Notes under the pieces: generated by a model
Databases searched by the model: none
Seen by the model: the letters and a program-made list of their open reading frames with translations, nothing else
What the model was told of the DNA's origin: nothing
Assembly (NCBI GenBank): GCA_022826925.1
Contig: JAJDTX010000025.1
Location: 1-64,000 of the forward strand
DNA length: 64,000 bases
Source of the DNA: Bryobacterales bacterium
GTDB taxonomy: Bacteria > Acidobacteriota > Terriglobia > Bryobacterales > UBA6623
Direction: 5' to 3'
Shown here: positions 1 to 64,000 of the stretch, piece after piece
Layout: every line of letters starts with the position of its first letter
Position numbering within the stretch: position 1 is the first letter of the stretch
Program-made: the position numbers and the translations under genes

Positions 1-1
1 C

Positions 2-220
2 CTGATCGAACGCATCCCGCGCACGCGCCGCTACCGCGTGACCGAGCAGGGCCTGCGCACGGCGCTGTGCTTCCAGCGCACCTACGCCCGCGTGCTGCGC
101 CCGTCTCTGTCGGCGGTCTTAGACACCGGCAGTTCCGACCCCACGCCCCTGCAGAAGGCTCTGCAGCGCTTCGATCGCGAGATCGACCGCCTCTGGGAGG
201 GCCAGCCGATCGCCGCGTGA
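2..220 (+). CDS. C-terminal end of a hypothetical protein (cut by left edge)
   Basis: An open frame runs from the left edge (first full codon at base 2) to TGA at 218-220, giving the last 72 residues of a larger protein. The visible part begins LIERIPRTRRYRVTEQG, which reads like the end of a winged-helix domain (recognition helix, then a strand with RYRVT), followed by a helical tail ending in GQPIAA. Similar tails occur on uncharacterised proteins of Acidobacteria as far as I recall, but I cannot name the family. A GTG at 38 is an internal codon of this frame and not the true start. No partner gene is visible to the left. Confidence 0.55.
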   Translation: MIERIPRTRRYRVTEQGLRTALCFQRTYARVLRPSLSAVLDTGSSDPTPLQKALQRFDREIDRLWEGQPIAA

Positions 221-263
221 ACTTGACTCATCCGTAAACGCTACGCTTAGACAAGGAATCTAG

Positions 264-374
264 ATGATCGCAGTCATCTTCACCAAGCGTGAAGGCCGAA
301 AACGGATCATTTCAGCGCGGCCGGCGTCGCGGACTGAGAGACGCGTCTACAATGCGAGCAGGAGGGAGATTGAA
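264..374 (+). pseudogene. BrnT-type toxin, C-terminal remnant
   Basis: The 37 codons from ATG 264 encode VIFTKREGRKRIISARPAS followed by RTERRVYNAS. This is the conserved last beta-strand and helix of BrnT RNase toxins (pattern RIISAR.A...ER..Y). The N-terminal half of BrnT, which carries the WDE/N..KH motif, is absent: an in-frame TAG lies directly before the ATG. The fragment reads straight into the next gene without a stop. I infer a 5'-truncated, dead toxin gene of a brnT-brnA pair. Confidence 0.55.
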
Positions 375-602
375 ATGGGCGTGCAAACACCCGAACCGCC
401 GTGGGACGAGTCCAAGCAGATCCCCGACGAAGAGATCGATTTCAGCGATATCCCAGAGACTGAAGAGTGGGAATGGAAGTACGCACGGCGGATGAGTGAC
501 CCCGAGGCGTTCTCAAAGGAACTGCGCGATGCCTATGATGCCGAATGGCGGGAGCGCCAGCGCGAGAAGCTAGGACAGGCAGCTGAGGCCAAGAAACCCT
601 GA
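375..602 (+). CDS. small acidic BrnA-like protein
   Basis: An ATG at 375 follows a good ribosome binding site (AGGAGGGAG at 360-368), so I place the start here and not at the in-frame ATG 264. The 75-residue product is acidic at the N-terminus, with DEEIDFSDIPE. The segment IDxSDIPE is a hallmark of BrnA antitoxins, which bind and neutralise BrnT. The usual C-terminal ribbon-helix-helix DNA-binding segment of BrnA is not visible; a charged helical tail rich in R, E and K replaces it. Position directly after a BrnT tail supports the assignment. It may be an antitoxin that survived loss of its toxin. Confidence 0.5.
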   Translation: MGVQTPEPPWDESKQIPDEEIDFSDIPETEEWEWKYARRMSDPEAFSKELRDAYDAEWRERQREKLGQAAEAKKP

Positions 603-801
603 CTGCTCAGTTCGCGCCGACCCCCTGGCGGCTCAGCTCGATTGCCGTTGAACAGTGGCAGGTCGCGTGTCATCGCCATCGACCGTGGCGGTATCTTGCT
701 GCGGGATTTCCCCGCTCACCTCGTTCTGGGGCAGTTGCGGCCTCGGCGTCGGACCAAGCGGATGCAGGTGGCTCCAAACATGGGCGAGGATCGAGCAGTC
801 G

Positions 802-1278
802 TCAATCAAACACGATCTCGGCGACGTACAGGCTGGGAAGGACCTGATTCCAGCCATCGGGGATATCGTCGAACGGCAGCCGGAACGCCTGCTCCCCGCC
901 CGGTTCAAGACCCTGCGAAGACCGCACGATCGTCGAGAGCACGCGGTGGAGTTCGATGCCGTAGACGTCGAAGAAGACGCAGTTCAAGCGGATGCTGCGC
1001 ACTGGCCTGTCGCCGATATTCCGGATCGTCCCGGTGATCTCGACCAGCGTCTGGCCAAGTGCGTTGTCTGTCGCCCCCATCTCTACGTCGCTGAGGTCGA
1101 GGCTGGTGAGATACACGCGCGCCTCGTCTGTGAGCACAACCTGCTCGACGGGCAGATCCGAGCGCCCCTTCCACTCCAAGTAGCCGAAGACCGCTATCCC
1201 CAACAACAGCCCCAGCGCGATCAGCAGCATCATTGCCTTAGACCGCGGCTGTCTGTCTTGTTTGCCTGCTTCTAGCAC
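802..1278 (-). CDS. membrane-anchored hypothetical protein
   Basis: The 158-residue product has a short basic N-terminus, one transmembrane helix at about residues 16-34 (MMLLIALGLLLGIAVFGYL) and an extracytoplasmic domain of about 120 residues. The domain has an alternating strand pattern with ITGTIRNIGDRPV and a later LEPGGEQAF, typical of FxLYD/DUF2393-like immunoglobulin-type folds in membrane-anchored proteins. The start is a GTG at 1278; ATG codons at 1233-1228 are alternatives that would keep only the helix. It stands alone between convergent or unrelated neighbours. The function is unknown. Confidence 0.6.
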   Translation of the reverse strand: MLEAGKQDRQPRSKAMMLLIALGLLLGIAVFGYLEWKGRSDLPVEQVVLTDEARVYLTSLDLSDVEMGATDNALGQTLVEITGTIRNIGDRPVRSIRLNCVFFDVYGIELHRVLSTIVRSSQGLEPGGEQAFRLPFDDIPDGWNQVLPSLYVAEIVFD

Positions 1279-1353
1279 CTATTCAATTGTCGCCTTCAAT
1301 CAGATCGCCACCCGGTCTCGCCAAAGCGAGCCCATCTTCGCAACAACCGCAGT

Positions 1354-3327
1354 TCATCGCGCGATCCATTCTAGGATGCCCGAGGAGGGCGCAGCCTCTG
1401 CTGAGACCGACAGGTCGTTGGCCCTCCCGCTTGCCCCGAAGGCAGCTTCGAACCACGCTGTCGGAAACGCGGGATGCGCGCCGTGCAGCATCACCCGGGC
1501 ATGCTCCGATGTCAGCGCTGCCGCCGCCCGGAAATCGCCCGCGCGGCGCAGTCCCGGGATGAACAAGCTCTCCGCGTAGGCCGCGTCGTTCGTCGCGTCG
1601 AAGTTGTCCAAGTCCGCCACGACCGATCCGATTCCGCTATCCAGCGAAGCCGCCAGGAGCGCCCAGAGGCCGGCGCGCCCGGACGCGACCAGACTGATCG
1701 ATTCGGAACCGGTGTGACTGCGCAGCAAGGCGGCAGCGGTCAGGATGTCCTGCACACGGTTGGCATCGTCGCTGCGGTTGAACACGTGATAGTACCGTTC
1801 GGCATTTCGGCCTACCGCCGCGATATCTCGCTCTGTCGCTGCCGATCCCGTCTGGAACGCATCGATAAGCAGCATCGGTGCGTCACCTCGTGCCAATGCC
1901 TTGCCAACCTCGGACTGCACCGCCGCCTCGGCGCCACCGGCATGGACGAACAGAACCGGCCTGCCCTTGCGTGAGTCGGCATTCAGGAACCGCGCCGGAA
2001 TATGGTCGCCAGCGCCGCTCCGGCCGATGGCGAGATCGGCACCGGAGATCGCCTTCGCCTCTACAGATCCAGGCGCAGGCACCTCAGAGAGCAGTGCCAA
2101 GGAGAGGCGCTCCTTGAACGCCGACCGCGCATTCGCTAAGGACGCCGTGTCGCCAATCGCAAGGTCGAGGGTGTCAGCCTCGGCAGCCGCGATCCGCTGG
2201 CGCACCAGCTCCTCGTGGCTGACCGCTCCTTCGGGCAACGCCCGGCCCCAGAGATAGAGCAGCTCACTGAGCTGGTCGGGACGCGATGAGCGCTCGGCAA
2301 AATGCGCGCTCTCCGCGTCCCCCAGGACATGCTTGCCGAAGAACTCGTAGACCGCTTCTCGGCTGTCTTGGTGATAGTTGTGCGGCGAGTCGAACTGCCG
2401 CCATTCGACATTGGACTTCGCATCGAGGAGCGTGTAGATGCGCTGCACGGCCGGAAACTCGCGCTTGGGCACGTTCACCGTCCAATCGCCGGTGGCCGAC
2501 ACGAGCAATTGCGGCTTGGGCGCGAATGCGGCGGCGATCTCGACATTGTTGGTGTCGATTCGCAGCAGCGGCGCGTTCTCGCAGCGCGAGCCGCCCTGCA
2601 TTTGGAACGAAACCATGTTCACCGGTGCGGAATAGCCGATGCGGTCATCGACGGCCGCCAGCAGGAATGCCTGCGTGGCGCCGCCGGAAGCCCCGGTCAC
2701 GCCGATGCGGCCGGAATCCACTTCGGGCAGCGACGCCAAGTAGTCCACCACGCGGATGCTGTTCCACAACTGCAGGCCGAGCGAGCCGAACAGCCACAGC
2801 TCCTCGCGCGGGCCGGCGAACCCGTGCGGCGTTTGCATCGTGTCATTCCACCCGACCATGTCGTACGCGAACACTACGTAGCCTTGCCGGGCCAGGCTGA
2901 TCGCGCGTCCCGGCACTGAGTTGAGCTCCGAGTTCTCGAAGCGGCCGTAGCGCCAGTGCCCGTGAGGCGAAACCACCGCAGGGAACGGGCCGCTCTGGCC
3001 GACTGGTCGGTAGAGGTTTCCGCCGAGGTAGTAGCCGGGGTAGGTCTGCAGCAAAACGCTCGCCACCGAATAGTCTTCGTGCTCGATGACCGCCCCCACG
3101 AGCGGGTCCAGAGGGGTCTTGTCGGGCATCGGCAGCAGCCCCGCGGAAAAGAGCACCTGCTTGCGCAACAAGGCCGAGCGCTGCTTCCATTCCTCCGCCG
3201 TGTAGTCCGGCAGCGAGTACACCATGTCCGTGTGCCGGATCGCGGTGTTGCGCACATCGCTGTCGGGAATCTCGGCAAGTGCAGCGCTGGCAACCAGCAG
3301 GACGGAGGCGAGGATCGTAGCTCTCAT
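1354..3327 (-). CDS. secreted acetyl-xylan-esterase-like alpha/beta hydrolase, two-domain
   Basis: The product is 657 residues. I place the start at ATG 3327 because MRATILASVLLVASAALA is a clear signal peptide; an upstream in-frame extension lacks one. The first domain (about 80-330) has an HGHWRYG oxyanion-type segment, the nucleophile elbow GVTGASGGA (Ser about 214) and an acid/His end SATGDWT and DSPHNYH, as in acetyl-xylan-esterase-like hydrolases. The second half (about 430-640) repeats an alpha/beta-hydrolase pattern (PVLFVHAGG, later LVASGRAGLWALLAA and VMLHGAH) but has Gly where the nucleophile Ser would be expected. It probably deacylates a carbohydrate or similar ester in the periplasm. 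It is not in an obvious operon. Confidence 0.75.
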   Translation of the reverse strand: MRATILASVLLVASAALAEIPDSDVRNTAIRHTDMVYSLPDYTAEEWKQRSALLRKQVLFSAGLLPMPDKTPLDPLVGAVIEHEDYSVASVLLQTYPGYYLGGNLYRPVGQSGPFPAVVSPHGHWRYGRFENSELNSVPGRAISLARQGYVVFAYDMVGWNDTMQTPHGFAGPREELWLFGSLGLQLWNSIRVVDYLASLPEVDSGRIGVTGASGGATQAFLLAAVDDRIGYSAPVNMVSFQMQGGSRCENAPLLRIDTNNVEIAAAFAPKPQLLVSATGDWTVNVPKREFPAVQRIYTLLDAKSNVEWRQFDSPHNYHQDSREAVYEFFGKHVLGDAESAHFAERSSRPDQLSELLYLWGRALPEGAVSHEELVRQRIAAAEADTLDLAIGDTASLANARSAFKERLSLALLSEVPAPGSVEAKAISGADLAIGRSGAGDHIPARFLNADSRKGRPVLFVHAGGAEAAVQSEVGKALARGDAPMLLIDAFQTGSAATERDIAAVGRNAERYYHVFNRSDDANRVQDILTAAALLRSHTGSESISLVASGRAGLWALLAASLDSGIGSVVADLDNFDATNDAAYAESLFIPGLRRAGDFRAAAALTSEHARVMLHGAHPAFPTAWFEAAFGASGRANDLSVSAEAAPSSGILEWIAR

Positions 3328-3462
3328 GGTCGTCACAGAGGAAAGGCTAGCAGCCAGACGCGCTCGTGCGCGACACGGGCTACCCACAATCCACCCCTCA
3401 GCTCATGCAATGGACCGTGGCCGACGCCGGCTGGCGCCGACAACGGCGCACTCGCCACGGCA

Positions 3463-3888
3463 CTACCGAATCCAGTGTTTCTCGTGACATCTCTCGCAAG
3501 CGTCGATGAGTAAGTTGCCGGCCTCTCCGACGGCCTCCACGTCGCGTGCCCGGGCCGCCTTCAGGGCGGCCTCGCCTGCCTCGGCCAAGGCGCGCGAGGT
3601 CGCCGCCCAGACGTCGGAGTCCTCGGCCCGCCCGTCGCGCATGAGCAGGGTGCCAGACTCGGCCAAGAGCACGGCGCTGTTGCGCACCGCGTCCCAACCG
3701 GAGTCGTCTTGGGGCACGTTGCGCGGCGCGTCGAACAGTTTGTTGGACGCCGGAATTACCATCGCCTGCATCAATTCAGTGATCGTGGCCTCCGGCGGCG
3801 GCTCCGTCACTTGAGGCGACCCCACACCCGCCAGCCAAAGCGCGACGACGACACCGAAACACCCCCCGACCAATGCTCGCTGCTTCAA
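3463..3888 (-). CDS. small periplasmic cytochrome c (c'-like)
   Basis: I set the start at TTG 3888, preceded by AAGGAG seven bases upstream on the minus strand. Longer in-frame extensions lack a ribosome site. The 141-residue product begins with a signal peptide (about 1-26), continues as a helical bundle, and carries a single haem-binding CERCH motif five residues before its end. A lone haem site near the C-terminus of a ~120-residue helical protein is the layout of cytochrome c'. No Met or other axial ligand can be assigned by eye. It is divergent from malic enzyme and probably a single-gene unit. Confidence 0.7.
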   Translation of the reverse strand: MKQRALVGGCFGVVVALWLAGVGSPQVTEPPPEATITELMQAMVIPASNKLFDAPRNVPQDDSGWDAVRNSAVLLAESGTLLMRDGRAEDSDVWAATSRALAEAGEAALKAARARDVEAVGEAGNLLIDACERCHEKHWIR

Positions 3889-3912
3889 GGCCGAACTCCT
3901 TCTCGCGCAAGA

Positions 3913-3918
3913 ATTGTA
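3913..3918 (-). promoter_or_regulatory. -10 box for the cytochrome gene
   Basis: On the minus strand TACAAT lies 24 bases before the TTG start, leaving room for the AAGGAG ribosome site. I do not find a good -35 hexamer at 16-18 bases. Confidence 0.35.
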
Positions 3919-4044
3919 CCGCCCAAGTGCGTAACTTGCGACAATCGACCTAGGAGTGCCCCTAGGGGCGAGGGCTGGGTCGCGAGGGCGGTGCGGCCGC
4001 TCGCCTGCCGTGCCGCACTCCGATCGAATCAGGGATCGCCCCGC

Positions 4045-6324
4045 ATGAAAATCCACCAGAGGTCAGCTCTCCATTACCACAGCCACCCGAGACCGGGGAA
4101 GATCTCAATCGCTCCGACCAAGCCCTCAGACACACAGATCGATCTCAGCCTGGCCTACTCGCCGGGCGTCGCCGATGCCTGTCTGGAGATCGTGCGCGAC
4201 CCGCGGCTGGCGGGACGCTACACCTCGCGGGCGAACTTGGTCGCGGTCGTCTCGAACGGTTCGGCCGTGCTCGGCCTCGGCAATATCGGGCCGCTCGCGG
4301 GCAAGCCCGTGATGGAAGGCAAGGCGGTCCTGTTCAAGCGGTTCGCCGATATCGACGTTTTCGATCTCGAGCTCAATACAGCGGACCCCGACGAGATCGT
4401 CAGGGTGGTTGAACTGCTGGAGCCCACCTTCGGAGGCATCAACCTGGAAGACATCAAGGCCCCCGAGTGCTTCTATGTCGAAGAGGAACTGCGCAAGCGG
4501 GTCAGCATCCCGGTCTTTCACGACGACCAGCACGGCACGGCCATCATCAGCGGCGCCGCGCTACTCAACGCCGCCGAAATCGCCGGCAAGGATCTCCACT
4601 CCCTGCGGGTGGTTATCAACGGTGCTGGAGCAAGCGGCGTCGCATGCGCCGACCTCTACCTGAAGCTGGGCGTAGACCCCTCCAATCTGTTGCTGCTGGA
4701 CTCGCGCGGCGTAATCCATGCCGATCGCGTCGACGGCATGAATCGCTTCAAGGAGCGCTTCGCGGCCGAGACCGAACTGCGCACGCTCGAGGAAGCGATC
4801 AAGGGAGCCGACGCATTCGTCGGGCTGTCCAAGCCGAACGTGCTGACGCCGGAGATGCTGCTCTCGATGGCCGACAGCCCCATCGTGTTCGCGCTGGCGA
4901 ACCCCGACCCGGAAATCGAGTACGGCCTGGCGACGGCGACGCGCAAGGACGCCATCATCGCCACCGGCCGCTCGGACCACCCGAACCAAGTCAACAACGT
5001 GCTCTGCTTCCCGTCCCTGTTCCGCGGCGCCCTGGATGTCGAGGCGACGAGCATCAATGCCGAGATGGAACTGGCGGCCGTGCGGGCGCTGGCGGACCTA
5101 GCCAAGGACCCGGTGCCGGACTCGGTGCGCCGGATCTACACCAGCGAGCAACTCGGGTTCGGCCCGCAATACATCATTCCCAAGCCGTTCGACCCGCGCG
5201 TGACCCCTGAGGTGGCCAGCAAGGTCGCCGAGGTGGCCATTAGCAGCGGCGCCGCTGGCAAGAAGATCGAGTTGGAGGACTACCGCCAGGCACTGACGGT
5301 GCGGCTCGATAGCAGCCAAGAAGTGTTCCAGATGATCTTGGACCGCGCAAAGGAGGACCCGCGTCGGCTCGTAATGCCGGAGGGCGACCACGAGAAGATC
5401 CTGCGGGCGGCATACGTGCTGCACCAAGAGCGCATCGCCAGGCCTGTGCTGCTGGGCGAACCGGAGCAGATTCGCCGCAAGGCAGAGGAGCTGATGCTGC
5501 CGACAGATGGCTGGGAGATCATCGAACCGCGGCACTCTCCCCATTTGGAACAGTACGCCCGGGATCTCTTCAGGCTCAGGCAGCGCAAGGGATGCACCTA
5601 CGAGGACGCCCACGAAATGCTGCGCGACCGCATCGCGTTCGCCTGCATGATGGTGCGCTCCGGCGACGCCGATGGTGTGGTAGCCGGCATCACGCGCCAC
5701 TACCCCGAGACTCTGCGCACTGTGCTGCGCATTATCGACCGGCGGAGCGGCGTCCGCAAGGTGTCCGGCCTTTACATGATGATCCGCCAGCGCAAGATCT
5801 ACCTGCTGGCCGATACCACCGTCAATATCGATCCCAGCCCTGAAGACCTCGCCGAGATCGCGATGCTGGCGGCGCGGCGGGCACGGCGTCTGGGCATCGA
5901 GCCCCACGTGGCGCTCCTGTCGTTTTCCAACTTCGGTTCTGCGAGGAATCCCGACTCGGAGCGGGTCACGCAGGCGGCCGCGATCTGCTCGAAGCTGGAT
6001 CCCGGCCTGACCGTGGATGGCGAAATGCAGGCCGATACCGCGCTCGATCCTGACATTTCTGAAGAGTTCTTCCCGTTCTCCAGGCTCCAGAGCGAGGCAA
6101 ACGTGCTGATATTCCCGAACCTGGCCGCGGCAAACATCGCCTACAAGCTGCTACGGCAGTTTGCGGGCGCGCGCTCGGTCGGGCCGATCCTGATGGGCAT
6201 GGCCAAGCCTGTGGCCGTGCTACAGAAGGGATTCAACGTCGAGGAAGTGATCACCATGTCGGCGGTCGCGGTTCACGACGCACAGGAGGGTCTCGTGGCC
6301 CACTCAGCCGTCGCGGCGGATTGA
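4045..6324 (+). CDS. maeB: NADP-dependent malic enzyme with phosphotransacetylase-like C-terminus
   Basis: The product is 759 residues, the usual length of MaeB-type multidomain malic enzymes. I start it at ATG 4045; the open frame extends upstream but the family begins near the [16 protein letters not shown] segment. The N-terminal malic enzyme part shows [11 protein letters not shown], the catalytic region [11 protein letters not shown] and the nucleotide-binding turn [10 protein letters not shown]. From about residue 430 a phosphotransacetylase-like domain follows ([16 protein letters not shown]), which in this family is regulatory, responding to acetyl-CoA. The enzyme decarboxylates malate to pyruvate with NADP reduction in the cytoplasm. 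The gene stands alone and is convergent with the HAD gene. Confidence 0.95.
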
Positions 6325-6435
6325 TTGTCTAGCGCGCCTGCGACGACTGGAGCCGCGGTCGAATTCGCGCCTGCGGGCCGGTTGGTTCACGCACGGGACG
6401 AAGCTCGACGCTGGAATCCCTGCAGTGCGCCCGGC

Positions 6436-7101
6436 CTATTGACCCACCAGCTCGCAGATGTTCGGACTCCACTCCTCAAGAGCCGACGGGAGATCCGCTG
6501 GCTCTGCCAGCACGTGTACCCTCATGCCCGCCGCGCGGGCCGCCTGGACGCCAGCCGACGAGTCTTCAAACACCAAGCAGTCCCCAGGATCAGAAATGCC
6601 GCAAGCGGCCTGCAGCTTCTCGAACGCCAGCAAGTAGGGCAGAGGATCGGGCTTGAGCCGCTCCACGTGCTCTCCGCAGATGACGAAGCGCATACAATCC
6701 GCGATGCACTGCCGTTCTAGGATCGGCACCACGTCGGCAATCGCGCTCGACGAGACTACCCCGAGCGGCACACGCTCGCAGTTGTCGCGAATCCAAGTCG
6801 CCACGCTCGGATGAGGCGCGAGCTCTTGCAACGAGCGCCGCCTGTACACGGAGTGCTTGCGCTCGCGTCCGGCTCGGATCGCCTCAGGCGTCCGCGGCCT
6901 CCCGGCCAAGTCTAGGAAGAATTCGCAAGCGCGCGTGTCGCTGATGCCGACAAGGTTGCGCTTGTAGTCCTCCCAGCCCACCGTAACGCCCCAGGGCTTG
7001 ACCGCTTCCAGCCACGATTCGTGATGCAGGTACTCGCTGTCGAACAGGGTGCCGTCAAAGTCGAACAACACCGCTCGGGCAAGTGCGTCGGGGGCCTTCA
7101 A
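6436..7101 (-). CDS. HAD-superfamily phosphatase, beta-phosphoglucomutase-like
   Basis: All HAD motifs are visible in the 221 residues: motif I DFDGTLFDSE near residue 14, the cap domain, motif II VVSSSA, motif III lysine in LKPDPLPY, and motif IV VFEDSSAGVQAA. The acidic residue two after the nucleophile and the cap type match subfamily IA (beta-phosphoglucomutase, phosphoglycolate or sugar-phosphate phosphatases). The substrate cannot be told from sequence. The start is TTG at 7101 on the minus strand, leaving only 63 bases to the divergent tctC start. Confidence 0.85.
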   Translation of the reverse strand: MKAPDALARAVLFDFDGTLFDSEYLHHESWLEAVKPWGVTVGWEDYKRNLVGISDTRACEFFLDLAGRPRTPEAIRAGRERKHSVYRRRSLQELAPHPSVATWIRDNCERVPLGVVSSSAIADVVPILERQCIADCMRFVICGEHVERLKPDPLPYLLAFEKLQAACGISDPGDCLVFEDSSAGVQAARAAGMRVHVLAEPADLPSALEEWSPNICELVGQ

Positions 7102-7127
7102 CTTCCAGTCTAGCGCCCACCCCTGCG

Positions 7128-7156
7128 TTGGTAGCGGCGCCTCCCTTGGATATAAT
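7128..7156 (+). promoter_or_regulatory. sigma-70-type promoter of the tct operon
   Basis: TTGGTA at 7128-7133 and a perfect TATAAT at 7151-7156 are separated by 17 bases. The predicted transcription start (about 7163) is one or two bases before the TTG start codon at 7165, so the transcript would be leaderless or nearly so. Confidence 0.65.
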
Positions 7157-7164
7157 CGTCCGTC

Positions 7165-8130
7165 TTGGCGACGCCTCCTCCGCTCCGCTGGATCCTCGCT
7201 GGCTGCATTCTCGCGGTCGGCTGCTCAGGCGACAAAGAGTCGTATCCGTCCAAGGAGATCAAGCTCATCGTTCAAGCCTCGCCCGGCGGCGCTTCCGACA
7301 TGGTCTCTCGGGTGATGGCGTCACTGGCGGAAGGCCACCTGAACGTCCCCATCGTTTGCGAGTACAAGCCCGGCGCCAGCGGTGCCTTGGCTTTCTCGTT
7401 CGTGGCCCGCCGACCGTCGGACGGTTACACGATCGGACATGCTCCCGTCGAGATCGCCATCGTCCGCTCGCTGGGCTACGCCGACATCGGACCGTCCGAT
7501 GTATCGCTGATCTGCCTGGTGTCCAAGACCGCCCCGGCACTCGTAGTCCATCCCGACTCTCCGTGGCAGAGCTTCGAGGACTTCATTGCCGCTGCCAAGG
7601 CTGAAACAGGCAACATCGTCATGGCGAACTCGGGAATTGGCTCAATCTGGCACTTCAATATCCTGCTGCTCGAGCAAGGCACTGGCGCACGCTTCACACA
7701 CCTTCCCTACGGGGGCTCTGCCCCGGCTCTTGTGTCCGTGATCGGCCGGCACTCCGATGCGGCCGTCGCCGCCGTCGGCGAGGTGATTTCGCACGTCCGA
7801 GCCGGGAGCCTGCGCGCCCTGGCCGTTTTCGACGCTGGACGCGCCGGCGTCATGGCCGAGGTGCCCACGACCCATGAACTCGGCTACCCGATCGGCGCGC
7901 CCGCATGGAGCGGATTCTACGGCCCGGCCGGGATGCCTGCGGAGCGCGTCGCCATGCTAGCCGACGCCTTCAAGACCGCCTTCGAAACCACAGAGTGGGC
8001 CGAGTTCTGCAGGGAGCTCGGAATGGAGGCCCACTATTTGGGCAAGGAAGACTTCGCGGCATTCGCATTGGAACAGCAGCGTTTCTTCGAAAGCCGGATC
8101 CCCCAGCTCGTCCGCTTGGAGAATCCGTAA
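7165..8130 (+). CDS. tctC: tripartite tricarboxylate transporter substrate-binding lipoprotein
   Basis: The 321-residue product starts at TTG 7165 and has a lipoprotein signal ending LAVGC (Cys 20), so it should be lipid-anchored outside the cytoplasmic membrane. The family signature is clear: IKLIVQASPGGASDMVSR at the N-terminus, the PGASGALAF segment and the later THLPYGGSAPAL loop of Bug/TctC proteins. It captures a tri- or dicarboxylate such as citrate and delivers it to TctA/TctB. It is the first gene of a tctC-tctB-tctA operon, and tctB begins immediately after its stop. No TctDE two-component regulator is nearby. Confidence 0.92.
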   Translation: MATPPPLRWILAGCILAVGCSGDKESYPSKEIKLIVQASPGGASDMVSRVMASLAEGHLNVPIVCEYKPGASGALAFSFVARRPSDGYTIGHAPVEIAIVRSLGYADIGPSDVSLICLVSKTAPALVVHPDSPWQSFEDFIAAAKAETGNIVMANSGIGSIWHFNILLLEQGTGARFTHLPYGGSAPALVSVIGRHSDAAVAAVGEVISHVRAGSLRALAVFDAGRAGVMAEVPTTHELGYPIGAPAWSGFYGPAGMPAERVAMLADAFKTAFETTEWAEFCRELGMEAHYLGKEDFAAFALEQQRFFESRIPQLVRLENP

Positions 8131-8553
8131 GTGCGGCACGCCGACACAATCTGCGGCGCACTGCTCGCGGCTCTTGGCTGTGCCTTGATCGTCAGCGGGG
8201 CGGCGTTTCCGGCCGCAGCCGGCGGGCTGCCCGGCGCAGGGTTTTTCCCACAGTCCATCGGCACTCTGATGGCATTGCTTGCATCCGCGCTCCTGCTGCG
8301 GGGACTGCGCCGCCGCTCCGAGGGGTCGTTCTCTATCGCAAACATGCGCGAGGTTGCCGTGACCGCGGCCTTGCTGCTGGCGTACTTGCTGCTGTGGGGC
8401 AGCGGCTGGTTTGTCGTTCGGACGGCAGTGTTCTTGGCGATCATGTTGAGCCTGCTAGGCCAGCGATGGATCCCGGCCTTGGGCTACGCTTCCGCCCTGG
8501 CGGTACTCGTGTATCTGGCTTTTGACGTAGGCCTGAACGTCACCTTGGAGTGA
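8131..8553 (+). CDS. tctB: tripartite tricarboxylate transporter small membrane subunit
   Basis: A GTG at 8131 follows the tctC stop with no gap. The 140-residue protein has about four transmembrane helices, an early FPAAAGGLPGAGFFPQ segment and a C-terminal helix ending DVGLNVTLE, which is the TctB pattern. TctB is the small integral membrane subunit that pairs with TctA. Its position between tctC and tctA confirms the assignment. Confidence 0.9.
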   Translation: MRHADTICGALLAALGCALIVSGAAFPAAAGGLPGAGFFPQSIGTLMALLASALLLRGLRRRSEGSFSIANMREVAVTAALLLAYLLLWGSGWFVVRTAVFLAIMLSLLGQRWIPALGYASALAVLVYLAFDVGLNVTLE

Positions 8554-8608
8554 GCGCTATGGAGCCGGCACGCCTGAAATTCGCGGACCGCTGGAGGATT
8601 CCGGGCTG

Positions 8609-10114
8609 ATGGCCGAAATCTTGGCGGGCCTGTCGGCCGTCCTGGCGTGGCAGGTACTGGGGTTCCTAGCCATCGGTGTATGCCTGGGAGCGGTCTTCGG
8701 AGCCCTGCCGGGCTTGACGGCCACCATGGGCGTGGCCCTGTTGACGCCGCTCACGTTCTGGGTCTCGCCCGAGCAGGGCCTGGCGATGCTGCTCGGGATC
8801 TATTGCGGCACCATTCCGTCCGGAGGCATTCCCGCAATCCTGATCAACGTCCCCGGCACGCCGGCATCCATCGCGGCCTCGTGGGACGGCTACGCGCTGA
8901 CCCGCAAGGGCCAAGCGGGGCTGGCCTTGGGAATCAACGCACTCGCTTCGACCACCGGCCAGCTCACCAGCATCGCCTTTCTGGCCTTCCTCGCCTTCCC
9001 GATCGCCAGCTTCGCGCTCAGATTCGGCCCCGCCGAGTACTTCGGACTGACGTTGCTCGGCGTCAGTCTGATGGCCGGCGTCTCCGGCGGACACGTCCTC
9101 AAGGGCGTACTGGCCGGCACCCTCGGATTGGCACTGGCTTTGGTCGGGCTGGACCCGATGACCGCCTACCCGCGCTACACATTCGGGATGTCGGAGTTCT
9201 TGGACGGAATCTCGTTCGTGCCCGTGATGATCGGGCTCTTTGGGCTGGGAGAGGTGCTGGTGCAGATCTCGGATCGCCAGTCGGCCCAAGTGTCAGCTGC
9301 CGCCGCGATCGGCCGCGTCCTGCCAAGAATCGCCGACGCCAAGCGCATGGCGAGGGCGACCTTCAGCGGCGCGGCCGTCGGCACCATGGTCGGGGCGATC
9401 CCGGCCGCCGGTGGCGATATAGGCGCGGTGATCGCGTGGGAGCAGGCCCGTCGGACATCCTCTGATGGGGATAGCTTTGGGAAGGGCTCGCTGAGCGGTC
9501 TCGCCGCGAGCTGCTCGGCTTGCAACGCCGCCATTGGCGGGGGGATGACCACGATGCTCACGCTGGGCATACCCGGCGATGCCGTCTCGGCCATCCTCAT
9601 CGGCGCCCTGCTGATCCACGGCATCCAGCCCGGACCGCTGCTCTTCGCCAACAATCAGGCATTCGTCTTCTCGATCGTCTTCCTGATGATCTTCGCCTCG
9701 CTGCTGATCATGGTCATCGGCATCTTGGGAGCCAAGCCCTTGGCGAAAGTGCTAAGCATTCCCGCCCCGTGGCTTTGGGCCGGCATCATTGTGTTCGGCA
9801 CGGTGGGGGCCTACGCGCTGAACAACGCCGTCACCGACGTGTGGGCCATGTACGCCGCGGGCGTGGCGGGATTCCTGTTCCGCAAGACGCAGATCCCGCT
9901 CGGCCCGCTCGTGCTCGGACTGATCCTGGGCCCTCTGATGGAATCCAACCTGCGTCGAGCGCTCATCCTCAGCCGGGGCGATTGGTCGGCCATGCTGACG
10001 CGCCCGATCTTGCTGGTTTTCCTGGCCGCAACGCTGCTGTCGCTGCTTTGGCCACTCGTCCGGGCGAGACGAGGGCGAGCCAAGCGCAGCCAAGACACGG
10101 TTCCCGACGCCTAG
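8609..10114 (+). CDS. tctA: tripartite tricarboxylate transporter large permease subunit
   Basis: The 501-residue protein has about 12 hydrophobic helices. TctA signature loops are present: GALPGLTATMGVALLTP near residue 30, the YCGTIPSGGIPAI and NVPGTPASIAA segments, and a mirrored second repeat with IPAAGGDIGAVIAWEQ and LGIPGDAVSA. It forms the sodium-coupled translocation channel for the carboxylate bound by TctC. The ATG at 8609 lies 55 bases after tctB; AGGA sits close upstream within GGAGGATTCCGGGCTG. The last 45 residues are duplicated 2.4 kb downstream as a remnant. Confidence 0.93.
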   Translation: MAEILAGLSAVLAWQVLGFLAIGVCLGAVFGALPGLTATMGVALLTPLTFWVSPEQGLAMLLGIYCGTIPSGGIPAILINVPGTPASIAASWDGYALTRKGQAGLALGINALASTTGQLTSIAFLAFLAFPIASFALRFGPAEYFGLTLLGVSLMAGVSGGHVLKGVLAGTLGLALALVGLDPMTAYPRYTFGMSEFLDGISFVPVMIGLFGLGEVLVQISDRQSAQVSAAAAIGRVLPRIADAKRMARATFSGAAVGTMVGAIPAAGGDIGAVIAWEQARRTSSDGDSFGKGSLSGLAASCSACNAAIGGGMTTMLTLGIPGDAVSAILIGALLIHGIQPGPLLFANNQAFVFSIVFLMIFASLLIMVIGILGAKPLAKVLSIPAPWLWAGIIVFGTVGAYALNNAVTDVWAMYAAGVAGFLFRKTQIPLGPLVLGLILGPLMESNLRRALILSRGDWSAMLTRPILLVFLAATLLSLLWPLVRARRGRAKRSQDTVPDA

Positions 10115-10181
10115 CCCATTGGGCAGTGCGTCGTTTCAATCTACGAGCGAGCTGCCTGGGAGGGACCGGGGGGACAGGTAC

Positions 10182-10280
10182 ATGCGCTACGTTGCATTCA
10201 TCCACCACGATGGCAAGCCCGGATACGGCATCAGGTTCCCTGATTTCCCGGCGTGTGGCCGATGGCGACACGATTGACGA
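10182..10280 (+). pseudogene. hicB antitoxin remnant, frameshifted
   Basis: From ATG 10182 the frame encodes MRYVAFIHHDGKPGYGIRF then PDFPAC, which is the start of HicB antitoxins (family pattern MRYVALIHKD...YGVSFPDFPGC). The next expected residues, VADGDTIDEA, are present but in another frame from about 10258, and the first frame ends at TGA 10277. Beyond DEAI the shifted frame no longer resembles HicB. No HicA toxin gene precedes it. I infer a frameshifted, dead hicB. Confidence 0.6.
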
Positions 10281-10380
10281 GGCGATCCTGCGTGGAACCA
10301 ATGCCTGCCAGCACCGCTGCCCAGTCCTCGCCTCGCGACCTGCTTATAGACCATATTTGGACTTGGAAGGGGAGTTGCCT

Positions 10381-10662
10381 GTGAAGTTGTCTAGACAGAT
10401 CAAGCCGATCAGCTATCTCAAGGCCCACACGGCCGAGATCGTCCGCACGCTGGGCGAGAGGCGGGAGCCCTTGATCATCACTCAGAACGGGGAAGCCAAG
10501 GCAGTCCTCCAAGATATCGATAGCTACGAGGAAATGGAGAACACAATTGCCCTACTCAAGATCCTCGCACTTGGCAACCGCCAGGTCGAAGCAGGCCAGA
10601 CGGAACCCACTTTGGATGTCATCGCGAGGATCCGAGAGCAGCACCGGGCCGGTAGCGCCTAA
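10381..10662 (+). CDS. Phd/YefM-family antitoxin
   Basis: A GTG at 10381 is preceded by GGGGAG about eight bases upstream. The 93-residue product has the Phd/YefM pattern: an N-terminal dimer segment KPISYLKAHTAEIVRTLGE, the LIITQNGEAKAVL core and DIDSYEEMEN, followed by a C-terminal tail that in this family wraps the toxin. Such proteins neutralise a RelE/ParE-type toxin and repress their own operon. The following frame is ParE-like, so this is the antitoxin half of a pair whose toxin looks damaged. The gene itself seems intact. Confidence 0.8.
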   Translation: MKLSRQIKPISYLKAHTAEIVRTLGERREPLIITQNGEAKAVLQDIDSYEEMENTIALLKILALGNRQVEAGQTEPTLDVIARIREQHRAGSA

Positions 10663-10679
10663 CGGCCTTCCTAGTCCAG

Positions 10680-11027
10680 TTGACTGATGGTGCGACATGC
10701 GACTTGGAGGAGCCTTGCGACCACATCTGCCGGCACGTTGCACCGGCTAGCGCGGATCATGTGCTAACTCAGAGCGAACTTGCTTTCAGCAGTCTTGCGG
10801 AGTTTCCCGGGCGCGGGAGCCATGCGAAGGAACTCCTGCAGATCGGGATTCTGGAATACCGAGAAATCTTCTTCAAGCCCTACCGCATCATCTTCAGTAG
10901 TTCGGCGTTCGGGCGACAGCTGGCGATTTCCGGGTCATTCGACATGTCCGACCGATTGCATTCAAGTGGACACGCGGTTACCCCGCGCCTTGGCCGATAT
11001 GTCGCCGAGCTGCCCCAGATTCAGTGA
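10680..11027 (+). pseudogene. ParE/RelE-family toxin, probably decayed
   Basis: The frame from TTG 10680 encodes LTDGATCDLEEPCDHI, then FSSLAEFPGRGSHAKEL and EYREIFFKPYRIIF. This is the ParE/RelE core order: two helices, then strands ending in YRIIY. Upstream, in frame, FLVQ would fit the usual first strand, but no start codon or ribosome site precedes it. After YRIIF the canonical last strands and the DGRRD-type motif are blurred (GRQLAISGSFDMSD) and a 40-residue tail follows. I read it as a toxin gene decayed at both ends. A weakly functional TTG-started toxin is possible. Confidence 0.55.
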
Positions 11028-11098
11028 GAAAACTCGCCGGCAAGGCACCGCTCGAATGCTGTAATGGCATGCTTCGGCCTGCGAACCGGTCCTGAATA

Positions 11099-12376
11099 AT
11101 GCGCGCAAGAGAAACCAAGCCCCATGGGGGCGCGGGGCTCAGACCCGTGGCCCAGACCGCGCGCATCGACTCGATCGACGTGCTGCGGGGCGTCGCGCTG
11201 CTCGGCATCCTCGTCATGAACATCCAGCTGTTTGCGATGCCCCAAGCGGCGTACTTCAACCCCACCGCCTACGGTGATCTCACGGGCGCGAATCTCTGGG
11301 TCTGGGTCGCGGGCAGGATGCTGGCAGACCAAAAGTTCATGACCGTATTCTCGATGCTGTTCGGCGCGGGCATCGTCCTGATGGCCGGAAGGGCAGAGGC
11401 GCGCGGCGAATCCAGTCGGCTGCACTATCGCCGGATGGGATGGCTGCTAGTCATCGGGCTGCTCCATGCGCACCTGCTCTGGTCAGGGGACATTCTCTTC
11501 CTTTACGCCGTCTGCGGGATGCTCGTTTACCCGTTGCGCCGCCAGCCGCCGGGACGACTGCTGGTGCTCGGGACGGTCCTGATCGGCGTCGCCTCGGCGC
11601 TCTCCGTCGTCACGGGTTTGTCGCTGCCGTACTGGTCGGGGGAAGAGCGGGTCGAGTTCCTGGCCGAGGTGTGGCAGCCGACGCCCGAGATGATCGACGC
11701 GGAACTGGGTGCCTATCGCGGAGAGTGGCTCGACCAGCAGCCCGTCCGCTCGGAGGCAGCTTTCGAGTTCGAGACCTTCGTTCTGATCGTGTGGGGCATG
11801 TGGCGCGCCGGTGGGTTGATGCTGATCGGGATGGCGCTCTTTGCGCAAGGCGTGTTCAGTGCCCGCCGGTCGTTTCGGTTCTACGCCACGCTGGTCTCGC
11901 TGGCGATCGCGATCGGCCTTCCGGTCCAAGGCTACGGGATCTCGCTCGATTTCGAGCGCGGGTGGCCGGCCTGGTCATTCTTCTTGGGTGTGCAGTTCAA
12001 CTACTGGGGGAGCCTCGTAGTCAGCCTCGGCTACGTCGGCGCAGTCATGTTGGCGTGCCAAAGGCCGGCGCTTCGGCGGTTCACTCGTCCGTTCGCATCC
12101 GTCGGGCAGACCGCTCTGACCAACTACCTGCTCCAGACGATCATCTGCACGACTATCTTCTACGGCCACGGCCTGGGGTGGTTCGGCTCGGTGGAACGTG
12201 TTGGGCAGGCCGGAGTGGTGGCAGGCGTTTGGGCGGCGCAACTCATCGCCTCGTCGCTCTGGCTCCGCCGGTACCGCTTCGGGCCGGCCGAGTGGGCGTG
12301 GCGGTCACTTACCTACGGTATTCGCCCACCACTGCGAAGGGTGATCACGCCTGAGCCCGCGCAGGGGACGCCCTAG
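11099..12376 (+). CDS. DUF418-family multi-spanning membrane protein
   Basis: The 425-residue protein shows the DUF418/YeiB pattern. The N-terminal RIDSIDVLRGVALLGILVMN is the family hallmark, followed by many hydrophobic helices, FSMLFGAG in an early loop, and the C-terminal DUF418 block with SVGQTALTNYLLQTIICT, GLGWFG and a final GPAEWAWRSLTYG. The role is not established; related proteins are described only as predicted transporters or acyltransferase-like membrane proteins. The start is ATG 11099. It lies downstream of the decayed toxin and upstream of the tctA remnant, apparently a single-gene unit. Confidence 0.85.
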   Translation: MRARETKPHGGAGLRPVAQTARIDSIDVLRGVALLGILVMNIQLFAMPQAAYFNPTAYGDLTGANLWVWVAGRMLADQKFMTVFSMLFGAGIVLMAGRAEARGESSRLHYRRMGWLLVIGLLHAHLLWSGDILFLYAVCGMLVYPLRRQPPGRLLVLGTVLIGVASALSVVTGLSLPYWSGEERVEFLAEVWQPTPEMIDAELGAYRGEWLDQQPVRSEAAFEFETFVLIVWGMWRAGGLMLIGMALFAQGVFSARRSFRFYATLVSLAIAIGLPVQGYGISLDFERGWPAWSFFLGVQFNYWGSLVVSLGYVGAVMLACQRPALRRFTRPFASVGQTALTNYLLQTIICTTIFYGHGLGWFGSVERVGQAGVVAGVWAAQLIASSLWLRRYRFGPAEWAWRSLTYGIRPPLRRVITPEPAQGTP

Positions 12377-12427
12377 GATCAGACCGACAGGTTGCGACCC
12401 GGGGGTGCTCTTCTTGCTGGAGACCGC

Positions 12428-12571
12428 TTTCGCAGCGATTGGGCGGCCATGCCGACGCGCCCGATCTTGCTCGCTTTCCTGATCGCGACGGCGCTGTCTC
12501 TGCCCTGGCCGCTCGTCCGGGCAGGACGAGCCGCGGCCGGACGCAACCTAGCCGCCATTCCTGACGCCTAG
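12428..12571 (+). pseudogene. duplicate 3' end of tctA (remnant)
   Basis: In frame to TAG 12569-12571 the sequence encodes SDWAAMPTRPILLAFLIATA and later WPLVRAG and IPDA. The end of the intact TctA (bases about 9972-10114) reads GDWSAMLTRPILLVFLAATL, WPLVRAR and VPDA. The DNA matches over about 140 bases, and some similarity continues for 20-30 bases after the stop. Nothing of the upstream 90 % of tctA is present. This is the tail of a former second tctA copy. Confidence 0.8.
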
Positions 12572-12670
12572 TCAGTTTGGCCGTGCATTCGTGGGGCTCG
12601 GAGGCGTCGAGCCGATCGGCTTGCCTTCCGTATGGCACGCGCTAGGATCGAGACTTCAAGGAAAAGGACG

Positions 12671-13981
12671 ATGAAGATGCCAAAACTCAGTTCCGCTTCG
12701 CTGCTCGCACGCTGCGGGTCGATCGCCATTCTCAGCATCGCTTGGAGCGCGGCCGCAGCCGGGCCAGAAGCCAAGGATTCCTGGCGGCAGTGGCGCGGGC
12801 CCAACAATAACGGCGTCGCCGAGAGCGACGCCCCGCTCAACTTCTCGGGAACGGAAAACGTGAAGTGGCGCATCAGCGTGCCGGGCAAGGGGCATTCCAC
12901 GCCCGTGATCTCCGGCCAGGCCCTCTATCTCACCACCGCCGCGATCTCGGAAAAGGACGATGGCGAAGGAGATTTCCCGTTGTACGACTTCTTGGTGCTG
13001 GCCTTCGACAAGGACACCGGTAAGCAACTCTGGCGCCAGACCGCGATTTCCAAGAAGCCCCACGAGGGCTATCACCGGCGCTACGGCAGCTACGCGTCGA
13101 ATTCTCCGGTGACCGACGGGGAAATCCTCATAGCAAACTTCGGATCCCGCGGTGTGTACGCCTATGACATGGATGGCAAGCTGCTGTGGTCCAAGGACTT
13201 CGGGCCGATGCACATGCGCAACGCTTTCGGCGAGGGTATCGCTCCGGTGCTCCACGAAGACAAGCTCATCCTGCAGAAAGACCACGCGGGCGATTCCTAC
13301 GTCGTCGCCTTGGACAAGTCCACCGGCGAAGAGCTCTGGCGCACGCCCCGCAACGAGCGCAGCAGCTGGGCGCAGCCGATCGTAGTAGAACACGGCGGGC
13401 GCAAGCAGCTAGTGACCAGCTCGGAGCGCGTACGCACCTATGACCTCGACACAGGCGAGCTGATCTGGGAAGCGGGCGGGCTGGGGCCCAACGCGATTCC
13501 GGCAGTGATCAACGTAGACGACGAAATGGTGATCGCCATGACCGGCTACCGCAATCCCAACCTGCTCGCCGTTCAGCTCGGCGGCAAGGGCGACATCACC
13601 GACAACGGCGACTTCGTGAAGTGGACCAACCAAGTCGGCAACGCCTATTCGGCGTCGCCGGTGCTGCACGAGGGGATCCTGTACTTCGTTACGGATCGGG
13701 GAATGGTCAACGCATTCGAAGCCAAGACTGGCGAGAAGTACTATCACCAGCAACGCTTGCCGGAAACGTACTCGTTCAAGGCCTCTCCCGTGGCAGCGGC
13801 CGGCAAGCTCTACCTCGCGACCGAGCAGGGCGATGTGGTCGTGCTCAAGCTGGGAAAGGAGTACGAGGTGCTGGCTGTCAACAAGATGGGCGACGAGTTC
13901 TTCATCTCCTCGCCGGTGATCGTCGACGGCAAGCTGTACCTGCGCAGCGAGGACGAGCTGTTCTGCATCAGCTCCAGCTAG
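12671..13981 (+). CDS. secreted PQQ-like beta-propeller protein
   Basis: I start at ATG 12671 after an AAGGAAAAGG stretch. The 436-residue product begins with a signal peptide (about 1-31), then WRQWRGPNNNGV, the typical opening of outer-membrane-associated PQQ-like/BamB-like repeat proteins in Acidobacteria and Planctomycetes. Repeated blades carry motifs such as LAFDKDTGKQLWRQ, VALDKSTGEELWRT and TYDLDTGELIWEAG. It lacks the dehydrogenase motifs of true quinoproteins, so it is probably a non-enzymatic propeller or a protein-binding scaffold. It is alone and is convergent with narK, with a strong hairpin between them. Confidence 0.85.
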   Translation: MKMPKLSSASLLARCGSIAILSIAWSAAAAGPEAKDSWRQWRGPNNNGVAESDAPLNFSGTENVKWRISVPGKGHSTPVISGQALYLTTAAISEKDDGEGDFPLYDFLVLAFDKDTGKQLWRQTAISKKPHEGYHRRYGSYASNSPVTDGEILIANFGSRGVYAYDMDGKLLWSKDFGPMHMRNAFGEGIAPVLHEDKLILQKDHAGDSYVVALDKSTGEELWRTPRNERSSWAQPIVVEHGGRKQLVTSSERVRTYDLDTGELIWEAGGLGPNAIPAVINVDDEMVIAMTGYRNPNLLAVQLGGKGDITDNGDFVKWTNQVGNAYSASPVLHEGILYFVTDRGMVNAFEAKTGEKYYHQQRLPETYSFKASPVAAAGKLYLATEQGDVVVLKLGKEYEVLAVNKMGDEFFISSPVIVDGKLYLRSEDELFCISSS

Positions 13982-14033
13982 CCGCCAGCGGGTCCGTCCC
14001 TTGCAGTCCCCTGCATGGGTGACGAACAGCGTT

Positions 14034-14065
14034 GGCGGCGCGGCGACCGCAGTCTCCGCGCCGCC
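14034..14065. terminator. bidirectional hairpin between convergent genes
   Basis: GGCGGCGCGG at 14034-14043 pairs perfectly with CCGCGCCGCC at 14056-14065 around a 12-base loop. It sits between two convergent genes, where it could end both transcripts. No strong T-tract follows on either strand, so this is a hairpin with a likely rather than a textbook terminator role. Confidence 0.5.
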
Positions 14066-14122
14066 TGTCTGCTCGGCGGGTTTGACGTCCTAGCCTCGCC
14101 TAGGTCGCGCTAGGTTGCGGGC

Positions 14123-15466
14123 CTATGCGGGTTCGGCCACCGGCTCCGGCCGCGCGCCTGCCAAGCGGGACTCGGTCTCTCGAGCGACCGCCGTTTCGTC
14201 CGCCTCGGAGAACCGCACCGCGAAGGCGAGGAACGAGACCAGAGTCACGACCGCGCCAAGCGTCAGCAGCGCCTGCGGCCAGCTGAGGCTCTCGGCCTTG
14301 AAGAGGAAGCCCGCGGCCACGGCACCGGCGTTCCCGCCCGCGCCGACGATGCCGGCGACGGCTCCGAGCGCCCGCTTGTTGATGAACGGCACCACCGAAT
14401 ACGTAGCGCCTTCGGACATCTGCACGCACAGGCTGAAGAGGATCAGCGTGGCGATCGCCAGCGGCAGAACGGACTGCTGCGAGAACAGCATCAGCGCGAG
14501 ACCTTCTAGGAAGAGGATTCCCGCAAGGAACCAGACGCGGCCGCGCAGGCCCCAGCGCAGGCCCCAGCGGTCTCCGACGATCCCGCCCAGAGTCCGGGCG
14601 AATATGTTCATCAGGCCGAAGAGACCGGCCACCAGTCCGGCGGTCGCCAGGCCCAGTCCGAAGTAATCGTGGAAGTACAGCGCGGCGATGTTGTTGATCG
14701 TGAGCTCGACCCCGAAGCAGGCCCCGTAGATCAGGAAGAGCGCCCAGACCCGCGTGTCAGAGCACGCCTTCAGGAACGCGCCCTCGACGGTCTTGGCGCT
14801 TGCAAGCGCTCCCGACTGTCGCAGGTCCTTGTAGCTGCCGTCCGGGGAGTCCTGGGTCAGCTTCCAGTAGAGCGCGGAGGTTCCCAGCAGGGCGAGGCCC
14901 GGAACGACCATCGCGACCCGCCATCCCATGGCCTGGTCAGCGGCGAAGGTCATCACCGCCGCGAAGAGCAGGGGCATGGCCATCTGCGTGACGCCGCCGC
15001 CAAGATTGCCCCAGCCCGCGGTCGTCGCGTTGGCCGTGCCGACGATGTTCGGCGCGAACATCACGGAGGTGTGGTACTGGGTGATGACAAAGGACGCACC
15101 GATCGCACCGATGGCGAGGCGGAAAAGCAAGAACGTCTCGTAGCTGTCCGCGAAGCCGATCGTCATCACGGGGATGGAGCCCAGTGCCAGCAGCCACGTA
15201 TAGGCCTTGCGCGGGCCGATCTTGTCGCACAGCCAGCCGATCGCGAGCCGGGCGATCACGGTGATCGCCACGGAGGCGATGATCGTGTTGCCAACCTGCT
15301 CCTTCGTCAGTCCGAGATCGTCCCGGACCACGGCCATGAGCGGCGCGATGCCAAACCACCCGAAGAAGCACAGAAAGAACGCAAACCAAGTCATGTGGAA
15401 CGTTCGCATCGGCACCGTCCTGAAGCTGAACAGCTGGATCGCGGTCGCTTTTCCTTTGAAGTCCAT
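14123..15466 (-). CDS. narK: nitrate/nitrite transporter, MFS NarK/NasA type
   Basis: The 447-residue protein has 12 predicted helices. It begins MDFKGKATAIQLFSF, with FHMTWFAFFLCFFGWFG in helix 1, as in NarK-type nitrate/nitrite porters. The family nitrate signature is present in the glycine-rich stretch NATTAGWGNLGGGVTQ, and the second signature-like GNAGAVAAG follows late. It imports nitrate for the adjacent reductase. An excellent ribosome site (AAGGAGGG) precedes ATG 15466. It is the last gene of the leftward operon after the FeS/DmsC fusion and the nitrate reductase, with 131 bases before it. Confidence 0.92.
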   Translation of the reverse strand: MDFKGKATAIQLFSFRTVPMRTFHMTWFAFFLCFFGWFGIAPLMAVVRDDLGLTKEQVGNTIIASVAITVIARLAIGWLCDKIGPRKAYTWLLALGSIPVMTIGFADSYETFLLFRLAIGAIGASFVITQYHTSVMFAPNIVGTANATTAGWGNLGGGVTQMAMPLLFAAVMTFAADQAMGWRVAMVVPGLALLGTSALYWKLTQDSPDGSYKDLRQSGALASAKTVEGAFLKACSDTRVWALFLIYGACFGVELTINNIAALYFHDYFGLGLATAGLVAGLFGLMNIFARTLGGIVGDRWGLRWGLRGRVWFLAGILFLEGLALMLFSQQSVLPLAIATLILFSLCVQMSEGATYSVVPFINKRALGAVAGIVGAGGNAGAVAAGFLFKAESLSWPQALLTLGAVVTLVSFLAFAVRFSEADETAVARETESRLAGARPEPVAEPA

Positions 15467-15597
15467 TTCTCACCCTCCTTGCCGGATGCTCCGATCCGGC
15501 TTCGACCGCGGCAGGAGCCGCGCTCGACATGTTTCCCTTCGATTGCTGGATTGCCGGACAGCCTGGTCCGGCTCGTTTCCCTAGGCGGGCAGTCTGC

Positions 15598-17811
15598 TTA
15601 GCGCACCACGCTCCTCGGGCCGCTGCGTTCAACACGGACCGCCGCTTGCTTGTAATTCGGTTCCCTAGAAATCGGGTCGAACGCGCTCTGCGTGAGCTGG
15701 TTCGAGTTCTTCTCCTCGTAGTGGAACGGCATGAACACCTGGCCGGGCGCCACGATCTCGGTGATGCGCAGTTCCAAGTGCTCGATCCTGCTGCGGGGCG
15801 ACTCGACAGTGACGAGGTCGTGCGGCCTCAGGCCGAGCCGCTGTGCGTCGGCCGGATTCATTTCCAGCCACGCTGACGGAGACATGCGTTCCAGAATCTT
15901 GACTTCCTTGGTCTTGGTTCGCGTGTGCCAGTGCTCAACCGTGCGCCCGGTGTTGAATACGAACGGATACGCCCTCGTGGGCTGCTCCGGGTAGGGCTCC
16001 CATTCGACGGCGAACAGCCGAGCCCTGCCGTCCGGGGTCTGGAAGCGGCCGTCGGCATAGAGCCGGCTTGTCGGAGGCCGCCCGTCTCCGGCGCCTCGCG
16101 CGTCGTCCGACGGGAACGGCCACTGGATCGCGTGGTGCTCGTCGAGCAGGTCGTAGCTCAAGCCGGAATAGTCGCAGAGGCGACCGTTCGAGACAGCGCG
16201 CCACTCCTGGAAAGCGTCCTCCGGCCCCTCCCAGCCGGGGAAGAGAGCGTCCCGGACGCCGAGCTCCTCCGCGACTGCGAGGAAGATGTCGAAATCCGGG
16301 CGCGCCTCGCCGGGCGGCTCGACGGCCTTGTTGACCTTGCTCACCCGGCGCTCGGAATTCGTGTAGGTGCCGGTCTTCTCGCCCCAGATCGCCGCGGGCA
16401 GGACCATGTCGGCCATCTGGGTCGTGGGCGTCGGATGGAACCCGTCCTGCACCGCGAGAAATTCGAGGTTCTCGAATCCCTGCCGCAGCACATCGACGTT
16501 CGGGAACGAGACCAGCGGATTGGTGGCGATGATCCAAAGCGCCTTGATGTCGCCCTTCACGCAAGCCTCGACGATGTCGGGATAGGCCAGGCCCCGCGCG
16601 CGCGGCAACTTGTCCGCGTCGATGCCCCACAGATGGGCCAGTTCGGATCGGTCCGCCTCGTCGGCGAAGTTCCGATAGCCCGGCATTGAAGCGGTGAACC
16701 CCGTCTCGCGCGTCCCCATGGCGTTGCACTGCCCGGTGATCGAGAATGGCGACGAGCCCGGCTTGCCGACGTTGCCGGTAATTAGCGCGAGGTTGTTGAT
16801 GACGTTGACTGTCTCGGTGCCCTTGCTCGAGTGGTTGACGCCCATGGTCCAAGCGAGGAACGGCCGCTCCGCGCGACCGTAGAGCAGCGCGGCGCGGTAG
16901 ATTTGCTCCTCGCTCAGACCCGTCACGGACGCCACGCGTTCGGGCGTGTACTTCGCGAGGTGCGCCTCGAGTTCGTCGAAGCCGGTGGTGTGGGCCTCGA
17001 TGTAGTCCTTGTCGACCAGCCCGGCCCGGATCAGGATGTGGGCCATGCCGTTGAGCAGGGCGATATCTGAGCGGGGCTTGAGCGGCAGGTACAGGTCCGC
17101 CATCCGGGCCGTCTTGCTGACGCGCGGGTCCGCGACCACCACCGTCTTGCCGGGGTTCCTCTCCAGGCGGTAGCAGAGGATCGGGTGATTGTCGGCGATG
17201 TTCGCGCCGATCAGGAAGACCGCGTCGGACTGCTCGAAGTCGTCGTACGCCCCGGGCGGTCCGTCACTGCCGAAGGACCGCTTGTAGCCCGACACCGAGC
17301 TGGCCATGCAGAGCGTCGTGTTCCCGTCGTAATTGTTCGTGCCCAAGCCCAGCTGCACCAGTTTGCCGAGCGCATAGAACTCCTCGGTCACCAGCTGCCC
17401 CGTGCTCACCACGCCCAGGGCTTGCGGCCCGTACCTCGCTTGCACCTTGCGGAACTCCTGCACGAGGGTTCCGATGGCATCGTCCCATGCGATGCGCTCG
17501 AAGCGGCCCTTCTCGTTCTTGAGCAGCGGGTGGCGCGCTCGGCTCGCGGCGGAGACGACCTCGTGTTCAGCCAGCCCCTTCGGGCATAGCTTTCCGAGGT
17601 TGACAGGGTGGTCCTCGTTGCCCCGGACAGAGACTGCCTCGCCGCCTCTCACGCCGACCTGCATGCCGCAGCCCACCGAGCAGTATCCGCAGGTGGTGGG
17701 CACCCAGCGTTCCGGGATCTTGGCGGCCGAGGTGAAGCCGTAGTCCGGGTCGCGCCCGTAGGCGTACTCTTGCTTCCGGGTGTCGAAGCCCAGCAGTCGC
17801 TTGAGACTCAT
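15598..17811 (-). CDS. nasA: assimilatory-type nitrate reductase catalytic subunit
   Basis: The 737-residue molybdopterin enzyme starts with a ferredoxin-like [4Fe-4S] site, C41-x2-C44-x3-C48 and C76 followed by Lys 78 (LCPKG). The molybdenum ligand is Cys 168 in GNTTLCMASSV, as in periplasmic and assimilatory nitrate reductases rather than the Asp of NarG. The C-terminal dinucleotide-binding domain has FNTGRTVEHWHTRTKT and LEMNPADAQRLG. There is no Tat signal, so it should act in the cytoplasm, and there is no C-terminal BFD domain. It reduces nitrate to nitrite. Its ATG overlaps the stop of the FeS/DmsC gene by four bases, so the two are translationally coupled. Confidence 0.92.
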   Translation of the reverse strand: MSLKRLLGFDTRKQEYAYGRDPDYGFTSAAKIPERWVPTTCGYCSVGCGMQVGVRGGEAVSVRGNEDHPVNLGKLCPKGLAEHEVVSAASRARHPLLKNEKGRFERIAWDDAIGTLVQEFRKVQARYGPQALGVVSTGQLVTEEFYALGKLVQLGLGTNNYDGNTTLCMASSVSGYKRSFGSDGPPGAYDDFEQSDAVFLIGANIADNHPILCYRLERNPGKTVVVADPRVSKTARMADLYLPLKPRSDIALLNGMAHILIRAGLVDKDYIEAHTTGFDELEAHLAKYTPERVASVTGLSEEQIYRAALLYGRAERPFLAWTMGVNHSSKGTETVNVINNLALITGNVGKPGSSPFSITGQCNAMGTRETGFTASMPGYRNFADEADRSELAHLWGIDADKLPRARGLAYPDIVEACVKGDIKALWIIATNPLVSFPNVDVLRQGFENLEFLAVQDGFHPTPTTQMADMVLPAAIWGEKTGTYTNSERRVSKVNKAVEPPGEARPDFDIFLAVAEELGVRDALFPGWEGPEDAFQEWRAVSNGRLCDYSGLSYDLLDEHHAIQWPFPSDDARGAGDGRPPTSRLYADGRFQTPDGRARLFAVEWEPYPEQPTRAYPFVFNTGRTVEHWHTRTKTKEVKILERMSPSAWLEMNPADAQRLGLRPHDLVTVESPRSRIEHLELRITEIVAPGQVFMPFHYEEKNSNQLTQSAFDPISREPNYKQAAVRVERSGPRSVVR

Positions 17812-19343
17812 GCCGCCGCCCTCCTCTCCAGAAACGGCATTGCCATGTTCTTGGGCACGACGCTGACGAAGAACAGGTAGCGCCCCACCAGCGCGCCGCA
17901 GGCCGCGAGCGCGAACCCCAAGCCCGCGAAGCCGACCGCGGGCAGGCCGACGGCGCCCGTGGCGAGCAACCCGAGCCGGAGCAGGAAGAAGCGCGCGAGC
18001 GGCCCGGAGAGCAGTCTCGCGGTGGCCTGCTTCTCGTATTCATCGGTGCGCACGAACCCGAAAATGCGCCAGATCTCCAGCAGTACGTGAGCCACGGCCG
18101 ACACAGCCGCGCAGGCGAGCAGGACGCTGTCATACCGCGTTCCGAGCGTTGCCACCAGTAGCGGGCCCAGCGTTGTGCCGGTCAGGAAGAAGTCGGCGAT
18201 CGTCAGCGGACTGTTCCATGCCGGGCGGCCCGGCACAAGGTAGATGCGCGAAGTCGCGTACATCGCGAAGACGCCGATCGCCGAAGCGGCGGCGCCGATC
18301 AGCGAGGCGCCCGGCAACCCTGTCAGCAGCATCGCCGCGCAAACCGATGCCGCGGCGCCGAACGAGCTCAAGGCGAGGATCTCGCGACTGAGCCACGAGG
18401 TTTTGACATTGCGGATCGCAAGCGGCGCGAAGGCGGGCCGGCCCAGATGAAGCGGCGACGCCGTGAAGGACGCCAGTCCCAGCGCGAGCGACACCAGCGC
18501 TGCCGTTCGCAGCGCCTGCGAGCCGCCCGCCAGGCTCAAGAGCCACGTCGTCGCGAAACCCGCGATCGAAAGCTGGGTCAGCACCGTCATCAGCACCAGC
18601 GAGTAGTGGGGTTTCGCCGGCTTCACGCGGTGGAAGTCGGCCTTCTCGACATCGAGCGGCAACCGCTCGGGCAGCGTGACCCGAGTTGTCGAGATCGTGT
18701 CGTCGGCGCCGGGCAGGCCCGGCGCGTTGGCCTCGTCGCGGTACTTGCTTCGCCACTCGTCGATGTCGACGATCTCGATCGCAAGTGCCTGGGAGGGGCA
18801 GGCGTCCACGCAAGCGGGGGCGTCGCCATCGGCCAAGCGCCCGTGGCACATGTCGCACTTGCCGACCACGCCGCGAGCTTCGTTAAACGTCGGGACGCTG
18901 TAGGGACAGTTCCAGATGCAGTACTCGCATCCGATGCAGGAATCGGCATCGTGCAGGACGATCCCGGTCCGGGGATCCTTGGAGTACGCCTCGGTCGGAC
19001 AGCCCGTCATGCAGGCTGGATCGAGGCAGTGGTTGCAGCCCATGGACAGGTGCATGCGCTGCGTGTGAGGGAAGACGCCTCCCTCGACCTCCCCCACCCG
19101 TCGCCAGGAAACGTCGGCCGGGTTGTTGTTCTGCTCGGCACACGCTACCTCGCAGCACTTGCAGCCGACGCATTTCGACATGTCGAAATGGAAGCGGTAC
19201 TGCTGGCCGTCCTCGAGCGGGATATCCGGAATCAACGGGGACGAGCCGACCAGCCCGCGCGCGGCCCGGGACTGCGGCGGAGCTTCTCCGAGAATCGTGA
19301 AGGGGTTCGCCGCTGTTCGCTCAGATGTGGTCAGTGTCTGCAT
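17808..19343 (-). CDS. fused four-cluster ferredoxin and DmsC-like membrane anchor
   Basis: The 511-residue protein joins a DmsB-type ferredoxin domain to a membrane domain. Four cysteine sets are visible: C58/61/64/68, C103/106/111/115, C136/139/142/146 and C163/166/178/182, enough for four [4Fe-4S] clusters. From about residue 245 there are around eight hydrophobic helices ending in FLFFVSVVPKNMAMPF, typical of DmsC quinol-oxidising anchors. There is no Tat signal, so the FeS domain should face the cytoplasm with NasA. I infer that it passes electrons from quinol to nitrate reductase, an unusual donor for an assimilatory-type enzyme. AAAGGA lies 13-14 bases before ATG 19343. Confidence 0.85.
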   Translation of the reverse strand: MQTLTTSERTAANPFTILGEAPPQSRAARGLVGSSPLIPDIPLEDGQQYRFHFDMSKCVGCKCCEVACAEQNNNPADVSWRRVGEVEGGVFPHTQRMHLSMGCNHCLDPACMTGCPTEAYSKDPRTGIVLHDADSCIGCEYCIWNCPYSVPTFNEARGVVGKCDMCHGRLADGDAPACVDACPSQALAIEIVDIDEWRSKYRDEANAPGLPGADDTISTTRVTLPERLPLDVEKADFHRVKPAKPHYSLVLMTVLTQLSIAGFATTWLLSLAGGSQALRTAALVSLALGLASFTASPLHLGRPAFAPLAIRNVKTSWLSREILALSSFGAAASVCAAMLLTGLPGASLIGAAASAIGVFAMYATSRIYLVPGRPAWNSPLTIADFFLTGTTLGPLLVATLGTRYDSVLLACAAVSAVAHVLLEIWRIFGFVRTDEYEKQATARLLSGPLARFFLLRLGLLATGAVGLPAVGFAGLGFALAACGALVGRYLFFVSVVPKNMAMPFLERRAAA

Positions 19344-19371
19344 TGAGTCTGTGCAATTCCTTTCTAGGCGG

Positions 19372-19420
19372 GGTGCGGATGCACCGGACCCTTCGCGACG
19401 GCCTCTTGCGAGGCGCCGTC
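19372..19420 (-). promoter_or_regulatory. tandem hairpins in the leader of the FeS/DmsC-nasA-narK mRNA
   Basis: Read on the minus strand, GACGGC pairs with GCCGTC (19415-19420 with 19397-19402). An inner CTC/GAG extends the stem, with a 2-base bulge and a GCAA loop. Eleven bases later GGTGC pairs with GCACC (19381-19385 with 19372-19376) around ATCC. Two hairpins close to the ribosome site are what ANTAR regulators bind in nitrate and ethanolamine leaders. The loops do not match the A1/G4 hexaloop consensus I remember, so the assignment is tentative. Confidence 0.35.
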
Positions 19421-19728
19421 CCGAACAGGGTCGGATGAGTGCAACAGGGAAGTTCCGCGCTCGGCGCTAGGTCGCGCCGTGCGATTCGGCGGCTTCGAAT
19501 CTACGCGGATCGAACCTCGCGGACAGCCGGGGTCCCGAGGCGGTGAGGCAGGGACGTCGGTGCGCCGCCCGCCTGTCTGTTCCGAAGCTAGCATGCCCGC
19601 GGCGCGATGTGAAGCAAAAATTTCTTATCGTCTGGATAACCGGCCAGCGGACCGCCGACACGTTCCTACACTGGGCTTGTAGTTTGAGATTCGCTCCCCG
19701 CCGAGCGGATTCCATGCCCTGTCAGAGT

Positions 19729-19758
19729 TCCGCCCGTTGCGGCGGAGTGACCGCGGTC
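19729..19758 (+). promoter_or_regulatory. hexaloop hairpin and palindrome in the nirBD leader
   Basis: TCCGCC (19729-19734) pairs with GGCGGA (19741-19746) around the six-base loop CGTTGC. Three bases further on GACCGCGGTC (19749-19758) is a perfect palindrome. Both lie 55-85 bases before the nirBD start. The hairpin could be an ANTAR target and the palindrome a protein operator; neither is proven by sequence. Confidence 0.35.
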
Positions 19759-19813
19759 CAGCCTAGTAGCCACGCCGCAGCAGGGGGTATCGCATCCGGA
19801 GGAGGGACTTCCC

Positions 19814-22800
19814 ATGGCGGGGGGCAGGAAGACAGCAGTGGTGATCGGAAACGGTCCCGTGGGGCACCGCTTCTGCGAGAAGCTGGTTGAGTTCGACGGC
19901 GGCCGCGACTACGGCATTGTCGCGTTCTGCGAGGAGCCCCGGCCTGCTTACGACCGAGTCCACCTCACGTCCTACTTTGACCACAGGGATCCCGCCAAGC
20001 TGGCCGTAGCGCGCATCGAGTGGTATCGCGAGAACGGAATCCAGCTCCACGTGGGAGACCGCGCCCGGCGGATCGATCGCTCGCGGCGAACGGTCATCTC
20101 GGAAGCGGGCTTGGATATCCCCTACGATTGCGTTGTCCTCGCGACCGGCTCGCGACCGTTCGTTCCGCCCATTGAGGGCATCGACAAGCGCGGGGTCTTC
20201 GTCTACCGCACGATCGAGGACCTCGACGCCATCATTGAGTACGCCAAGCAAGCCCGCAGCTGCGCGGTCATCGGCGGCGGACTTCTCGGACTAGAAGCGG
20301 CCAAGGCCGCCTACGACCTCGGGCTCGAAACCCACGTCGTCGAGTTCGCCTCGCGCCTCATGCCTCGTCAGATCGACGAGGCGGGATCGAACCTGCTCGT
20401 GCGCCAGATCGAGGCCCTAGGAGTCCGCGTGCACCTGCACAAGGCCACCCAGGGCGTGCTAGGCAACGGCCGCGTCACCGGAATGGAGTTCTCGGGCGGC
20501 GGAGGTCTCGACGTGGACATGATCATCGTCTCCGCCGGGATCCGGCCGCGTGACGAGCTGGCCCGGGACTGCGGACTGGACGTCGGGCCGCGTGGCGGCA
20601 TCGCCGTCGACGACGAGCTGCGGACCACCGATCCCGACATCTACGCGATCGGCGAGGCCGCCCTGCACCGCGGCACAATCTACGGTCTGATCGCGCCAGG
20701 CTGGGAGATGGCCGACGTAACGGCAGGCCGCCTGGCGGGCAGGGATGTGCGCTTCGAGGGCGCGAAGCTCTCGACGAAGCTGAAGCTGATGGGCGTCGAC
20801 GTTGCCAGCTTCGGCGACTACGAAGCCCCGGCCGAATCCGCTGTACCGCTGGTGGTGGACGACCCGTTCGCCGGCGTGTACAAGAAGCTGCTCTTCAGCG
20901 CCGACGGGAAAAGGCTGGTCGGAGGGGTGCTGGTTGGCGATGCCTCCGGATACTCCGAGCTGTCGGCCTTGGCCGAGTCCGACGAAGATCTGCCGTTCGA
21001 ACCCGCCCGCCTTGCGGGCGTTGGCGGCGAAGGAGCAGCCGACATTTCCAGCGGCATCGGGGACGACGCGCAGGTCTGCTTCTGCAATAACGTCACAAAG
21101 GGGGCGATCTGCTCGGCGATCCGCGAGCACGATCTGGCGACGGTCGGAGCCGTTAAGGAACACACGACGGCCGGGACGGGCTGCGGCGGATGCGTCCCGA
21201 TGGTGACCGGCCTGCTGAACGCCGAGCTCGAGGCCGCGGGCAAGGCGGTGCGGAAGAGCCTCTGCGAGCATTTCGAGTACACCCGCCAGGACCTGTTCGA
21301 AATCATCAAGGTGAAGGGGATCCGGACCTTCGAAGAGCTCATCCGGGATCACGGGCAGGGATACGGCTGCGAGATCTGCAAGCCGGCCGTGACCTCGATC
21401 CTCGCATCGCTTTGGAACGAGAGCATCACCGACCCGTCCCACCACACGCTCCAGGACACCAACGACCGGTTTCTGGCGAATATGCAGCGCGGCGGCCTCT
21501 ACAGCATCGTGCCGCGCGTGCCCGGCGGCGAGATCACTCCCGCCAAGCTGATCGCCCTCGGCACGGTGGCCAAGAAGTACGGCCTGTACACGAAGATCAC
21601 GGGCGGCCAGCGGGTCGACCTGTTCGGTGCCCAGGTGCACCAGCTGCCTTCCATCTGGGAGGAGCTGATCGAGGCGGGCTTCGAGAGCGGGCACGCCTAT
21701 GGCAAGGCGCTGCGCACGATCAAGAGTTGCGTCGGCACCACCTGGTGCCGCTACGGGGTCCAGGATTCTGTCGGGCTCGCTGTCCGCATCGAGAAGCGCT
21801 ACCGGGGCATCCGCGCGCCGCACAAGGTCAAGGGCGCGGTGTCCGGCTGCGTTCGCGAGTGCGCCGAGGCGCAATCGAAAGACATCGGCCTGGTCGCGAC
21901 CGAGACCGGATACAACCTCTTCGTCTGCGGGAACGGCGGGGCAAAGCCGCGGCACGGCGACTTGCTCGCTTCCTCCCTCGACGAGGAGACAGCGATCCGA
22001 TATATCGACCGCTTCTTCATGTACTACATCATGACGGCCGACAAGCTGACCCGCACGTCGGTCTGGATCGAGCAGCTCGAGGGTGGCATCGAGCGCATCA
22101 AGGACGTGGTCGTCCGCGACAGGCTCGGCATCTGCGATGAGCTGGAGCGGCGCATGCAGTTTCTCGTCGACAGCTACCGCTGCGAGTGGAAGGAAGTGGT
22201 GGAAGACCCCGAGCGCAGGAAGCTGTTCCGCCAGTTCGTCAACACCGACGAAACCGACTCGGGCATCGAGATCGTTCCCGAGCGCGGGCAGTCCCGGCCG
22301 GCCGATTGGCCAAAGGATGGAGTGAAGCTCGAGCAGATCAAGCTTCCCGGGGGACAGACTCTGGGCGAGTCGAGGCCAGCCGGGGAGGCGCAGCGCGGAC
22401 GCAAGCTCGAATGGGTCCGGGTTGGCAGGGTTGCCGACTTCCCGCGGAACGGAGGCGCGGCAGTGAAGGTGGGCGAGACCCAGATCGCAGTCTTCAACCT
22501 GACCGATAGGGGCCAGTGGCGGGCCTGTCAGAACATGTGCCCGCACAAGAACGCCTTCGTGCTGGCCAGGGGCATCGCAGGCAGCGCCGGGCTCTCGCCC
22601 AAGGTCACCTGCCCGCTGCACAAGAAGCCCTTTTCGCTAGACACGGGCGAATGTCTTTCGGGCGAACCCTACGCGCTGAAGGTCTTTCCCGTGCGGGTTG
22701 CAGGCGACGGGGTGTACGTGCTGATTCCCCCGGAGCGACAGCTTGACGCGCTGCTCGCAACGCCGCTGCACTTGATCCAGGCGGGAGACGCTGCAGCTGC

Positions 22801-22825
22801 ACAGGCTTGCGCGGCCTGCGCCTGA
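19814..22825 (+). CDS. nirB: NADH-dependent nitrite reductase, NirB-NirD fusion
   Basis: The 1,003-residue protein contains the whole enzyme in one chain. The N-terminal FAD/NAD domain (about 1-300) has VVIGNGPVGHRF, ATGSRPFVPPI and AVIGGGLLGLEAA. A BFD-like [2Fe-2S] site uses C422, C424, C457 and C460. The sirohaem/[4Fe-4S] ligands are C639, C645, C679 and C683. From about 865 a NirD-type Rieske domain follows with C909-P-H911 and C933-P-L-H936. It reduces nitrite to ammonium in the cytoplasm. GGAGGAGGG precedes ATG 19814. NirD is usually a separate small subunit; the fusion is seen in fungi and some bacteria. The gene is divergent from the nitrate reductase operon. Confidence 0.95.
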   Translation: MAGGRKTAVVIGNGPVGHRFCEKLVEFDGGRDYGIVAFCEEPRPAYDRVHLTSYFDHRDPAKLAVARIEWYRENGIQLHVGDRARRIDRSRRTVISEAGLDIPYDCVVLATGSRPFVPPIEGIDKRGVFVYRTIEDLDAIIEYAKQARSCAVIGGGLLGLEAAKAAYDLGLETHVVEFASRLMPRQIDEAGSNLLVRQIEALGVRVHLHKATQGVLGNGRVTGMEFSGGGGLDVDMIIVSAGIRPRDELARDCGLDVGPRGGIAVDDELRTTDPDIYAIGEAALHRGTIYGLIAPGWEMADVTAGRLAGRDVRFEGAKLSTKLKLMGVDVASFGDYEAPAESAVPLVVDDPFAGVYKKLLFSADGKRLVGGVLVGDASGYSELSALAESDEDLPFEPARLAGVGGEGAADISSGIGDDAQVCFCNNVTKGAICSAIREHDLATVGAVKEHTTAGTGCGGCVPMVTGLLNAELEAAGKAVRKSLCEHFEYTRQDLFEIIKVKGIRTFEELIRDHGQGYGCEICKPAVTSILASLWNESITDPSHHTLQDTNDRFLANMQRGGLYSIVPRVPGGEITPAKLIALGTVAKKYGLYTKITGGQRVDLFGAQVHQLPSIWEELIEAGFESGHAYGKALRTIKSCVGTTWCRYGVQDSVGLAVRIEKRYRGIRAPHKVKGAVSGCVRECAEAQSKDIGLVATETGYNLFVCGNGGAKPRHGDLLASSLDEETAIRYIDRFFMYYIMTADKLTRTSVWIEQLEGGIERIKDVVVRDRLGICDELERRMQFLVDSYRCEWKEVVEDPERRKLFRQFVNTDETDSGIEIVPERGQSRPADWPKDGVKLEQIKLPGGQTLGESRPAGEAQRGRKLEWVRVGRVADFPRNGGAAVKVGETQIAVFNLTDRGQWRACQNMCPHKNAFVLARGIAGSAGLSPKVTCPLHKKPFSLDTGECLSGEPYALKVFPVRVAGDGVYVLIPPERQLDALLATPLHLIQAGDAAAAQACAACA

Positions 22826-22841
22826 CCTTCAGGAGGAGAAG

Positions 22842-22883
22842 TTGACGCCACATTGGGAAGGATGGACTTGGAGTGAGAGTTGA
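22842..22883 (+). CDS. possible 13-codon leader peptide
   Basis: Between nirBD and the regulator, AGGAGGAG (22831-22838) is followed by TTG 22842, opening a mini-frame that reads LTPHWEGWTWSES and stops at TGA 22881-22883. Eight bases later the regulator's own ribosome site begins. Three of 13 residues are Trp. It could couple translation of the regulator to nirBD, or simply be chance. Confidence 0.2.
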   Translation: MTPHWEGWTWSES

Positions 22884-22905
22884 AACGATCGAGGAGGTCG
22901 ATCCG

Positions 22906-23652
22906 ATGAATCGGAGATCGACGGCGGAGCCGGTCAATGGCGAGAGCGGCCTCGACGGGGACGCGCATCTCGAGTTCCTGCACCGAATCACTGGGCGCCT
23001 GGCCGTTGCCGACCCGCTGAACGAGGTGCTCGGACAGATCGTCGAATTCCTCAACGACGTGGTCGGTGCGGACTCGTGCTTCATCTACGTGCTCGAAGAC
23101 GACCAGCTTGTCCTGCGCGCGTCCAAGAACCCGCATCCGGAGTCGGTCGGCAACCTCCGCATTCCCCTGGGCGACGGCATCACCGGCTGGGTGGCCCAAA
23201 ACCGGGAAGCCGTCGCGATTCCTCGCGGAGCGATGCGCGACGAGCGTTTCCGCCTGTTCAGCCAGCTCCCCGAAGACGGTTTCGAGGCTTTTCTGTCAGT
23301 TCCGATCCTCGCTGGAGGACGCCTGATCGGCGTGCTGAACCTGCAGCACCGCCAGTGCCACGAGCACTCCCAGCAAGAGACCAAGCTGGTATCGACGATC
23401 GGCCACCTGGTCGGAGCCGAGATCGAACGGGCGCGGCTAGACTCCGAAGTCGCGAAGCTTACCGGACAGCTCGCCACGCGAAAGCTGATCGAGAGGGCCA
23501 AGGGGATCCTGCAACGGGATCTCGGCTTTACAGAGGAGCAGTCGTACCTAAAGCTGCAACAGGAGAGCAGGCGCCGGCGCATGCCGATGAAGCAAGTCGC
23601 TGAGGCCGTGGTGCTCTCGGACGATCTCCGGCGCGCCCAAACCGAGAAATAG
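22906..23652 (+). CDS. GAF-ANTAR transcription antitermination regulator
   Basis: I start at ATG 22906, eight bases after GAGGAGG; an upstream in-frame GTG (22873) has no such site. The 248-residue product has a GAF sensor domain (about 20-165, with LRIPLGDGITGWVAQNRE and FLSVPILAGGRLIGVLNLQ), a short coiled linker and a C-terminal ANTAR domain with RKLIERAKGILQRDLGFTEEQ and YLKLQQESRRRRMPMKQVA. ANTAR domains bind paired hairpins in mRNA leaders and prevent termination, as NasR and NasT do for nitrate assimilation. Its place directly after nirBD implies control of this locus. The GAF ligand is unknown; NasR uses a NIT domain instead. Confidence 0.9.
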   Translation: MNRRSTAEPVNGESGLDGDAHLEFLHRITGRLAVADPLNEVLGQIVEFLNDVVGADSCFIYVLEDDQLVLRASKNPHPESVGNLRIPLGDGITGWVAQNREAVAIPRGAMRDERFRLFSQLPEDGFEAFLSVPILAGGRLIGVLNLQHRQCHEHSQQETKLVSTIGHLVGAEIERARLDSEVAKLTGQLATRKLIERAKGILQRDLGFTEEQSYLKLQQESRRRRMPMKQVAEAVVLSDDLRRAQTEK

Positions 23653-23868
23653 CGGTCACGTCCCGTCGCGAACTCGGTGCCCGGCGCTTCGTGCCAACCG
23701 CTGCCGCGCAGCGCTGGCTGACGTCCTGCCAGCCGGCGGGCATGCCATTGTTCGGTCGCTAGCAGAACCGTAGTCCGAGGGTCTGGTTCCCGAGCCAAGG
23801 GACGCCGTCCGCCGCGTCTGCAGTTCAGGGAGTCACCGCCCTTTGCCGTGATACACTCCGCCCAAGTA

Positions 23869-24405
23869 ATGGACGTACAGATCCGGACTGTGTTGCCGAG
23901 CGAATCGACCCTGATCTTTAGCTTTCTAACCCTAGCCGCTCGCATGCAGGAATCCGGAGAGCCGATTCAAAAGGCCCTGCGTGACCATGAGCTGACGAGA
24001 TACTGGCAGAACTGGGGCCGGCAAGGCGATCTGGGCGTCGTGGCGGAGTCGGACAGCGTAGGGCACCCGGTGAGCTGCGCGTGGGTGCGGCTCTTCTCCC
24101 GCGAAGAGGCAGGAGCGGACTATGTGGGCGAGAACATTCCAGAGCTGGCAGTCGGGACGATCGCCCCGGCCCGCGGGCGGGGAGTGGGCACGAAGACCCT
24201 GCAAGCTCTGCTGAGCCTGTGTCAGACCCGCTACTCCGGAGTGAGCCTGAGCGTCAGACTCGACAATCCGGCGATTCGCCTGTATGAACGGCTGGGATTT
24301 CGGAGAATGTCGGCGAGCCCGATCATCAACCGGGTGGGCACGGAGTCGGTTGTCATGCTCCTGCGTTTCGATCAGAGTCCGGACAAGGCAGAAGGCCGGA
24401 CTTGA
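23869..24405 (+). CDS. GNAT-family N-acetyltransferase
   Basis: The 178-residue product has the GNAT acetyl-CoA site: VGTIAPARGRGVGTKTLQALL corresponds to motif A (R/Q-x2-G-x-G/A pattern RGRGVG). The C-terminal half carries SVRLDNPAIRLYERLGFRRM, the motif B N-P-A-x-x-L-Y-x-x-x-G-F signature. It probably acetylates a small molecule or protein N-terminus; the substrate is not predictable. ATG 23869 lies 11 bases after a TACACT that could be its -10 box. A GTG at 23848 in the same frame would overlap that box, so I prefer the ATG. Confidence 0.88.
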   Translation: MDVQIRTVLPSESTLIFSFLTLAARMQESGEPIQKALRDHELTRYWQNWGRQGDLGVVAESDSVGHPVSCAWVRLFSREEAGADYVGENIPELAVGTIAPARGRGVGTKTLQALLSLCQTRYSGVSLSVRLDNPAIRLYERLGFRRMSASPIINRVGTESVVMLLRFDQSPDKAEGRT

Positions 24406-24628
24406 GCGCGATTCCGCCTTGCGAGAACGCCGCACCGAGAGCGCGAAGCGACATGGCGGCTCAGATTGACAAGCCGTTCCAGTCGCTCTCGGGCAACCCG
24501 ATTCGTGACGGGGTGTTCGTCTCATCGCCAGTCATCGCCCGCAACACGCTTTTTCGCCGCAACCGACGCGAGCGACTCTGCATCGGCGAGAATCGAGACG
24601 TAAGTTTCGGCCGAAGCGGTAATCGAGC

Positions 24629-25915
24629 ATGAAAGCCCTGTTCAAATCCTTGGTTCCGCTCATGGTCGCTGCGGTGGCCGGCGCGGCTCCGAACGTGGTC
24701 TTGATCGTCTCTGACGACCAAGGCTACGCGGACATCAGCTGCTACCCGCACCCGGACGAGGTCCAGACGCCGAATCTCGATCGGATCGCCCGGGAGGGCG
24801 CACGCATGACCAGCGGGTATGCGAGCTGTCCTGTCTGCGCGCCGACCCGGGCCGGCCTGCTGACAGGCCGGTACCAGCAAAGGTTCGGCTTCTACACCGC
24901 GTCCGATTCGCGGGCAGGGCTGCCGAGGTCCGAGACCACACTCGCAGAGATCCTCGGCGACCATGGCTACGCCACCGGTGCCCTCGGCAAGTGGCATTTG
25001 GGCTACGCACCGCCGTACCATCCGCTGGAGAGGGGCTTCGACACGTTCTACGGATTTCTGGGCCATGGCGGGCATGACTATTTCGATCTCGCCATCTCGG
25101 ACGACGTCCGCTCGATCTACCGCGACCGATCGCCGATAGACGACACAGGCTACCTGACGAGAAATATCACCAAGGAGACGATTGCCTTCATCGAGGAAAA
25201 CCGGGACCGGCCGCTCTTCGCCTACGTGCCCTACAACGCCGTCCACAACCCACTTCAGGCGCCGCAGGACTATGTTCGGCGCTATTCGAGCCCAGACCCG
25301 CAGCGCAACACCTACCTGGCCATGCTCGCAATCATGGACGAGGGCGTGGGAGCGATTCTCGACACGTTGGACCGCCTGAATCTGTCCGACAACACCCTGG
25401 TCATCTTCTTGTCCGACAACGGCGGCGCTCGAGGCACGACGGCGAACAACGGTGGCCTGCGCAACTTCAAGCACAGCGTCTACGAAGGCGGCCTTCGCGT
25501 GCCGTTCCTAGTGCGCTGGCCGGAACGGATTCCGGCAGGAACCGTCTCGGACGAGCCCGTGATCTCCATCGACGTGTTCTCCACAGTCCTTGCCGCGGCC
25601 GGCATTGAGCCTCCCAGCGGGCTCCAACTGGACAGCCGCGACATCTTGCCTGCCTTGACAGGACAACTAGACCGCCCCCTCCACGAGGCTCTGTACTGGA
25701 ATTGGATCGGCAAGGATTCCGATACCGGCTGGGCAATCCGCAAGGGGCGCTGGAAGCTGCTGGCCGACAAGGGCGGAATCGAGCTCTATGACCTACGGGC
25801 TGACCTTGGCGAGACCCGCAACCTGGCGCCGAATCAACCGATGATCGTCCAAACACTGCTCGCCGAGTACAAGAGCTGGCAGAACCAGCTGCGTCCCCGA
25901 ATCCGGCGGCGGTGA
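24629..25915 (+). CDS. secreted type I sulfatase
   Basis: The 428-residue product has a signal peptide (about 1-19) and then PNVVLIVSDDQGYAD with the metal-binding Asp pair at 29-30. The formylglycine motif C70-A-P-T-R74 sits in CAPTRAGLLTGR, the mark of Cys-type sulfatases, and GKWHLG follows with catalytic Lys/His. FLSDNGG supplies the second metal Asp/Asn. It should cleave a sulfate ester, most likely from a polysaccharide, outside the cytoplasm. It needs a formylglycine-generating enzyme, which is not in this window. The gene is single and convergent with the CRTAC1 gene. Confidence 0.93.
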   Translation: MKALFKSLVPLMVAAVAGAAPNVVLIVSDDQGYADISCYPHPDEVQTPNLDRIAREGARMTSGYASCPVCAPTRAGLLTGRYQQRFGFYTASDSRAGLPRSETTLAEILGDHGYATGALGKWHLGYAPPYHPLERGFDTFYGFLGHGGHDYFDLAISDDVRSIYRDRSPIDDTGYLTRNITKETIAFIEENRDRPLFAYVPYNAVHNPLQAPQDYVRRYSSPDPQRNTYLAMLAIMDEGVGAILDTLDRLNLSDNTLVIFLSDNGGARGTTANNGGLRNFKHSVYEGGLRVPFLVRWPERIPAGTVSDEPVISIDVFSTVLAAAGIEPPSGLQLDSRDILPALTGQLDRPLHEALYWNWIGKDSDTGWAIRKGRWKLLADKGGIELYDLRADLGETRNLAPNQPMIVQTLLAEYKSWQNQLRPRIRRR

Positions 25916-25951
25916 GCCCGGCTCGGGCCCGCACTTGACGGCGACGTCGAC

Positions 25952-27772
25952 CTACCGCGCCGGAGCTAGCCGTGAGCCCGCCTGTTGGGGGCGGATGAGG
26001 GCCGTCGACTCCGGTTCCGCAGACCCCTCGGTGAGGACGTGGCGCTTGTTGGCGTCCAAGTGCGTCCACTCCTGCGTCAGGCCGTGGGGCCACGTCACGC
26101 GAACCGCCTCGACCTGGCGTGCCTGGCCGAGTCCGAAGTGCAGGGCCAAGTCGCTCTGCGAATAGTAGCTGCCGCCACCCGCGACAGCCTGGGTCAGCCG
26201 GCGCCCCCCGGCCGCAACCTCCACCCTTGCACCGATCGCGCTGCGATTCGACTCAACGCCAACCAACTTGAGCACGATCGCATTCGTTCCGTCAGGAACG
26301 TTTTTCAACAGCGCTGGCGGTTGGTTCACGTTGACGACTACAACTTCCGGGTGGCCGTCGCCGTCCAAGTCCCCGGATGCCAAGCCGCGGGCTGGCCGGG
26401 GCGCTTGCAGGGCGGGACCCGCTGTGTCCGAGACATCTTGGAACGTCCCGGCTCCCAGATTCTTGAACAGGAGGGTCGGCTGCCGGTAGGTCTCACCGAT
26501 GTCGGCACTGTCCACCTCTGGGTATACATGGCCGTTGGCGAGCATCAAGTCGGGCAATCCGTCTTCGTCGGCGTCGATGAAGAGCGCCCCCCAGCCAAGC
26601 AGCTGGTGCGCCCCGAGCCCTGCTTCAAACGCAAGATCCTCGAAGAACACTCCGTCTTCGTTGTTGTACAGCGACGGCAAATCACCCGAAAAGTTCGTCT
26701 TTGCGATATCGAGGAAGCCGTTGCCATCGTAGTCGGCCACGGCCACTCCCATCCCGGCTTGGAGCTGGCCGTCGGCGCTATAGGCCACGCCGGCTTCGGA
26801 GGCGATGTCCGTGAAGGTGCCATCGCCGTTGTTGCGATACAGCAGGCTAGGCGTCATGTCGCAAGCGACATAGATGTCGATGTCGCCGTCGATGTCGAAG
26901 TCTGCTGCGATCACGCCGAGCCCGTAGCGCCCGCCCGCCTCGAGGATTCCAGCGGACGCAGAAACGTCCTCGAACCGACCGTCTCCCAGATTCCGATACA
27001 GCAGGTTGCTCGCACGTGGAAGCCCTCGCGGGCCGCACATGACCGGGATCCCCTTCCACTCGCAGGCTCCTGAAGAACCGGGCTTGGGCGTATTCTCCGG
27101 ATCGAAGTCGACGTAATTGCTCACGAACAGGTCCAGCAAGCCATCTTGGTCGTAGTCCAAGAACGCACAGCCCGCACCCCACCTGCGCGAATCGGCCGGC
27201 TGGCCAAGTCCCCCGCTAGAGTCCACGAACCTGCCTTCCCGGTTGCGGTAGAGCACGTTTGAGCCGAAGTAGGTAACAGCCAGATCGTCCCAGCCGTCGT
27301 TGTCAAAGTCGCCCACGCACGCGCCCTGCCCCCAGCCGCTTGCTGTGAGCCCCATTTCGAGCGCCGACTCGGTGAAGTGGCCTCGGCCGTCGTTCACATA
27401 GAGCATTGACGGCGGGCTCTTGCCTGCTTCAGCCAGCGGGAACGTAGTGCCGTTCACGACGAAGATGTCGTTGTCTCCGTCTCGGTCAAAGTCAAGTATT
27501 GCGGCACCGGTGCCCGTGGTCTCCAAGATGAAGTTGCTTTCTGTCGCACTCCCGAATGTGACGGCGGCGCCCAGCCCCGCTGAAGGGGCTACATCCACAT
27601 ACTCGGGAGAGCCGCCCGAAATCTCAGTGGGAAGCCCGAGGGCCAATGCCAAGACGAGGCAAGGGCAATGCAGGTACGGAAGGCCCGATCGAGAACACGC
27701 TGCCAAACGTCGGCGCAAATCAAGAATTCGATCGGCGGGCACGGGCCTTGGTGCCGTCCAGATTCCTACCAT
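25952..27772 (-). CDS. secreted CRTAC1-family FG-GAP repeat protein
   Basis: The 606-residue product (start at ATG 27772; ATG 27916 is an alternative) has a hydrophobic signal stretch LVLALALGLP, then repeated FG-GAP/VCBS blades with calcium loops DFDRDGDND, DFDNDGWDD, DYDQDGLLD, DFDIDGDID, DADEDGLPD and DLDGDGHPE. The C-terminal ASPIC/UnbV domain shows SNRSAIGARVEV, GGSYYSQSDLALHFGLG and VTWPHG. Such proteins are secreted beta-propellers with unknown, probably binding, functions. The second copy in this window (42960-44600) has the same order. It is divergent from the PD40-CehA gene. Confidence 0.88.
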   Translation of the reverse strand: MVGIWTAPRPVPADRILDLRRRLAACSRSGLPYLHCPCLVLALALGLPTEISGGSPEYVDVAPSAGLGAAVTFGSATESNFILETTGTGAAILDFDRDGDNDIFVVNGTTFPLAEAGKSPPSMLYVNDGRGHFTESALEMGLTASGWGQGACVGDFDNDGWDDLAVTYFGSNVLYRNREGRFVDSSGGLGQPADSRRWGAGCAFLDYDQDGLLDLFVSNYVDFDPENTPKPGSSGACEWKGIPVMCGPRGLPRASNLLYRNLGDGRFEDVSASAGILEAGGRYGLGVIAADFDIDGDIDIYVACDMTPSLLYRNNGDGTFTDIASEAGVAYSADGQLQAGMGVAVADYDGNGFLDIAKTNFSGDLPSLYNNEDGVFFEDLAFEAGLGAHQLLGWGALFIDADEDGLPDLMLANGHVYPEVDSADIGETYRQPTLLFKNLGAGTFQDVSDTAGPALQAPRPARGLASGDLDGDGHPEVVVVNVNQPPALLKNVPDGTNAIVLKLVGVESNRSAIGARVEVAAGGRRLTQAVAGGGSYYSQSDLALHFGLGQARQVEAVRVTWPHGLTQEWTHLDANKRHVLTEGSAEPESTALIRPQQAGSRLAPAR

Positions 27773-27906
27773 AGCCCAGCCGCCGGGTCCTCGCCCCGAT
27801 ACGGTCACGGGACTCCAGCTGTGCCGCGTTTGGCCTGAGTTCTGAAACATAACTTGCGGCCCGCGAACAGTGACTGAATCACGCAGCGAACCGCAGCAGC
27901 ATTCGG

Positions 27907-27912
27907 TAGAAT
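27907..27912 (+). promoter_or_regulatory. -10 box of the PD40-CehA gene
   Basis: TAGAAT lies nine bases before ATG 27922. The predicted start of transcription (about 27919) leaves only two to four bases of leader and no ribosome site. I find no convincing -35 box. Confidence 0.35.
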
Positions 27913-27921
27913 CCATTCACC

Positions 27922-30396
27922 ATGGATCGTGCAAGGGTCGCAACGGTAACGGTGCTTCTTTTGCTCGTCTGGGTTGCCATCGGGCTTCGTTCCGGGCCTT
28001 CGACAGCCGCTGCTGATTCCGATGCCCTTGCTTGGGGCGCGAGCGATCCGTCGTGGTCTCCCGATGGCAAGCGCCTCTCGTTCTCGCTTTTCGGCAGCAT
28101 ATGGACTGTCGACTCTAATGGCGGCGTAGCTACCCAGCTCTCATCGTCCAAGGGTTTCCACGAGCATCCCGCTTGGTCGCCCGACGGCACTTCAGTTGCG
28201 TACATCGTCGGGGAGAACCCGCGCGGCCGATTCGCCAAGGTCGGGGGAAAGCTGGCGATCATGGACGCCGATACCGGTACGGAGCGAGTGCTGGGTCTGC
28301 CCAACGTCACAGCCGGCACTCCGGCGTGGTCCCACGACGGGACCAACATCTTTTGTGCGTTGCTCGTCCCCGGCCAAGGTGCTCTGTTGCACGCGATCGA
28401 CCCGAAATCGGGAGTTGCGAAGCCATTGCACACCAGGCCCCAGCGCAATCCGGCAGGCCCATGGGTCGAGGCTTCCGCCGGTGCGGAAGCGATCCTTTTC
28501 GCGGCGCAACGTGTCGGAGCGCCGCAAGTCTGGTCGCTCCCCGCTCGCCTCGATGGATTCACCGTCCAACTCCCTCTCACCCGCTACGTGCCTGAAGACA
28601 TCGTGGTGCTCGATGGTGTGAGCGCTGTTCCGACGGGAGGCTCAATCTACTCTGCTGACGTGATCAACGGCCGCGGTAACTTCGAGCTGTACCGAGTGCC
28701 TTCCCGCGGGGGCGAGCCGGTTGCCCTGACTGCCACGCCCCGGCACGAGCTTTCCCCGGAAGTCTCTGCGGACGGGACGAGGATCGCTTTTGCCTCCAAC
28801 AAGCTCGGCAACATGGACGTGTTCACGATGCCGGTCTCGGGCGGCGAGGCACAGCACGTTCGAATCGAGGGATTGCAGTTCCGCCGCCCTTCGGGAAGGA
28901 TCCGGGTGACCGTAGTCGACGAAATGGATCGCCCCACCGCGGCTCGGCTATACGTCGAGGGCTCCGACGGCAAGGGCTACGTGCCTCAAGGAGAGCCCAT
29001 CTTCTACTATCCCCTCGAACCGGGCGGACGCCGAGACGCGTTCTTCGTCGCAGTCGGTTCGGCGGAGTTCGACGTGCCGGCTGGGCCGTTGAGACTCACT
29101 GCGGTCAAGGGATTCGAATACAGGATGCTCGGAAAGACTGTTGATGTCGAAGCCGGCGGCACTACCGAAATCACCCTAAGTCTCGAACGCTGGACAAACT
29201 GGAACCAACGAGGCTGGTACTCGGGTGAGAACCACTTCCACGCCAACTACCTCGGAAGCTACTACCAGCAGCCGGCACAGTCGCTTGCGTGGCTGAAAGC
29301 CATGGACCTCAACGCCGCCAACATGATCGTGGCCAACGCGCAAGGAGCGTTCATTCACGATAAGGAGTTTTTCACCGGCCAAGTGAGCCCGCTGTCGACG
29401 CCGCTTCGATTCCTGTACTGGGGACAGGAATACCGCAACAGCGACCCACTCGGACACATGGGCTTCTTGAATATCAAGAGCCAGGTTCCCCCTTCCTATA
29501 CCAGTGTTCCCGGAAGCGACTCCCCCTTCGACTTTCCGTTGAACACAATGGCCGCAATCGAGGCTCGCAAGCAGGGCGGCTTGGTGACCTACATGCATCC
29601 GATCGGTGGCGCGACACGCGACGTGTTCGACACCAATCTCGGTGCCAAGGAGAGCATAGTGACAGCCGCCATGGGCGCGATGGATACGATCGACCTCCTG
29701 CCCTACGGCGACAGCGCGTATCGGCTTTGGTACACCTTGCTGAACTGCGGCTTCCGAGTCTCCGCCGGTGCTGGCACAGATGCCTTTACAAACTGGCGCG
29801 GGATCAACCGGGTTCCTGGCGGAAGCCGCCAGTATGTCCACGTCGGGGGGACGATGAGCTGGGACCGCTGGATCGAGCGGTATCGCGAAGGCCGGTCGTT
29901 TGCGACCACCGGGCCTCTGCTTACATTCGACGTGAACGGCAGCGATGTCGGAGAGGAGATCCAGATTCGCCCCGGTTCGACGTACCGGGCAACACTGACG
30001 GCCGATGTCATGTCCCGCACGCCGATCGATAGGGTGGAGTTCATCCAAAACGGGAGAGTGATCGGGAGCGTCGATGCGGACAGCGCCCTGACGGTGCGTG
30101 CAGAACAAGAGGCGCAAGTCAGTGAATCGAGCTGGTTTGCCGCTCGGGTGTACGGGCCCGCTGCGCCCGGACTCACCACGCGAGCGATGGCGCATTCAAG
30201 TGCAGTCTACGTGACTGCGGGGCAGCAGCAAGTATTGGTGCGCGAGGACTTGGAACTGGCTATACGGTGGGTTGATCGGCTTTGGGCGTATTTGATCGAG
30301 CGGGATAACTTCGGTTCGGCAGAGAATCAGGATGCGGCGGGAGACATGATCGGCCGCGCTCGACAGCACCTCTACGACAAGCTAAGCGAGCTCTGA
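27922..30396 (+). CDS. PD40 beta-propeller fused to CehA/McbA-type metallohydrolase
   Basis: The 824-residue protein has a signal anchor (about 1-31), then a WD40-like PD40 propeller (about 40-320) with repeats such as DPSWSPDGKRLSFS, HPAWSPDGTSVAYI and SPEVSADGTRIAFAS. A linker with carboxypeptidase-regulatory-like strands follows, and from about 415 a CehA/McbA-family PHP-like metallohydrolase: GWYSGENHFHANY, VTYMHPIGG and AGTDAFTNW supply the expected His/Asp metal ligands. The pairing of propeller and hydrolase is recurrent in Acidobacteria and Planctomycetes, but the substrate is unknown. It probably acts in the periplasm. Confidence 0.88.
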   Translation: MDRARVATVTVLLLLVWVAIGLRSGPSTAAADSDALAWGASDPSWSPDGKRLSFSLFGSIWTVDSNGGVATQLSSSKGFHEHPAWSPDGTSVAYIVGENPRGRFAKVGGKLAIMDADTGTERVLGLPNVTAGTPAWSHDGTNIFCALLVPGQGALLHAIDPKSGVAKPLHTRPQRNPAGPWVEASAGAEAILFAAQRVGAPQVWSLPARLDGFTVQLPLTRYVPEDIVVLDGVSAVPTGGSIYSADVINGRGNFELYRVPSRGGEPVALTATPRHELSPEVSADGTRIAFASNKLGNMDVFTMPVSGGEAQHVRIEGLQFRRPSGRIRVTVVDEMDRPTAARLYVEGSDGKGYVPQGEPIFYYPLEPGGRRDAFFVAVGSAEFDVPAGPLRLTAVKGFEYRMLGKTVDVEAGGTTEITLSLERWTNWNQRGWYSGENHFHANYLGSYYQQPAQSLAWLKAMDLNAANMIVANAQGAFIHDKEFFTGQVSPLSTPLRFLYWGQEYRNSDPLGHMGFLNIKSQVPPSYTSVPGSDSPFDFPLNTMAAIEARKQGGLVTYMHPIGGATRDVFDTNLGAKESIVTAAMGAMDTIDLLPYGDSAYRLWYTLLNCGFRVSAGAGTDAFTNWRGINRVPGGSRQYVHVGGTMSWDRWIERYREGRSFATTGPLLTFDVNGSDVGEEIQIRPGSTYRATLTADVMSRTPIDRVEFIQNGRVIGSVDADSALTVRAEQEAQVSESSWFAARVYGPAAPGLTTRAMAHSSAVYVTAGQQQVLVREDLELAIRWVDRLWAYLIERDNFGSAENQDAAGDMIGRARQHLYDKLSEL

Positions 30397-30478
30397 GTGC
30401 GGTCGCCTCTCGTGTGGCGGTCGGCTGGGCCACCACGCATCGCGAACTGCTGGGCCTAGTCCTCGAAGGGCACACGCG

Positions 30479-30509
30479 AAAAAGGCCCCCGCCCCGGAGG
30501 GCGGAGGCC
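30479..30509 (-). terminator. rho-independent terminator of the TonB-dependent receptor gene
   Basis: Read on the minus strand, GGCC/GGCC and CCGCCC/GGGCGG form a long GC stem (30484-30509, one A-C mismatch) with a four-base loop. It is followed directly by TTTTT (30483-30479). It lies 22 bases after the stop of the receptor gene. Confidence 0.9.
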
Positions 30510-30531
30510 GTGAGCCAAGCGGAGGCGCCGC

Positions 30532-33500
30532 CTAGAACATGAAGCGCAAGGCGAACTGGAAGTTCCTGTTCAGGCCGCCGCGGGTGCCAAAGATCCGGCC
30601 GAAGTTGCCCGACCCGTGCGTCGAGTTCGGACGGTTGAACTGAGGCGTGTTCATCAGGTTGAATGACTCGATGCGGAACTGCACCTTGGAGCTCTCTGTG
30701 ATCGGGAAGTCCTTGAACAGCGACAGGTCGACCGTGTTGGTCGGCGGCCCGATGTTGCTGTAGTTACCGAGAGCACCGTAGGTGCCAACCGCCGGGTCTT
30801 GGAACGCCGACGTGTCGAACCACTCATCGGGAGAGCGGCCGCCGGACGGTGCCCCGTTCGGATCCCTTCCAGATACCGGATCAGGACGCGTTGTTCCCGA
30901 GCAGGAGCAGACCGCGCGGTTGGTGCCCACGTTGAAGTAGTTGCCGGTCTGAAGCGTCAGGATACCGTTGAGCTGCCAGCCGCCAACGATCATGTTCGCC
31001 GCACCGCCCAAGTTACTTGGCGTCGGGAGATTCCAGTTGCCGCTGAGCACGAATCGGTGCCTTACATCGAAGCTGGCGTGCGCGTATTCCAAGGACTGGT
31101 GCGGAGTGCGGTTTCCAGGTCCGCCCGAAAGGGTCGTGCCCGTATCCGCCAGTGCATGCCCCCAAGTGTAGGCAGCTAGGAAGCCGAGACCGTCCGAGTA
31201 GCGCTTGTCCAACTTCGCCGTGAAGGCGTTGTACGTCGAACGACCGTTGCTGTTGGTGAAGGTTATGCCCGTGTTGCCTACGAACTTGTAGATCCTTCGG
31301 TTGATGCCTGGAATATTCGGGCGCGGGTCGTTGACCAACGGGTTGCCGTTGTAGTTGTCGGTCAGACGGTTGCCCTTGGACCCGATATACGCCAATTCAA
31401 GCACCGAGTTCCAGCCTAGGTCGCGCTGCAAGTTGAAGTTCCACTTGTTCACCAGTGGCCAGCGCCGCTGCGTGTAGAGCGAGCGGAAGGAAATGCGTGC
31501 GGGACCGGTGAAGGCGTCGAGTGGGAAACCGTCCGAGAACTTGCGCACGAACGGATTTCGATCCGACGGCCGCTCCTTGGGGAACCGCGACTCTTGATTG
31601 AAGGGGACATTCTCGCCGCGGTTCGGGTTTCCTCCCTCGTTTTCCTCGGCGCCATAGAAGATGCCGTAGCCGGCGCGAATGACCGTGCCGGGCAACACCT
31701 CATAAGCGAAGCCGATGCGCGGGGCGATGTTCGACCGGTCCCACTCAGTCAGGTACGTCGAGGCCACGCCCCGCTCAACCGCCACGACCGGGTAGTCGGT
31801 CGGAAAGTTCGACGGAAGTGGGGCGTCCTGGTCCTTGCCCTTCGGGATGACGAGCGTCGGCTCGCTGTGATCGAGGCCAAACACGTCAAGGTGTGCTTGG
31901 CGGCCGAACTTCTCGCCGATCGGGGTTGTCAACTCGTAGCGCACGCCGAGGTTGATCGTGAGCTTGGAGGAGACCTTCCAGTCGTCCTGCACGAAGAACG
32001 AGTACGCATCCTTGAACGACGAAATGAAGTTTGCCGTCGTAATGCGAGCCCAGTCGACATCGCCAAGGAGCCACGAAGCCATGGCATCGCCGGTGTCGGC
32101 AAAGCCGACTTGGTTGGAATCGTTACGGTTGAACCGCATCTGCCCGCGAGGGGACGGGACCTGGAAGAACGGGAACCCAATCGGCCTGTACTCGGCACCA
32201 AACTTGATGGCGTGCGAGCCCTTGTTCCAAGAGACGTTCTGGATGAAGTCCCACACGTTGTTGTACTCCTGAGTCGGCAGCCATTCCGACCCACCGACGG
32301 TGCTGTAGCCTTGTGGGCCCAAGCGCATCAAGCCGCCATTGTTCGTCGTGAACGGGTTGAGACCGCCGAAGTTCAGTTCCGCGAACGAGTCGCTGTCGGC
32401 GTTGCTCTGCACGCGAGTCGTAATCAGTCGGGAGTAAGCGATGCGGGACTCAGTGATGAAGGTCGGCGACCAGATCTTGGTGTAGCTCATCATCGCCGCA
32501 CGGCTCAGGTTCTCCTCGGTCTCGCCCAAGAAGCCGCCCGCGTCCAAGTGGCCCGGAAGCGGAGGCGACTGGAACTTTTGCTCGTCAATCCAGCTCAAGC
32601 TGCCGAAGAGGCTTTCGTTGTCGGAGATCCGGTGGTCGATGCGCACGTCAAACTGATGGACATCGCGTGTCGCGGTGCGGGTCGTGAAGTAGTTCCCACC
32701 CGGACGCTCGCCCGCAGGCGTGAGGTTTTGGTTCTCCGTGGGGTACTGGCCAATCAGATTCGACGCAATCGAGTCGAATCTCGATTGGGGAACCATGTTG
32801 TTCGGGAATGGGTCGCGAAGTACAGTTCCATCAACTTCCCTTTGCGTGTCGCGGTCGAAGACCTGACCGCGCGTGATGCTCCGGCCCATGGCATCCTGCC
32901 CCAACACGTCGCCCGCTCTAATGATTGAAGAGAAATCACCGCTGGCCATGCCAGGGGCTGGAACGGTCAGCGTGCTGGCCAAGCTGCCATCGCGGATCAA
33001 TGTCCCCTGATAGTCGGCAAACCAGAATGTGCGGTTCCTGGCAATCGGACCTCCAACTGCCGCGCCGTACTGGTTCTGCTTATAAGGCTGCCGTGGCTTG
33101 TTGTTCTTGTTCAGTTCCCAAGGGTTCGCGTTGAGCTTGTCATTCTGCAGGAACTCGAACAGCGTTCCGTGGACTTCGTTGGTCCCGGACTTAATGGTCA
33201 CGTTGACCACTCCGCCGGCGGCGCGTCCGTACTCGGCGTTGTATCCGTTCGTCAGGATCTGCATCTCGCCGATGGCCTCGACCGACGGGCCGACCACGTA
33301 AGCGGTCTGGTTGATGAAGTCGATGACATTGACATTGTTGTCAACGCCGTTGAGCAGGAAGTTGTTCTGTCCGTTCGAACGGACGCCGTTGGCCGAGAAG
33401 CCGCCGCCGGCGGCGTCACGCGCTCCCGGCTCGGCGGGCACGACCGCGGGCACCGTGCGGGCCAAGAATGCAAACCTGCGCTGGCCGCCCAAGGGCAGCT

Positions 33501-33939
33501 CGCTGGTCTGGCGGTTCTCGAGCGTCCCGCCCATCTGGGTCGTTTCAGTCTGCAGAGCTGGCGGCGCGGCGGAAACCTCGATCGTTTCCGTGACTTCGCC
33601 AATCTCAAGCACGAAGTTGGCCTGGACACGGCCTGCCGACTGCAGGATGACGCCGCTCTGGACCGACCTCTTGAAGCCCGGCGATTCGCAGGCGATCGTG
33701 TAGACGCCCGGCTTGATCAGCGGCCTGATGTAGTTGCCGACGACATCCGACTCGACCGTATCGGTCACGCCTGTGGCCTCTTCGGTAATCGTGATCGTCG
33801 CGCCCGGGATCGCAGCACCGGAAGGGTCCGTTACGACCCCAAGCAGCGTACCCATGTCGCGCTGGGCCATTGCTGGCATCGCGGCTAGCAACAGTGCCAG
33901 CAACAGGGCTGGCACCACAGAAAGCGAGCTTCTTCGCAT
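30532..33939 (-). CDS. Oar-like TonB-dependent receptor with carboxypeptidase-regulatory domain
   Basis: I start at ATG 33939, where MRRSSLSVVPALLLALLLAA begins a signal peptide and GAGGAG lies 11 bases upstream. The 1,135-residue product has a CarboxypepD_reg domain (about 27-110, GTLLGVVTDPSGAAIPGATI), a plug region with NGVDNNVNVIDF and GYNAEYGRAAGGVVNV, and a large beta-barrel ending in FQFALRFMF with the terminal aromatic needed for outer membrane insertion. It is the Oar/acidobacterial type used for uptake of large or polymeric substrates with TonB energy. The substrate is unknown; the sulfatase and CRTAC1 genes nearby hint at polysaccharide. It ends in a clear terminator. Confidence 0.93.
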   Translation of the reverse strand: MRRSSLSVVPALLLALLLAAMPAMAQRDMGTLLGVVTDPSGAAIPGATITITEEATGVTDTVESDVVGNYIRPLIKPGVYTIACESPGFKRSVQSGVILQSAGRVQANFVLEIGEVTETIEVSAAPPALQTETTQMGGTLENRQTSELPLGGQRRFAFLARTVPAVVPAEPGARDAAGGGFSANGVRSNGQNNFLLNGVDNNVNVIDFINQTAYVVGPSVEAIGEMQILTNGYNAEYGRAAGGVVNVTIKSGTNEVHGTLFEFLQNDKLNANPWELNKNNKPRQPYKQNQYGAAVGGPIARNRTFWFADYQGTLIRDGSLASTLTVPAPGMASGDFSSIIRAGDVLGQDAMGRSITRGQVFDRDTQREVDGTVLRDPFPNNMVPQSRFDSIASNLIGQYPTENQNLTPAGERPGGNYFTTRTATRDVHQFDVRIDHRISDNESLFGSLSWIDEQKFQSPPLPGHLDAGGFLGETEENLSRAAMMSYTKIWSPTFITESRIAYSRLITTRVQSNADSDSFAELNFGGLNPFTTNNGGLMRLGPQGYSTVGGSEWLPTQEYNNVWDFIQNVSWNKGSHAIKFGAEYRPIGFPFFQVPSPRGQMRFNRNDSNQVGFADTGDAMASWLLGDVDWARITTANFISSFKDAYSFFVQDDWKVSSKLTINLGVRYELTTPIGEKFGRQAHLDVFGLDHSEPTLVIPKGKDQDAPLPSNFPTDYPVVAVERGVASTYLTEWDRSNIAPRIGFAYEVLPGTVIRAGYGIFYGAEENEGGNPNRGENVPFNQESRFPKERPSDRNPFVRKFSDGFPLDAFTGPARISFRSLYTQRRWPLVNKWNFNLQRDLGWNSVLELAYIGSKGNRLTDNYNGNPLVNDPRPNIPGINRRIYKFVGNTGITFTNSNGRSTYNAFTAKLDKRYSDGLGFLAAYTWGHALADTGTTLSGGPGNRTPHQSLEYAHASFDVRHRFVLSGNWNLPTPSNLGGAANMIVGGWQLNGILTLQTGNYFNVGTNRAVCSCSGTTRPDPVSGRDPNGAPSGGRSPDEWFDTSAFQDPAVGTYGALGNYSNIGPPTNTVDLSLFKDFPITESSKVQFRIESFNLMNTPQFNRPNSTHGSGNFGRIFGTRGGLNRNFQFALRFMF

Positions 33940-34297
33940 TTGCTGTTGTCTCCTCGTTGTTCCGGCGTCGCGCCGGGGTTCAAAAAAATCGGGTGCAGGA
34001 ATCTTATTACGGAATCCCTCTACCCCACCATCACCAGTATAAGCACACGGCCCGTCGACAGCGCAAATTCCGGGGCTGTCGGAAGGAGATGAAAAGGCGC
34101 GGCTGTGCTGGGCTGGCACGGGTTCAAGCCCACTCCCGGCGAATCCTGGCAGGTAGGACGGTGGCGCAGCAGCGCCCCACTGAAAGTTGAGGCTGGAACA
34201 GCCCGATCTGAGCCCCGCGAGCGCCTTCGCTTTGGTCCGACCGCCAATCCGGTGAAATCCGTTTGCACGAATTGCGCCGGAGCGGAGTATTCATAAT
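33940..34297. other. 358-bp divergent spacer between receptor and sigma factor genes
   Basis: No gene is seen. On the receptor side there is a run of seven A at 33982-33988, an AT-rich ATCTTATTACGG patch and a small hairpin in the leader (CCGGCG-tcg-CGCCGG, 33962-33976). On the sigma side, CATAAT at 34292-34297 abuts the GTG start and so cannot be its -10 box if that start is right. The promoter of the sigma gene is not evident. Confidence 0.4.
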
Positions 34298-34924
34298 GTG
34301 AGGGCCGTGGCTGGAACAGTTCCCGTCGGCAATCCGGTCGCTTGGATGAGGGGCGGCTCGGTTCCCGCTGACGACGCCGAATCGGTTCACCAGCTCATCG
34401 AAGCAGCACAGTCTGGAGACACGGCGGCATTCGGCCGCTTGGTCGAACTCCACCAGCAAAGAGTGTTCCGCACCGCCCGCGCCATCTTGGGAAACGATCC
34501 GGACGCACAGGATGCGGCACAAGAGACCTTCCTCCGAGCTTTCCGCCACCTTGCGAGCTTCGACCCGAGGAGGGACTTTGCGGCGTGGCTCTACAGGCTC
34601 ACGGTCAATGCCTGCCGCGACATGACCCGGCGCAGGCCCCGTAAGGGGACAGCGGAGATCGACACCGAAGTCTTGGCCGCACGGGATCCGGGACCGTTCG
34701 AGGCGGCCGCTCTGCAAGAACAACGGGAATTGACCCGCCGCGCGATTGCCCGGCTGCCCTACAAGGAGCGGGCGGCCATCACGCTGCGCGATTTGGAGGG
34801 CCTTACGACTGCAGAAGTCGCGGCGGCCCTCGGAACGACCCAAGCCACTGTTCGGTCACAAGTGAGTGCAGCTCGCGCAAAGCTGCGCCGATACATCCTC
34901 GGGGACAGGCGGAGCCAGACATGA
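34298..34924 (+). CDS. ECF-type RNA polymerase sigma factor
   Basis: The 208-residue protein has sigma region 2 (DAQDAAQETFLRAFRHL, then RDFAAWLYRLTVNACRD) and region 4 (IARLPYKERAAITLRDLEGL, with the helix-turn-helix TTAEVAAALGTTQATVRSQV). This is the RpoE/SigW-like ECF group. The start is GTG 34298; ATG 34346 would remove 16 poorly conserved residues and may be the real start. Its TGA overlaps the ATG of the next gene, an anti-sigma factor, so the pair is co-translated. It most likely responds to an envelope signal. Confidence 0.92.
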   Translation: MRAVAGTVPVGNPVAWMRGGSVPADDAESVHQLIEAAQSGDTAAFGRLVELHQQRVFRTARAILGNDPDAQDAAQETFLRAFRHLASFDPRRDFAAWLYRLTVNACRDMTRRRPRKGTAEIDTEVLAARDPGPFEAAALQEQRELTRRAIARLPYKERAAITLRDLEGLTTAEVAAALGTTQATVRSQVSAARAKLRRYILGDRRSQT

Positions 34925-35496
34925 GCTGCCCCACCGAACTCGAACTCTCGCTCTTTGCCGGTGAGGATCTCCGGGAGAGCCGAGCCCGCCAGATCGCACA
35001 ACACCTGCGTTCTTGCCACGCCTGTGCGCAAGCGGTGGATGATTTCCGAGTGGTGCGGTCGGCAGTGATGGACAGCCGCGCTCCAATGCCGCCCCAACTG
35101 CGCTCCGCCCTGTCCACGCAGGTGCTGTCTCGGATCGCAATGGAGCAAGGCGACTCCGACCAAGTGTCACTGTGGCACCGGCTGCGCTGGGGCGTCGCAG
35201 GAGTCGCGACAGCCTGCGTCTCGATTGCCATCTTGGGCCTGCAGCCGGATTGGCAAGCCTTGGAGCTGCCACAGGCGGTACTGGCCCCCGCCCTTCCTCC
35301 CGCGCAGGGGTTCGCGCTTTCCGAGCCCTCGCGGTTCGGATCATCGCCCACCCCGATGGCAGCGGCGAGTCCTGAGACTGACGCCGATCCGCTCAATGCG
35401 GCCAAGCTGAGTCTGATTGCGGATGCCGACGGCGCTGCAAGGCTCCGCATCCCATCCAACGACCCGGCGATCGAAATTCACTGGCTAATGGACTGA
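34921..35496 (+). CDS. zinc-finger anti-sigma factor
   Basis: The 191-residue protein overlaps the sigma gene by ATGA. Its N-terminus has the zinc-binding anti-sigma motif H-x3-C-x2-C in AQHLRSCHACAQAVDDF (about 33-42), after an early Cys. One transmembrane helix lies near residue 100 (RWGVAGVATACVSIAILGL) and an Ala/Pro-rich extracytoplasmic region follows. It should hold the ECF sigma factor at the membrane until a signal releases it. The gene is the second in a three-gene operon. Confidence 0.85.
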   Translation: MSCPTELELSLFAGEDLRESRARQIAQHLRSCHACAQAVDDFRVVRSAVMDSRAPMPPQLRSALSTQVLSRIAMEQGDSDQVSLWHRLRWGVAGVATACVSIAILGLQPDWQALELPQAVLAPALPPAQGFALSEPSRFGSSPTPMAAASPETDADPLNAAKLSLIADADGAARLRIPSNDPAIEIHWLMD

Positions 35497-35506
35497 AGGA
35501 GGTAAC

Positions 35507-36244
35507 ATGACACGCCACAGTATTCCCGCACTCTGCCTAGCCCTCTTCTTGCTGGTTGGCTTGCCCCCGACGCTGACCGGTGCAGAGGACGAGCAACTCA
35601 CACGCATCTACCGCCCGAAGCACGCACAGGCCGACGTACTGGCAAGGCTGGTGAGCCAGTCTGGACCGTTGGTCAGGGCAGACCCAGCGCTAGGCGTGGT
35701 GCTCGTTCAAGGACGCCCTGCGCAAGTTTCCATGGTCATCGAGACGCTCGCCGAAGTAGACACGCCGCAGCCAGATCCAGCGCCGGCAGATCCAGCACCG
35801 GCAGACGTGGTCCTTGACCTCCACCTCGTGGGCGCATTCCATAGCGAGGCAGACTCGTCCGCCGCACCGGAACCGGTGCAAGAGGCCATCGACGAGATCC
35901 GGGACACCTTCCCGTTCGCGTCGTACCAACTGCTGGAGTCCCTGACTGTTCGCACCAGTCCCGACGGCCGCATCGCTTCCGTCAGAGGCCAAATCCAGAG
36001 CCAGGACCGGGTGGACTACAGCGCAATGCTCCTCCTAGCCGACGAGCTCCCTAAGCCGGAGGCGATCAAGTTGAGCTTGGTCAAGCTCGAGCTCAGCCGA
36101 ACTGACTCAGCTTCAGGTAAAGAAACGGCGCAAATTGAGACTCAACTCACAGCGGCACACGGCAAGACACTGGTCGTCGGCAAGGCGGGAGTGCGGGGCA
36201 TTGCGGACGGAATCTTCCTGCTGCTGACGGCGCGCCTCGAGTAG
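35507..36244 (+). CDS. secreted protein with secretin-N (NolW)-like domain
   Basis: A very strong ribosome site (AAGGAGGT) precedes ATG 35507, ten bases after the anti-sigma stop. The 245-residue product has a signal peptide (about 1-25). The next 60 residues, IYRPKHAQADVLARLV to GRPAQVSMVIETLAEVD, follow the secretin N1/NolW pattern (short repeats of helix, strand VQG, helix ending in LAEVD). A PDPAPADPAPAD linker encoded by two 15-bp tandem repeats leads to a second unrecognised domain. No secretin pore domain is present. It may be the sensor or effector of the sigma/anti-sigma pair. Confidence 0.65.
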   Translation: MTRHSIPALCLALFLLVGLPPTLTGAEDEQLTRIYRPKHAQADVLARLVSQSGPLVRADPALGVVLVQGRPAQVSMVIETLAEVDTPQPDPAPADPAPADVVLDLHLVGAFHSEADSSAAPEPVQEAIDEIRDTFPFASYQLLESLTVRTSPDGRIASVRGQIQSQDRVDYSAMLLLADELPKPEAIKLSLVKLELSRTDSASGKETAQIETQLTAAHGKTLVVGKAGVRGIADGIFLLLTARLE

Positions 36245-36382
36245 TATCCGGCGCCAGAAGCGCACATCGCTAGTCGTTCAAGCTGGCACGCTCGGAACAC
36301 GGCCCGCCGGGCGGAACCCGGAGTTCACTGGGACCTGTAACTCGCTGCAGCACCAAGGCCCGGCGTTACACTGCGGGCGAGA

Positions 36383-37750
36383 TCAGGTCAGGATGTCCTT
36401 GACCACGTGGCCGTGCACGTCGGTCAGCCGGAAGTCGCGCCCGGCGTGGCGGTAGGTAAGCCGCTCGTGGTCCATGCCGAGCCGGTCCAAGATGGTCGCC
36501 TGGAAATCATGCACCGTCACCGGATTCTCGGCGATGCCAAAGCCCATCTCGTCACTGGACCCGTACACCACGCCGCCCTTGACTCCGCCGCCAGCCAGCC
36601 AAGAGCTGTAGACCTTGGCGTGGTGCCCGCGTCCTTCGGCACCAGGCGAGGGGCAGGTCGGCGTGCGCCCGAACTCCGTCGTCCATACCACGAGGGTGTC
36701 GTCCAACATGCCGCGCGACTTCAGATCCCGGATTAGTGCTCCGATTGGCTGGTCGACGTTCTTGGCCATGCGGTTGTAGTTCGTCATCTTGGCGTGCGTG
36801 TCCCAGTTGTGGTCGATGGCCGTGCCGCCATCGATCAGCTCGACGAAGCGAACGCCTCGCTCGACCAGCCGCCGTGCCACTATGCACTGCCAAGCGAAGC
36901 CATCGGTGCTGCCGCGCTCGAGCCCGTACATGTTCAGGGTTGCGTCAGACTCCTTCGTGAGGTCGAACGCTTCGGGCGCTTCCACCTGCATGCCGAACGC
37001 CGTCTCGAACGACTTGATGCGGGCCGACAAGTTGGTGTCCCGCTCGCGTCCCTGCAAGTGCTGCCGGTTGAAGTACTCCAGCAGGTCCAGCTCGGTGCGT
37101 TGCTGGTTGCTGGATGTCCGCTGGCTCATGTGCGCGATCGGCTCGTCACCCGGCACGATGCGCGTGCCCTGGTGCAGCACTGGCAAGAAGTCCGACCCCC
37201 AGACCTGGCCGCCCGCATATGGAATCTCGGGTGCGATCACCATGAACGACGGCAGGTTCTGGTTAAGCGTGCCCAACCCGTAGCTCACCCACGAGCCGAT
37301 GCTGGGCCGGTTGAACGTCGCCGATCCGGTGTGAATCCCCAGAGTCGCGCCGAAGTGATCCCCGTTGATGTTGGTCATCGAGCGCACGACCGCAATGTCG
37401 TCGATGACCTCGCCGGTGTGCGGGAACAAGTCGCTGACTTCAATGCCGCTCTGGCCGTATGGCCGGAATTCCCAATCCGCTCCCTTGTAGACGCGGTTCT
37501 TGCTGTGCCGCTGGTCGTGGTTCTGCCGCAGGAAGGGCTTGGGATCGAACGTGTCCACGTGCGACACGCCCCCCGTCATGAACAGGAAGATGACCTGCTT
37601 GGCCTTGGCCGGGTAGTGCGGTTTCTTCGGGCTGAGCGGATCAGCCGCAGTCGAGCCCAGCATTTCCGACAGCAGGCCGGGCAGCAGCAGGCCGCCACCG
37701 GCGAGCGAGCGGATCGTCTGGCGTCGATTCAATCCTCGGGCACGCAACAT
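36383..37750 (-). CDS. DUF1501-family Tat-exported protein
   Basis: The 455-residue product begins RGLNRRQTIRSLAGGGLLLPG, a Tat signal, then VIFLFMTGGVSHVDTFDPKP, the DUF1501 signature. Further family marks are NGDHFGATLGIHTG, IDGGTAIDHNWDTH, TEFGRTPTCPS and the C-terminal QATILDRLGMDHERLTY. DUF1501 proteins belong to the alkaline-phosphatase/sulfatase-like fold and in Planctomycetes sit next to DUF1549/DUF1553 cytochrome proteins. No such partner is here. The substrate is unknown. The gene is divergent from yhhQ with 33 bases between the starts. Confidence 0.9.
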   Translation of the reverse strand: MLRARGLNRRQTIRSLAGGGLLLPGLLSEMLGSTAADPLSPKKPHYPAKAKQVIFLFMTGGVSHVDTFDPKPFLRQNHDQRHSKNRVYKGADWEFRPYGQSGIEVSDLFPHTGEVIDDIAVVRSMTNINGDHFGATLGIHTGSATFNRPSIGSWVSYGLGTLNQNLPSFMVIAPEIPYAGGQVWGSDFLPVLHQGTRIVPGDEPIAHMSQRTSSNQQRTELDLLEYFNRQHLQGRERDTNLSARIKSFETAFGMQVEAPEAFDLTKESDATLNMYGLERGSTDGFAWQCIVARRLVERGVRFVELIDGGTAIDHNWDTHAKMTNYNRMAKNVDQPIGALIRDLKSRGMLDDTLVVWTTEFGRTPTCPSPGAEGRGHHAKVYSSWLAGGGVKGGVVYGSSDEMGFGIAENPVTVHDFQATILDRLGMDHERLTYRHAGRDFRLTDVHGHVVKDILT

Positions 37751-37783
37751 GGCACTCTAATGGTACCGCCGAAGGGCAATCGC

Positions 37784-38464
37784 ATGAAGCGTTTCGACTA
37801 CGTGTTCCTCATCTTGTCTGGATTCTTCCTCTCCAGCCTGGTCCTAGCGAACACTTTCGTCTTCAAGTTCCTCGACGTACCGCTGCCGATCATCGGCGTG
37901 GCCACGATCAGTTTGGGCGTGCTGCCCTACCCGATCACCTTCCTATGCACCGACCTCATCAGCGAGCTGTACGGTAAGCAGCGCGCCAATGCGATCGTGC
38001 TCACCGGAGCCGCAGTATCGGTATACATGCTGGTGCTGCTGCAGATCGGACGAGTGCTGCCGGTGTCTCATTTGCAGGAACCTGTCATCCAAGACCATTA
38101 CATGGCGGTCTTCGGCCAGAGCGCTCGCGCAATCTTCGCCAGCATGGTGGCCTATCTGCTCGCGCAATTCATCGATGTCCGTCTATACCACTTCTGGCGC
38201 AAGCTCACTGACGGCCGGCACCTGTGGCTGCGCAACAACGCTTCGACCATGCTGAGCCAGTTCATCGACACGACCGCAGTGGTGACGATCTTGTTCTATG
38301 GTGTTTGGTCGTGGTCCGAGATCACAGCGGTGATCATCGCCAGCTATGTCTTCAAACTGCTGGTCGCAGCTACGGATACGCCCTTGATGTACTTGGGCAC
38401 TTGGCTGTTCGCGGACATCCGGGAGGAGTCCCGTAGGCGCGGGCTGATCCACGAGTCGGCCTAA
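37784..38464 (+). CDS. yhhQ: queuosine precursor transporter, YhhQ/VUT family
   Basis: I start at ATG 37784 with GAAGGG seven bases upstream; ATG 37760 is possible. The 226-residue protein has six helices and the family marks SSLVLANTFVFKFLDVP, LPYPITFLCTDLISELYGK and the late NNASTMLSQFIDTTAVV. This family imports 7-cyano-7-deazaguanine or related precursors for queuosine tRNA modification. No queuosine genes or PreQ1 riboswitch are visible nearby. It is convergent with the ABM gene. Confidence 0.9.
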   Translation: MKRFDYVFLILSGFFLSSLVLANTFVFKFLDVPLPIIGVATISLGVLPYPITFLCTDLISELYGKQRANAIVLTGAAVSVYMLVLLQIGRVLPVSHLQEPVIQDHYMAVFGQSARAIFASMVAYLLAQFIDVRLYHFWRKLTDGRHLWLRNNASTMLSQFIDTTAVVTILFYGVWSWSEITAVIIASYVFKLLVAATDTPLMYLGTWLFADIREESRRRGLIHESA

Positions 38465-38465
38465 A

Positions 38466-38480
38466 GCGGCCGCAGGCCGC
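38466..38480. terminator. tight hairpin between convergent genes
   Basis: GCGGCC at 38466-38471 pairs with GGCCGC at 38475-38480 around a three-base loop, directly after the yhhQ stop and eight bases from the end of the convergent gene. There is no T-tract. It is a candidate bidirectional terminator only. Confidence 0.35.
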
Positions 38481-38487
38481 CACCGGA

Positions 38488-38793
38488 TCAGGCGTCTTCG
38501 ACGACTTGCAGCGTCATGCCCTCGACGAGGTGCCCGGCCTTCTTGCGGAAAGCTACCATGTGCGGCGCCCGGCCATGGGCTTGCAAGGCTTCCATGCTTT
38601 CCCACTGCTCGACAACCATCATCCGCTGGGGGTCAAGCGCCTGAGTCTTCCAACCCGTATCGGCATCAACGCACGGGGAGTACTGGACACAGCCGTCCTC
38701 GGCCAGCACGTTCGGCACGTTCTCCTTAAAAAGCGCTACGTACTCGTCCAAGGCCCCCTCTTTGACGCGGATTGATGCGATGACGTGAATCAT
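38488..38793 (-). CDS. antibiotic biosynthesis monooxygenase (ABM) domain protein
   Basis: The start is placed at ATG 38793 because MIHVIASIRVKEGALDEY is the usual first strand and helix of ABM proteins. The 101-residue product continues with AEDGCVQYSPCVD, MMVVEQWESMEALQAH and a final VVEDA strand, a dimeric ferredoxin-like fold. Members such as YgiN are small cofactor-independent quinol monooxygenases. The substrate is unknown. It is a single gene, convergent with yhhQ. Confidence 0.85.
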   Translation of the reverse strand: MIHVIASIRVKEGALDEYVALFKENVPNVLAEDGCVQYSPCVDADTGWKTQALDPQRMMVVEQWESMEALQAHGRAPHMVAFRKKAGHLVEGMTLQVVEDA

Positions 38794-39112
38794 GGTCTCC
38801 ACATTGTCGCAAGGGGACGGGTCCGGCACTGCATCCTAGACTCTCGACTCTTGCCCTAGGCCGCTAGATGCGAATCCATCGCTCTTTCGGGCCGCAACTA
38901 AGAGATAGAGGCGGGTAGGTAATCGCCCGTTCGAGACGTCAGCGACGATACGATACTAGCGATGCGGTCCGCACGATCGTTGAGTTGGGGTCCGGCTGCG
39001 AACGCGGGCACGGTAGGGCACCCGTGCAATGCGGTCGCGGCCTGATCGCTCGCGGAGCATGGAGCATAGGAACTAACACGCCGACGCTAGGCATCGACCG
39101 CTTCCGGACGCC
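38794..39112. other. 319-bp divergent spacer without recognised features
   Basis: The stretch separates the leftward ABM gene from the rightward hypothetical gene at 39113. I see no coding potential with a ribosome site, no strong hairpin with a T-tract and no convincing promoter pair. ACGATACGATACTAG near 38945 is the only AT-richer patch. Confidence 0.4.
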
Positions 39113-40399
39113 ATGCAGAACTACAGTCCAGCAATCAAGCGTCTGATCGATGGCGGCCTCTTCGAGCGCCTCCCCGCGACCTTCGCCGTCTACTCCCTCG
39201 ATCGCATCAGGGACTGGCAGCGTCTCTTCCCTGCCGAACAGGGCTATTTCGAGAGGTTGTTCGGCCTGTTGGAGCGATCCTCCGACGAAGCTGTCGCAGA
39301 ACTGTTCGACCCCTTGCGGCAGGTCGAGCAGAAGATGGACATCCGCGGGGGAATCTGGAAGACCAAGGACTTCACGCTTGAGCACGTGGACTTCCTGCAG
39401 CGCAATCGCCACCTCGCCGAATGGCGCCAGGCCATCGCCGGTATCTTCGCCCGGATCGACCCATTGCTCGACGCCGAGGTGGCCCGCGCCGGCAAGCCCC
39501 GCTTGGTGGCAGTCGTCTCTCCGGCCGAGCTGCCGATGGGACCGGACCGGATGTGGACGCGGATCCGCGATCGCGGGCGCGTCGTGCCGCTAGCGCTGGC
39601 CGAAGATGCGCCGCTGCGCGACTACCTCGCCCGCCTGTTGAGCGGGGCGGCGCTGGCCGGGCAGCGTCCCAGCATCTTCGACCTCTACGGCGAGCAACGC
39701 TCCGAAAGCCAGTTTGACACCTGGGTGGTGGAGGCTTCTGACCCGCTCATGCGCCTGGCCCGGGGGTTCGCCGGCTGGACCGGCCTGAGCTTCGACCGCA
39801 TGGCCGATCTGCGCGAGGCGCTGATGAAGGATGTCAACGAACTGGTCACCCAAGAGAAGATTCCCGGGCCCCGTCAGCTGGGCGAGCGCCTGCAGAAGAT
39901 GAATCCGGGAGCCCTACGACGGGCCGCTGGACGCGATCCGGTCATGCAGGACTTCCTCCAATCGGTCCTGCTCAACGGCAACGGCACGCTGCTGATCAAC
40001 AACACGTTCGTCGAATGGGCCTCCTTGCAGGCCATCCGGCGGGCGCGCCCTTCGGTGTTGCTCGCCTCGTTCGGGATCCGCAACAAGGTCAAGCCGTTCA
40101 GCAGCCTGCTGATCTATTCCGACCAAGAGGAGACCAACCCGATTCCGACGCAAGCAGACATGCTGGGCTCGTACGTCGACTTGGAGGTGTTCTACCAGTA
40201 CATCTGGCAGGAATGCGAGAAATACGCCGAGTACCGGCGGAACACGGCGTATCTCTTCATCGGCACGGGCATGGACGCATTGTTCGCGATCGCGCCTCCG
40301 GATTTCCCGCTGTTCGCCTCGGACGCGCCCCGAGAGCCCGAGGAAGTTTTCCTGAGTTGCGCCGCCTGGCTGGGGCTCGATCCGCGCGCTGCCGGCTGA
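39113..40399 (+). CDS. conserved-looking hypothetical cytoplasmic protein
   Basis: The 428-residue product has no signal peptide or membrane helix. Codon use and the absence of stops match its neighbours, so it is a real gene. Visible features are a helical N-terminus (QNYSPAIKRLIDGGLFERLP), a strand-rich middle with LVAVVSPAELPMGPDRMWTRI, NGNGTLLINNTFVEWASLQA and a C-terminal AYLFIGTGMDALFAIAPPDF. I do not recognise the family. The start ATG 39113 has no clear ribosome site. No partner gene is adjacent. Confidence 0.65.
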   Translation: MQNYSPAIKRLIDGGLFERLPATFAVYSLDRIRDWQRLFPAEQGYFERLFGLLERSSDEAVAELFDPLRQVEQKMDIRGGIWKTKDFTLEHVDFLQRNRHLAEWRQAIAGIFARIDPLLDAEVARAGKPRLVAVVSPAELPMGPDRMWTRIRDRGRVVPLALAEDAPLRDYLARLLSGAALAGQRPSIFDLYGEQRSESQFDTWVVEASDPLMRLARGFAGWTGLSFDRMADLREALMKDVNELVTQEKIPGPRQLGERLQKMNPGALRRAAGRDPVMQDFLQSVLLNGNGTLLINNTFVEWASLQAIRRARPSVLLASFGIRNKVKPFSSLLIYSDQEETNPIPTQADMLGSYVDLEVFYQYIWQECEKYAEYRRNTAYLFIGTGMDALFAIAPPDFPLFASDAPREPEEVFLSCAAWLGLDPRAAG

Positions 40400-40484
40400 G
40401 CGATCGTGCCGGCGGAAGCGGCGCGCGCTGCGATTCCCGCTAGCGATCAAGAACAAGCCTGCATGTCGAAGGGTGATCTCGATC

Positions 40485-40515
40485 TTGACATTAGCCAAGG
40501 TCCGTTCAAGACAAT
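40485..40515 (+). promoter_or_regulatory. promoter of the zeta-type kinase gene
   Basis: A perfect TTGACA at 40485-40490 is followed at 19 bases by GACAAT (40510-40515). Transcription would start near 40522, which excludes the in-frame GTG 40473 and favours ATG 40536 or 40557 as the start of the next gene. Confidence 0.45.
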
Positions 40516-40556
40516 CCTCGCAGACCGTACGGGAGATGTGGGTGGACAATAAGGGC

Positions 40557-41339
40557 ATGTCCGAACTGCTAGATCCGCGCCCGGTATTTACCATCGTCAT
40601 GGGTTGCAACGGAGTCGGCAAGAGTGCTTGGAAGCGCAAGAACTACGACCTGCTGCCGAGCCGCTATTTCGATCAAGACTCGGTCGCCGGCGGCATCGGA
40701 GACTGGAACAGCCCGGAGGCACGCGCCCGGACGCGAGTGTACGTCGACGCCCAGATCGCGGAATCGATCGACCAGCGGCTGGACTTCGGCACGGAAAGCA
40801 CCTATTCCGGTCAGCCCGGCCCGGCCCTCGTGGAGCGCGCGATCAAGGCAGGCTACCGCATCGAAGGGGTATACTTCGGCACCAACGACCCGCAGATCAA
40901 CATCGACAGAATCGAACATCGGGTGTTTGCTGGCACCGGACACATGGTCGACCCAAAACGGATTCCCGAACGCTGGAGGTACTCTCTGTCCAACCTACGC
41001 CGCTCGGCGGAGCGATTTGACTTGCTTCGGCTCCTCGACAATTCCGAGCACGACGAGTACCACCTTCCCAGACCGGTCGAGCAGTGCCAACTGGAGCGGG
41101 GAACGGTTGCCTGGCAGATAGAAGCGCCGGTCCCATGGTGCATGAACTGGCTGCAGGGACTGGCCCAGAGACAGGCCGAACTGGCACGCCACGAAGCCAA
41201 GCGCGCACGTCGCACGTCGTCAGCCCGGCCTGACAAGCCGCTCCTTGCCGACTACGGCACTGGCGAGACCGTTGGGCGGCTGCAGGAGGACCGCGAGGAT
41301 CCCGAGCCGGACCGCAGCAACTATGAATTCAGCCGGTAG
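40557..41339 (+). CDS. zeta-toxin-family P-loop kinase, orphan
   Basis: The 260-residue product (start at ATG 40557, or 40536) has a Walker A loop at about residues 16-24 (GCNGVGKSA), followed by FDQDSVAGGIG and TESTYSGQPG, the substrate-loop pattern of zeta toxins and related AAA_33 proteins. Later GYRIEGVYFGTNDPQINIDR and VDPKRIPERWRYSLSNL correspond to the LID arginines and C-terminal helices. Zeta toxins phosphorylate UDP-N-acetylglucosamine and block wall synthesis. No epsilon-type antitoxin is next to it, and a charged tail of about 80 residues follows the kinase core, so it may be self-controlled or have another substrate. Confidence 0.8.
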   Translation: MSELLDPRPVFTIVMGCNGVGKSAWKRKNYDLLPSRYFDQDSVAGGIGDWNSPEARARTRVYVDAQIAESIDQRLDFGTESTYSGQPGPALVERAIKAGYRIEGVYFGTNDPQINIDRIEHRVFAGTGHMVDPKRIPERWRYSLSNLRRSAERFDLLRLLDNSEHDEYHLPRPVEQCQLERGTVAWQIEAPVPWCMNWLQGLAQRQAELARHEAKRARRTSSARPDKPLLADYGTGETVGRLQEDREDPEPDRSNYEFSR

Positions 41340-41427
41340 GGACACATGCCCCCAGAAACTCCCGCGCAGCTAGCATCCCCAGTCGAAGTCGTGCGGCGAT
41401 CTGTAGGGGCCGCGCTTAGCAGACCAT

Positions 41428-41451
41428 CGGGAGGCGAGCGCGAGCCTCCCG
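41428..41451. terminator. GC-rich hairpin after the zeta-type gene
   Basis: CGGGAGGC (41428-41435) pairs perfectly with GCCTCCCG (41444-41451) around an eight-base loop, 89 bases after the gene. There is no T-tract. It may end the upstream transcript or stabilise its 3' end. Confidence 0.35.
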
Positions 41452-41571
41452 AACCGTGCCCAGGACTCCGGGGCACCGTGCCGGATTCGTCCGTAACTGG
41501 CTTCCATCGGGAACCGGATTCTCGCTGAAGATGGGCTGCCGAGCGAAGGGCACTTAGCCGGGATTCTTTCA

Positions 41572-41598
41572 GTAAGTCATTTTCTGCAAATCACTTAC
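41572..41598. promoter_or_regulatory. 27-bp AT-rich inverted repeat, possible operator
   Basis: GTAAGT-c-ATTT (41572-41582) and AAAT-c-ACTTAC (41588-41598) are inverted copies with one C-C mismatch and a five-base centre TCTGC. The site is far richer in A+T than its surroundings and lies 20 bases before the -35 region of the next promoter, in a position suited to an activator. I do not recognise the binding protein. Confidence 0.45.
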
Positions 41599-41617
41599 AG
41601 AGATTCAGCACTGTGCC

Positions 41618-41647
41618 CTGCCACGCCTTTCCCTAGCACACTATAAT
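41618..41647 (+). promoter_or_regulatory. promoter of the small protein-TPR-CRTAC1 operon
   Basis: CTGCCA at 41618-41623 and a perfect TATAAT at 41642-41647 are 18 bases apart. Transcription would start near 41654, just before GTG 41655 and 13 bases before ATG 41667. Confidence 0.6.
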
Positions 41648-41666
41648 CCCCACAGTGAAGGTAACG

Positions 41667-41951
41667 ATGACAGCGCTTCGCGAGGCAGCGCTGAAGCTGC
41701 CGGTCGTCGTTCTGGCTCTCGGCGCAGGGGCGACAACCACTGGGAACGCAGAGGCAGAGGCTCGGCTGCTCCGGGACATCGAGCAATCCGGACGCCTGGG
41801 CTTGATCGGCGTAAGCGCATCCGAGCGGCTCAAGCCCATCGGCCGGCTCGCGCCGGGAGACCCGCCAATGCTGGCCTTCCGGTACTTGGAAGACCGCCGC
41901 CGCCACCGCTTTGGCGAGTTGGACCTGATGATGGACGATGCCGGCCACTAG
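41667..41951 (+). CDS. small hypothetical protein heading the TPR-CRTAC1 operon
   Basis: I choose ATG 41667 (GAAGG five bases upstream); GTG 41655 in the same frame would give a leaderless start. The 94-residue product has a hydrophobic stretch LPVVVLALGAGATTT near the N-terminus that may be a weak signal or anchor, then a charged region with RLLRDIEQSGRLGLIG and a C-terminal LAFRYLEDRRRHRFGELDL. I do not recognise it. Its stop lies inside the next gene (14-base overlap), so it is translated with the TPR protein. Confidence 0.6.
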   Translation: MTALREAALKLPVVVLALGAGATTTGNAEAEARLLRDIEQSGRLGLIGVSASERLKPIGRLAPGDPPMLAFRYLEDRRRHRFGELDLMMDDAGH

Positions 41952-42963
41952 GGGCCAACTGACTGTCGCGGCAGGGCTGGCGTGCCTAGTCTCGGCCGGA
42001 CTGCCCGCACTGGCTGACCAGCCCTTCGAGGATGGCCTGCGGCATTTCGGCTCCGGGGAATACGCTGCCGCGAAGCAGCGCTTCGCAGCGTCCTCGGATC
42101 AGCGCGCACCCACGCTGGAAGCGATCGTCGATGCTTCGTTGGGCCAGTGCGCGGAAGCCATGGAGCGTCTCGAAGCGGCGGACAGGCAGGACCGGACCGT
42201 CGCCAAGCTGGCAGGACTGGCGATGGCGCGCTGCGCCATCGCAGAAAAGCGATTTGACGCCGCTTTTACCGCTCTCGGAGGCATCCCCGCCGAACTCTCC
42301 GACGACCCCGACGTGCTATACGAGACCGCCAGGCTGTACTTGAAGGGCTGGAACGAGGCGGTCGAGGCGATGTTTGCATCCGCCCCGGCATCGTTCCGAG
42401 TGAACCAGCTCTCGGCCGAGATCTTCGAAATCCAAGGGCGCTACGACGACGCTGTTCGCGAGTATCGCAAGGCCATCGAGAAAGCGCCCGGAACATTGAA
42501 CCTGCACTACCGCTTGGGCCGCGCCCTGCTGATGCGCTCCCACGAGCCGCAGGCGCTCACCGAGGCCTTGGAAGAATTCCGCGCCGAGCTAGAACTCAAC
42601 CCTAGAGACGCGGTGGCGGAATTTCAAGTCGGCCAGATCCTCCAGGTGCTGGGCCGACCATCCCAAGCGCTGCTGCACTTCGAGCGAGCCGTCTCGCTCG
42701 ACAGCGAGTTCCCCGAAGCGCTGGTCGCGCTAGCGAAGGAACGCTCTCGCCTGGAACTGTACGACGAGGCAATCGCCCTGCTCGAGCGCGCGCTAGCCCT
42801 GCATCCCGCGAGCGAGCCCGCGCATTACAGCCTGATGCTGGCATATCGCAATGCGGGTCGGCGCGAGGACGCCCGCCGCGTCCAGCGAGCGCTGGAAGAG
42901 CTGCAGGCCCCGTCCGAAGGCGAGTTCAGCGATTTTCTCAAGCGTATCGGCGAGGCGCCGTGA
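41938..42963 (+). CDS. secreted TPR-repeat protein
   Basis: The 341-residue product has a signal peptide ending about residue 26 (LPALADQPF). At least four tetratricopeptide units are visible, for example DDAVREYRKAIEKAPGTLNL, YRLGRALLMRSHEPQALTEA and DEAIALLERALALHPASEP. TPR domains mediate protein binding; here the likely partner is the CRTAC1 protein encoded next, whose GTG overlaps this stop by four bases. The gene begins inside the preceding small gene. The same TPR-CRTAC1 association is frequent in Acidobacteria. Confidence 0.82.
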   Translation: MPATRGQLTVAAGLACLVSAGLPALADQPFEDGLRHFGSGEYAAAKQRFAASSDQRAPTLEAIVDASLGQCAEAMERLEAADRQDRTVAKLAGLAMARCAIAEKRFDAAFTALGGIPAELSDDPDVLYETARLYLKGWNEAVEAMFASAPASFRVNQLSAEIFEIQGRYDDAVREYRKAIEKAPGTLNLHYRLGRALLMRSHEPQALTEALEEFRAELELNPRDAVAEFQVGQILQVLGRPSQALLHFERAVSLDSEFPEALVALAKERSRLELYDEAIALLERALALHPASEPAHYSLMLAYRNAGRREDARRVQRALEELQAPSEGEFSDFLKRIGEAP

Positions 42964-44600
42964 ACGCGCGCGACACCGCGTGCGCGGCGCTCGCGCTGCT
43001 GGCCGCCGGTGCCGTGAACATTCGGGCCGAGTCGATCCATTACGTCGATATCGCCGCTACCGCGGGACTGCAACACGTATTCCCCAACGGCGGAGACCGC
43101 TCCAAGGCCTGGATTCTTGAAACCACCGGAAGCGGCGCAGCCTTCTTCGACTTCAACGCCGACGGCCTTCCGGATGCCTTCGTGGTGTCGGGCCAGGGGG
43201 GCACGAACCGCCTGTACCAGAACCAGGGCGGGCGGCGCTTCGTTGACGTAACCGAGCGAGCCGGACTGCTGAGCGAAGGCTGGGGACAGGGCGCTTGCGT
43301 CGGCGATGTGGACAACGATGGGTTCGCCGACCTCTTCGTCACCTACTGGGGCGAGAATCGCCTCTATCGCAACCAGTCCGGCGAGCGGTTCGAGCTTGTG
43401 CCCGTCCCCGACAGCGGCAGCTACAGCACGGGCTGCGCTTTTCTCGACGCTGACAATGACGGCGATCTGGATCTATTCGTTGCCAACTACCTGGAGTTCG
43501 ATTTCGAGCACACGCCGAAACCGGGCCAGAACCCGTACTGCTTCTATCGCGACATGCCCGTCGCCTGCGGCCCGCGCGGCCTGCCGTTCGCCCGCAACGA
43601 GTTCCTGCTCAATGAAGGCGCGGGCCGCTTCACCGACGCGTCCCGCAAAAGCGGGATCGCCGCTCCCGGCCGCAACTACTCGCTCGGAGCCGTCAGCGGA
43701 GACTTCAACGGGGACGGCTGGGCGGACATCTACGTCGCCTGCGACCGGACTCCGTCGATCCTATACATCAACCAGCGCGACGGCACGTTTGCCGACGAGG
43801 CGGTCTTGCGGGGCGTGGCCTTCGACGAGCACGGAGAGGCCCTTTCCGGCATGGGTGTCGCCGCCGGCGACATGGACGGCGACGGTGGCGACGATATCTT
43901 TCGCACGAACTTTTCCGACGAGCGCTCGACCCTGTACACCAACCGAGGCGACGGCGATTTCGACGATTCGACTGTTCGCTACGGCCTAGGCATCAATACA
44001 CGCTTCGTTGGCTGGGGCTGCGGATTCCTGGACACCGACAACGACGGGTGGCGAGACATACTCCTAGTCAACGGCCACGTCTTCCCCGAAGTCGAAACGC
44101 TGGTCGATAGCGACCTGAGCTATCGCGAGCCGCCCGTGCTGTATCGCAGCTTGCGGGGCCGAAAATTCGAGGACATCTCGGCCAGCGCCGGGCCCGGGAT
44201 GCGGCAAGAGCGCGCGGCGCGCGGCCTGGCCTTGGCCGACATCGATAACGACGGCAGGGTCGAGGCGTTGATCAACAGCCAGAACGAGCGGCCAGCCCTG
44301 CTAGCCCAGCAAGGCAGCGCCACGGGCAACTGGATCGTGCTGAACCTTGAGGGCAGCGTGTCGAACCGCAGCGCGATTGGCGCAAAGGTGCACGTCATCG
44401 CTGGCGCCGAGACACAGCGAGGAGAGGTCAGGGGCGGCGGCAGCTACCTCTCGCAACATGATTTGCGGCTTCATTTCGGGCTGGGCTCTGCCACAGAGGT
44501 CGATCTCGAAGTGCGGTGGCCGAGCGGTACGGACCAGCGCTTGGAGAGCCTGGCCGCGGGTCAAGTCCACACCATCCGCGAGCCGTCGCGGCGAGACTGA
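42960..44600 (+). CDS. secreted CRTAC1-family FG-GAP repeat protein (second copy)
   Basis: The start is GTG 42960, overlapping the TPR gene by GTGA. The 546-residue product has a signal peptide (about 1-22), then FG-GAP blades with calcium loops DFNADGLPD, DVDNDGFAD, DADNDGDLD, DFNGDGWAD, DTDNDGWRD and DIDNDGRVE. The C-terminal ASPIC/UnbV domain has SNRSAIGAKVHV, GGSYLSQHDLRLHFGLG and VRWPSGTDQ. It is 60-110 residues shorter than the copy at 25952-27772 but shares its plan, including EGWGQGACVGDVDNDG and CGPRGLPFARN. It is the last gene of a three-gene operon. Confidence 0.9.
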   Translation: MNARDTACAALALLAAGAVNIRAESIHYVDIAATAGLQHVFPNGGDRSKAWILETTGSGAAFFDFNADGLPDAFVVSGQGGTNRLYQNQGGRRFVDVTERAGLLSEGWGQGACVGDVDNDGFADLFVTYWGENRLYRNQSGERFELVPVPDSGSYSTGCAFLDADNDGDLDLFVANYLEFDFEHTPKPGQNPYCFYRDMPVACGPRGLPFARNEFLLNEGAGRFTDASRKSGIAAPGRNYSLGAVSGDFNGDGWADIYVACDRTPSILYINQRDGTFADEAVLRGVAFDEHGEALSGMGVAAGDMDGDGGDDIFRTNFSDERSTLYTNRGDGDFDDSTVRYGLGINTRFVGWGCGFLDTDNDGWRDILLVNGHVFPEVETLVDSDLSYREPPVLYRSLRGRKFEDISASAGPGMRQERAARGLALADIDNDGRVEALINSQNERPALLAQQGSATGNWIVLNLEGSVSNRSAIGAKVHVIAGAETQRGEVRGGGSYLSQHDLRLHFGLGSATEVDLEVRWPSGTDQRLESLAAGQVHTIREPSRRD

Positions 44601-44626
44601 GACCGGTCTCCGGCGCGCGCTGGCAG

Positions 44627-45841
44627 TCACACGGCGGGCGACCCGTTTGTCTTTTCCGATCCGCTGCGCCTGTATGCTTCGTGGACCTTCGCTATGGCCT
44701 TGGCGGCGTCGGCTGCATCGTCCCGAGTGCCCATGAAGATGTTCATTGGCAGCCAAAACGCATTGCCGGTCGCAGCTTCGGCAACCGGACAGGGCAGCAC
44801 GCGGTGCGGCTGCCGGTCAAACAGCGGGTTCGCGTACAAGGCATGCGGGTAGAACGGCCGCACGGGCACGCCCTCGGCCTGGACGGCGGCGACAAAGCGG
44901 TCACGGTCCGTCCCGAACTCGCCTTCCGAGATACGGCCCGGAACGATATACCGTGTCTGCACGGCGGCACCGGGCGGCGCTTGCTGGAAGTCAATGCCCG
45001 GAACTCCTTCCAGCTCTCGCTGGAAGCGGCCGAAGTTGGCCGCTCTGAGGCGGATCTGATCCTGCAATCGCTCTAGTTGCGAACCCAGCAACACCGCTTG
45101 CATCGCGGTCATCCTCAAGTTGGTCCCGACCTCGAAATGCTCGAACCACCCCTTGCCCGGCAGGCGCCCGGCGTCTGCGATCGAGCGCGCCTTGCCGGCC
45201 AAGTCCTCGTCATTCGTGATAAAGATGCCGCCCTCTCCAGCCGTCATGGCCTTCGAGTTTTGAAAGCTGAAGGTGCCGATCGTCCCCAGACCGCCGGCAC
45301 GCGTGCCGAACCACTCCGCGCCATGGGCGTGGGCGGCGTCTTCGATTACGACCGTTTGGTGGTCCGTCGCAACGCTGACGAGACGGTCCATGTCCGCTAT
45401 CACTCCGCCAAAATGCACCGGAATCATTGCCTTGGTGGCTTCGGACAGCCCTTCTACGACCCTCACGGGGTCGAGGTTGTAGGTGTCAGCTTCGATGTCG
45501 ACGAAGACAGGCACGCCGCCGACGCGACAGACGGCGGTGGCCGTGGCGATAAAGCTGTGCGCCGGCACGATCACTTCGTCGCCCTGGCCGATGCCAAGCG
45601 CGTGCATGGCGAGTTCCAGCGCCATCGTTCCACTAGAGACGGCGACCCCGAAGGCCGCGTCGTGGTACTGGGCGAAGAGGCTCTCGAAGCTGGCGACCGG
45701 CGGACTGCCGCCGCCCCAGCCAGAGGTTTCGAGCACCTCGCGAACCCGTTCCAGGTCGGTGCCGCCTATGGTCGGCCACGCCGGGTACGGCGCTTTGCGC
45801 AGAGCGTCTCCGCCTGCCACTGCCAAGACCGGCACAGCCAT
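44627..45841 (-). CDS. DegT/DnrJ/EryC1/StrS-family sugar aminotransferase
   Basis: I start at ATG 45841 (MAVPVLAVAGG); a TACACT -10 box lies eight bases before it. The 404-residue PLP enzyme has GSPPVASFESLFAQYH, the SSGTMALELAMHALGI helix, VIEDAAHAHGAEW and the PLP lysine 197 in SFQNSKAMTAGEGG. This family aminates keto-sugars for cell-surface polysaccharides or antibiotics. No other sugar-nucleotide gene is adjacent, so the pathway cannot be named. It is convergent with the CRTAC1 gene. Confidence 0.9.
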   Translation of the reverse strand: MAVPVLAVAGGDALRKAPYPAWPTIGGTDLERVREVLETSGWGGGSPPVASFESLFAQYHDAAFGVAVSSGTMALELAMHALGIGQGDEVIVPAHSFIATATAVCRVGGVPVFVDIEADTYNLDPVRVVEGLSEATKAMIPVHFGGVIADMDRLVSVATDHQTVVIEDAAHAHGAEWFGTRAGGLGTIGTFSFQNSKAMTAGEGGIFITNDEDLAGKARSIADAGRLPGKGWFEHFEVGTNLRMTAMQAVLLGSQLERLQDQIRLRAANFGRFQRELEGVPGIDFQQAPPGAAVQTRYIVPGRISEGEFGTDRDRFVAAVQAEGVPVRPFYPHALYANPLFDRQPHRVLPCPVAEAATGNAFWLPMNIFMGTRDDAADAAKAIAKVHEAYRRSGSEKTNGSPAV

Positions 45842-46322
45842 GGTCTCCCAGTGTAATTCGGCAGGCAGAAGCACGGCGCTTGCCACTGCAGCGGTGTCGT
45901 AGACGGATAGACGGGAGCCCTTTTTCTGACGGATAGAAGTGAGCCCTCTTCGGTGTCTTGTGGAGGCGGCGGCTCGCGGGCCCAGCGACCTAGGGAGATC
46001 TGAGTAGCCTGTGCGACGCCTCGATCCCCGGAACAGTTCCCGCTTCGCTCGCCAAGCAAGAGGATGACTTGCTCGGCTCTCCGCCCACGGGCACCCGTGA
46101 TCGCGTTCCCGCAGGTCGCGCCGGCTAGCTTGGAGGGATCACGGCGGCACATCTCGGAAGAGACTCGCTGGAGGCCCAACGTCGCAGGCCAAGCAGTCGC
46201 CGCCGTCCCGGCCCGCCCGGTGAACGCAGGTGCAGGCGCCCATGGTGGGCTGGACGGTCCGATTGGCGCAATTCCGATCTCGGCAGGCCGGCCAAATTCC
46301 CGTCGCAGACCTGCCGGCGGTC
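45842..46322. other. 481-bp spacer with possible insertion-sequence end
   Basis: No gene is supported here. Frames on both strands lack ribosome sites and recognisable motifs. The left part holds the aminotransferase -10 box (45850-45855, minus strand) and a pair of 25-bp direct repeats (45902-45951). The rest is GC-rich and featureless. Confidence 0.5.
45902..45951. repeat. two direct repeats resembling an insertion-sequence terminus
   Basis: GACGGATAGACGGGAGCCC plus TTTTTC (45902-45926) and GACGGATAGAAGTGAGCCC plus TCTTC (45928-45951) are imperfect direct repeats with a 26-base period. Tandem terminal repeats of this kind occur at the ends of IS21-type elements. No transposase is present, so at most a solitary end remains. 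Confidence 0.4.
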
Positions 46323-47843
46323 TCAGGAAGTCCCCAATGCCTTGCGGGCGCGCGTCACAGCGGCCGCGTCCCGGTCGGAAGGACCGTGCAGGTAGTATGT
46401 CGACGCGGCCAGCATGTGAGGTCGCCATGCCGGACTCACCAGGGCGAGATCTTCGAAGATTGCCGCTGCGTACTTGAAGCGGTGGGACTCATCCACCTTG
46501 CGGAACAGGATTCCGAGCGACGACCTGAAGAACTCTGTTAAGTCCGGTTGGTCCTTTGCGTAGCCGAAGGCCCTTCGCGCGGCCTCGTCGATGTCCGTGT
46601 CGAGCTGTCCGAGGATCGCGGCGACCTCTTCGCTTCCGCTCTGGGACTCGTCAGCGCGCTCGAGCTTGCTGAGGTCCAAAGGCCTCATTTCACCGCCCTG
46701 CGACATATAGTCTCCGAACTGGCCCATCCATCCAACGCCTTGCAGCAGCAGGTACAGGCGCGTCTCGGCATCGCCGGACATCCGGAATGCGTAATGCAAG
46801 GCGTTCGCGGAGGTGACGCAGTGGACTCCGAGAATGCCGGGAAGCCTAAGCATCAAGTCGCCGGCGGCAAGGTGGATGCCGTCCCAAGCGTCGCGAGCGT
46901 TGGCCTGCCCTTCCGCCAGCATCTTCGCGACTTCGGTGCTTGCAGCGACTGGCTCGGTGCCTCGCACCGCCTCCAATACGCCCCGCGCACGGGACGGATC
47001 CGTCGATTCCCCCGAAATCCAGTCCGGTGGCAACTTCGGAAGCAACTTGCCCGCCGTCTCCGCATTGGCGGGATGGGACTGATCCTCGAAGGTGTAGCCA
47101 TTCATGCGACGATCTGTCCCAAAATCCAGGAGCCCGAGGACCAACGACCGCAACGCCGGTTCCGCGTGACGCCAGCCGATCGCCTGCAGGGTGCGCCATG
47201 CGCTTGCGGTGAAGATCGCCTTGTGCCCGATATTGCGATAATCCCTCGCTCCGTACCGCCACAGCCCCTCGATGACCTCGTGTCCGCCCTTCGTGCGGGC
47301 AAGCGCCGTGATGGCGCGATCCGCCCGTTCCTCGTCCCAAGACTGCATGGCGGCGTGGAACTCCCCCCAAGCGTTGCCCGCCGAGGGCAGCGGTCCCTTG
47401 GGTCTGCGCAGCTGGAAATCGTCCTCGTCGGCGTCCCGCTGCTGCGACTGCTTGAAGTAGTCGAGAGCCCATAGCAGCGGCAGGAGCCGCTCGCGATCCG
47501 GCGCGTCCAGGCTCAGCTGGTTCGCTGAGTGCAGGACGAAGACGCAATGGAACTTGAATCCCGGCGGCTGCGGACTGACATTCCGGATCCCGGCCAAGAA
47601 CAGAGCCGACAGCAGCTCGCGGTACGAGAGTCCCGCTTTGAGCCGCCCTGCGACGACTTCGATGCAGTCGCTGCGGGGCGTCTCCTCGATCAGTCGGACG
47701 AGCGGCTCGATATCGGCACCGAAGCGGACGATGTCGGACGCGACGGCTTGGTCCGCCGCCGCTAGCGTCGTGCCCTTCCAAAGGCCCCCAGAGACGATCG
47801 ATCCGGACCCTGCGATGCCCTTGATTGCTTCCCTGCGGTTCAT
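46323..47843 (-). CDS. Tat-exported hypothetical protein
   Basis: I start at ATG 47843, which opens MNRREAIKGIAGSGSIVSGG, a Tat-type signal with the RR pair; an upstream ATG (47876) would bury it. The 506-residue product is largely helical, with no membrane helix after the signal. Recognisable landmarks are GLSYRELLSALFLAGIRNV, FVLHSANQLSLDAPDRERLL, LGVHCVTSANALHYAFR and LLLQGVGWMGQFG. Repeated His in H-S-A-N and T-S-A-N-A-L-H contexts could bind a metal or cofactor, which would fit Tat export, but this is inference. I do not recognise the family. Confidence 0.7.
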   Translation of the reverse strand: MNRREAIKGIAGSGSIVSGGLWKGTTLAAADQAVASDIVRFGADIEPLVRLIEETPRSDCIEVVAGRLKAGLSYRELLSALFLAGIRNVSPQPPGFKFHCVFVLHSANQLSLDAPDRERLLPLLWALDYFKQSQQRDADEDDFQLRRPKGPLPSAGNAWGEFHAAMQSWDEERADRAITALARTKGGHEVIEGLWRYGARDYRNIGHKAIFTASAWRTLQAIGWRHAEPALRSLVLGLLDFGTDRRMNGYTFEDQSHPANAETAGKLLPKLPPDWISGESTDPSRARGVLEAVRGTEPVAASTEVAKMLAEGQANARDAWDGIHLAAGDLMLRLPGILGVHCVTSANALHYAFRMSGDAETRLYLLLQGVGWMGQFGDYMSQGGEMRPLDLSKLERADESQSGSEEVAAILGQLDTDIDEAARRAFGYAKDQPDLTEFFRSSLGILFRKVDESHRFKYAAAIFEDLALVSPAWRPHMLAASTYYLHGPSDRDAAAVTRARKALGTS

Positions 47844-48405
47844 TCGACCGGAGCCTCCGCCCGTCGTCGCCTTCATGGAAGCACGAACCGGACCCGGCGC
47901 GGGCGTTTTTTACGAGAGAAGCCCGAAAATCCACATCCCTCGGCGAAGCTTCGCCCGATTCGCGCGAGGGCTTCAGAGAATCGGGAGCGAGCGGGTCCGA
48001 AAGGGAGGGTGCTGGAGAGGTGCCAGCGCAGATCCCCAACTGCTGCCTCGGGTCGGACTGCGAACATCGGGTGCTTGCACGCAAGCCGGCTGCCGGCCGC
48101 AATTGCCGTCGACCGTGTCGCGCTGGCCTCGCGCGGCCGCAGTGGATTACCGGAATCGTAGATGCCGAGCCAGTGGTTCGCAAAGCGCAGTTCGTCCTGT
48201 GGCATCACCGGCAGCCTAGGGCAGGCCTCGCAGCGGACACCCAGCTCGTGCGGCTGCGGCGCCGACCCGTCTCTCAATCCATTTCTGCCCGGCGCAGGCT
48301 AGGGCTCTGTGAGGCAGCACCCTCCGCATCCCGGGCAGCGGGGAATGGCACCATTGCCGCAGGATCGGCCGCTCTGGTACTGTAACGGCTTAGGATTTGG
48401 CACCC
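47844..48405. other. 562-bp divergent spacer
   Basis: No gene is supported. Visible elements are a small hairpin followed by six T on the plus strand (47893-47911), a 14-base palindrome GGCGAAGCTTCGCC (47942-47955) and the aldolase promoter near the right end. The promoter of the leftward Tat-protein gene is not clear. Confidence 0.4.
48354..48383 (+). promoter_or_regulatory. promoter of the KDPG aldolase gene
   Basis: TTGCCG (48354-48359) and TACTGT (48378-48383) are 18 bases apart, with TGG directly before the -10 box. Transcription would start near 48390, about 16 bases before ATG 48406. Confidence 0.35.
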
Positions 48406-49056
48406 ATGGCCAAGCAGGACATTCTGAACACGATCTTGGATGTAGGCATCATCCCGATCGTTCGCACCGATGACGCCGACCACGCGCTGTACGCGATCGA
48501 GGCGATTTGCAACGCGGGCATACCGGTTTTGGAGGTCACCATGACCGTCCCGGGGGCCATCAAGACGCTGGAAACGGCATGCGACCGCTTCGGCGACAGT
48601 CTCGTCCTCGGCGCCGGGACCGTCCTAGATGCCAGTACAGCGCGCAATTGCATGCTGGCCGGCGCCGAGTTCTGCGTCACCCCCTCGCTCGATCTCGCAA
48701 CGATCGAGATCTGCAATCGCTACTCGAAATGCGTGATTCCGGGCGCGCTCACCCCCACGGAGATCATGACCGCGTGGGATGCGGGGGCTTCCATGATCAA
48801 GGTGTTCCCCGTCGGCGCGGTCGGCGGCGCGAGCTACATCAAGGCCGTCAAGGCCCCGCTGCCCCACGTGCTGCTCGTGCCGACCGGGGGCGTGACCCTA
48901 GCCAACGCCGGAGACTTCTTCCGGGCCGGCGCCAGCGCGGTCGCAGTTGGCTCAGAACTGGTCAACAAGCGCTGGCTGAAGAACGAAGACTTCGGGCGCA
49001 TCGAGACCGCCGCGCGGGGGTTTCTCGATACGGTGGCCGAATCGCGCGCGGCCTGA
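48406..49056 (+). CDS. eda: KDPG/KHG aldolase
   Basis: The 216-residue TIM-barrel protein has IIPIVRTDDADHA at the N-terminus, the catalytic Glu 43 in VLEVTMT, GAGTVLD, and the Schiff-base lysine 132 in MIKVFPVGAVGG, all family marks. It splits 2-keto-3-deoxy-6-phosphogluconate to pyruvate and glyceraldehyde-3-phosphate (Entner-Doudoroff or sugar-acid use), or the related hydroxyglutarate substrate. I choose ATG 48406 over TTG 48397 because it fits the family N-terminus. The next gene follows after nine bases and is probably co-transcribed, although functionally unrelated. Confidence 0.92.
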   Translation: MAKQDILNTILDVGIIPIVRTDDADHALYAIEAICNAGIPVLEVTMTVPGAIKTLETACDRFGDSLVLGAGTVLDASTARNCMLAGAEFCVTPSLDLATIEICNRYSKCVIPGALTPTEIMTAWDAGASMIKVFPVGAVGGASYIKAVKAPLPHVLLVPTGGVTLANAGDFFRAGASAVAVGSELVNKRWLKNEDFGRIETAARGFLDTVAESRAA

Positions 49057-49065
49057 GCTGCCTGC

Positions 49066-50088
49066 GTGAGCGATCCGATCCTCTCCCGACTCTCGCCCGA
49101 AGCCTCGATCGTCTTGGTGCGGCTGCGGTCCCTGGGCGACACGGTATTGGTGACTCCCGCCTTTTCTCTGCTGCGCCGGGCGATGCCCCGCGCAAGTATC
49201 CACGTCGCGATGGAAGAGCGCTTTGCGGACTTGCTGGCGGGCCAACCGGACATCGACGGAGTGGTGCGCCTCGCGACGGGTGCCGGAGCTCTGGGCAAAG
49301 CCCGCCTAGTGCGGGAACTTCGCGCGCTGCAGCCGAGCCTGTGCATTGACATGCACGGCGGAACGACGGCGGCTTGGTGCACAGCCCTGTCCGGGGCGCA
49401 CTGGCGGGCGGGGTTTGCCCACTTCCGCCAGCGCTGGGCCTACAACGTTCGCATCCCGCGTCCCCAAGAGGTGCTCGAACGCGCCGAGGACGAAAGCGTG
49501 CATACCGCCGAGCACCACGCCGCGGCCATCATGCACCTGGGTGGAAGGCTAGAGTCGATCCCGGGCGCCCGCCTGGCAGCAGTGCCGGCGGATGCAGACC
49601 AGCCGTATGCGATCGTTCACGCCGGCGCGACTTACGCCACCAAGACTTGGCAGCTGTCGCATTTCCTGGCGATGGCCGACCGGCTGCGGAAGCGTCACGG
49701 ACTGGAGCCGGTCTTCGTTGCCGGCCCTGACGAGGCGGACCTTGCCGCCAAGCTAGCGGGCTTTCAGGTGCGCCAGGGACTGCCCTTGCCCGACCTGATG
49801 TCGCTCTTGGCCGGTGCGCGGCTGTTCGTGGGCAACGACTCCGGCCCGGCCCACATAGCGGCGGCGTTCAACGTCCCCTGCGTGACGATCTTTGGGTCTT
49901 CAAACTCAAAGATCTGGCATCCGTGGAAGACTCAGCACAGGGTTGTCGAGACCGCCTGGGACTGCAAGCCCTGCCCGGGCGACCGCTGCTACGCCTTCGA
50001 CGAGCCCCGCTGCATCCTGTCGGTGACACAGGAAGCCGTCGCGCAAGCCGTCGACGAACTGCTGGCGGAGGGCCGGAGCGCTAGCTGA
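49066..50088 (+). CDS. glycosyltransferase family 9 (heptosyltransferase-like)
   Basis: The 340-residue protein starts at GTG 49066. Family 9 marks are VLVRLRSLGDTVLVTPAF at the N-terminus, AIVHAGATYATKTW at the start of the second Rossmann domain, and the nucleotide-sugar loop LFVGNDSGPAHIAAAFNVP. CKPCPGDRCYAFDEPRC near the end resembles the cysteine-rich tail of several ADP-heptose:LPS heptosyltransferases. It probably adds a sugar to the lipopolysaccharide core at the inner membrane. Its stop overlaps that of the convergent metW by eight bases. Confidence 0.88.
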   Translation: MSDPILSRLSPEASIVLVRLRSLGDTVLVTPAFSLLRRAMPRASIHVAMEERFADLLAGQPDIDGVVRLATGAGALGKARLVRELRALQPSLCIDMHGGTTAAWCTALSGAHWRAGFAHFRQRWAYNVRIPRPQEVLERAEDESVHTAEHHAAAIMHLGGRLESIPGARLAAVPADADQPYAIVHAGATYATKTWQLSHFLAMADRLRKRHGLEPVFVAGPDEADLAAKLAGFQVRQGLPLPDLMSLLAGARLFVGNDSGPAHIAAAFNVPCVTIFGSSNSKIWHPWKTQHRVVETAWDCKPCPGDRCYAFDEPRCILSVTQEAVAQAVDELLAEGRSAS

Positions 50089-50704
50089 GCAGGTAGATCG
50101 CCGAATCGGCTAGGAGGTTGGGCTGGCTGGCCACCCGCCGGCCGCGCCGCAGGAAGCATGTCTGCTCGGCGCGGAGCCCCTCTTGGCCCAACAGGTCCTC
50201 GAAGTCGAGGATCGTCAGCACGCGGATGTTCGGCGAGTCGTACCACTGGTACGGAAGGTGCCCCGTGCGGGGAGCCTTGCCGGTGCATAGCAGCGACAGG
50301 CGCACGCTCCAGTGGCCGAAGTTGGGGAAGGCCACGACGATCCGCCGGCCCACCCGCCGCATTTCCCGCATCAGCTCGAGGGGATGCCGCACGACCTGCA
50401 GTGTCTGGCTGAGTATCACGTAGTCGAAACAGGCGTCCGGGTAGTCGGCCAAGCCTTGGTTGATGTCGCCCTGATAGACGGACAGGCCCAGTTCGACGCA
50501 TCGCCGGACCTTTTCCGGAGCGATCTCGACCCCGCGCGCCTCGATGCGCTTGTGCCGCGCCAGCCAAGCGAGCAGATCGCCTTCGCCGCAGCCGAGATCC
50601 AACACTGTCGAGGCCTCCCCGATCATGTCGGCGATGATGCGGTGATCCTCGCGCGCCAGCAATTCTGGCACGGCCGCGACCTCTGACGGCTCCAAGACTG
50701 GCAT
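50081..50704 (-). CDS. metW: MetW-family methyltransferase-like protein
   Basis: I start at ATG 50704 because a TATAAT box (50719-50724) rules out the upstream TTG 50716. The 207-residue product has the SAM-binding loop VLDLGCGEGDLLAWL, GVEIAPEKVRRC, the MetW-specific VYQGDINQGL and DYVILSQTLQVVRHP, and FPNFGHWSVRL. MetW usually works with MetX in methionine synthesis as an acyltransferase partner. No metX is adjacent here, which is unusual. It is convergent with the GT9 gene. Confidence 0.9.
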   Translation of the reverse strand: MPVLEPSEVAAVPELLAREDHRIIADMIGEASTVLDLGCGEGDLLAWLARHKRIEARGVEIAPEKVRRCVELGLSVYQGDINQGLADYPDACFDYVILSQTLQVVRHPLELMREMRRVGRRIVVAFPNFGHWSVRLSLLCTGKAPRTGHLPYQWYDSPNIRVLTILDFEDLLGQEGLRAEQTCFLRRGRRVASQPNLLADSAIYLLS

Positions 50705-50718
50705 CGCCCGTTTCAAGA

Positions 50719-50724
50719 ATTATA
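50719..50724 (-). promoter_or_regulatory. -10 box of metW
   Basis: Read on the minus strand, a perfect TATAAT ends 14 bases before ATG 50704, leaving a leader of only about seven bases. I find no good -35 hexamer at 16-18 bases. Confidence 0.45.
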
Positions 50725-51008
50725 TGCCGTCAGGTTCTTTCCGATGCGCCGACTCAGGGCGCAGCCGACGGCCCCATCGAGCGCGCATCCCCTATGCCAC
50801 GGCTCGTTGGTGAGCGAACCATCGCCGGCCGGAAAGACCTGAACGATGTCCTGCCGCTCCCCGCGCAGGCTTCCCCTAGCTGCCGCAAGGGCACGCACGA
50901 CCGTCGGACAAAGTTCGCGCCCGGTCTCTCGGTCGGACAGCGAGACTGTCTCGCCGTGCAAGGCTTCGACAGGGCCGCGTCGACATGCCTGCGCGTGAAT
51001 GCGGTTCG

Positions 51009-51038
51009 TTGACCGCCGGACCGTCCCGGCGGTAAACT
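51009..51038 (+). promoter_or_regulatory. promoter of the cyanophycinase-like gene
   Basis: TTGACC (51009-51014) and TAAACT (51033-51038) are 18 bases apart. Transcription should begin near 51045, immediately before the TTG start at 51046, so the mRNA would be leaderless. Confidence 0.6.
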
Positions 51039-51045
51039 CGGCGAG

Positions 51046-51951
51046 TTGCACGGAGAAAGCCTGCACTCCACTCGCTGGGTCGCCTTGATCGCGGCCGCAT
51101 TGCTGCTCGCAGTCGCGCCGGCCGGCGCGCAAGATCCTGCTGCAGCCGACGATCCCCGTGTCGGACCCGCGCGCGGATCGCTCGTGATCATCGGCGGGGC
51201 GATGCGGGACCCAGAGATCGTCAAGCGAATCATCGACCTCGCTGGGGGCCCTGATGCCCCGCTGGTAGCGATCCCGACCGCGGGAGGAGCGCCGCACTAC
51301 GACCAGTACTGGAGGGGCCAGCGCCCGTTCAAAGACGCAGGCGCAACCGACATTACCGTTCTGCACACGTACGACCCAAAGGTGGCCGATACGGACGAAT
51401 TCGTCGCTCCGCTGCGGCGCGCCCGCGGCGTGTTCTTCGGCGGGGGCCGGCAGTGGCGCTTGGCCGACGCGTACTTGAACACCCGTACCCACAAGGAACT
51501 GCTCGCGCTATTGGATCGGGGCGGGGTGATCAGCGGGTCGTCCGCCGGGGCGTCGATCATGGGCTCGTTCTTGGTCCGCGGGGACACCAAGACGAACACC
51601 GTGATGATGGGAGACCACGTCGAAGGGTTCGGACTGTTGAAGAACGTTGGGATAGACCAGCATCTGCTCCGGCGAAACCGCCAATTCGACCTGCTCGAAG
51701 TGATCGAGGCCCACCCCGAACTGCTGGGAATCGGAATCGACGAAAACACGGCGATCGTCGTGCAAGGGGACCGATTCGAAGTCATCGGGCAGAGCTACGC
51801 CGTCATCTACGACAACCAGCGAAAGATCCCGCCCGACGGCAGGTTCTACTTCCTCGCGCCCGGCGACCGCTACGACATGGGATCTCGCGAGCCTTTCCGG
51901 CCCAGCATGACAGACAAGCCCCTGGAACGAGTCCAGAAGGCCCCTTGGTAG
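51046..51951 (+). CDS. secreted cyanophycinase-like S51-family peptidase
   Basis: The 301-residue product starts at TTG 51046 and has a signal peptide (about 1-28, ending PAGAQ). The catalytic Ser 166 lies in ISGSSAGASIMG. FFGGGRQWRLAD supplies the Gly-rich loop with Gln 136, and IDQHLLRRNRQFDL corresponds to the D-x-H motif with R/N typical of cyanophycinases. Such enzymes release beta-Asp-Arg dipeptides from cyanophycin; export suggests use of external polymer or another isopeptide. No cyanophycin synthetase is visible. It appears to be a single-gene unit. Confidence 0.85.
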   Translation: MHGESLHSTRWVALIAAALLLAVAPAGAQDPAAADDPRVGPARGSLVIIGGAMRDPEIVKRIIDLAGGPDAPLVAIPTAGGAPHYDQYWRGQRPFKDAGATDITVLHTYDPKVADTDEFVAPLRRARGVFFGGGRQWRLADAYLNTRTHKELLALLDRGGVISGSSAGASIMGSFLVRGDTKTNTVMMGDHVEGFGLLKNVGIDQHLLRRNRQFDLLEVIEAHPELLGIGIDENTAIVVQGDRFEVIGQSYAVIYDNQRKIPPDGRFYFLAPGDRYDMGSREPFRPSMTDKPLERVQKAPW

Positions 51952-52137
51952 CGATCAGGGATCGCGATGCGATCCAAGACGGACGCGGGTTCTGCCACAG
52001 GCGAGACTTTGCGGTGAAGAGAGTCCGCTCGCATTGAAACTCCCAGCGCTGACGCACCAGAACTGCCGGAAGGCTCCGGCCCTATTGGAACCGGAGTCGG
52101 GGCTCGGGCCGCGGGCATGGACGAGCTTGACGGGCAA

Positions 52138-53370
52138 CTAGGTTGCCTTTCGAGCGGGAACCGGCAGGTCCAGGCCGATCACATCGTGGTCGGACAGCGG
52201 CGGCACGCGGCGTTCGCGGAACTCGTGCAACACGATCGGATCCTTCGGCGACAAGCCCCGCGTGGCGAACCAGTCGATCTTCAGCGGGCACTTGCCGTCG
52301 AAATCCCTCAAAGCCCAGCGGACGAAATCGAAGCACCACTCCGGCACCCATTCGCGCAGGTTCTTGTGCGTCTTGGCATCTTCGACATCGTAGGAAGTGG
52401 TCCGCTCGTCCAGCACGTTCGACGAGCGCCAATCGAAGCCGCTCCGCTCCAGCAGCTGGAAGAGATCGCGCTCGAACAGGGCATACGGCCGCAAGAAGTG
52501 GCCCTTGATCATGTTGTTGACGCCGAACATCAGCCGCACGAAATATCCGATGATCACCGCTCGGGCGCTCGAAGAGTCGAACGTTGTCGTATTCCAGTCC
52601 CCGGCGATCACGGCCGGGCCGCCGGGCGGCAGCCCGTCGATCACCAACTCCATCTGGTCTCGCCGGTGGCGCTGGCGGGACTGCGCGTCCAAGTGAACCG
52701 AGCAAGCCGTCAGCGGCAATCCTGGCAAGTCGATCTCGGCGGCGATGGCTGCCTGCTGGCCCAGGCGCTTCTCCCGGCCGCGCATCTTGTCGCGGCCGTT
52801 CCCCAACGCGATGCGGCGTGGATTGCGCAGCGGATAGCGGCTCAGCAGCGCATTGCCGTGCAAGCCCAAGTCGTTCTCCCCCGCAGATTCGCTCTCGACG
52901 CCGGAGCCCTTGGACAGGTTCAAGTAACAGGGTGCGAAAGCGTAGTTCAGCCCCAGTTCGCGGGCCAGGTCGCGGGCAATGTTGCGATTTCCCGACCGGG
53001 CCATGCCCACGTCGGTCTCGGTGAGAAGCAGCACGTCCGCCGAACGCAGATAGTCGTGCCCCCTGAACTCCTCCGCCTGGGCCTTGAACTCTATGCCGCG
53101 CTCGATGTTCCAAGCCAGCAAGCGATATGACGACTTGGCCGGAGCATCCGGCGTCGCGAATGTACCGGTTTCGGTCGTGGCCAAAACGCGATCCGCTATG
53201 GGCCGGATCTGGCGGTACAGGCTGTTTTCCAGCAGTTCGGGTGTCGACCCGCACTGCGCCAGCTCCGCAAAGTGTGGGCGCAGCCGGTCTCTCACCACCC
53301 GCGCTGCCTCGTCAGCAGTAAGGGAGCGCCTGTCGCCGGCTTCGACCGGCGTTCCGATCCGCGAGCCCAT
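52138..53370 (-). CDS. endonuclease/exonuclease/phosphatase-family protein
   Basis: The 410-residue product has the EEP fold marks: LLAWNIERG with the metal Asn and Glu near residue 90, LLLTETDVGMA, the catalytic HLDAQSRQRHRRDQM, AVIAGDWNTTTF and the final PLSDHDVIGLDL. There is no signal peptide. An N-terminal extension of about 80 residues precedes the domain. Members cleave phosphodiesters in DNA, RNA or phospholipids, or phosphates in phosphoinositides; the substrate here is unknown. It is divergent from rsmE with 80 bases between the starts. Confidence 0.85.
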   Translation of the reverse strand: MGSRIGTPVEAGDRRSLTADEAARVVRDRLRPHFAELAQCGSTPELLENSLYRQIRPIADRVLATTETGTFATPDAPAKSSYRLLAWNIERGIEFKAQAEEFRGHDYLRSADVLLLTETDVGMARSGNRNIARDLARELGLNYAFAPCYLNLSKGSGVESESAGENDLGLHGNALLSRYPLRNPRRIALGNGRDKMRGREKRLGQQAAIAAEIDLPGLPLTACSVHLDAQSRQRHRRDQMELVIDGLPPGGPAVIAGDWNTTTFDSSSARAVIIGYFVRLMFGVNNMIKGHFLRPYALFERDLFQLLERSGFDWRSSNVLDERTTSYDVEDAKTHKNLREWVPEWCFDFVRWALRDFDGKCPLKIDWFATRGLSPKDPIVLHEFRERRVPPLSDHDVIGLDLPVPARKAT

Positions 53371-53450
53371 GCTCCAGTCTACCGATCAAGGGAAACAGCC
53401 AATCGCGCGGGGCCGTCGCCTCGCGGAAGCAAGCGATAAGCTGGTTGGAA

Positions 53451-54167
53451 ATGGCCCTGCGGCGCGTGTTCGTGGACGGGATCGAGGGCGGCGCGGCAGT
53501 CGCTCGCGGTGCCCAAGCGCATCACCTCGCACGGGTCGCGCGCCTGCGGGCGGGGGAGCAGGTCGAGGTCTCTGACCAAGTGACGGCCTATCGAGCCCTC
53601 ACCGAGAGCTGCACGCCGGCAGAAGTGCGCTTCCGCATCGAAGGCGCCCTGCCCGCTGAGCCGGAATCCCCGCGCCTGAGCGTGGTGCTGTCGATCGTCA
53701 AGTTCGCCCGCTTCGAGTGGGCCGTCGAGAAGCTGACCGAGCTCGGCGTGCATTCGATCACGCCCCTGATCGCCGCTCGCAGCGACGCCAAGCTGGTACA
53801 GTCTGCCGAGAAGCGAGTCGAGCGCTGGCGGCGCATCGCACTCGAGGCCGCCCAGCAGTCCCGGCGGCTGGCCGCTCCGACAGTGGCGGTTCCGATGGCC
53901 TTCGCGGACGCTGTACAAGACTGTCGCAGCGACACGAGGCTATTGGCCGATCCGGCCGGCGCGCCCGTGGCGAGCGCCTGTTGCAGCCACGAGACGACCC
54001 TCGTTGTTGGCCCAGAGGGCGGTTGGACGCAGCAAGAGTCGCAATTAGCGCAAGAGTGCGGGTTCAAGGCCGCGAGCCTGGGACGCAACGTATTGAGGGC
54101 CGAGACAGCGGCCGTCGCGCTGGCCGCGATCTGTGCCAGCCGCTCCGGCGCCGAGAGGGGAAGATGA
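53451..54167 (+). CDS. rsmE: 16S rRNA (uracil-1498-N3)-methyltransferase
   Basis: The 238-residue product (ATG 53451; TTG 53445 is possible) has an N-terminal PUA-like domain (HHLARVARLRAGEQVEV) and a C-terminal SPOUT domain with LVVGPEGGWTQQES and the knot sequence SLGRNVLRAETAAVAL, which identify RsmE. It methylates U1498 in the ribosomal decoding centre. It is the first gene of a long operon: its stop overlaps the ATG of the DUF4202 gene by four bases, and a cytochrome operon follows with the same coupling. Confidence 0.93.
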   Translation: MALRRVFVDGIEGGAAVARGAQAHHLARVARLRAGEQVEVSDQVTAYRALTESCTPAEVRFRIEGALPAEPESPRLSVVLSIVKFARFEWAVEKLTELGVHSITPLIAARSDAKLVQSAEKRVERWRRIALEAAQQSRRLAAPTVAVPMAFADAVQDCRSDTRLLADPAGAPVASACCSHETTLVVGPEGGWTQQESQLAQECGFKAASLGRNVLRAETAAVALAAICASRSGAERGR

Positions 54168-54754
54168 GCGATCTTGACAAGGGGCGCGTGCGCCGCTGCA
54201 TGGAAATGTTCGACGCAGCCAACGCGGAGGATCCCAACCGCGAGCCCGGCGGCGAGCCCAAGGAGCTGTCATACGCGAAGCGCATGTCGGCCTGGCTGGA
54301 CCGGCTCGAGCCGAACGCCCCAGACGAAGTGCGGCTAGCGGTGCGAGCCCAACACATCCGCCGCTGGGAGATCCCGCGCAACAGCTACCCTGCGGGCAGG
54401 AGTGCCTACCTCACTTGGCGCAGGGAGCTCGGGCGCTTCCACGCCGACACCGCCGGCGCGATCATGCGCGACTGCGGCTTCGATAACAGCAGCGTGCTGC
54501 GCGTCCAATCCATCATCCGCAAGGAGCGCTTCAGGACCGACCGTTTAGCACAGCTGTTGGAGGACGTAGCGTGCTTGGTGTTCTTGGACCACTATTTCGC
54601 GCCCTTTGCTGTTGACCAAGGGGAAGACAGCATGGTCAACATCTTGCGCAAGACATGGAGGAAGATGTCCGAGGCCGGCCGCTCGGCGGCCCTCCAGATC
54701 GAATACTCGCCCGCGTGCCGAGCATTGCTCGAGAAGGCACTGGGAGACAGATGA
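54164..54754 (+). CDS. DUF4202-family protein
   Basis: The 196-residue product matches DUF4202 throughout: RCMEMFDAANAEDPNRE, ELSYAKRMSAWLDRL, RLAVRAQHIRRWEIPRNSYP, YLTWRRELGRFHADTAG and FLDHYFAPFA. The conserved His pairs (QH, FH, DH) suggest a metal-dependent HD-like fold, which is inference; no function is established. It overlaps rsmE by ATGA at the start and the cytochrome gene by ATGA at the end, so all three are co-translated. Confidence 0.88.
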   Translation: MSDLDKGRVRRCMEMFDAANAEDPNREPGGEPKELSYAKRMSAWLDRLEPNAPDEVRLAVRAQHIRRWEIPRNSYPAGRSAYLTWRRELGRFHADTAGAIMRDCGFDNSSVLRVQSIIRKERFRTDRLAQLLEDVACLVFLDHYFAPFAVDQGEDSMVNILRKTWRKMSEAGRSAALQIEYSPACRALLEKALGDR

Positions 54755-55314
54755 AGGGCAGACCCGCTGCCCGCGCGGTCCGACTGGAGCCGGCATCTGC
54801 GGCTAGGTTATCCTGTACATCCCTTTGGGGCGAATTCCTCGTGTCCCTGGCAATGCTCTCAGCCTTGCTGCTCCTAGTCGTTCAGACCGCGTCGGCGTCG
54901 GAGCAGCCGATCGGCTTTTCGCACACCGCCCACATCGAGAAAGCCAGCATGCAATGTACTGACTGCCACGAGGGCGCGACATCGCGCGACTCGGCCGGAC
55001 TGCCGTCAATTCGCAAGTGCATGCTGTGCCACCAGTTCATCGCGACGGATTTGCCCGAGGTGGTGCGCCTGAGCGAATACTGGGAGCGCAAGCACGAGGT
55101 GCCTTGGGAGCGTATCTACGGATTTGCCAAGACGGCCGCGGTACAGTTTCGCCACGCGCCGCACGCCAGGGCGGAAATCGCTTGCTCTCAATGCCACGGC
55201 GACGTGGCGTCCATGACGGTCGCGGTCAAGGCGGTGACGCACACCATGGGCTCCTGCATCCAGTGCCACCGCGACAATTCCGCGACCGACGACTGCTTGG
55301 CATGCCACTTCTAG
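54751..55314 (+). CDS. membrane-anchored pentaheme cytochrome c, ActA/QrcA-like
   Basis: I start at ATG 54751, overlapping the DUF4202 stop; GTG 54841 directly before the hydrophobic segment is an alternative. The 187-residue product has a signal anchor (FLVSLAMLSALLLLVV) and five CxxCH haem sites: CTDCH, CMLCH, CSQCH, CIQCH and CLACH. Upstream His residues in GFSHTAHIEKA and QFRHAPHARAE are placed as distal ligands of class III/c7-type cytochromes. In alternative complex III and Qrc a multihaem cytochrome of this kind accepts electrons from the MopB/FeS/NrfD core. It opens the five-gene electron-transfer module. Confidence 0.87.
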   Translation: MKGRPAARAVRLEPASAARLSCTSLWGEFLVSLAMLSALLLLVVQTASASEQPIGFSHTAHIEKASMQCTDCHEGATSRDSAGLPSIRKCMLCHQFIATDLPEVVRLSEYWERKHEVPWERIYGFAKTAAVQFRHAPHARAEIACSQCHGDVASMTVAVKAVTHTMGSCIQCHRDNSATDDCLACHF

Positions 55315-55428
55315 GCCAGCCCCTGATGCAACCGACCGTGCCAGCCAGAGTGTGCCCGGATATCCCGGCGGTTGCGCCGCGTCCGCTTCGCGGGCGCGGG
55401 CGAAGCGCCCGCGCGGAGGCTGTGTAGC

Positions 55429-57570
55429 ATGGATCGGCGCAACTTCGTCAAGCTGGTCGGGACTGCCTCTGGCGGCGCGGTTACTGGAGCTTGCGGCCGC
55501 CAAGCCGAGGAAATCATCCCTCTGCTCGTGCCCGAGGAGAGCGTCCCGGTCGGCGCGGAGCAATGGCACCCAAGCGTGTGCGGCGAGTGCTCGGCGGCCT
55601 GCGGCACGCTGGCCCGAGTGATGGCCTCCGAGCGCGAGATCGAGGTCGATGGCGAACTTGTCCGCCAGAAGATCGCAGCCGTCAAGAAGCTCGAAGGCAA
55701 CCCCCTCGATCCCGTTAGCGGCGGGCGGCTGTGCGCCCGCGGCCACGCTTCCCTGCAGTCCTTGTACAACCCGGACCGGCTGCGCGGCCCGCTGAAGCGG
55801 GTCGGCCCGCGCGCCTCCGGCCAGTTCGAAGCCGTTTCATGGGATGACGCCATCGCGGAAGCCGCCCGGGCGTTGACGGGCGTCGATCCCGACAGGATCC
55901 TGTTCCTGGCAAGAGCCCGCGAAGGCGTTCGCGCGGAGAACATCGCGCGCTTCCTAGACGCCATCGGTACCCCGCCCGCCACCAGCATCGGTGTCGGCGA
56001 CTTTGCCGCCGAGCGCGAGGCGTCCGAACGAGTGTTCGGACGAAGCGGCCTGCCTCTCTATGAGATCCAAGACTCCACCCTGGTGCTGTCGATAGGAGCG
56101 GACTTCCTAGGCGGGTGGACGTCGCCGGTTCTGTATTCGAGGCGCTACGGGCACATGCGCCAAGGGCGCCGGGAGTTGCGCGGGCGCCTGATCCACGCCG
56201 AATCCAGATTCTCGCTCACGGCCTGGAATGCCGATCGCTGGCTGCCAGTCTGGCCCGGCGGCGAACTCGCCCTGGCCTTGGCTATCGGACACGTGCTCCT
56301 AAGCGAGCAAATCGCCGACGCGCCGGCGAGCGTTGTATCGATCTTTGCTGACGTCGATCTCGAACAGGCCGCGGCGGCGTCCGGCGTTCCCGTCGAGGCA
56401 ATCCGGCAGACGGCGTCCGAACTGGCCCAAGCGTCCGCGCCCGTAGTGGTGGCCGGCGCTTCGATGGTGCGCCAGAATTCTGCCGACGCGGTTGCGGCCG
56501 CGGCCGCTCTGAACTGGCTGCTCGGCTGCGTGGGCAAGCCCGGCGGCGTGACTCCACCGACCGAACCGTTGGAAGCGCTAGCCCGGCAACCCGGCTTTTC
56601 CGGGGATTGGTCCGAGCGCTTGGAGCAAGCCGCCGTTGTGCTGGTCGATGGCGTGAATCCGGCCTACAACGCCCCCGCGAGCCAGAGCGCGCTGGCCGGA
56701 GCGGAGACTGTGATCAGCTTCTCGCCCTTCTTGGACGACACGTCCGCGTTCGCAGACCTCATCCTGCCCGACCACGATCCGCTGGAGCAGGCGCTGCTCG
56801 AGGTGCCTGCCGTATCGCCGTCGCCTTCGTTTGCAGCGGCTGGGGAGTTTGTCGCGCCACTCTACGATTCGCGACCTACCGCGACCGTCTTGTCTGAGTT
56901 GGCGGAGGCGGCGGAACGGCCGTTCGAAGAAATTACGGTAGAAGAGGCGGTGAGCACGCTGCACTCCGCGGTCGAATCTGCCGGTTCGGGAACTTCGGCG
57001 TCGGACTTCGAGGCAAAGGTCTTCCAAGACGGAGGCTGGCAGGGACAGCCCTCCCGGAAGCCGCCAGCGACGCCAGGGGCCTTGGGTACATTCGAGATAG
57101 CCTCCAAGCAGGCGGGCGTCGTATTTCAAGCGTACGAGTCGCCGCAGTTCGGCTCTGGAAGCGGCGCCAACCGCCCGTGGCTGCAAGAACTGCCCGATCC
57201 GACATCGAGCGCGCTGTGGGGGCTGCCGGTGGAGCTAGATCCGGCAACCGCTGCAAGGCTCGGCCTCGTCAACGGTGACAACGTGCGGATCCGATCCGAG
57301 CATGGCGCCTTGGAAGCCCCGGTTTACGTCAACCCTGCGGCGATTCCCGGGGTCGTGTCCATGGCACTGGGCCAAGGACACGCATCCTACGGGCGCTACG
57401 CCTCCGGGCGGGGCGCAAACCCCATGGTCGTCGTGGGCGCTGCTCATGACGAAAGGACGGGTTGCCCGGCCATGGGTCCGACGCCGATTAGCATCGAGAA
57501 GATTGCTGGGGGCGCGCGGCTAGTGCAGTTTTCGCGGCAGGATCGGGACCTGCCGCCACACAGGGTCTAG
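55429..57570 (+). CDS. MopB-like large subunit of an ACIII/Qrc-type complex
   Basis: The start is ATG 55429, with GGAG ten bases upstream and an opening MDRRNFVKLVG that is a Tat-like signal. The 713-residue product has the molybdopterin-oxidoreductase fold (VSWDDAIAEAA, VLSIGADFLGGWTSP, FLDDTSAFADLILPDHD, GDNVRIRSEHG). C51-x2-C54-x3-C58 and C102 could hold one [4Fe-4S] cluster. The usual Mo-ligand segment is not recognisable, as in the structural subunits ActB1 and QrcB, so I expect no catalytic molybdenum. It should sit on the periplasmic side and bridge the cytochrome and the ferredoxin subunit. Confidence 0.85.
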   Translation: MDRRNFVKLVGTASGGAVTGACGRQAEEIIPLLVPEESVPVGAEQWHPSVCGECSAACGTLARVMASEREIEVDGELVRQKIAAVKKLEGNPLDPVSGGRLCARGHASLQSLYNPDRLRGPLKRVGPRASGQFEAVSWDDAIAEAARALTGVDPDRILFLARAREGVRAENIARFLDAIGTPPATSIGVGDFAAEREASERVFGRSGLPLYEIQDSTLVLSIGADFLGGWTSPVLYSRRYGHMRQGRRELRGRLIHAESRFSLTAWNADRWLPVWPGGELALALAIGHVLLSEQIADAPASVVSIFADVDLEQAAAASGVPVEAIRQTASELAQASAPVVVAGASMVRQNSADAVAAAAALNWLLGCVGKPGGVTPPTEPLEALARQPGFSGDWSERLEQAAVVLVDGVNPAYNAPASQSALAGAETVISFSPFLDDTSAFADLILPDHDPLEQALLEVPAVSPSPSFAAAGEFVAPLYDSRPTATVLSELAEAAERPFEEITVEEAVSTLHSAVESAGSGTSASDFEAKVFQDGGWQGQPSRKPPATPGALGTFEIASKQAGVVFQAYESPQFGSGSGANRPWLQELPDPTSSALWGLPVELDPATAARLGLVNGDNVRIRSEHGALEAPVYVNPAAIPGVVSMALGQGHASYGRYASGRGANPMVVVGAAHDERTGCPAMGPTPISIEKIAGGARLVQFSRQDRDLPPHRV

Positions 57571-57584
57571 AACGGAGGAACTCG

Positions 57585-58313
57585 ATGGCCGAGCAAACCA
57601 CTCAGCAAGCCGAGCAAGGGGCGGAGCGGACGCCCCAGTGGGCGATGGCGATCGACCTTGACCGCTGCACGGGCTGCGAGGCGTGTGTCGTGGCATGCGC
57701 ATCGGAGAATAACGTCCCGACCGCCGGCGAGGACCAAGCGGCTATGGGCCGCACGAAGCACTGGATTCGCATCGACCGCTACTACGAGGGCGAGTTCCCG
57801 GACATAAAGGTCAAGTACCGGCCCGTGATGTGCCAGCAGTGCGACGAGGCCCCCTGCGAGCCGGTCTGCCCGGTTAACGCTACCTATCAGAACGCCGAGG
57901 GCCTCAACGTCCAGATTTACAACCGCTGTATCGGCACGCGCTATTGCGCCAACAACTGCCCCTACACGGTTCGCTTCTTCAATTGGTTCGCGCCGGAATG
58001 GGCCGCGCCGTTGAACCTGCAGCTCAACCCCGACGTTTCCATCCGCCCGGCCGGCGTCATGGAGAAATGCACGTTCTGCGCCCACAAGATCAAGCGCGCC
58101 AAGCTCGATGCAGACGCCGAAGGGCGCGAGCTGGCAGACGGCGACGCGCAGCCGGCCTGCGTGCAGTCCTGTCCGGCCGAGGCCATGGTGTTCGGCGATA
58201 TGAGCGATGCCGACAGCAAGGTCGCCAAGCAGCTCGGCAGCGGGCGCTCAGGGCAACTGCTGGAGAGCCTCGGCACCAAGCCGCGCGTGTTCTACCTGGA
58301 GAAGGCCGACTAG
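57585..58313 (+). CDS. ferredoxin subunit of the ACIII/Qrc-type complex
   Basis: ACGGAGGAA lies before ATG 57585, 15 bases after the MopB gene. The 242-residue product has four cysteine sets: C28/31/34/38, C83/86/91/95, C115/121/125 and C162/165/192/196. The third lacks its second Cys (RCIGTRYCANNC has Thr 118), so it should carry a [3Fe-4S] cluster while the others hold [4Fe-4S]. One [3Fe-4S] and three [4Fe-4S] clusters match the FeS domain of ActB in alternative complex III. Here it is a separate protein rather than fused to the MopB part. Confidence 0.88.
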   Translation: MAEQTTQQAEQGAERTPQWAMAIDLDRCTGCEACVVACASENNVPTAGEDQAAMGRTKHWIRIDRYYEGEFPDIKVKYRPVMCQQCDEAPCEPVCPVNATYQNAEGLNVQIYNRCIGTRYCANNCPYTVRFFNWFAPEWAAPLNLQLNPDVSIRPAGVMEKCTFCAHKIKRAKLDADAEGRELADGDAQPACVQSCPAEAMVFGDMSDADSKVAKQLGSGRSGQLLESLGTKPRVFYLEKAD

Positions 58314-58346
58314 CGCCACGACTCGCTCGCCCCGGCACTTGCAGCG

Positions 58347-59675
58347 ATGGACGCCATTCCGACCACAGCCCTGACTCCGGATTCGGGCCACGCAAGCGTC
58401 CGCGCCGACTTGCTCGGGCGCATGCGCGGTGCCAGCGGGCCGTATCTGGCGGGAGTCGCCGTTTGCGGCATGATCGTGGCCTGGGCCCTGTTCGCGTGGG
58501 GCTACCAGATCGTCAACGGCTTCGGCAGCACAGGCGTCCGGCGGCCGGTCTACTGGGGCTTCTACATCGTCAACTTCGTCTTCTGGATCGGCATTTCGCA
58601 CGCGGGGACGTTGATTTCCGCAATCCTGCGATTGACCGGAGCGGAGTGGCGCAAGCCCGTCACCCGCGCGGCCGAAGCGATTACCGTTTTCTGCTTGATG
58701 ATCGGCGGCCTGTTCCCCCTGATCCACATCAGCCGCCCGTGGTTCTTCTACTGGATGCTGCCCTATCCCAACGAGCGGCTGCTGTGGCCGAACTTTCGCT
58801 CTCCGCTGTTTTGGGACCTGACCGCGATCCTGACCTACCTGTCGGGCAGCGTCATCTATCTCTACCTGCCCCTGATCCCGGACTTGGCCGAGTTGGCGAA
58901 CCACAGCAAGGGAGCGAAGCGTCGCATCTATAGGGCCCTGTCGCTCGGATGGACCGGCTCGGACCGGCAGTGGCAGGCCTTGGAGCGGTCCATGAAGCTG
59001 ATGGCGGTCGTGATCCTCGCGATCGCGGTCTCGGTGCATTCAGTGGTGGCCTATGACTTCTCGATGTCGGTCATGCCGACTTGGCACAACACGATCTTCG
59101 CGCCCTATTTCGTGGTCGGCGCGATCTTCAGCGGCATCGCCGCGCTGGTGCTCGTCATGGCGGCGTTGCGCAAGATGATGGGCTTGGAGAGGTATCTTCG
59201 CGAAGTCCATTTCGTAAACCTGAGCAAGCTGCTGCTGTTGATGAGCCTGATCTGGGGCTACTTCACGTTCTCGGAGCACCTCACCACTTGGTATGGCAAC
59301 CTGCCCTCCGAGATCCGAGTGTTCCAAATCCGGGAACACGGCCTCTTCGGCATGCTCTTTTGGACAATGGTGGCCTGCAACTTCGTCATCCCGTTCGTCC
59401 TGCTGGGAATCTCGAAGTTGCGCAGCATCCCGACCATAGCCGTCAGCAGCGCGGCGGTGCTCGTCGGGATGTGGCTGGAGCGGTTCCTGATCGTGGTTCC
59501 GACTCTGTCAACCCCTCCGCTAGCCGCGGCTTGGGGCAGCTACGCGCCGAGCTGGATCGAGCTCTCGATCACAGCGGGGACGTTCGCAGCGATGGTGCTG
59601 CTGTACCTGCTTTTCGTCAAGGCGTTTCCGATCATCGCCATCTGGGAGTACGACGATGGAGTACGTGCACGCTGA
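58347..59675 (+). CDS. NrfD/ActC-like quinol-binding membrane subunit
   Basis: The 442-residue protein has about ten transmembrane helices. Family marks are RPVYWGFYIVNFVFWIGISH, AGTLISAILRL, GGLFPLIHISRPWFFYWMLP, SVHSVVAYDFS and TFSEHLTTWYGN, typical of the ActC/QrcD branch of NrfD proteins. It binds and oxidises quinol in the membrane, and acidic residues in its helices may form proton paths. The gene follows the ferredoxin gene by 33 bases and overlaps the DUF3341 gene by 20 bases. Confidence 0.9.
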   Translation: MDAIPTTALTPDSGHASVRADLLGRMRGASGPYLAGVAVCGMIVAWALFAWGYQIVNGFGSTGVRRPVYWGFYIVNFVFWIGISHAGTLISAILRLTGAEWRKPVTRAAEAITVFCLMIGGLFPLIHISRPWFFYWMLPYPNERLLWPNFRSPLFWDLTAILTYLSGSVIYLYLPLIPDLAELANHSKGAKRRIYRALSLGWTGSDRQWQALERSMKLMAVVILAIAVSVHSVVAYDFSMSVMPTWHNTIFAPYFVVGAIFSGIAALVLVMAALRKMMGLERYLREVHFVNLSKLLLLMSLIWGYFTFSEHLTTWYGNLPSEIRVFQIREHGLFGMLFWTMVACNFVIPFVLLGISKLRSIPTIAVSSAAVLVGMWLERFLIVVPTLSTPPLAAAWGSYAPSWIELSITAGTFAAMVLLYLLFVKAFPIIAIWEYDDGVRAR

Positions 59676-60162
59676 GTTCTCACGGGGGGAGGACGCCGCG
59701 GCGGCGATCCGCGATCTGGCGGCGGCGGGAATCTCCAAGAGCGCGATGGAGCTTTACTCGTTGCGACCGGTGGAGTTGGACCCCGCACCGCTGGCCAGGC
59801 GCAGCCGCATGTCGCTGGCAGCCGTGCTCTCGGCGATCACAGTGGGCGGCGGAGCCACCGCGCTGGTCTACTGGGCGCAGCGCGACTACCCGCTGATTAC
59901 TGGCGGAATGCCGATCAATTCAGGCTGGGCCACCGGCGTGGTGACATTCGAGACAACCATGGCCGGGGCGGTGATGGGGATTTTCGCAGCCCTGCTGTGG
60001 GAGTCTGGATTGCTCCGCGGGCGCAAGCGCGTTCCGGTGCCGGTCCTGCCGGACCGCGGCGTGGTCCTGCAAGTTGCGGGGGCGCCGGACACCGCGGGAC
60101 TTGCAGAGTCACTCCGTGCTGCCGGGGCCGTGGCGGTGGAGGTCGTCGGAGCCGAGGACTGA
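59656..60162 (+). CDS. DUF3341/ActD-like subunit
   Basis: The 168-residue product starts inside the end of the NrfD gene (20-base overlap). It has an N-terminal soluble ferredoxin-like alpha/beta part (AEFSRGEDAAAAIRDLAAAG), two transmembrane helices (about 52-72 and 94-114, with FETTMAGAVMGIFAALL) and a C-terminal part ending AVAVEVVGAED, the plan of DUF3341/ActD. In alternative complex III this subunit packs against the membrane core. The usual next genes, a mono-haem cytochrome ActE and a second NrfD-like ActF, are absent. Confidence 0.85.
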   Translation: MEYVHAEFSRGEDAAAAIRDLAAAGISKSAMELYSLRPVELDPAPLARRSRMSLAAVLSAITVGGGATALVYWAQRDYPLITGGMPINSGWATGVVTFETTMAGAVMGIFAALLWESGLLRGRKRVPVPVLPDRGVVLQVAGAPDTAGLAESLRAAGAVAVEVVGAED

Positions 60163-60239
60163 TCGACCGGCCCACCGCGGACCCGGGCCGTGCCAAAATG
60201 GCCGATGTCGCGGCCGCCCAGGCCAGACAGGGAGGGTTC

Positions 60240-61196
60240 ATGCACCGCCGTCGATTTCTCCAGGTTTCCCTAGGAGCGGCCGCCGTCCAGGCCCAAGCGC
60301 AGAGGCGCGGCCTCGATCCCGCCATCATCGGAGCAAACCCTTACTTCCCGGGATACGGCCTGTATCGGTCAATCGGGATCTTGCAGGACCTCGGCTTCCA
60401 GACCATCGAACTGCACCCGATGGGCCCGGTTGCGGCGCGCCCGGGCGTGCCCCCCGGCTTTGAGTTCAGAGACCTGGGGGCCGAGGGCCGCGCTCGGCTC
60501 AAGGCGGCAGTGGAGCCGTTCCGCTACGTCTCGACGCACCTGCCATGGGTCGACACGCCCTACTTCTCGCCGTACGGGCCATCCCATGCGTTCGGAGTCG
60601 AGCGGATTGACGTCGCTCTCGAGGCCACGGCCTTCGTCGGAGGCGAACTGGCCAACATCCACGTACAGCGCTCCGCGCACATGTCCCTGCAAGACGCCTG
60701 GCCGATGCTGCTCAGCACCATTCGCCGCTGGGGGGACATGGCACGTGACTTCGGATTCCGACTGGCTATCGAGACCGGCTATCCCGAATCCGTGGCCGAC
60801 TTCACGAGACTTGTTCGCGAAGTCGATCACGACCACGTCGGCGCGACCATCGACGTGGGCCACCAGAAGAACTACGCCGAACTGGTCGCGCGCGTGCCTC
60901 CGGACCAGAAAGGCACGCCCGCAGGGATCAAGGCCTACAACGACGTCACGCATGACATCATCGACGCGCTAGGGCCCAAGATCTTCCATATGCACGTCCA
61001 CGACATCGAGCCGGACACCTGGGCCGAACACAAGCCGCTAATCCACGGCTTCGTCGACTACCCGCGCCTCATAGCGAAACTCCGACAGATCGAATACGAG
61101 GGCCTGCTCGTGTTCGAAATCGGCGGGGCGGTGGAGGACTTGCCAGACTACTTCAGCGACGCAAAGGCCAAGCTGGAAGCATTTCTCGGCGAGTGA
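60240..61196 (+). CDS. Tat-exported sugar phosphate isomerase/epimerase-like TIM barrel
   Basis: I start at ATG 60240, directly after GGGAGGG, opening MHRRRFLQVSLGAAAVQA, a short Tat-like signal. The 318-residue product has the AP-endonuclease-2/xylose-isomerase-like barrel with FQTIELHPMG, FRYVSTHLPW, RLAIETGYPESVADF, VGATIDVGHQ, IFHMHVHDIEP and the final GLLVFEIGG. The Glu, Asp and His residues of these strands bind the metal. The substrate, probably a sugar, is unknown. It follows the electron-transfer genes by 77 bases and may belong to the same operon without sharing their function. Confidence 0.85.
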   Translation: MHRRRFLQVSLGAAAVQAQAQRRGLDPAIIGANPYFPGYGLYRSIGILQDLGFQTIELHPMGPVAARPGVPPGFEFRDLGAEGRARLKAAVEPFRYVSTHLPWVDTPYFSPYGPSHAFGVERIDVALEATAFVGGELANIHVQRSAHMSLQDAWPMLLSTIRRWGDMARDFGFRLAIETGYPESVADFTRLVREVDHDHVGATIDVGHQKNYAELVARVPPDQKGTPAGIKAYNDVTHDIIDALGPKIFHMHVHDIEPDTWAEHKPLIHGFVDYPRLIAKLRQIEYEGLLVFEIGGAVEDLPDYFSDAKAKLEAFLGE

Positions 61197-61732
61197 GGAG
61201 CCGCTGGGCTGGCGCAATGAATCCGATGGATGAACCGAAGTCCAAGGGTGCAAGGCCCTTGTCGCGTGTTGAGTGGCTCGTGGAAGCGGCGGCAGTCGGC
61301 ATCCTGCTTTTCTGGATCGTCTACTTGCCGAGTCACTGGGCCGACCTGCCCGACGAAGTCCCGATGAGATTCGGACTTGGCGGTCAGCCCGAATCTCTCG
61401 GACCAAGAACGGCCCTGTGGTTCTTGCCTGGCATAGGAATCATCCTCTACGGCGCGCTTACTCTCGTGAGCCGGCTGAAGCAGTTCCACAATCTTCCGGT
61501 GGAAGTTACACCTCAGAACGCTGCTGAACTCTACACCTTTTCCCGGAGATTCATCAACGTAGTGAAGCTTGAGGTCATATGTTTGTTCGGCTACATCGAG
61601 TGGAAGATACTCCAGACGGCGCGGGGCAATGCCGATGGCTTGGGCTTATGGTTCATGCCGTTGGTTGTGGGGGCAATCCTCCTCACAAGCCTTTTCCCAA
61701 TCTTCCGATTGCGGCGTTATCGGGGCGATTGA
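61193..61732 (+). CDS. DUF1648-family membrane protein
   Basis: The GTG at 61193 overlaps the preceding stop; ATG 61217 is an alternative start. The 179-residue protein has four transmembrane helices. The segment WADLPDEVPMRFGLGGQPESLG between the first two is the DUF1648 signature (P-x-x-h-P-h-x-h followed by G-x-P). Family members are small membrane proteins, some linked to peptide immunity, with no settled function. It is the last gene of the long rightward operon. Confidence 0.8.
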   Translation: MRSRWAGAMNPMDEPKSKGARPLSRVEWLVEAAAVGILLFWIVYLPSHWADLPDEVPMRFGLGGQPESLGPRTALWFLPGIGIILYGALTLVSRLKQFHNLPVEVTPQNAAELYTFSRRFINVVKLEVICLFGYIEWKILQTARGNADGLGLWFMPLVVGAILLTSLFPIFRLRRYRGD

Positions 61733-61940
61733 CACCGCGACAGTACTGGCGCGGACCTGTTGAACGATCTCTCTATTGCGGGCCCGCTCCGACACGCGCG
61801 CCGACTGTTGCTCGTGAGGAAAGCCTCGAATCGACGCCAAGCTCGCTACGGTGTCCAGAAGTGCCGCAGTCAGCAAGGGCGAATCACTGCCCTGCCGCCA
61901 GGCCGCCGCCCGGGCCTTTGAAATCTACGACGGGCTCGAG

Positions 61941-63272
61941 CTAGAGACTCGTGATCGGACCTGTGCTGGTGTTGAACCGGTCGGCCTCGACCCCCATGTG
62001 CTGTGCAAGCGTCAAGTGGAGATTCGTGATCGGCGTCTCTTCCGGCAGCACGATCCGGCGCCCGGGATTGAGCCTGCCGCCACCGCGCCCAGCCAGCAGG
62101 ATGGGCAGGTTCTGCGTGGTGTGGCCGTTGCCGTTCTTCAGCGCCGAACCGTACAGGACCATTGTGTTGTCCAACAGCGTGCGACCCTCGCCCTCGTCGA
62201 TGGCGCCCATCTTCTCGACCAAGTAGACGAGTTGCGAGACATACCAGCGGCTGACGATGGTGTAGGGCTCGGTCAGCTCGGGATTCTCCTTGTGGTGCGA
62301 GATCGAGTGGTGGTCTCCGCTGACGCCATCCAAGAAGGTGAAATTCTGGCGGCTGAAGCCGTGCGCCATCATGAAGGTTGCCACCCGCGTGGTGTCGGTC
62401 TGGAACGCCAGCACCACCAGATCCAGCATCTGCCGCAGGTGCTCGTCGCGGGTCTGCGGGATACCGGCCTCGGGCCTGAACAGCTCGGGCTCGATCACAG
62501 GCTTCCATTCGGCCTCGGTGTCGGCCGGGTTCAGATTGCGGTCGATGCGGCCCTCCACGTCGCGCACCGACGTGAGGAACTCGTCCAGCTTGCGCCGGTC
62601 CGCGGCGCTGCCGCGGGCACGCAGGCTCTTGGCATCGTCAAGCACGTGGTCGATGATGCTGGCCTCGTCGGCGAGTTGCCGGCGCGTCTTCTTGCTGACA
62701 CCGAACAGCCGGTCAAAGACCGCCTGAGGCTCGATCTCGGGATCGACCTTGGTGTTGTCGGAGCGCCACGAGACTGTGTTGGCGTACGAGATCGCCAGTC
62801 CGTTCTCTCCGCCCGAACGCGGCGGTTCCGCCCCGATCTCCAGAGAAGGCATGCTGCTTCTGCCGCCGATCCGCTCGGCGACGAACTGGTCCAGCGAGGT
62901 GCCCATGTTGGGCGTGTTGATCCGGCCTGCCGCCTTCTTGTGCAATGGAGTGCCGGTCAAGAACGCGGATGTGGCGCCAACGTGGCCCTGCGCCCCGGTG
63001 CCGAGGTTTGAGATCACGCTGACGTGGTCCCGAACCGGAGCCAGCGGCTCGAGGATGCGGGACAGCTTGTAATCGCGCCCGACTCCGTCCGGATCCCAGT
63101 TCTGCGGGTAGACACCGTTGGGGTGGAACAGCGTGGCGAGTCGCACCGGGGCGGTCCCGGCGGTTACGCGCGCCGCCCCCTGCGCCCGTTCCATCACGTC
63201 GAGAAGCGGAAGCGCCATCGTCACCCCTGCGCCGCGCAATACCGCTCGCCGGGAAATTCTCTTGCGTGCCAT
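61941..63272 (-). CDS. DUF1552-family Tat-exported protein
   Basis: The 443-residue product starts MARKRISRRAVLRGAGVTMALP, a clear Tat signal, followed by DUF1552 marks: RLATLFHPNGVYPQNWDP, SVISNLGTGAQGHVGAT, SLDQFVAERIGG, SLEIGAEPPRSGG and VSGDHHSISHHKEN. DUF1552 proteins are secreted, probably metal-binding, proteins encoded with DUF1592/DUF1588 cytochrome proteins in Planctomycetes, Verrucomicrobia and Acidobacteria. The ATG shares one base with the stop of the upstream DUF1592 gene (TAATG), so the two are co-translated. The function is unknown. Confidence 0.9.
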   Translation of the reverse strand: MARKRISRRAVLRGAGVTMALPLLDVMERAQGAARVTAGTAPVRLATLFHPNGVYPQNWDPDGVGRDYKLSRILEPLAPVRDHVSVISNLGTGAQGHVGATSAFLTGTPLHKKAAGRINTPNMGTSLDQFVAERIGGRSSMPSLEIGAEPPRSGGENGLAISYANTVSWRSDNTKVDPEIEPQAVFDRLFGVSKKTRRQLADEASIIDHVLDDAKSLRARGSAADRRKLDEFLTSVRDVEGRIDRNLNPADTEAEWKPVIEPELFRPEAGIPQTRDEHLRQMLDLVVLAFQTDTTRVATFMMAHGFSRQNFTFLDGVSGDHHSISHHKENPELTEPYTIVSRWYVSQLVYLVEKMGAIDEGEGRTLLDNTMVLYGSALKNGNGHTTQNLPILLAGRGGGRLNPGRRIVLPEETPITNLHLTLAQHMGVEADRFNTSTGPITSL

Positions 63273-64000
63273 TACTCGCTCTCCTCGCGGTTCTCCGCGG
63301 CGCCCCGCCGGAAGCGGAACGGATAACTCGCAACTATCTCGGTGATCAGCGCTCGCGCGCTGTACTCGCTGCGGATCAGAGCGCGGCTGATCTCCTCGAC
63401 GGTCGGCTGGTCATAGTATTCCAGATTCCTGCCCAAAGCGAAACCCAACATCTGCTCGCTGATCATCTCGGCGAATTCTTCGCTCCGCCCCAGCAGGATT
63501 TGCTTCAGCTCCACCGGACCCGCGAAGCTCTCGCCGCTCGGCAGCGTCCCGGTGGCATCGATCGGCTGTCCGTTGTCGCTGTCGCGCCAGCGGCCGATGG
63601 CATCGAAGTTCTCCAACCCGAAGCCGATCGGATCGATCTCGTCATGGCAGACCGCACAGCGCGGCTCGTCGCGGTGCATCTCGTACATCTGCCGCATGGT
63701 CATGCCCGCGGAGCTTTCGCCAGGTTCGGCCAGCTCGCCCGCGTCGGGCGGAGGGGGCGGCAATTCCTCGCCGAGCATGGTCTCGAGAACCCACTTTCCG
63801 CGCACTACCGGGCTCGTGCGCGTGGGCAGCGAGGTCGCGGTCAGAATCGCTCCCATGCCAAGCACGCCGCCCCTGCGCGCGTCCTCGAACTCCACCAGTC
63901 TCTGTTCGCGACCGACCACTCCGTCCAGTCCGTAGTGCTTGGCGAGATCCTCGTTGAGATAGCTGTAGCCGGAATCCAAGATCTCCAGCAGGCTGCGATC
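63272..64000 (-). CDS. DUF1592/DUF1588/DUF1585 protein, C-terminal part (cut by right edge)
   Basis: The last 242 residues of a larger protein are visible; the frame is open to the right edge. Domain marks are LNEDLAKHYGLDGVVG and GVLGMGAILTATSLPTRTSPVVRG (DUF1592/1588), a c-type haem motif CAVCH after EMHRDEPR with DEIDPIGFGLENFDAIGRWR, and the C-terminal DUF1585 with LKQILLGRSEEFAEMISEQM. The whole family member is usually 600-900 residues and secreted, with a second cytochrome domain at the N-terminus. It pairs with the DUF1552 gene that follows. Confidence 0.88.
   Translation of the reverse strand, partial: DRSLLEILDSGYSYLNEDLAKHYGLDGVVGREQRLVEFEDARRGGVLGMGAILTATSLPTRTSPVVRGKWVLETMLGEELPPPPPDAGELAEPGESSAGMTMRQMYEMHRDEPRCAVCHDEIDPIGFGLENFDAIGRWRDSDNGQPIDATGTLPSGESFAGPVELKQILLGRSEEFAEMISEQMLGFALGRNLEYYDQPTVEEISRALIRSEYSARALITEIVASYPFRFRRGAAENREESE

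Follow-up and report, generated by a model that had tools for sequence, protein, structure and literature searches.

The window, the whole stretch of 64,000 nucleotides that was analysed, belongs to an acidobacterial metagenome-assembled genome (MAG) of the Bryobacterales type. Between positions 54,751 and 60,162 it carries five open reading frames, all on the forward strand, whose order (pentaheme cytochrome, MopB-like protein, four-cluster ferredoxin, one NrfD protein, DUF3341) is real, as proposed in a preliminary description. The first, actA-like gene (54,751–55,314) encodes a cytochrome c of 187 aa with an N-terminal hydrophobic stretch and five CXXCH motifs, recognized by Pfam as a c7/cIII cytochrome; its start codon is uncertain since the stop-to-stop frames of the relatives L069, L070, and L080 span just 161 aa. 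It is followed by the genes of an actB1-like MopB protein (55,429–57,570; 713 aa; Pfam Molybdopterin and Molybdop_Fe4S4), an actB2-like ferredoxin (57,585–58,313; Pfam Fer4, four cluster motifs), an actC-like NrfD membrane subunit (58,347–59,675; 442 aa; Pfam NrfD, 3e-30), and by actD (DUF3341; 59,656–60,162; 168 aa; PF11821 ActD, 1.3e-18, 67.6 bits against a cut-off of 25.7), the last two genes sharing 20 bases.

The five-gene order is present in 10/10 genus-mates (L067–L074, L080, L117) and, counting all Bryobacterales-type loci, in 34 of 41, the remaining seven of which run into a contig end; the arrangement is therefore not due to chance. All five genes are under purifying selection, with dN/dS values of 0.03–0.24 for the closest two of the four relatives examined (87–99% protein identity) and of 0.03–0.30 across all four, the ratios obtained with the two far relatives being rough because dS exceeds 1 in 9 of those 10 comparisons. 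Such values over five genes and four relatives make a degenerate relic unlikely. Immediately 5′ of the cytochrome gene lies a DUF4202 gene (54,164–54,754, forward strand; PF13875, 3e-69), which is also found at 9 of the 10 genus-mate loci (exception L071), adjacent in eight of them and about 6 kb upstream of the cytochrome in L073; it is a neighbour in this genus and not necessarily a part of the complex.

Judged by sequence, the NrfD protein is an ActC and the DUF3341 protein is the ActD of Pfam. The former scores 320 bits against ActC of R. marinus (6f0k_C) and 68 bits against ActF (6f0k_F), and a profile seeded from it gives 457–641 bits with ActC of split clusters (63 of 69 loci; six are cut) and 29–66 bits with QrcD rows (12 of 14 loci, no match in two). 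Scores, tree, and residues agree in indicating an ActC-type protein carrying the quinone site, whose residues H139, S164, D169, and D253 are all present in 63/63 Act rows including the window. According to a residue list from a table in PMC8076601, the window retains 11 of the 13 residues of the inner half-channel and 5 of the 6 of the outer one; across the 23 rows of the Bryobacterales clade, R196, an inner half-channel residue, and Y323 are always replaced, and D197 is Asp in one row and Glu in nine. The window is among the 62 of 63 rows that have the conserved membrane Glu of ActD; the ActD profile matches one gene in the genome of the window and had no match in the 14 Qrc-type loci (L196–L209).

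The cytochrome has ActA chains as its best PDB matches (8k9e_A, 1.6e-21; 6f0k_A, 2e-19; 6lod_A; 6btm_A), and its five CXXCH motifs agree with the five or six hemes of ActA in alternative complex III (ACIII), a respiratory enzyme that draws electrons from quinols of the membrane and hands them on to cytochromes. The MopB domain and the four-motif FeS domain with a non-Cys residue in motif III, typical of this complex, are also found, here on two proteins. The Met of the MopB protein at 55,429 sits two codons ahead of the RR of a twin-arginine motif, which is followed by a conserved Cys after the signal and by a four-Cys FS0 motif. The latter (Cys49/52/56/100, with the R of RRNF as 1) is retained in 45/45 split-ActB rows, has disappeared from 7 of the 18 sampled fused rows, and is partly retained in Qrc-type rows (6 to 9 of 12 depending on the position). 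Asp189 or Phe190 aligns with the ligand Cys of ArrA/PsrA, although sequence cannot settle the cofactor content. The ferredoxin scores 267 bits against the C-terminal domain of R. marinus ActB (6f0k_B, 795–1024), and its motif III is CIGTRYC, with the Thr found in 53 of 63 Act rows, whereas 12/12 Qrc-type rows have Cys.

Trees included the window, four genus-mates, and 18 others from the 41 Bryobacterales-type loci. The Qrc-type rows came from 12 of 14 loci (L199 and L207, having no NrfD in the available stretch, were omitted) and were chosen by the QrcB profile without a named Desulfovibrio reference, with a very high score in L196 only (970 bits) and one below the cut-off in L205 (421 against 440). 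Also omitted were the split-plus-ActF loci L238, L241, L244, L245, and L250, the fused loci L182 and L185–L187, the cut loci L253 and L111, and L192 (same contig as L088), while L120, L121, L123–L126, and L128–L145 were excluded because they are fragments or MopB enzymes of other kinds. A branch with SH-aLRT values of 99 (MopB), 99 (NrfD), and 100 (joined) divides the 12 Qrc-type rows from the 63 Act rows. The five genes belong within ACIII; the clade that holds them, of 28 split-ActB, ActF-less rows, is recovered in the joined tree only (99), which was run without a mixture model and in which the Nitrospirales locus L102 joins the clade of the window. ActF-less rows cluster in the NrfD tree, which gave long-branch warnings (27 rows, 99), and in the joined tree (27 and 28 rows, 99), and stand in a polytomy in the MopB tree alone; a single clade of all 31 such rows is not rejected (p-AU 0.165), yet was not recovered. 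Split rows with ActF group with fused canonical ACIII in the joined tree. In the NrfD tree ActF sits in a polytomy, so that a gain of ActF after the ActF-less branch and a loss within it both fit.

ActF is usual in ACIII; a PF03916 (NrfD) search of the whole genome (93% complete, 196 contigs) found one gene only, and hence no second NrfD protein. Genome-wide lack of ActF is established for this genome and for that of L102 (G652, one NrfD match) only. The genomes of L106, L105, and L103 (G656, G658, and G659) have 2 to 4 NrfD genes each along with a further, ActF-bearing act cluster, whose ActF could be shared there. Beside the five genes, ActE was not found in the window or in the 10 genus-mates, nor did cytochrome searches of the genus genomes find a clear copy elsewhere; a small cytochrome c follows actD in 23 of 24 complete related loci outside the genus, and no cytochrome gene lies directly 3′ of actD in the window and in 10/10 genus-mates. 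Another small cytochrome c of the genome (C89:102,581) has a counterpart in 11/11 genus genomes and, among four genomes of a sister genus, a 58–62% orthologue in G002, G003, and G005 (not found in G007, 74% complete). As these three also have a cytochrome beside actD, it belongs to another family and is not a relocated ActE. The profile for the small cytochrome gave additional weak matches to other cytochromes of these genomes.

No oxidase was found adjoining the five genes and no bd oxidase in the genome, in which the COX1 profile matches one gene on a different contig (C49). The COX2 protein bears the CuA-type motif CSELCGLGH and is free of CXXCH, a combination that fits a soluble cytochrome c as donor. 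Electrons may reach oxygen mainly by another route than the five-gene complex, as two further gene groups are present in the genome: a Rieske/cytochrome b cluster that includes an eight-CXXCH cytochrome, and another cytochrome b gene next to that of an eight-CXXCH protein. The caa3 oxidase, the bc complex, and ACIII of a Bryobacteraceae MAG are up under oxic conditions, the ACIII type being unstated in the cited passage of PMC10564751.

Taken together, the five genes probably encode a minimal ACIII, actA-actB1-actB2-actC-actD, with the activity of an electrogenic quinol:cytochrome c oxidoreductase; they most likely represent a slimmed form within this family and not a new class between ACIII and Qrc. 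A scheme for its cofactors, direction, pumping, stoichiometry, and acceptor can be proposed. Quinol would dock in ActC close to the outer face of the membrane and its electrons would pass first to the [3Fe-4S] cluster of ActB2 and then along the pentaheme ActA, leaving the complex for a soluble cytochrome c of the periplasm, which is probably the acceptor and would in turn feed the cytochrome c oxidase of the genome. ActB1 would serve as a scaffold, probably without its former molybdenum chemistry but with one extra [4Fe-4S] motif retained. Proton translocation could proceed via the two half-channels of ActC and the ActD glutamate, with one translocating NrfD unit instead of two, as ActF is missing.

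An ACIII that passes electrons from a bare pentaheme ActA to an acceptor other than oxygen, such as a multiheme cytochrome, the small monoheme cytochrome having been lost because its branch was unused, is unlikely: the missing cytochrome after actD, the eight-CXXCH cytochromes, and the argument that act clusters remote from oxidases serve other acceptors (PMC9386147) speak for it, but a cytochrome c oxidase is encoded in the genome. More doubtful still is a separate class of quinol oxidoreductase that stands between ACIII and Qrc and has an acceptor of its own. The MopB/FeS split, the unlinked oxidase, and the ActF-less clade of the NrfD and joined trees speak for it, as do the best NCBIfam names, which make the confusion understandable and are all below cut-off (QrcA 81.8/180, QrcB 254.3/440, and QrcC 248.1/400 bits; no Qrc-named match for the NrfD protein, the library possibly lacking a QrcD model); against this, the NrfD and ActD proteins are of the Act type, Qrc-type rows stand apart, a topology that unites the Bryobacterales rows and Qrc is rejected, though weakly (p-AU 0.028), and Nitrospirales members are in print as ACIII (PMC12342949). 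The least probable reading is a Qrc-like quinone reductase, with the complex running in reverse from periplasmic cytochromes to the quinone pool, which the common cytochrome, MopB, FeS, and NrfD architecture, a possible but "highly speculative" quinone route through ACIII in iron oxidisers (PMC4643136), and the assignment of a Bryobacteraceae NrfD protein to QrcABCD (PMC10564751) would favour, against the low QrcD scores and the presence of DUF3341.

The preliminary description had placed the locus midway between ACIII and Qrc, as a possible unrecognised class. Its gene content (split MopB and FeS proteins plus DUF3341, without ActE, ActF, or a neighbouring oxidase) is confirmed, and rows with the five-gene order do lie in a supported clade. 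The intermediate position finds no support, as three trees put the locus on the Act side of the branch supported at 99–100, and cut-offs, NrfD type, and tree placement reject membership in Qrc. Split subunits are no particular tie to Qrc either, since split actB1/actB2 are already described in iron oxidisers (PMC4643136) and fused ActB is nested among split ones in the MopB tree (96), a single clade of all split-ActB rows being only near rejection (p-AU 0.056). Nor can an independent third class be kept as stated, because the split-ActB, ActF-less variant is in print as actAB1B2CDE in 47 Nitrospirales genomes (PMC12342949).

ActC and ActF, which resemble each other, have been suggested as the two subunits through which ACIII pumps protons (PMC5928083). 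A naturally occurring ACIII of five subunits, with neither ActF nor the monoheme subunit, offers a means of finding out which parts are indispensable and whether a single NrfD subunit is enough for coupling. Annotators are warned that split ACIII may be miscalled Qrc, given the nearest names of three subunits. Tentatively, the ActF-less split-ActB complexes might be a deep branch of ACIII predating ActF, with one pump and half the translocation units, working beside the bc complex in bacteria that have it, the genus of the window possessing the smallest working set of five subunits.

Among known systems, Qrc (QrcABCD) has cytochrome, MopB, FeS, and NrfD proteins on separate genes, as in the window, and partly shares the four-Cys motif, but its NrfD is of another lineage, it has the motif III Cys and no DUF3341, and the window scores under its NCBIfam cut-offs. 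The canonical complexes of R. marinus, F. johnsoniae, and R. castenholzii (6F0K, 6BTM, 6LOD) have homologous ActA, ActC, and ActD, the ActB2 domain, and the quinone-site residues in common with the window, which lacks their fused ActB, ActE, and ActF; ActF is counted among six conserved subunits (PMC5928083). Complexes without ActE (PMC8552683) and with one NrfD (PMC3543383) have been reported; in Flavobacterium, deletion of actE left aa3 activity unimpaired and slowed growth, and its authors remarked that ActE may be required where ActA has five hemes and not six (PMC8552683), which is the case of the window. The actAB1B2CDEF complex of iron oxidisers, named examples of which are outside the trees, has ActE and ActF, unlike the window, and resembles it in split ActB1/ActB2, the ActB1 Cys motif, ActC, and ActD (PMC4643136). 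Downstream, the Nitrospirales locus L102 carries one monoheme gene of the ActE type and a pair of CydA-like genes (CydAA′ in PMC12342949), neither of which the window has; the Nitrospirales complex, without ActF and ActG, shares with it the split ActB, the single NrfD protein (ActC), ActD, and the lack of ActF (PMC12342949).

The contig contributing the window's 64,000 bases (C95, 70,660 bases) belongs to a genome of 5.97 Mb that is 93% complete, and the relatives whose MopB is 90–94% identical to the window's are named as Bryobacterales/Terriglobia MAGs; genus and family are here the group codes of the analysis tool. The five ORFs at 54,751–60,162 of the forward strand match in Pfam cytochrome c7/cIII, molybdopterin oxidoreductase, 4Fe-4S, NrfD and ActD, the present-day name for DUF3341, and bear out the order of the preliminary description; they are named here actA-actB1-actB2-actC-actD. 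The five genes are preceded by rsmE and a DUF4202 gene and followed by genes for a TIM-barrel protein and then a DUF1648 protein, with DUF1552 and DUF1588/DUF1585 genes further on, on the opposite strand; a cytochrome gene is absent directly 3' of actD. The DUF4202 gene (54,164–54,754) overlaps the end of rsmE and the start annotated for the cytochrome gene; it adjoins the act cluster in 8 of the 10 genus-mates and is somewhere in the locus in 9, and its profile matches nothing in the Bryobacterales-type loci of other genera.

The NrfD protein has ActC of R. marinus alternative complex III (ACIII) as its top PDB match (320 bits, versus 68 for ActF, the second NrfD of the same complex), the FeS protein matches the ActB C-terminal domain with 267 bits, and the cytochrome matches ActA chains in the PDB search. 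The MopB subunit by itself is not decisive, since in a single-sequence search ArrA (113 bits) and PsrA (99 bits) score above ActB (66 bits). The top NCBIfam names are QrcA, QrcB and QrcC, each far under its curated cut-off.

A 15-row MopB alignment, run against species genomes, left 79 loci, 41 of which have at least 43% identity in this list and are termed Bryobacterales-type (two MAGs supply two loci each). The five genes are in order in 34 of these and in the other 7, interrupted by a contig end, the remaining genes are in order; they are a real, conserved operon. A second NrfD occurs in 0/41 within the DNA stretch examined. Outside the window's genus a cytochrome c gene is right behind actD in 23 of 24 complete loci, the contig of the 24th (L084) ending directly behind actD, and also in the contig-cut locus L108, while none of the 10 genus-mates has it. 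The gene codes for a single CXXCH, or for two at L088 and L089, and is of a different kind from the ActE-type gene seen in L102, L104 or L210–L212; small Sec-type cytochromes c of this kind are found at L075:14729-15073 and in 23 further Bryobacterales-type loci outside the genus. Since the window's genus is nested within the cytochrome-bearing group (SH-aLRT 99–100, 10-row and 5-row clades), the simplest account is a loss of this cytochrome in the genus.

Outside the Bryobacterales-type group, L103, L105, L106 and L193 are five-gene clusters too, and the 3.8–7.5 kb past actD contain neither a cytochrome nor another NrfD; the genomes of the first three carry a further act cluster with ActF. 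An ActE-like gene is present and ActF absent in L102, a Nitrospirales locus with two CydA-like genes, and in L210, L211 and L212, for which 1.8–2.0 kb past actD were examined. ActF accompanies separate ActB1 and ActB2 in L104, L110, L112, L114 and L237–L250, and fused ActB in L118, L180–L191, L194, L195, L213–L215, L236, L252, L254 and L255. In L114, a Chloroflexi MAG with split ActB, the ActF-like NrfD lies between ferredoxin and ActC, an unusual order; in the gamma-class L241 the act genes are preceded by a pair of MopB frames and a first ferredoxin frame that is short, an arrangement resembling a partial tandem copy.

The preliminary description placed the locus midway between ACIII and Qrc, possibly as an unrecognised class. 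In the MopB tree (78 rows, LG+C20 PMSF, quick) 12 Qrc-type rows form one clade (99) and 63 Act rows another (99); 23 Bryobacterales rows group together (100), fused ActB is a single clade (94) nested among split rows (96), and the remaining ActF-less rows form a basal polytomy. In the NrfD tree (95 rows, with long-branch warnings among ActF rows) the Qrc-type is distant (100), Act and ActF group together (99) with 17 ActF rows united (95), and the window falls within a 27-row ActF-less clade (99). The joined tree of five subunits (75 rows, 1,648 columns, LG+G4 without mixture; Qrc, with NrfD and ActD left blank, as root) recovers the 63 Act rows (100), a 28-row ActF-less clade (99) with L102 basal, and a 31-row clade (100) of fused and split-plus-ActF rows, L114 excepted, which takes in L113, whose contig is cut after actD, before any ActF. 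L210–L212, ActF-less in the stretch examined, fall outside the 28-row clade; a single clade of all ActF-less rows is not rejected (p-AU 0.165). Grouping of Bryobacterales with Qrc is weakly rejected (p-AU 0.028). The tree test proposed in the preliminary description therefore yields a supported clade, but one that sits within ACIII, and a new class is rejected.

All 45 split rows retain the four-Cys FS0 motif of MopB, as do 11/18 fused rows and, depending on the position, between 6 and 9 of the 12 Qrc-type rows. In ferredoxin motif III, where the missing Cys of ActB is taken to mean a [3Fe-4S] cluster, the window has Thr, as do 53 of 63 Act rows (Ser in 8, Val in 2), whereas all 12 Qrc-type rows have Cys. 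QrcC is also described with a [3Fe-4S] cluster in a table of PMC8076601, so this difference marks the lineage and does not establish which cluster is present. ActC quinone-site residues are all kept in 63/63 Act rows, and the ActD Glu in 62/63. The window's ActC has other residues at R196, D197 and Y323 (R. marinus numbering) and keeps the remaining 16 half-channel residues listed in that table. All 23 Bryobacterales rows, window (58347-59675) included, have another residue in place of Arg196 of the inner proton half-channel, and 22 of them in place of the adjacent Asp197, with the rest of the channel kept.

The genome encodes one heme-copper oxidase (COX1, COX2 and COX3 on contig C49), whose COX2 has a CuA-type motif and no CXXCH, and a C147 cluster of Rieske protein, cytochrome b N-half and C-half and an eight-CXXCH cytochrome; a bd oxidase was not found in this genome. 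From this oxidase and cytochrome b content, the complex probably operates alongside a bc-type complex. Additional to C147, contig C8 (L178:7519-10504) has a cytochrome b adjoining an eight-CXXCH cytochrome. One plausible acceptor of the complex is a small cytochrome c that has a counterpart in each of the 11 genus genomes. The window also holds a nitrate assimilation set (14126-22822), with a NarK-like transporter (score slightly below cut-off), a NasA/Fdh-like MopB, a protein combining DmsB-like and DmsC-like domains and a NirB-NirD fusion in a single 1,003-aa ORF.

At 1e-40, MopB is matched in 51 of the order's 257 genomes. Judged from the length of the open frame (fused, >880 aa), the split form is in 41 genomes and the fused form in 13, both being in 3 of these (G002, G143 and G147); the MopB query used probably misses some fused forms. 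ActD is found in 284/396 phylum genomes sampled.

Among open-licence PMC papers, none was found naming a five-gene actAB1B2CD in Bryobacterales. Passages of PMC10564751 report bc, ACIII and caa3 as oxygen-induced in the Bryobacteraceae MAG CO124 and attribute an NrfD protein to Qrc, an assignment worth re-examining, because Qrc is the closest name that split ACIII receives. Split actB1/actB2 is described for iron oxidisers, within an 'ACIII-Qrc clade', in PMC4643136, and actAB1B2CDE lacking ActF for 47 Nitrospirales genomes in PMC12342949; other papers report ActB fused or separate and act clusters distant from oxidases (PMC9386147), Act of some species with ActC only (PMC3543383), and retained aa3 activity with slower growth after actE deletion (PMC8552683). 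ActE and ActF, usual subunits of ACIII, are absent from the window and, since they are not universal in published members, the complex is filed as ACIII on the grounds of what its subunits are and where they fall in the trees. It is a subtractive variant of a published variant, of use as a naturally occurring minimal complex.
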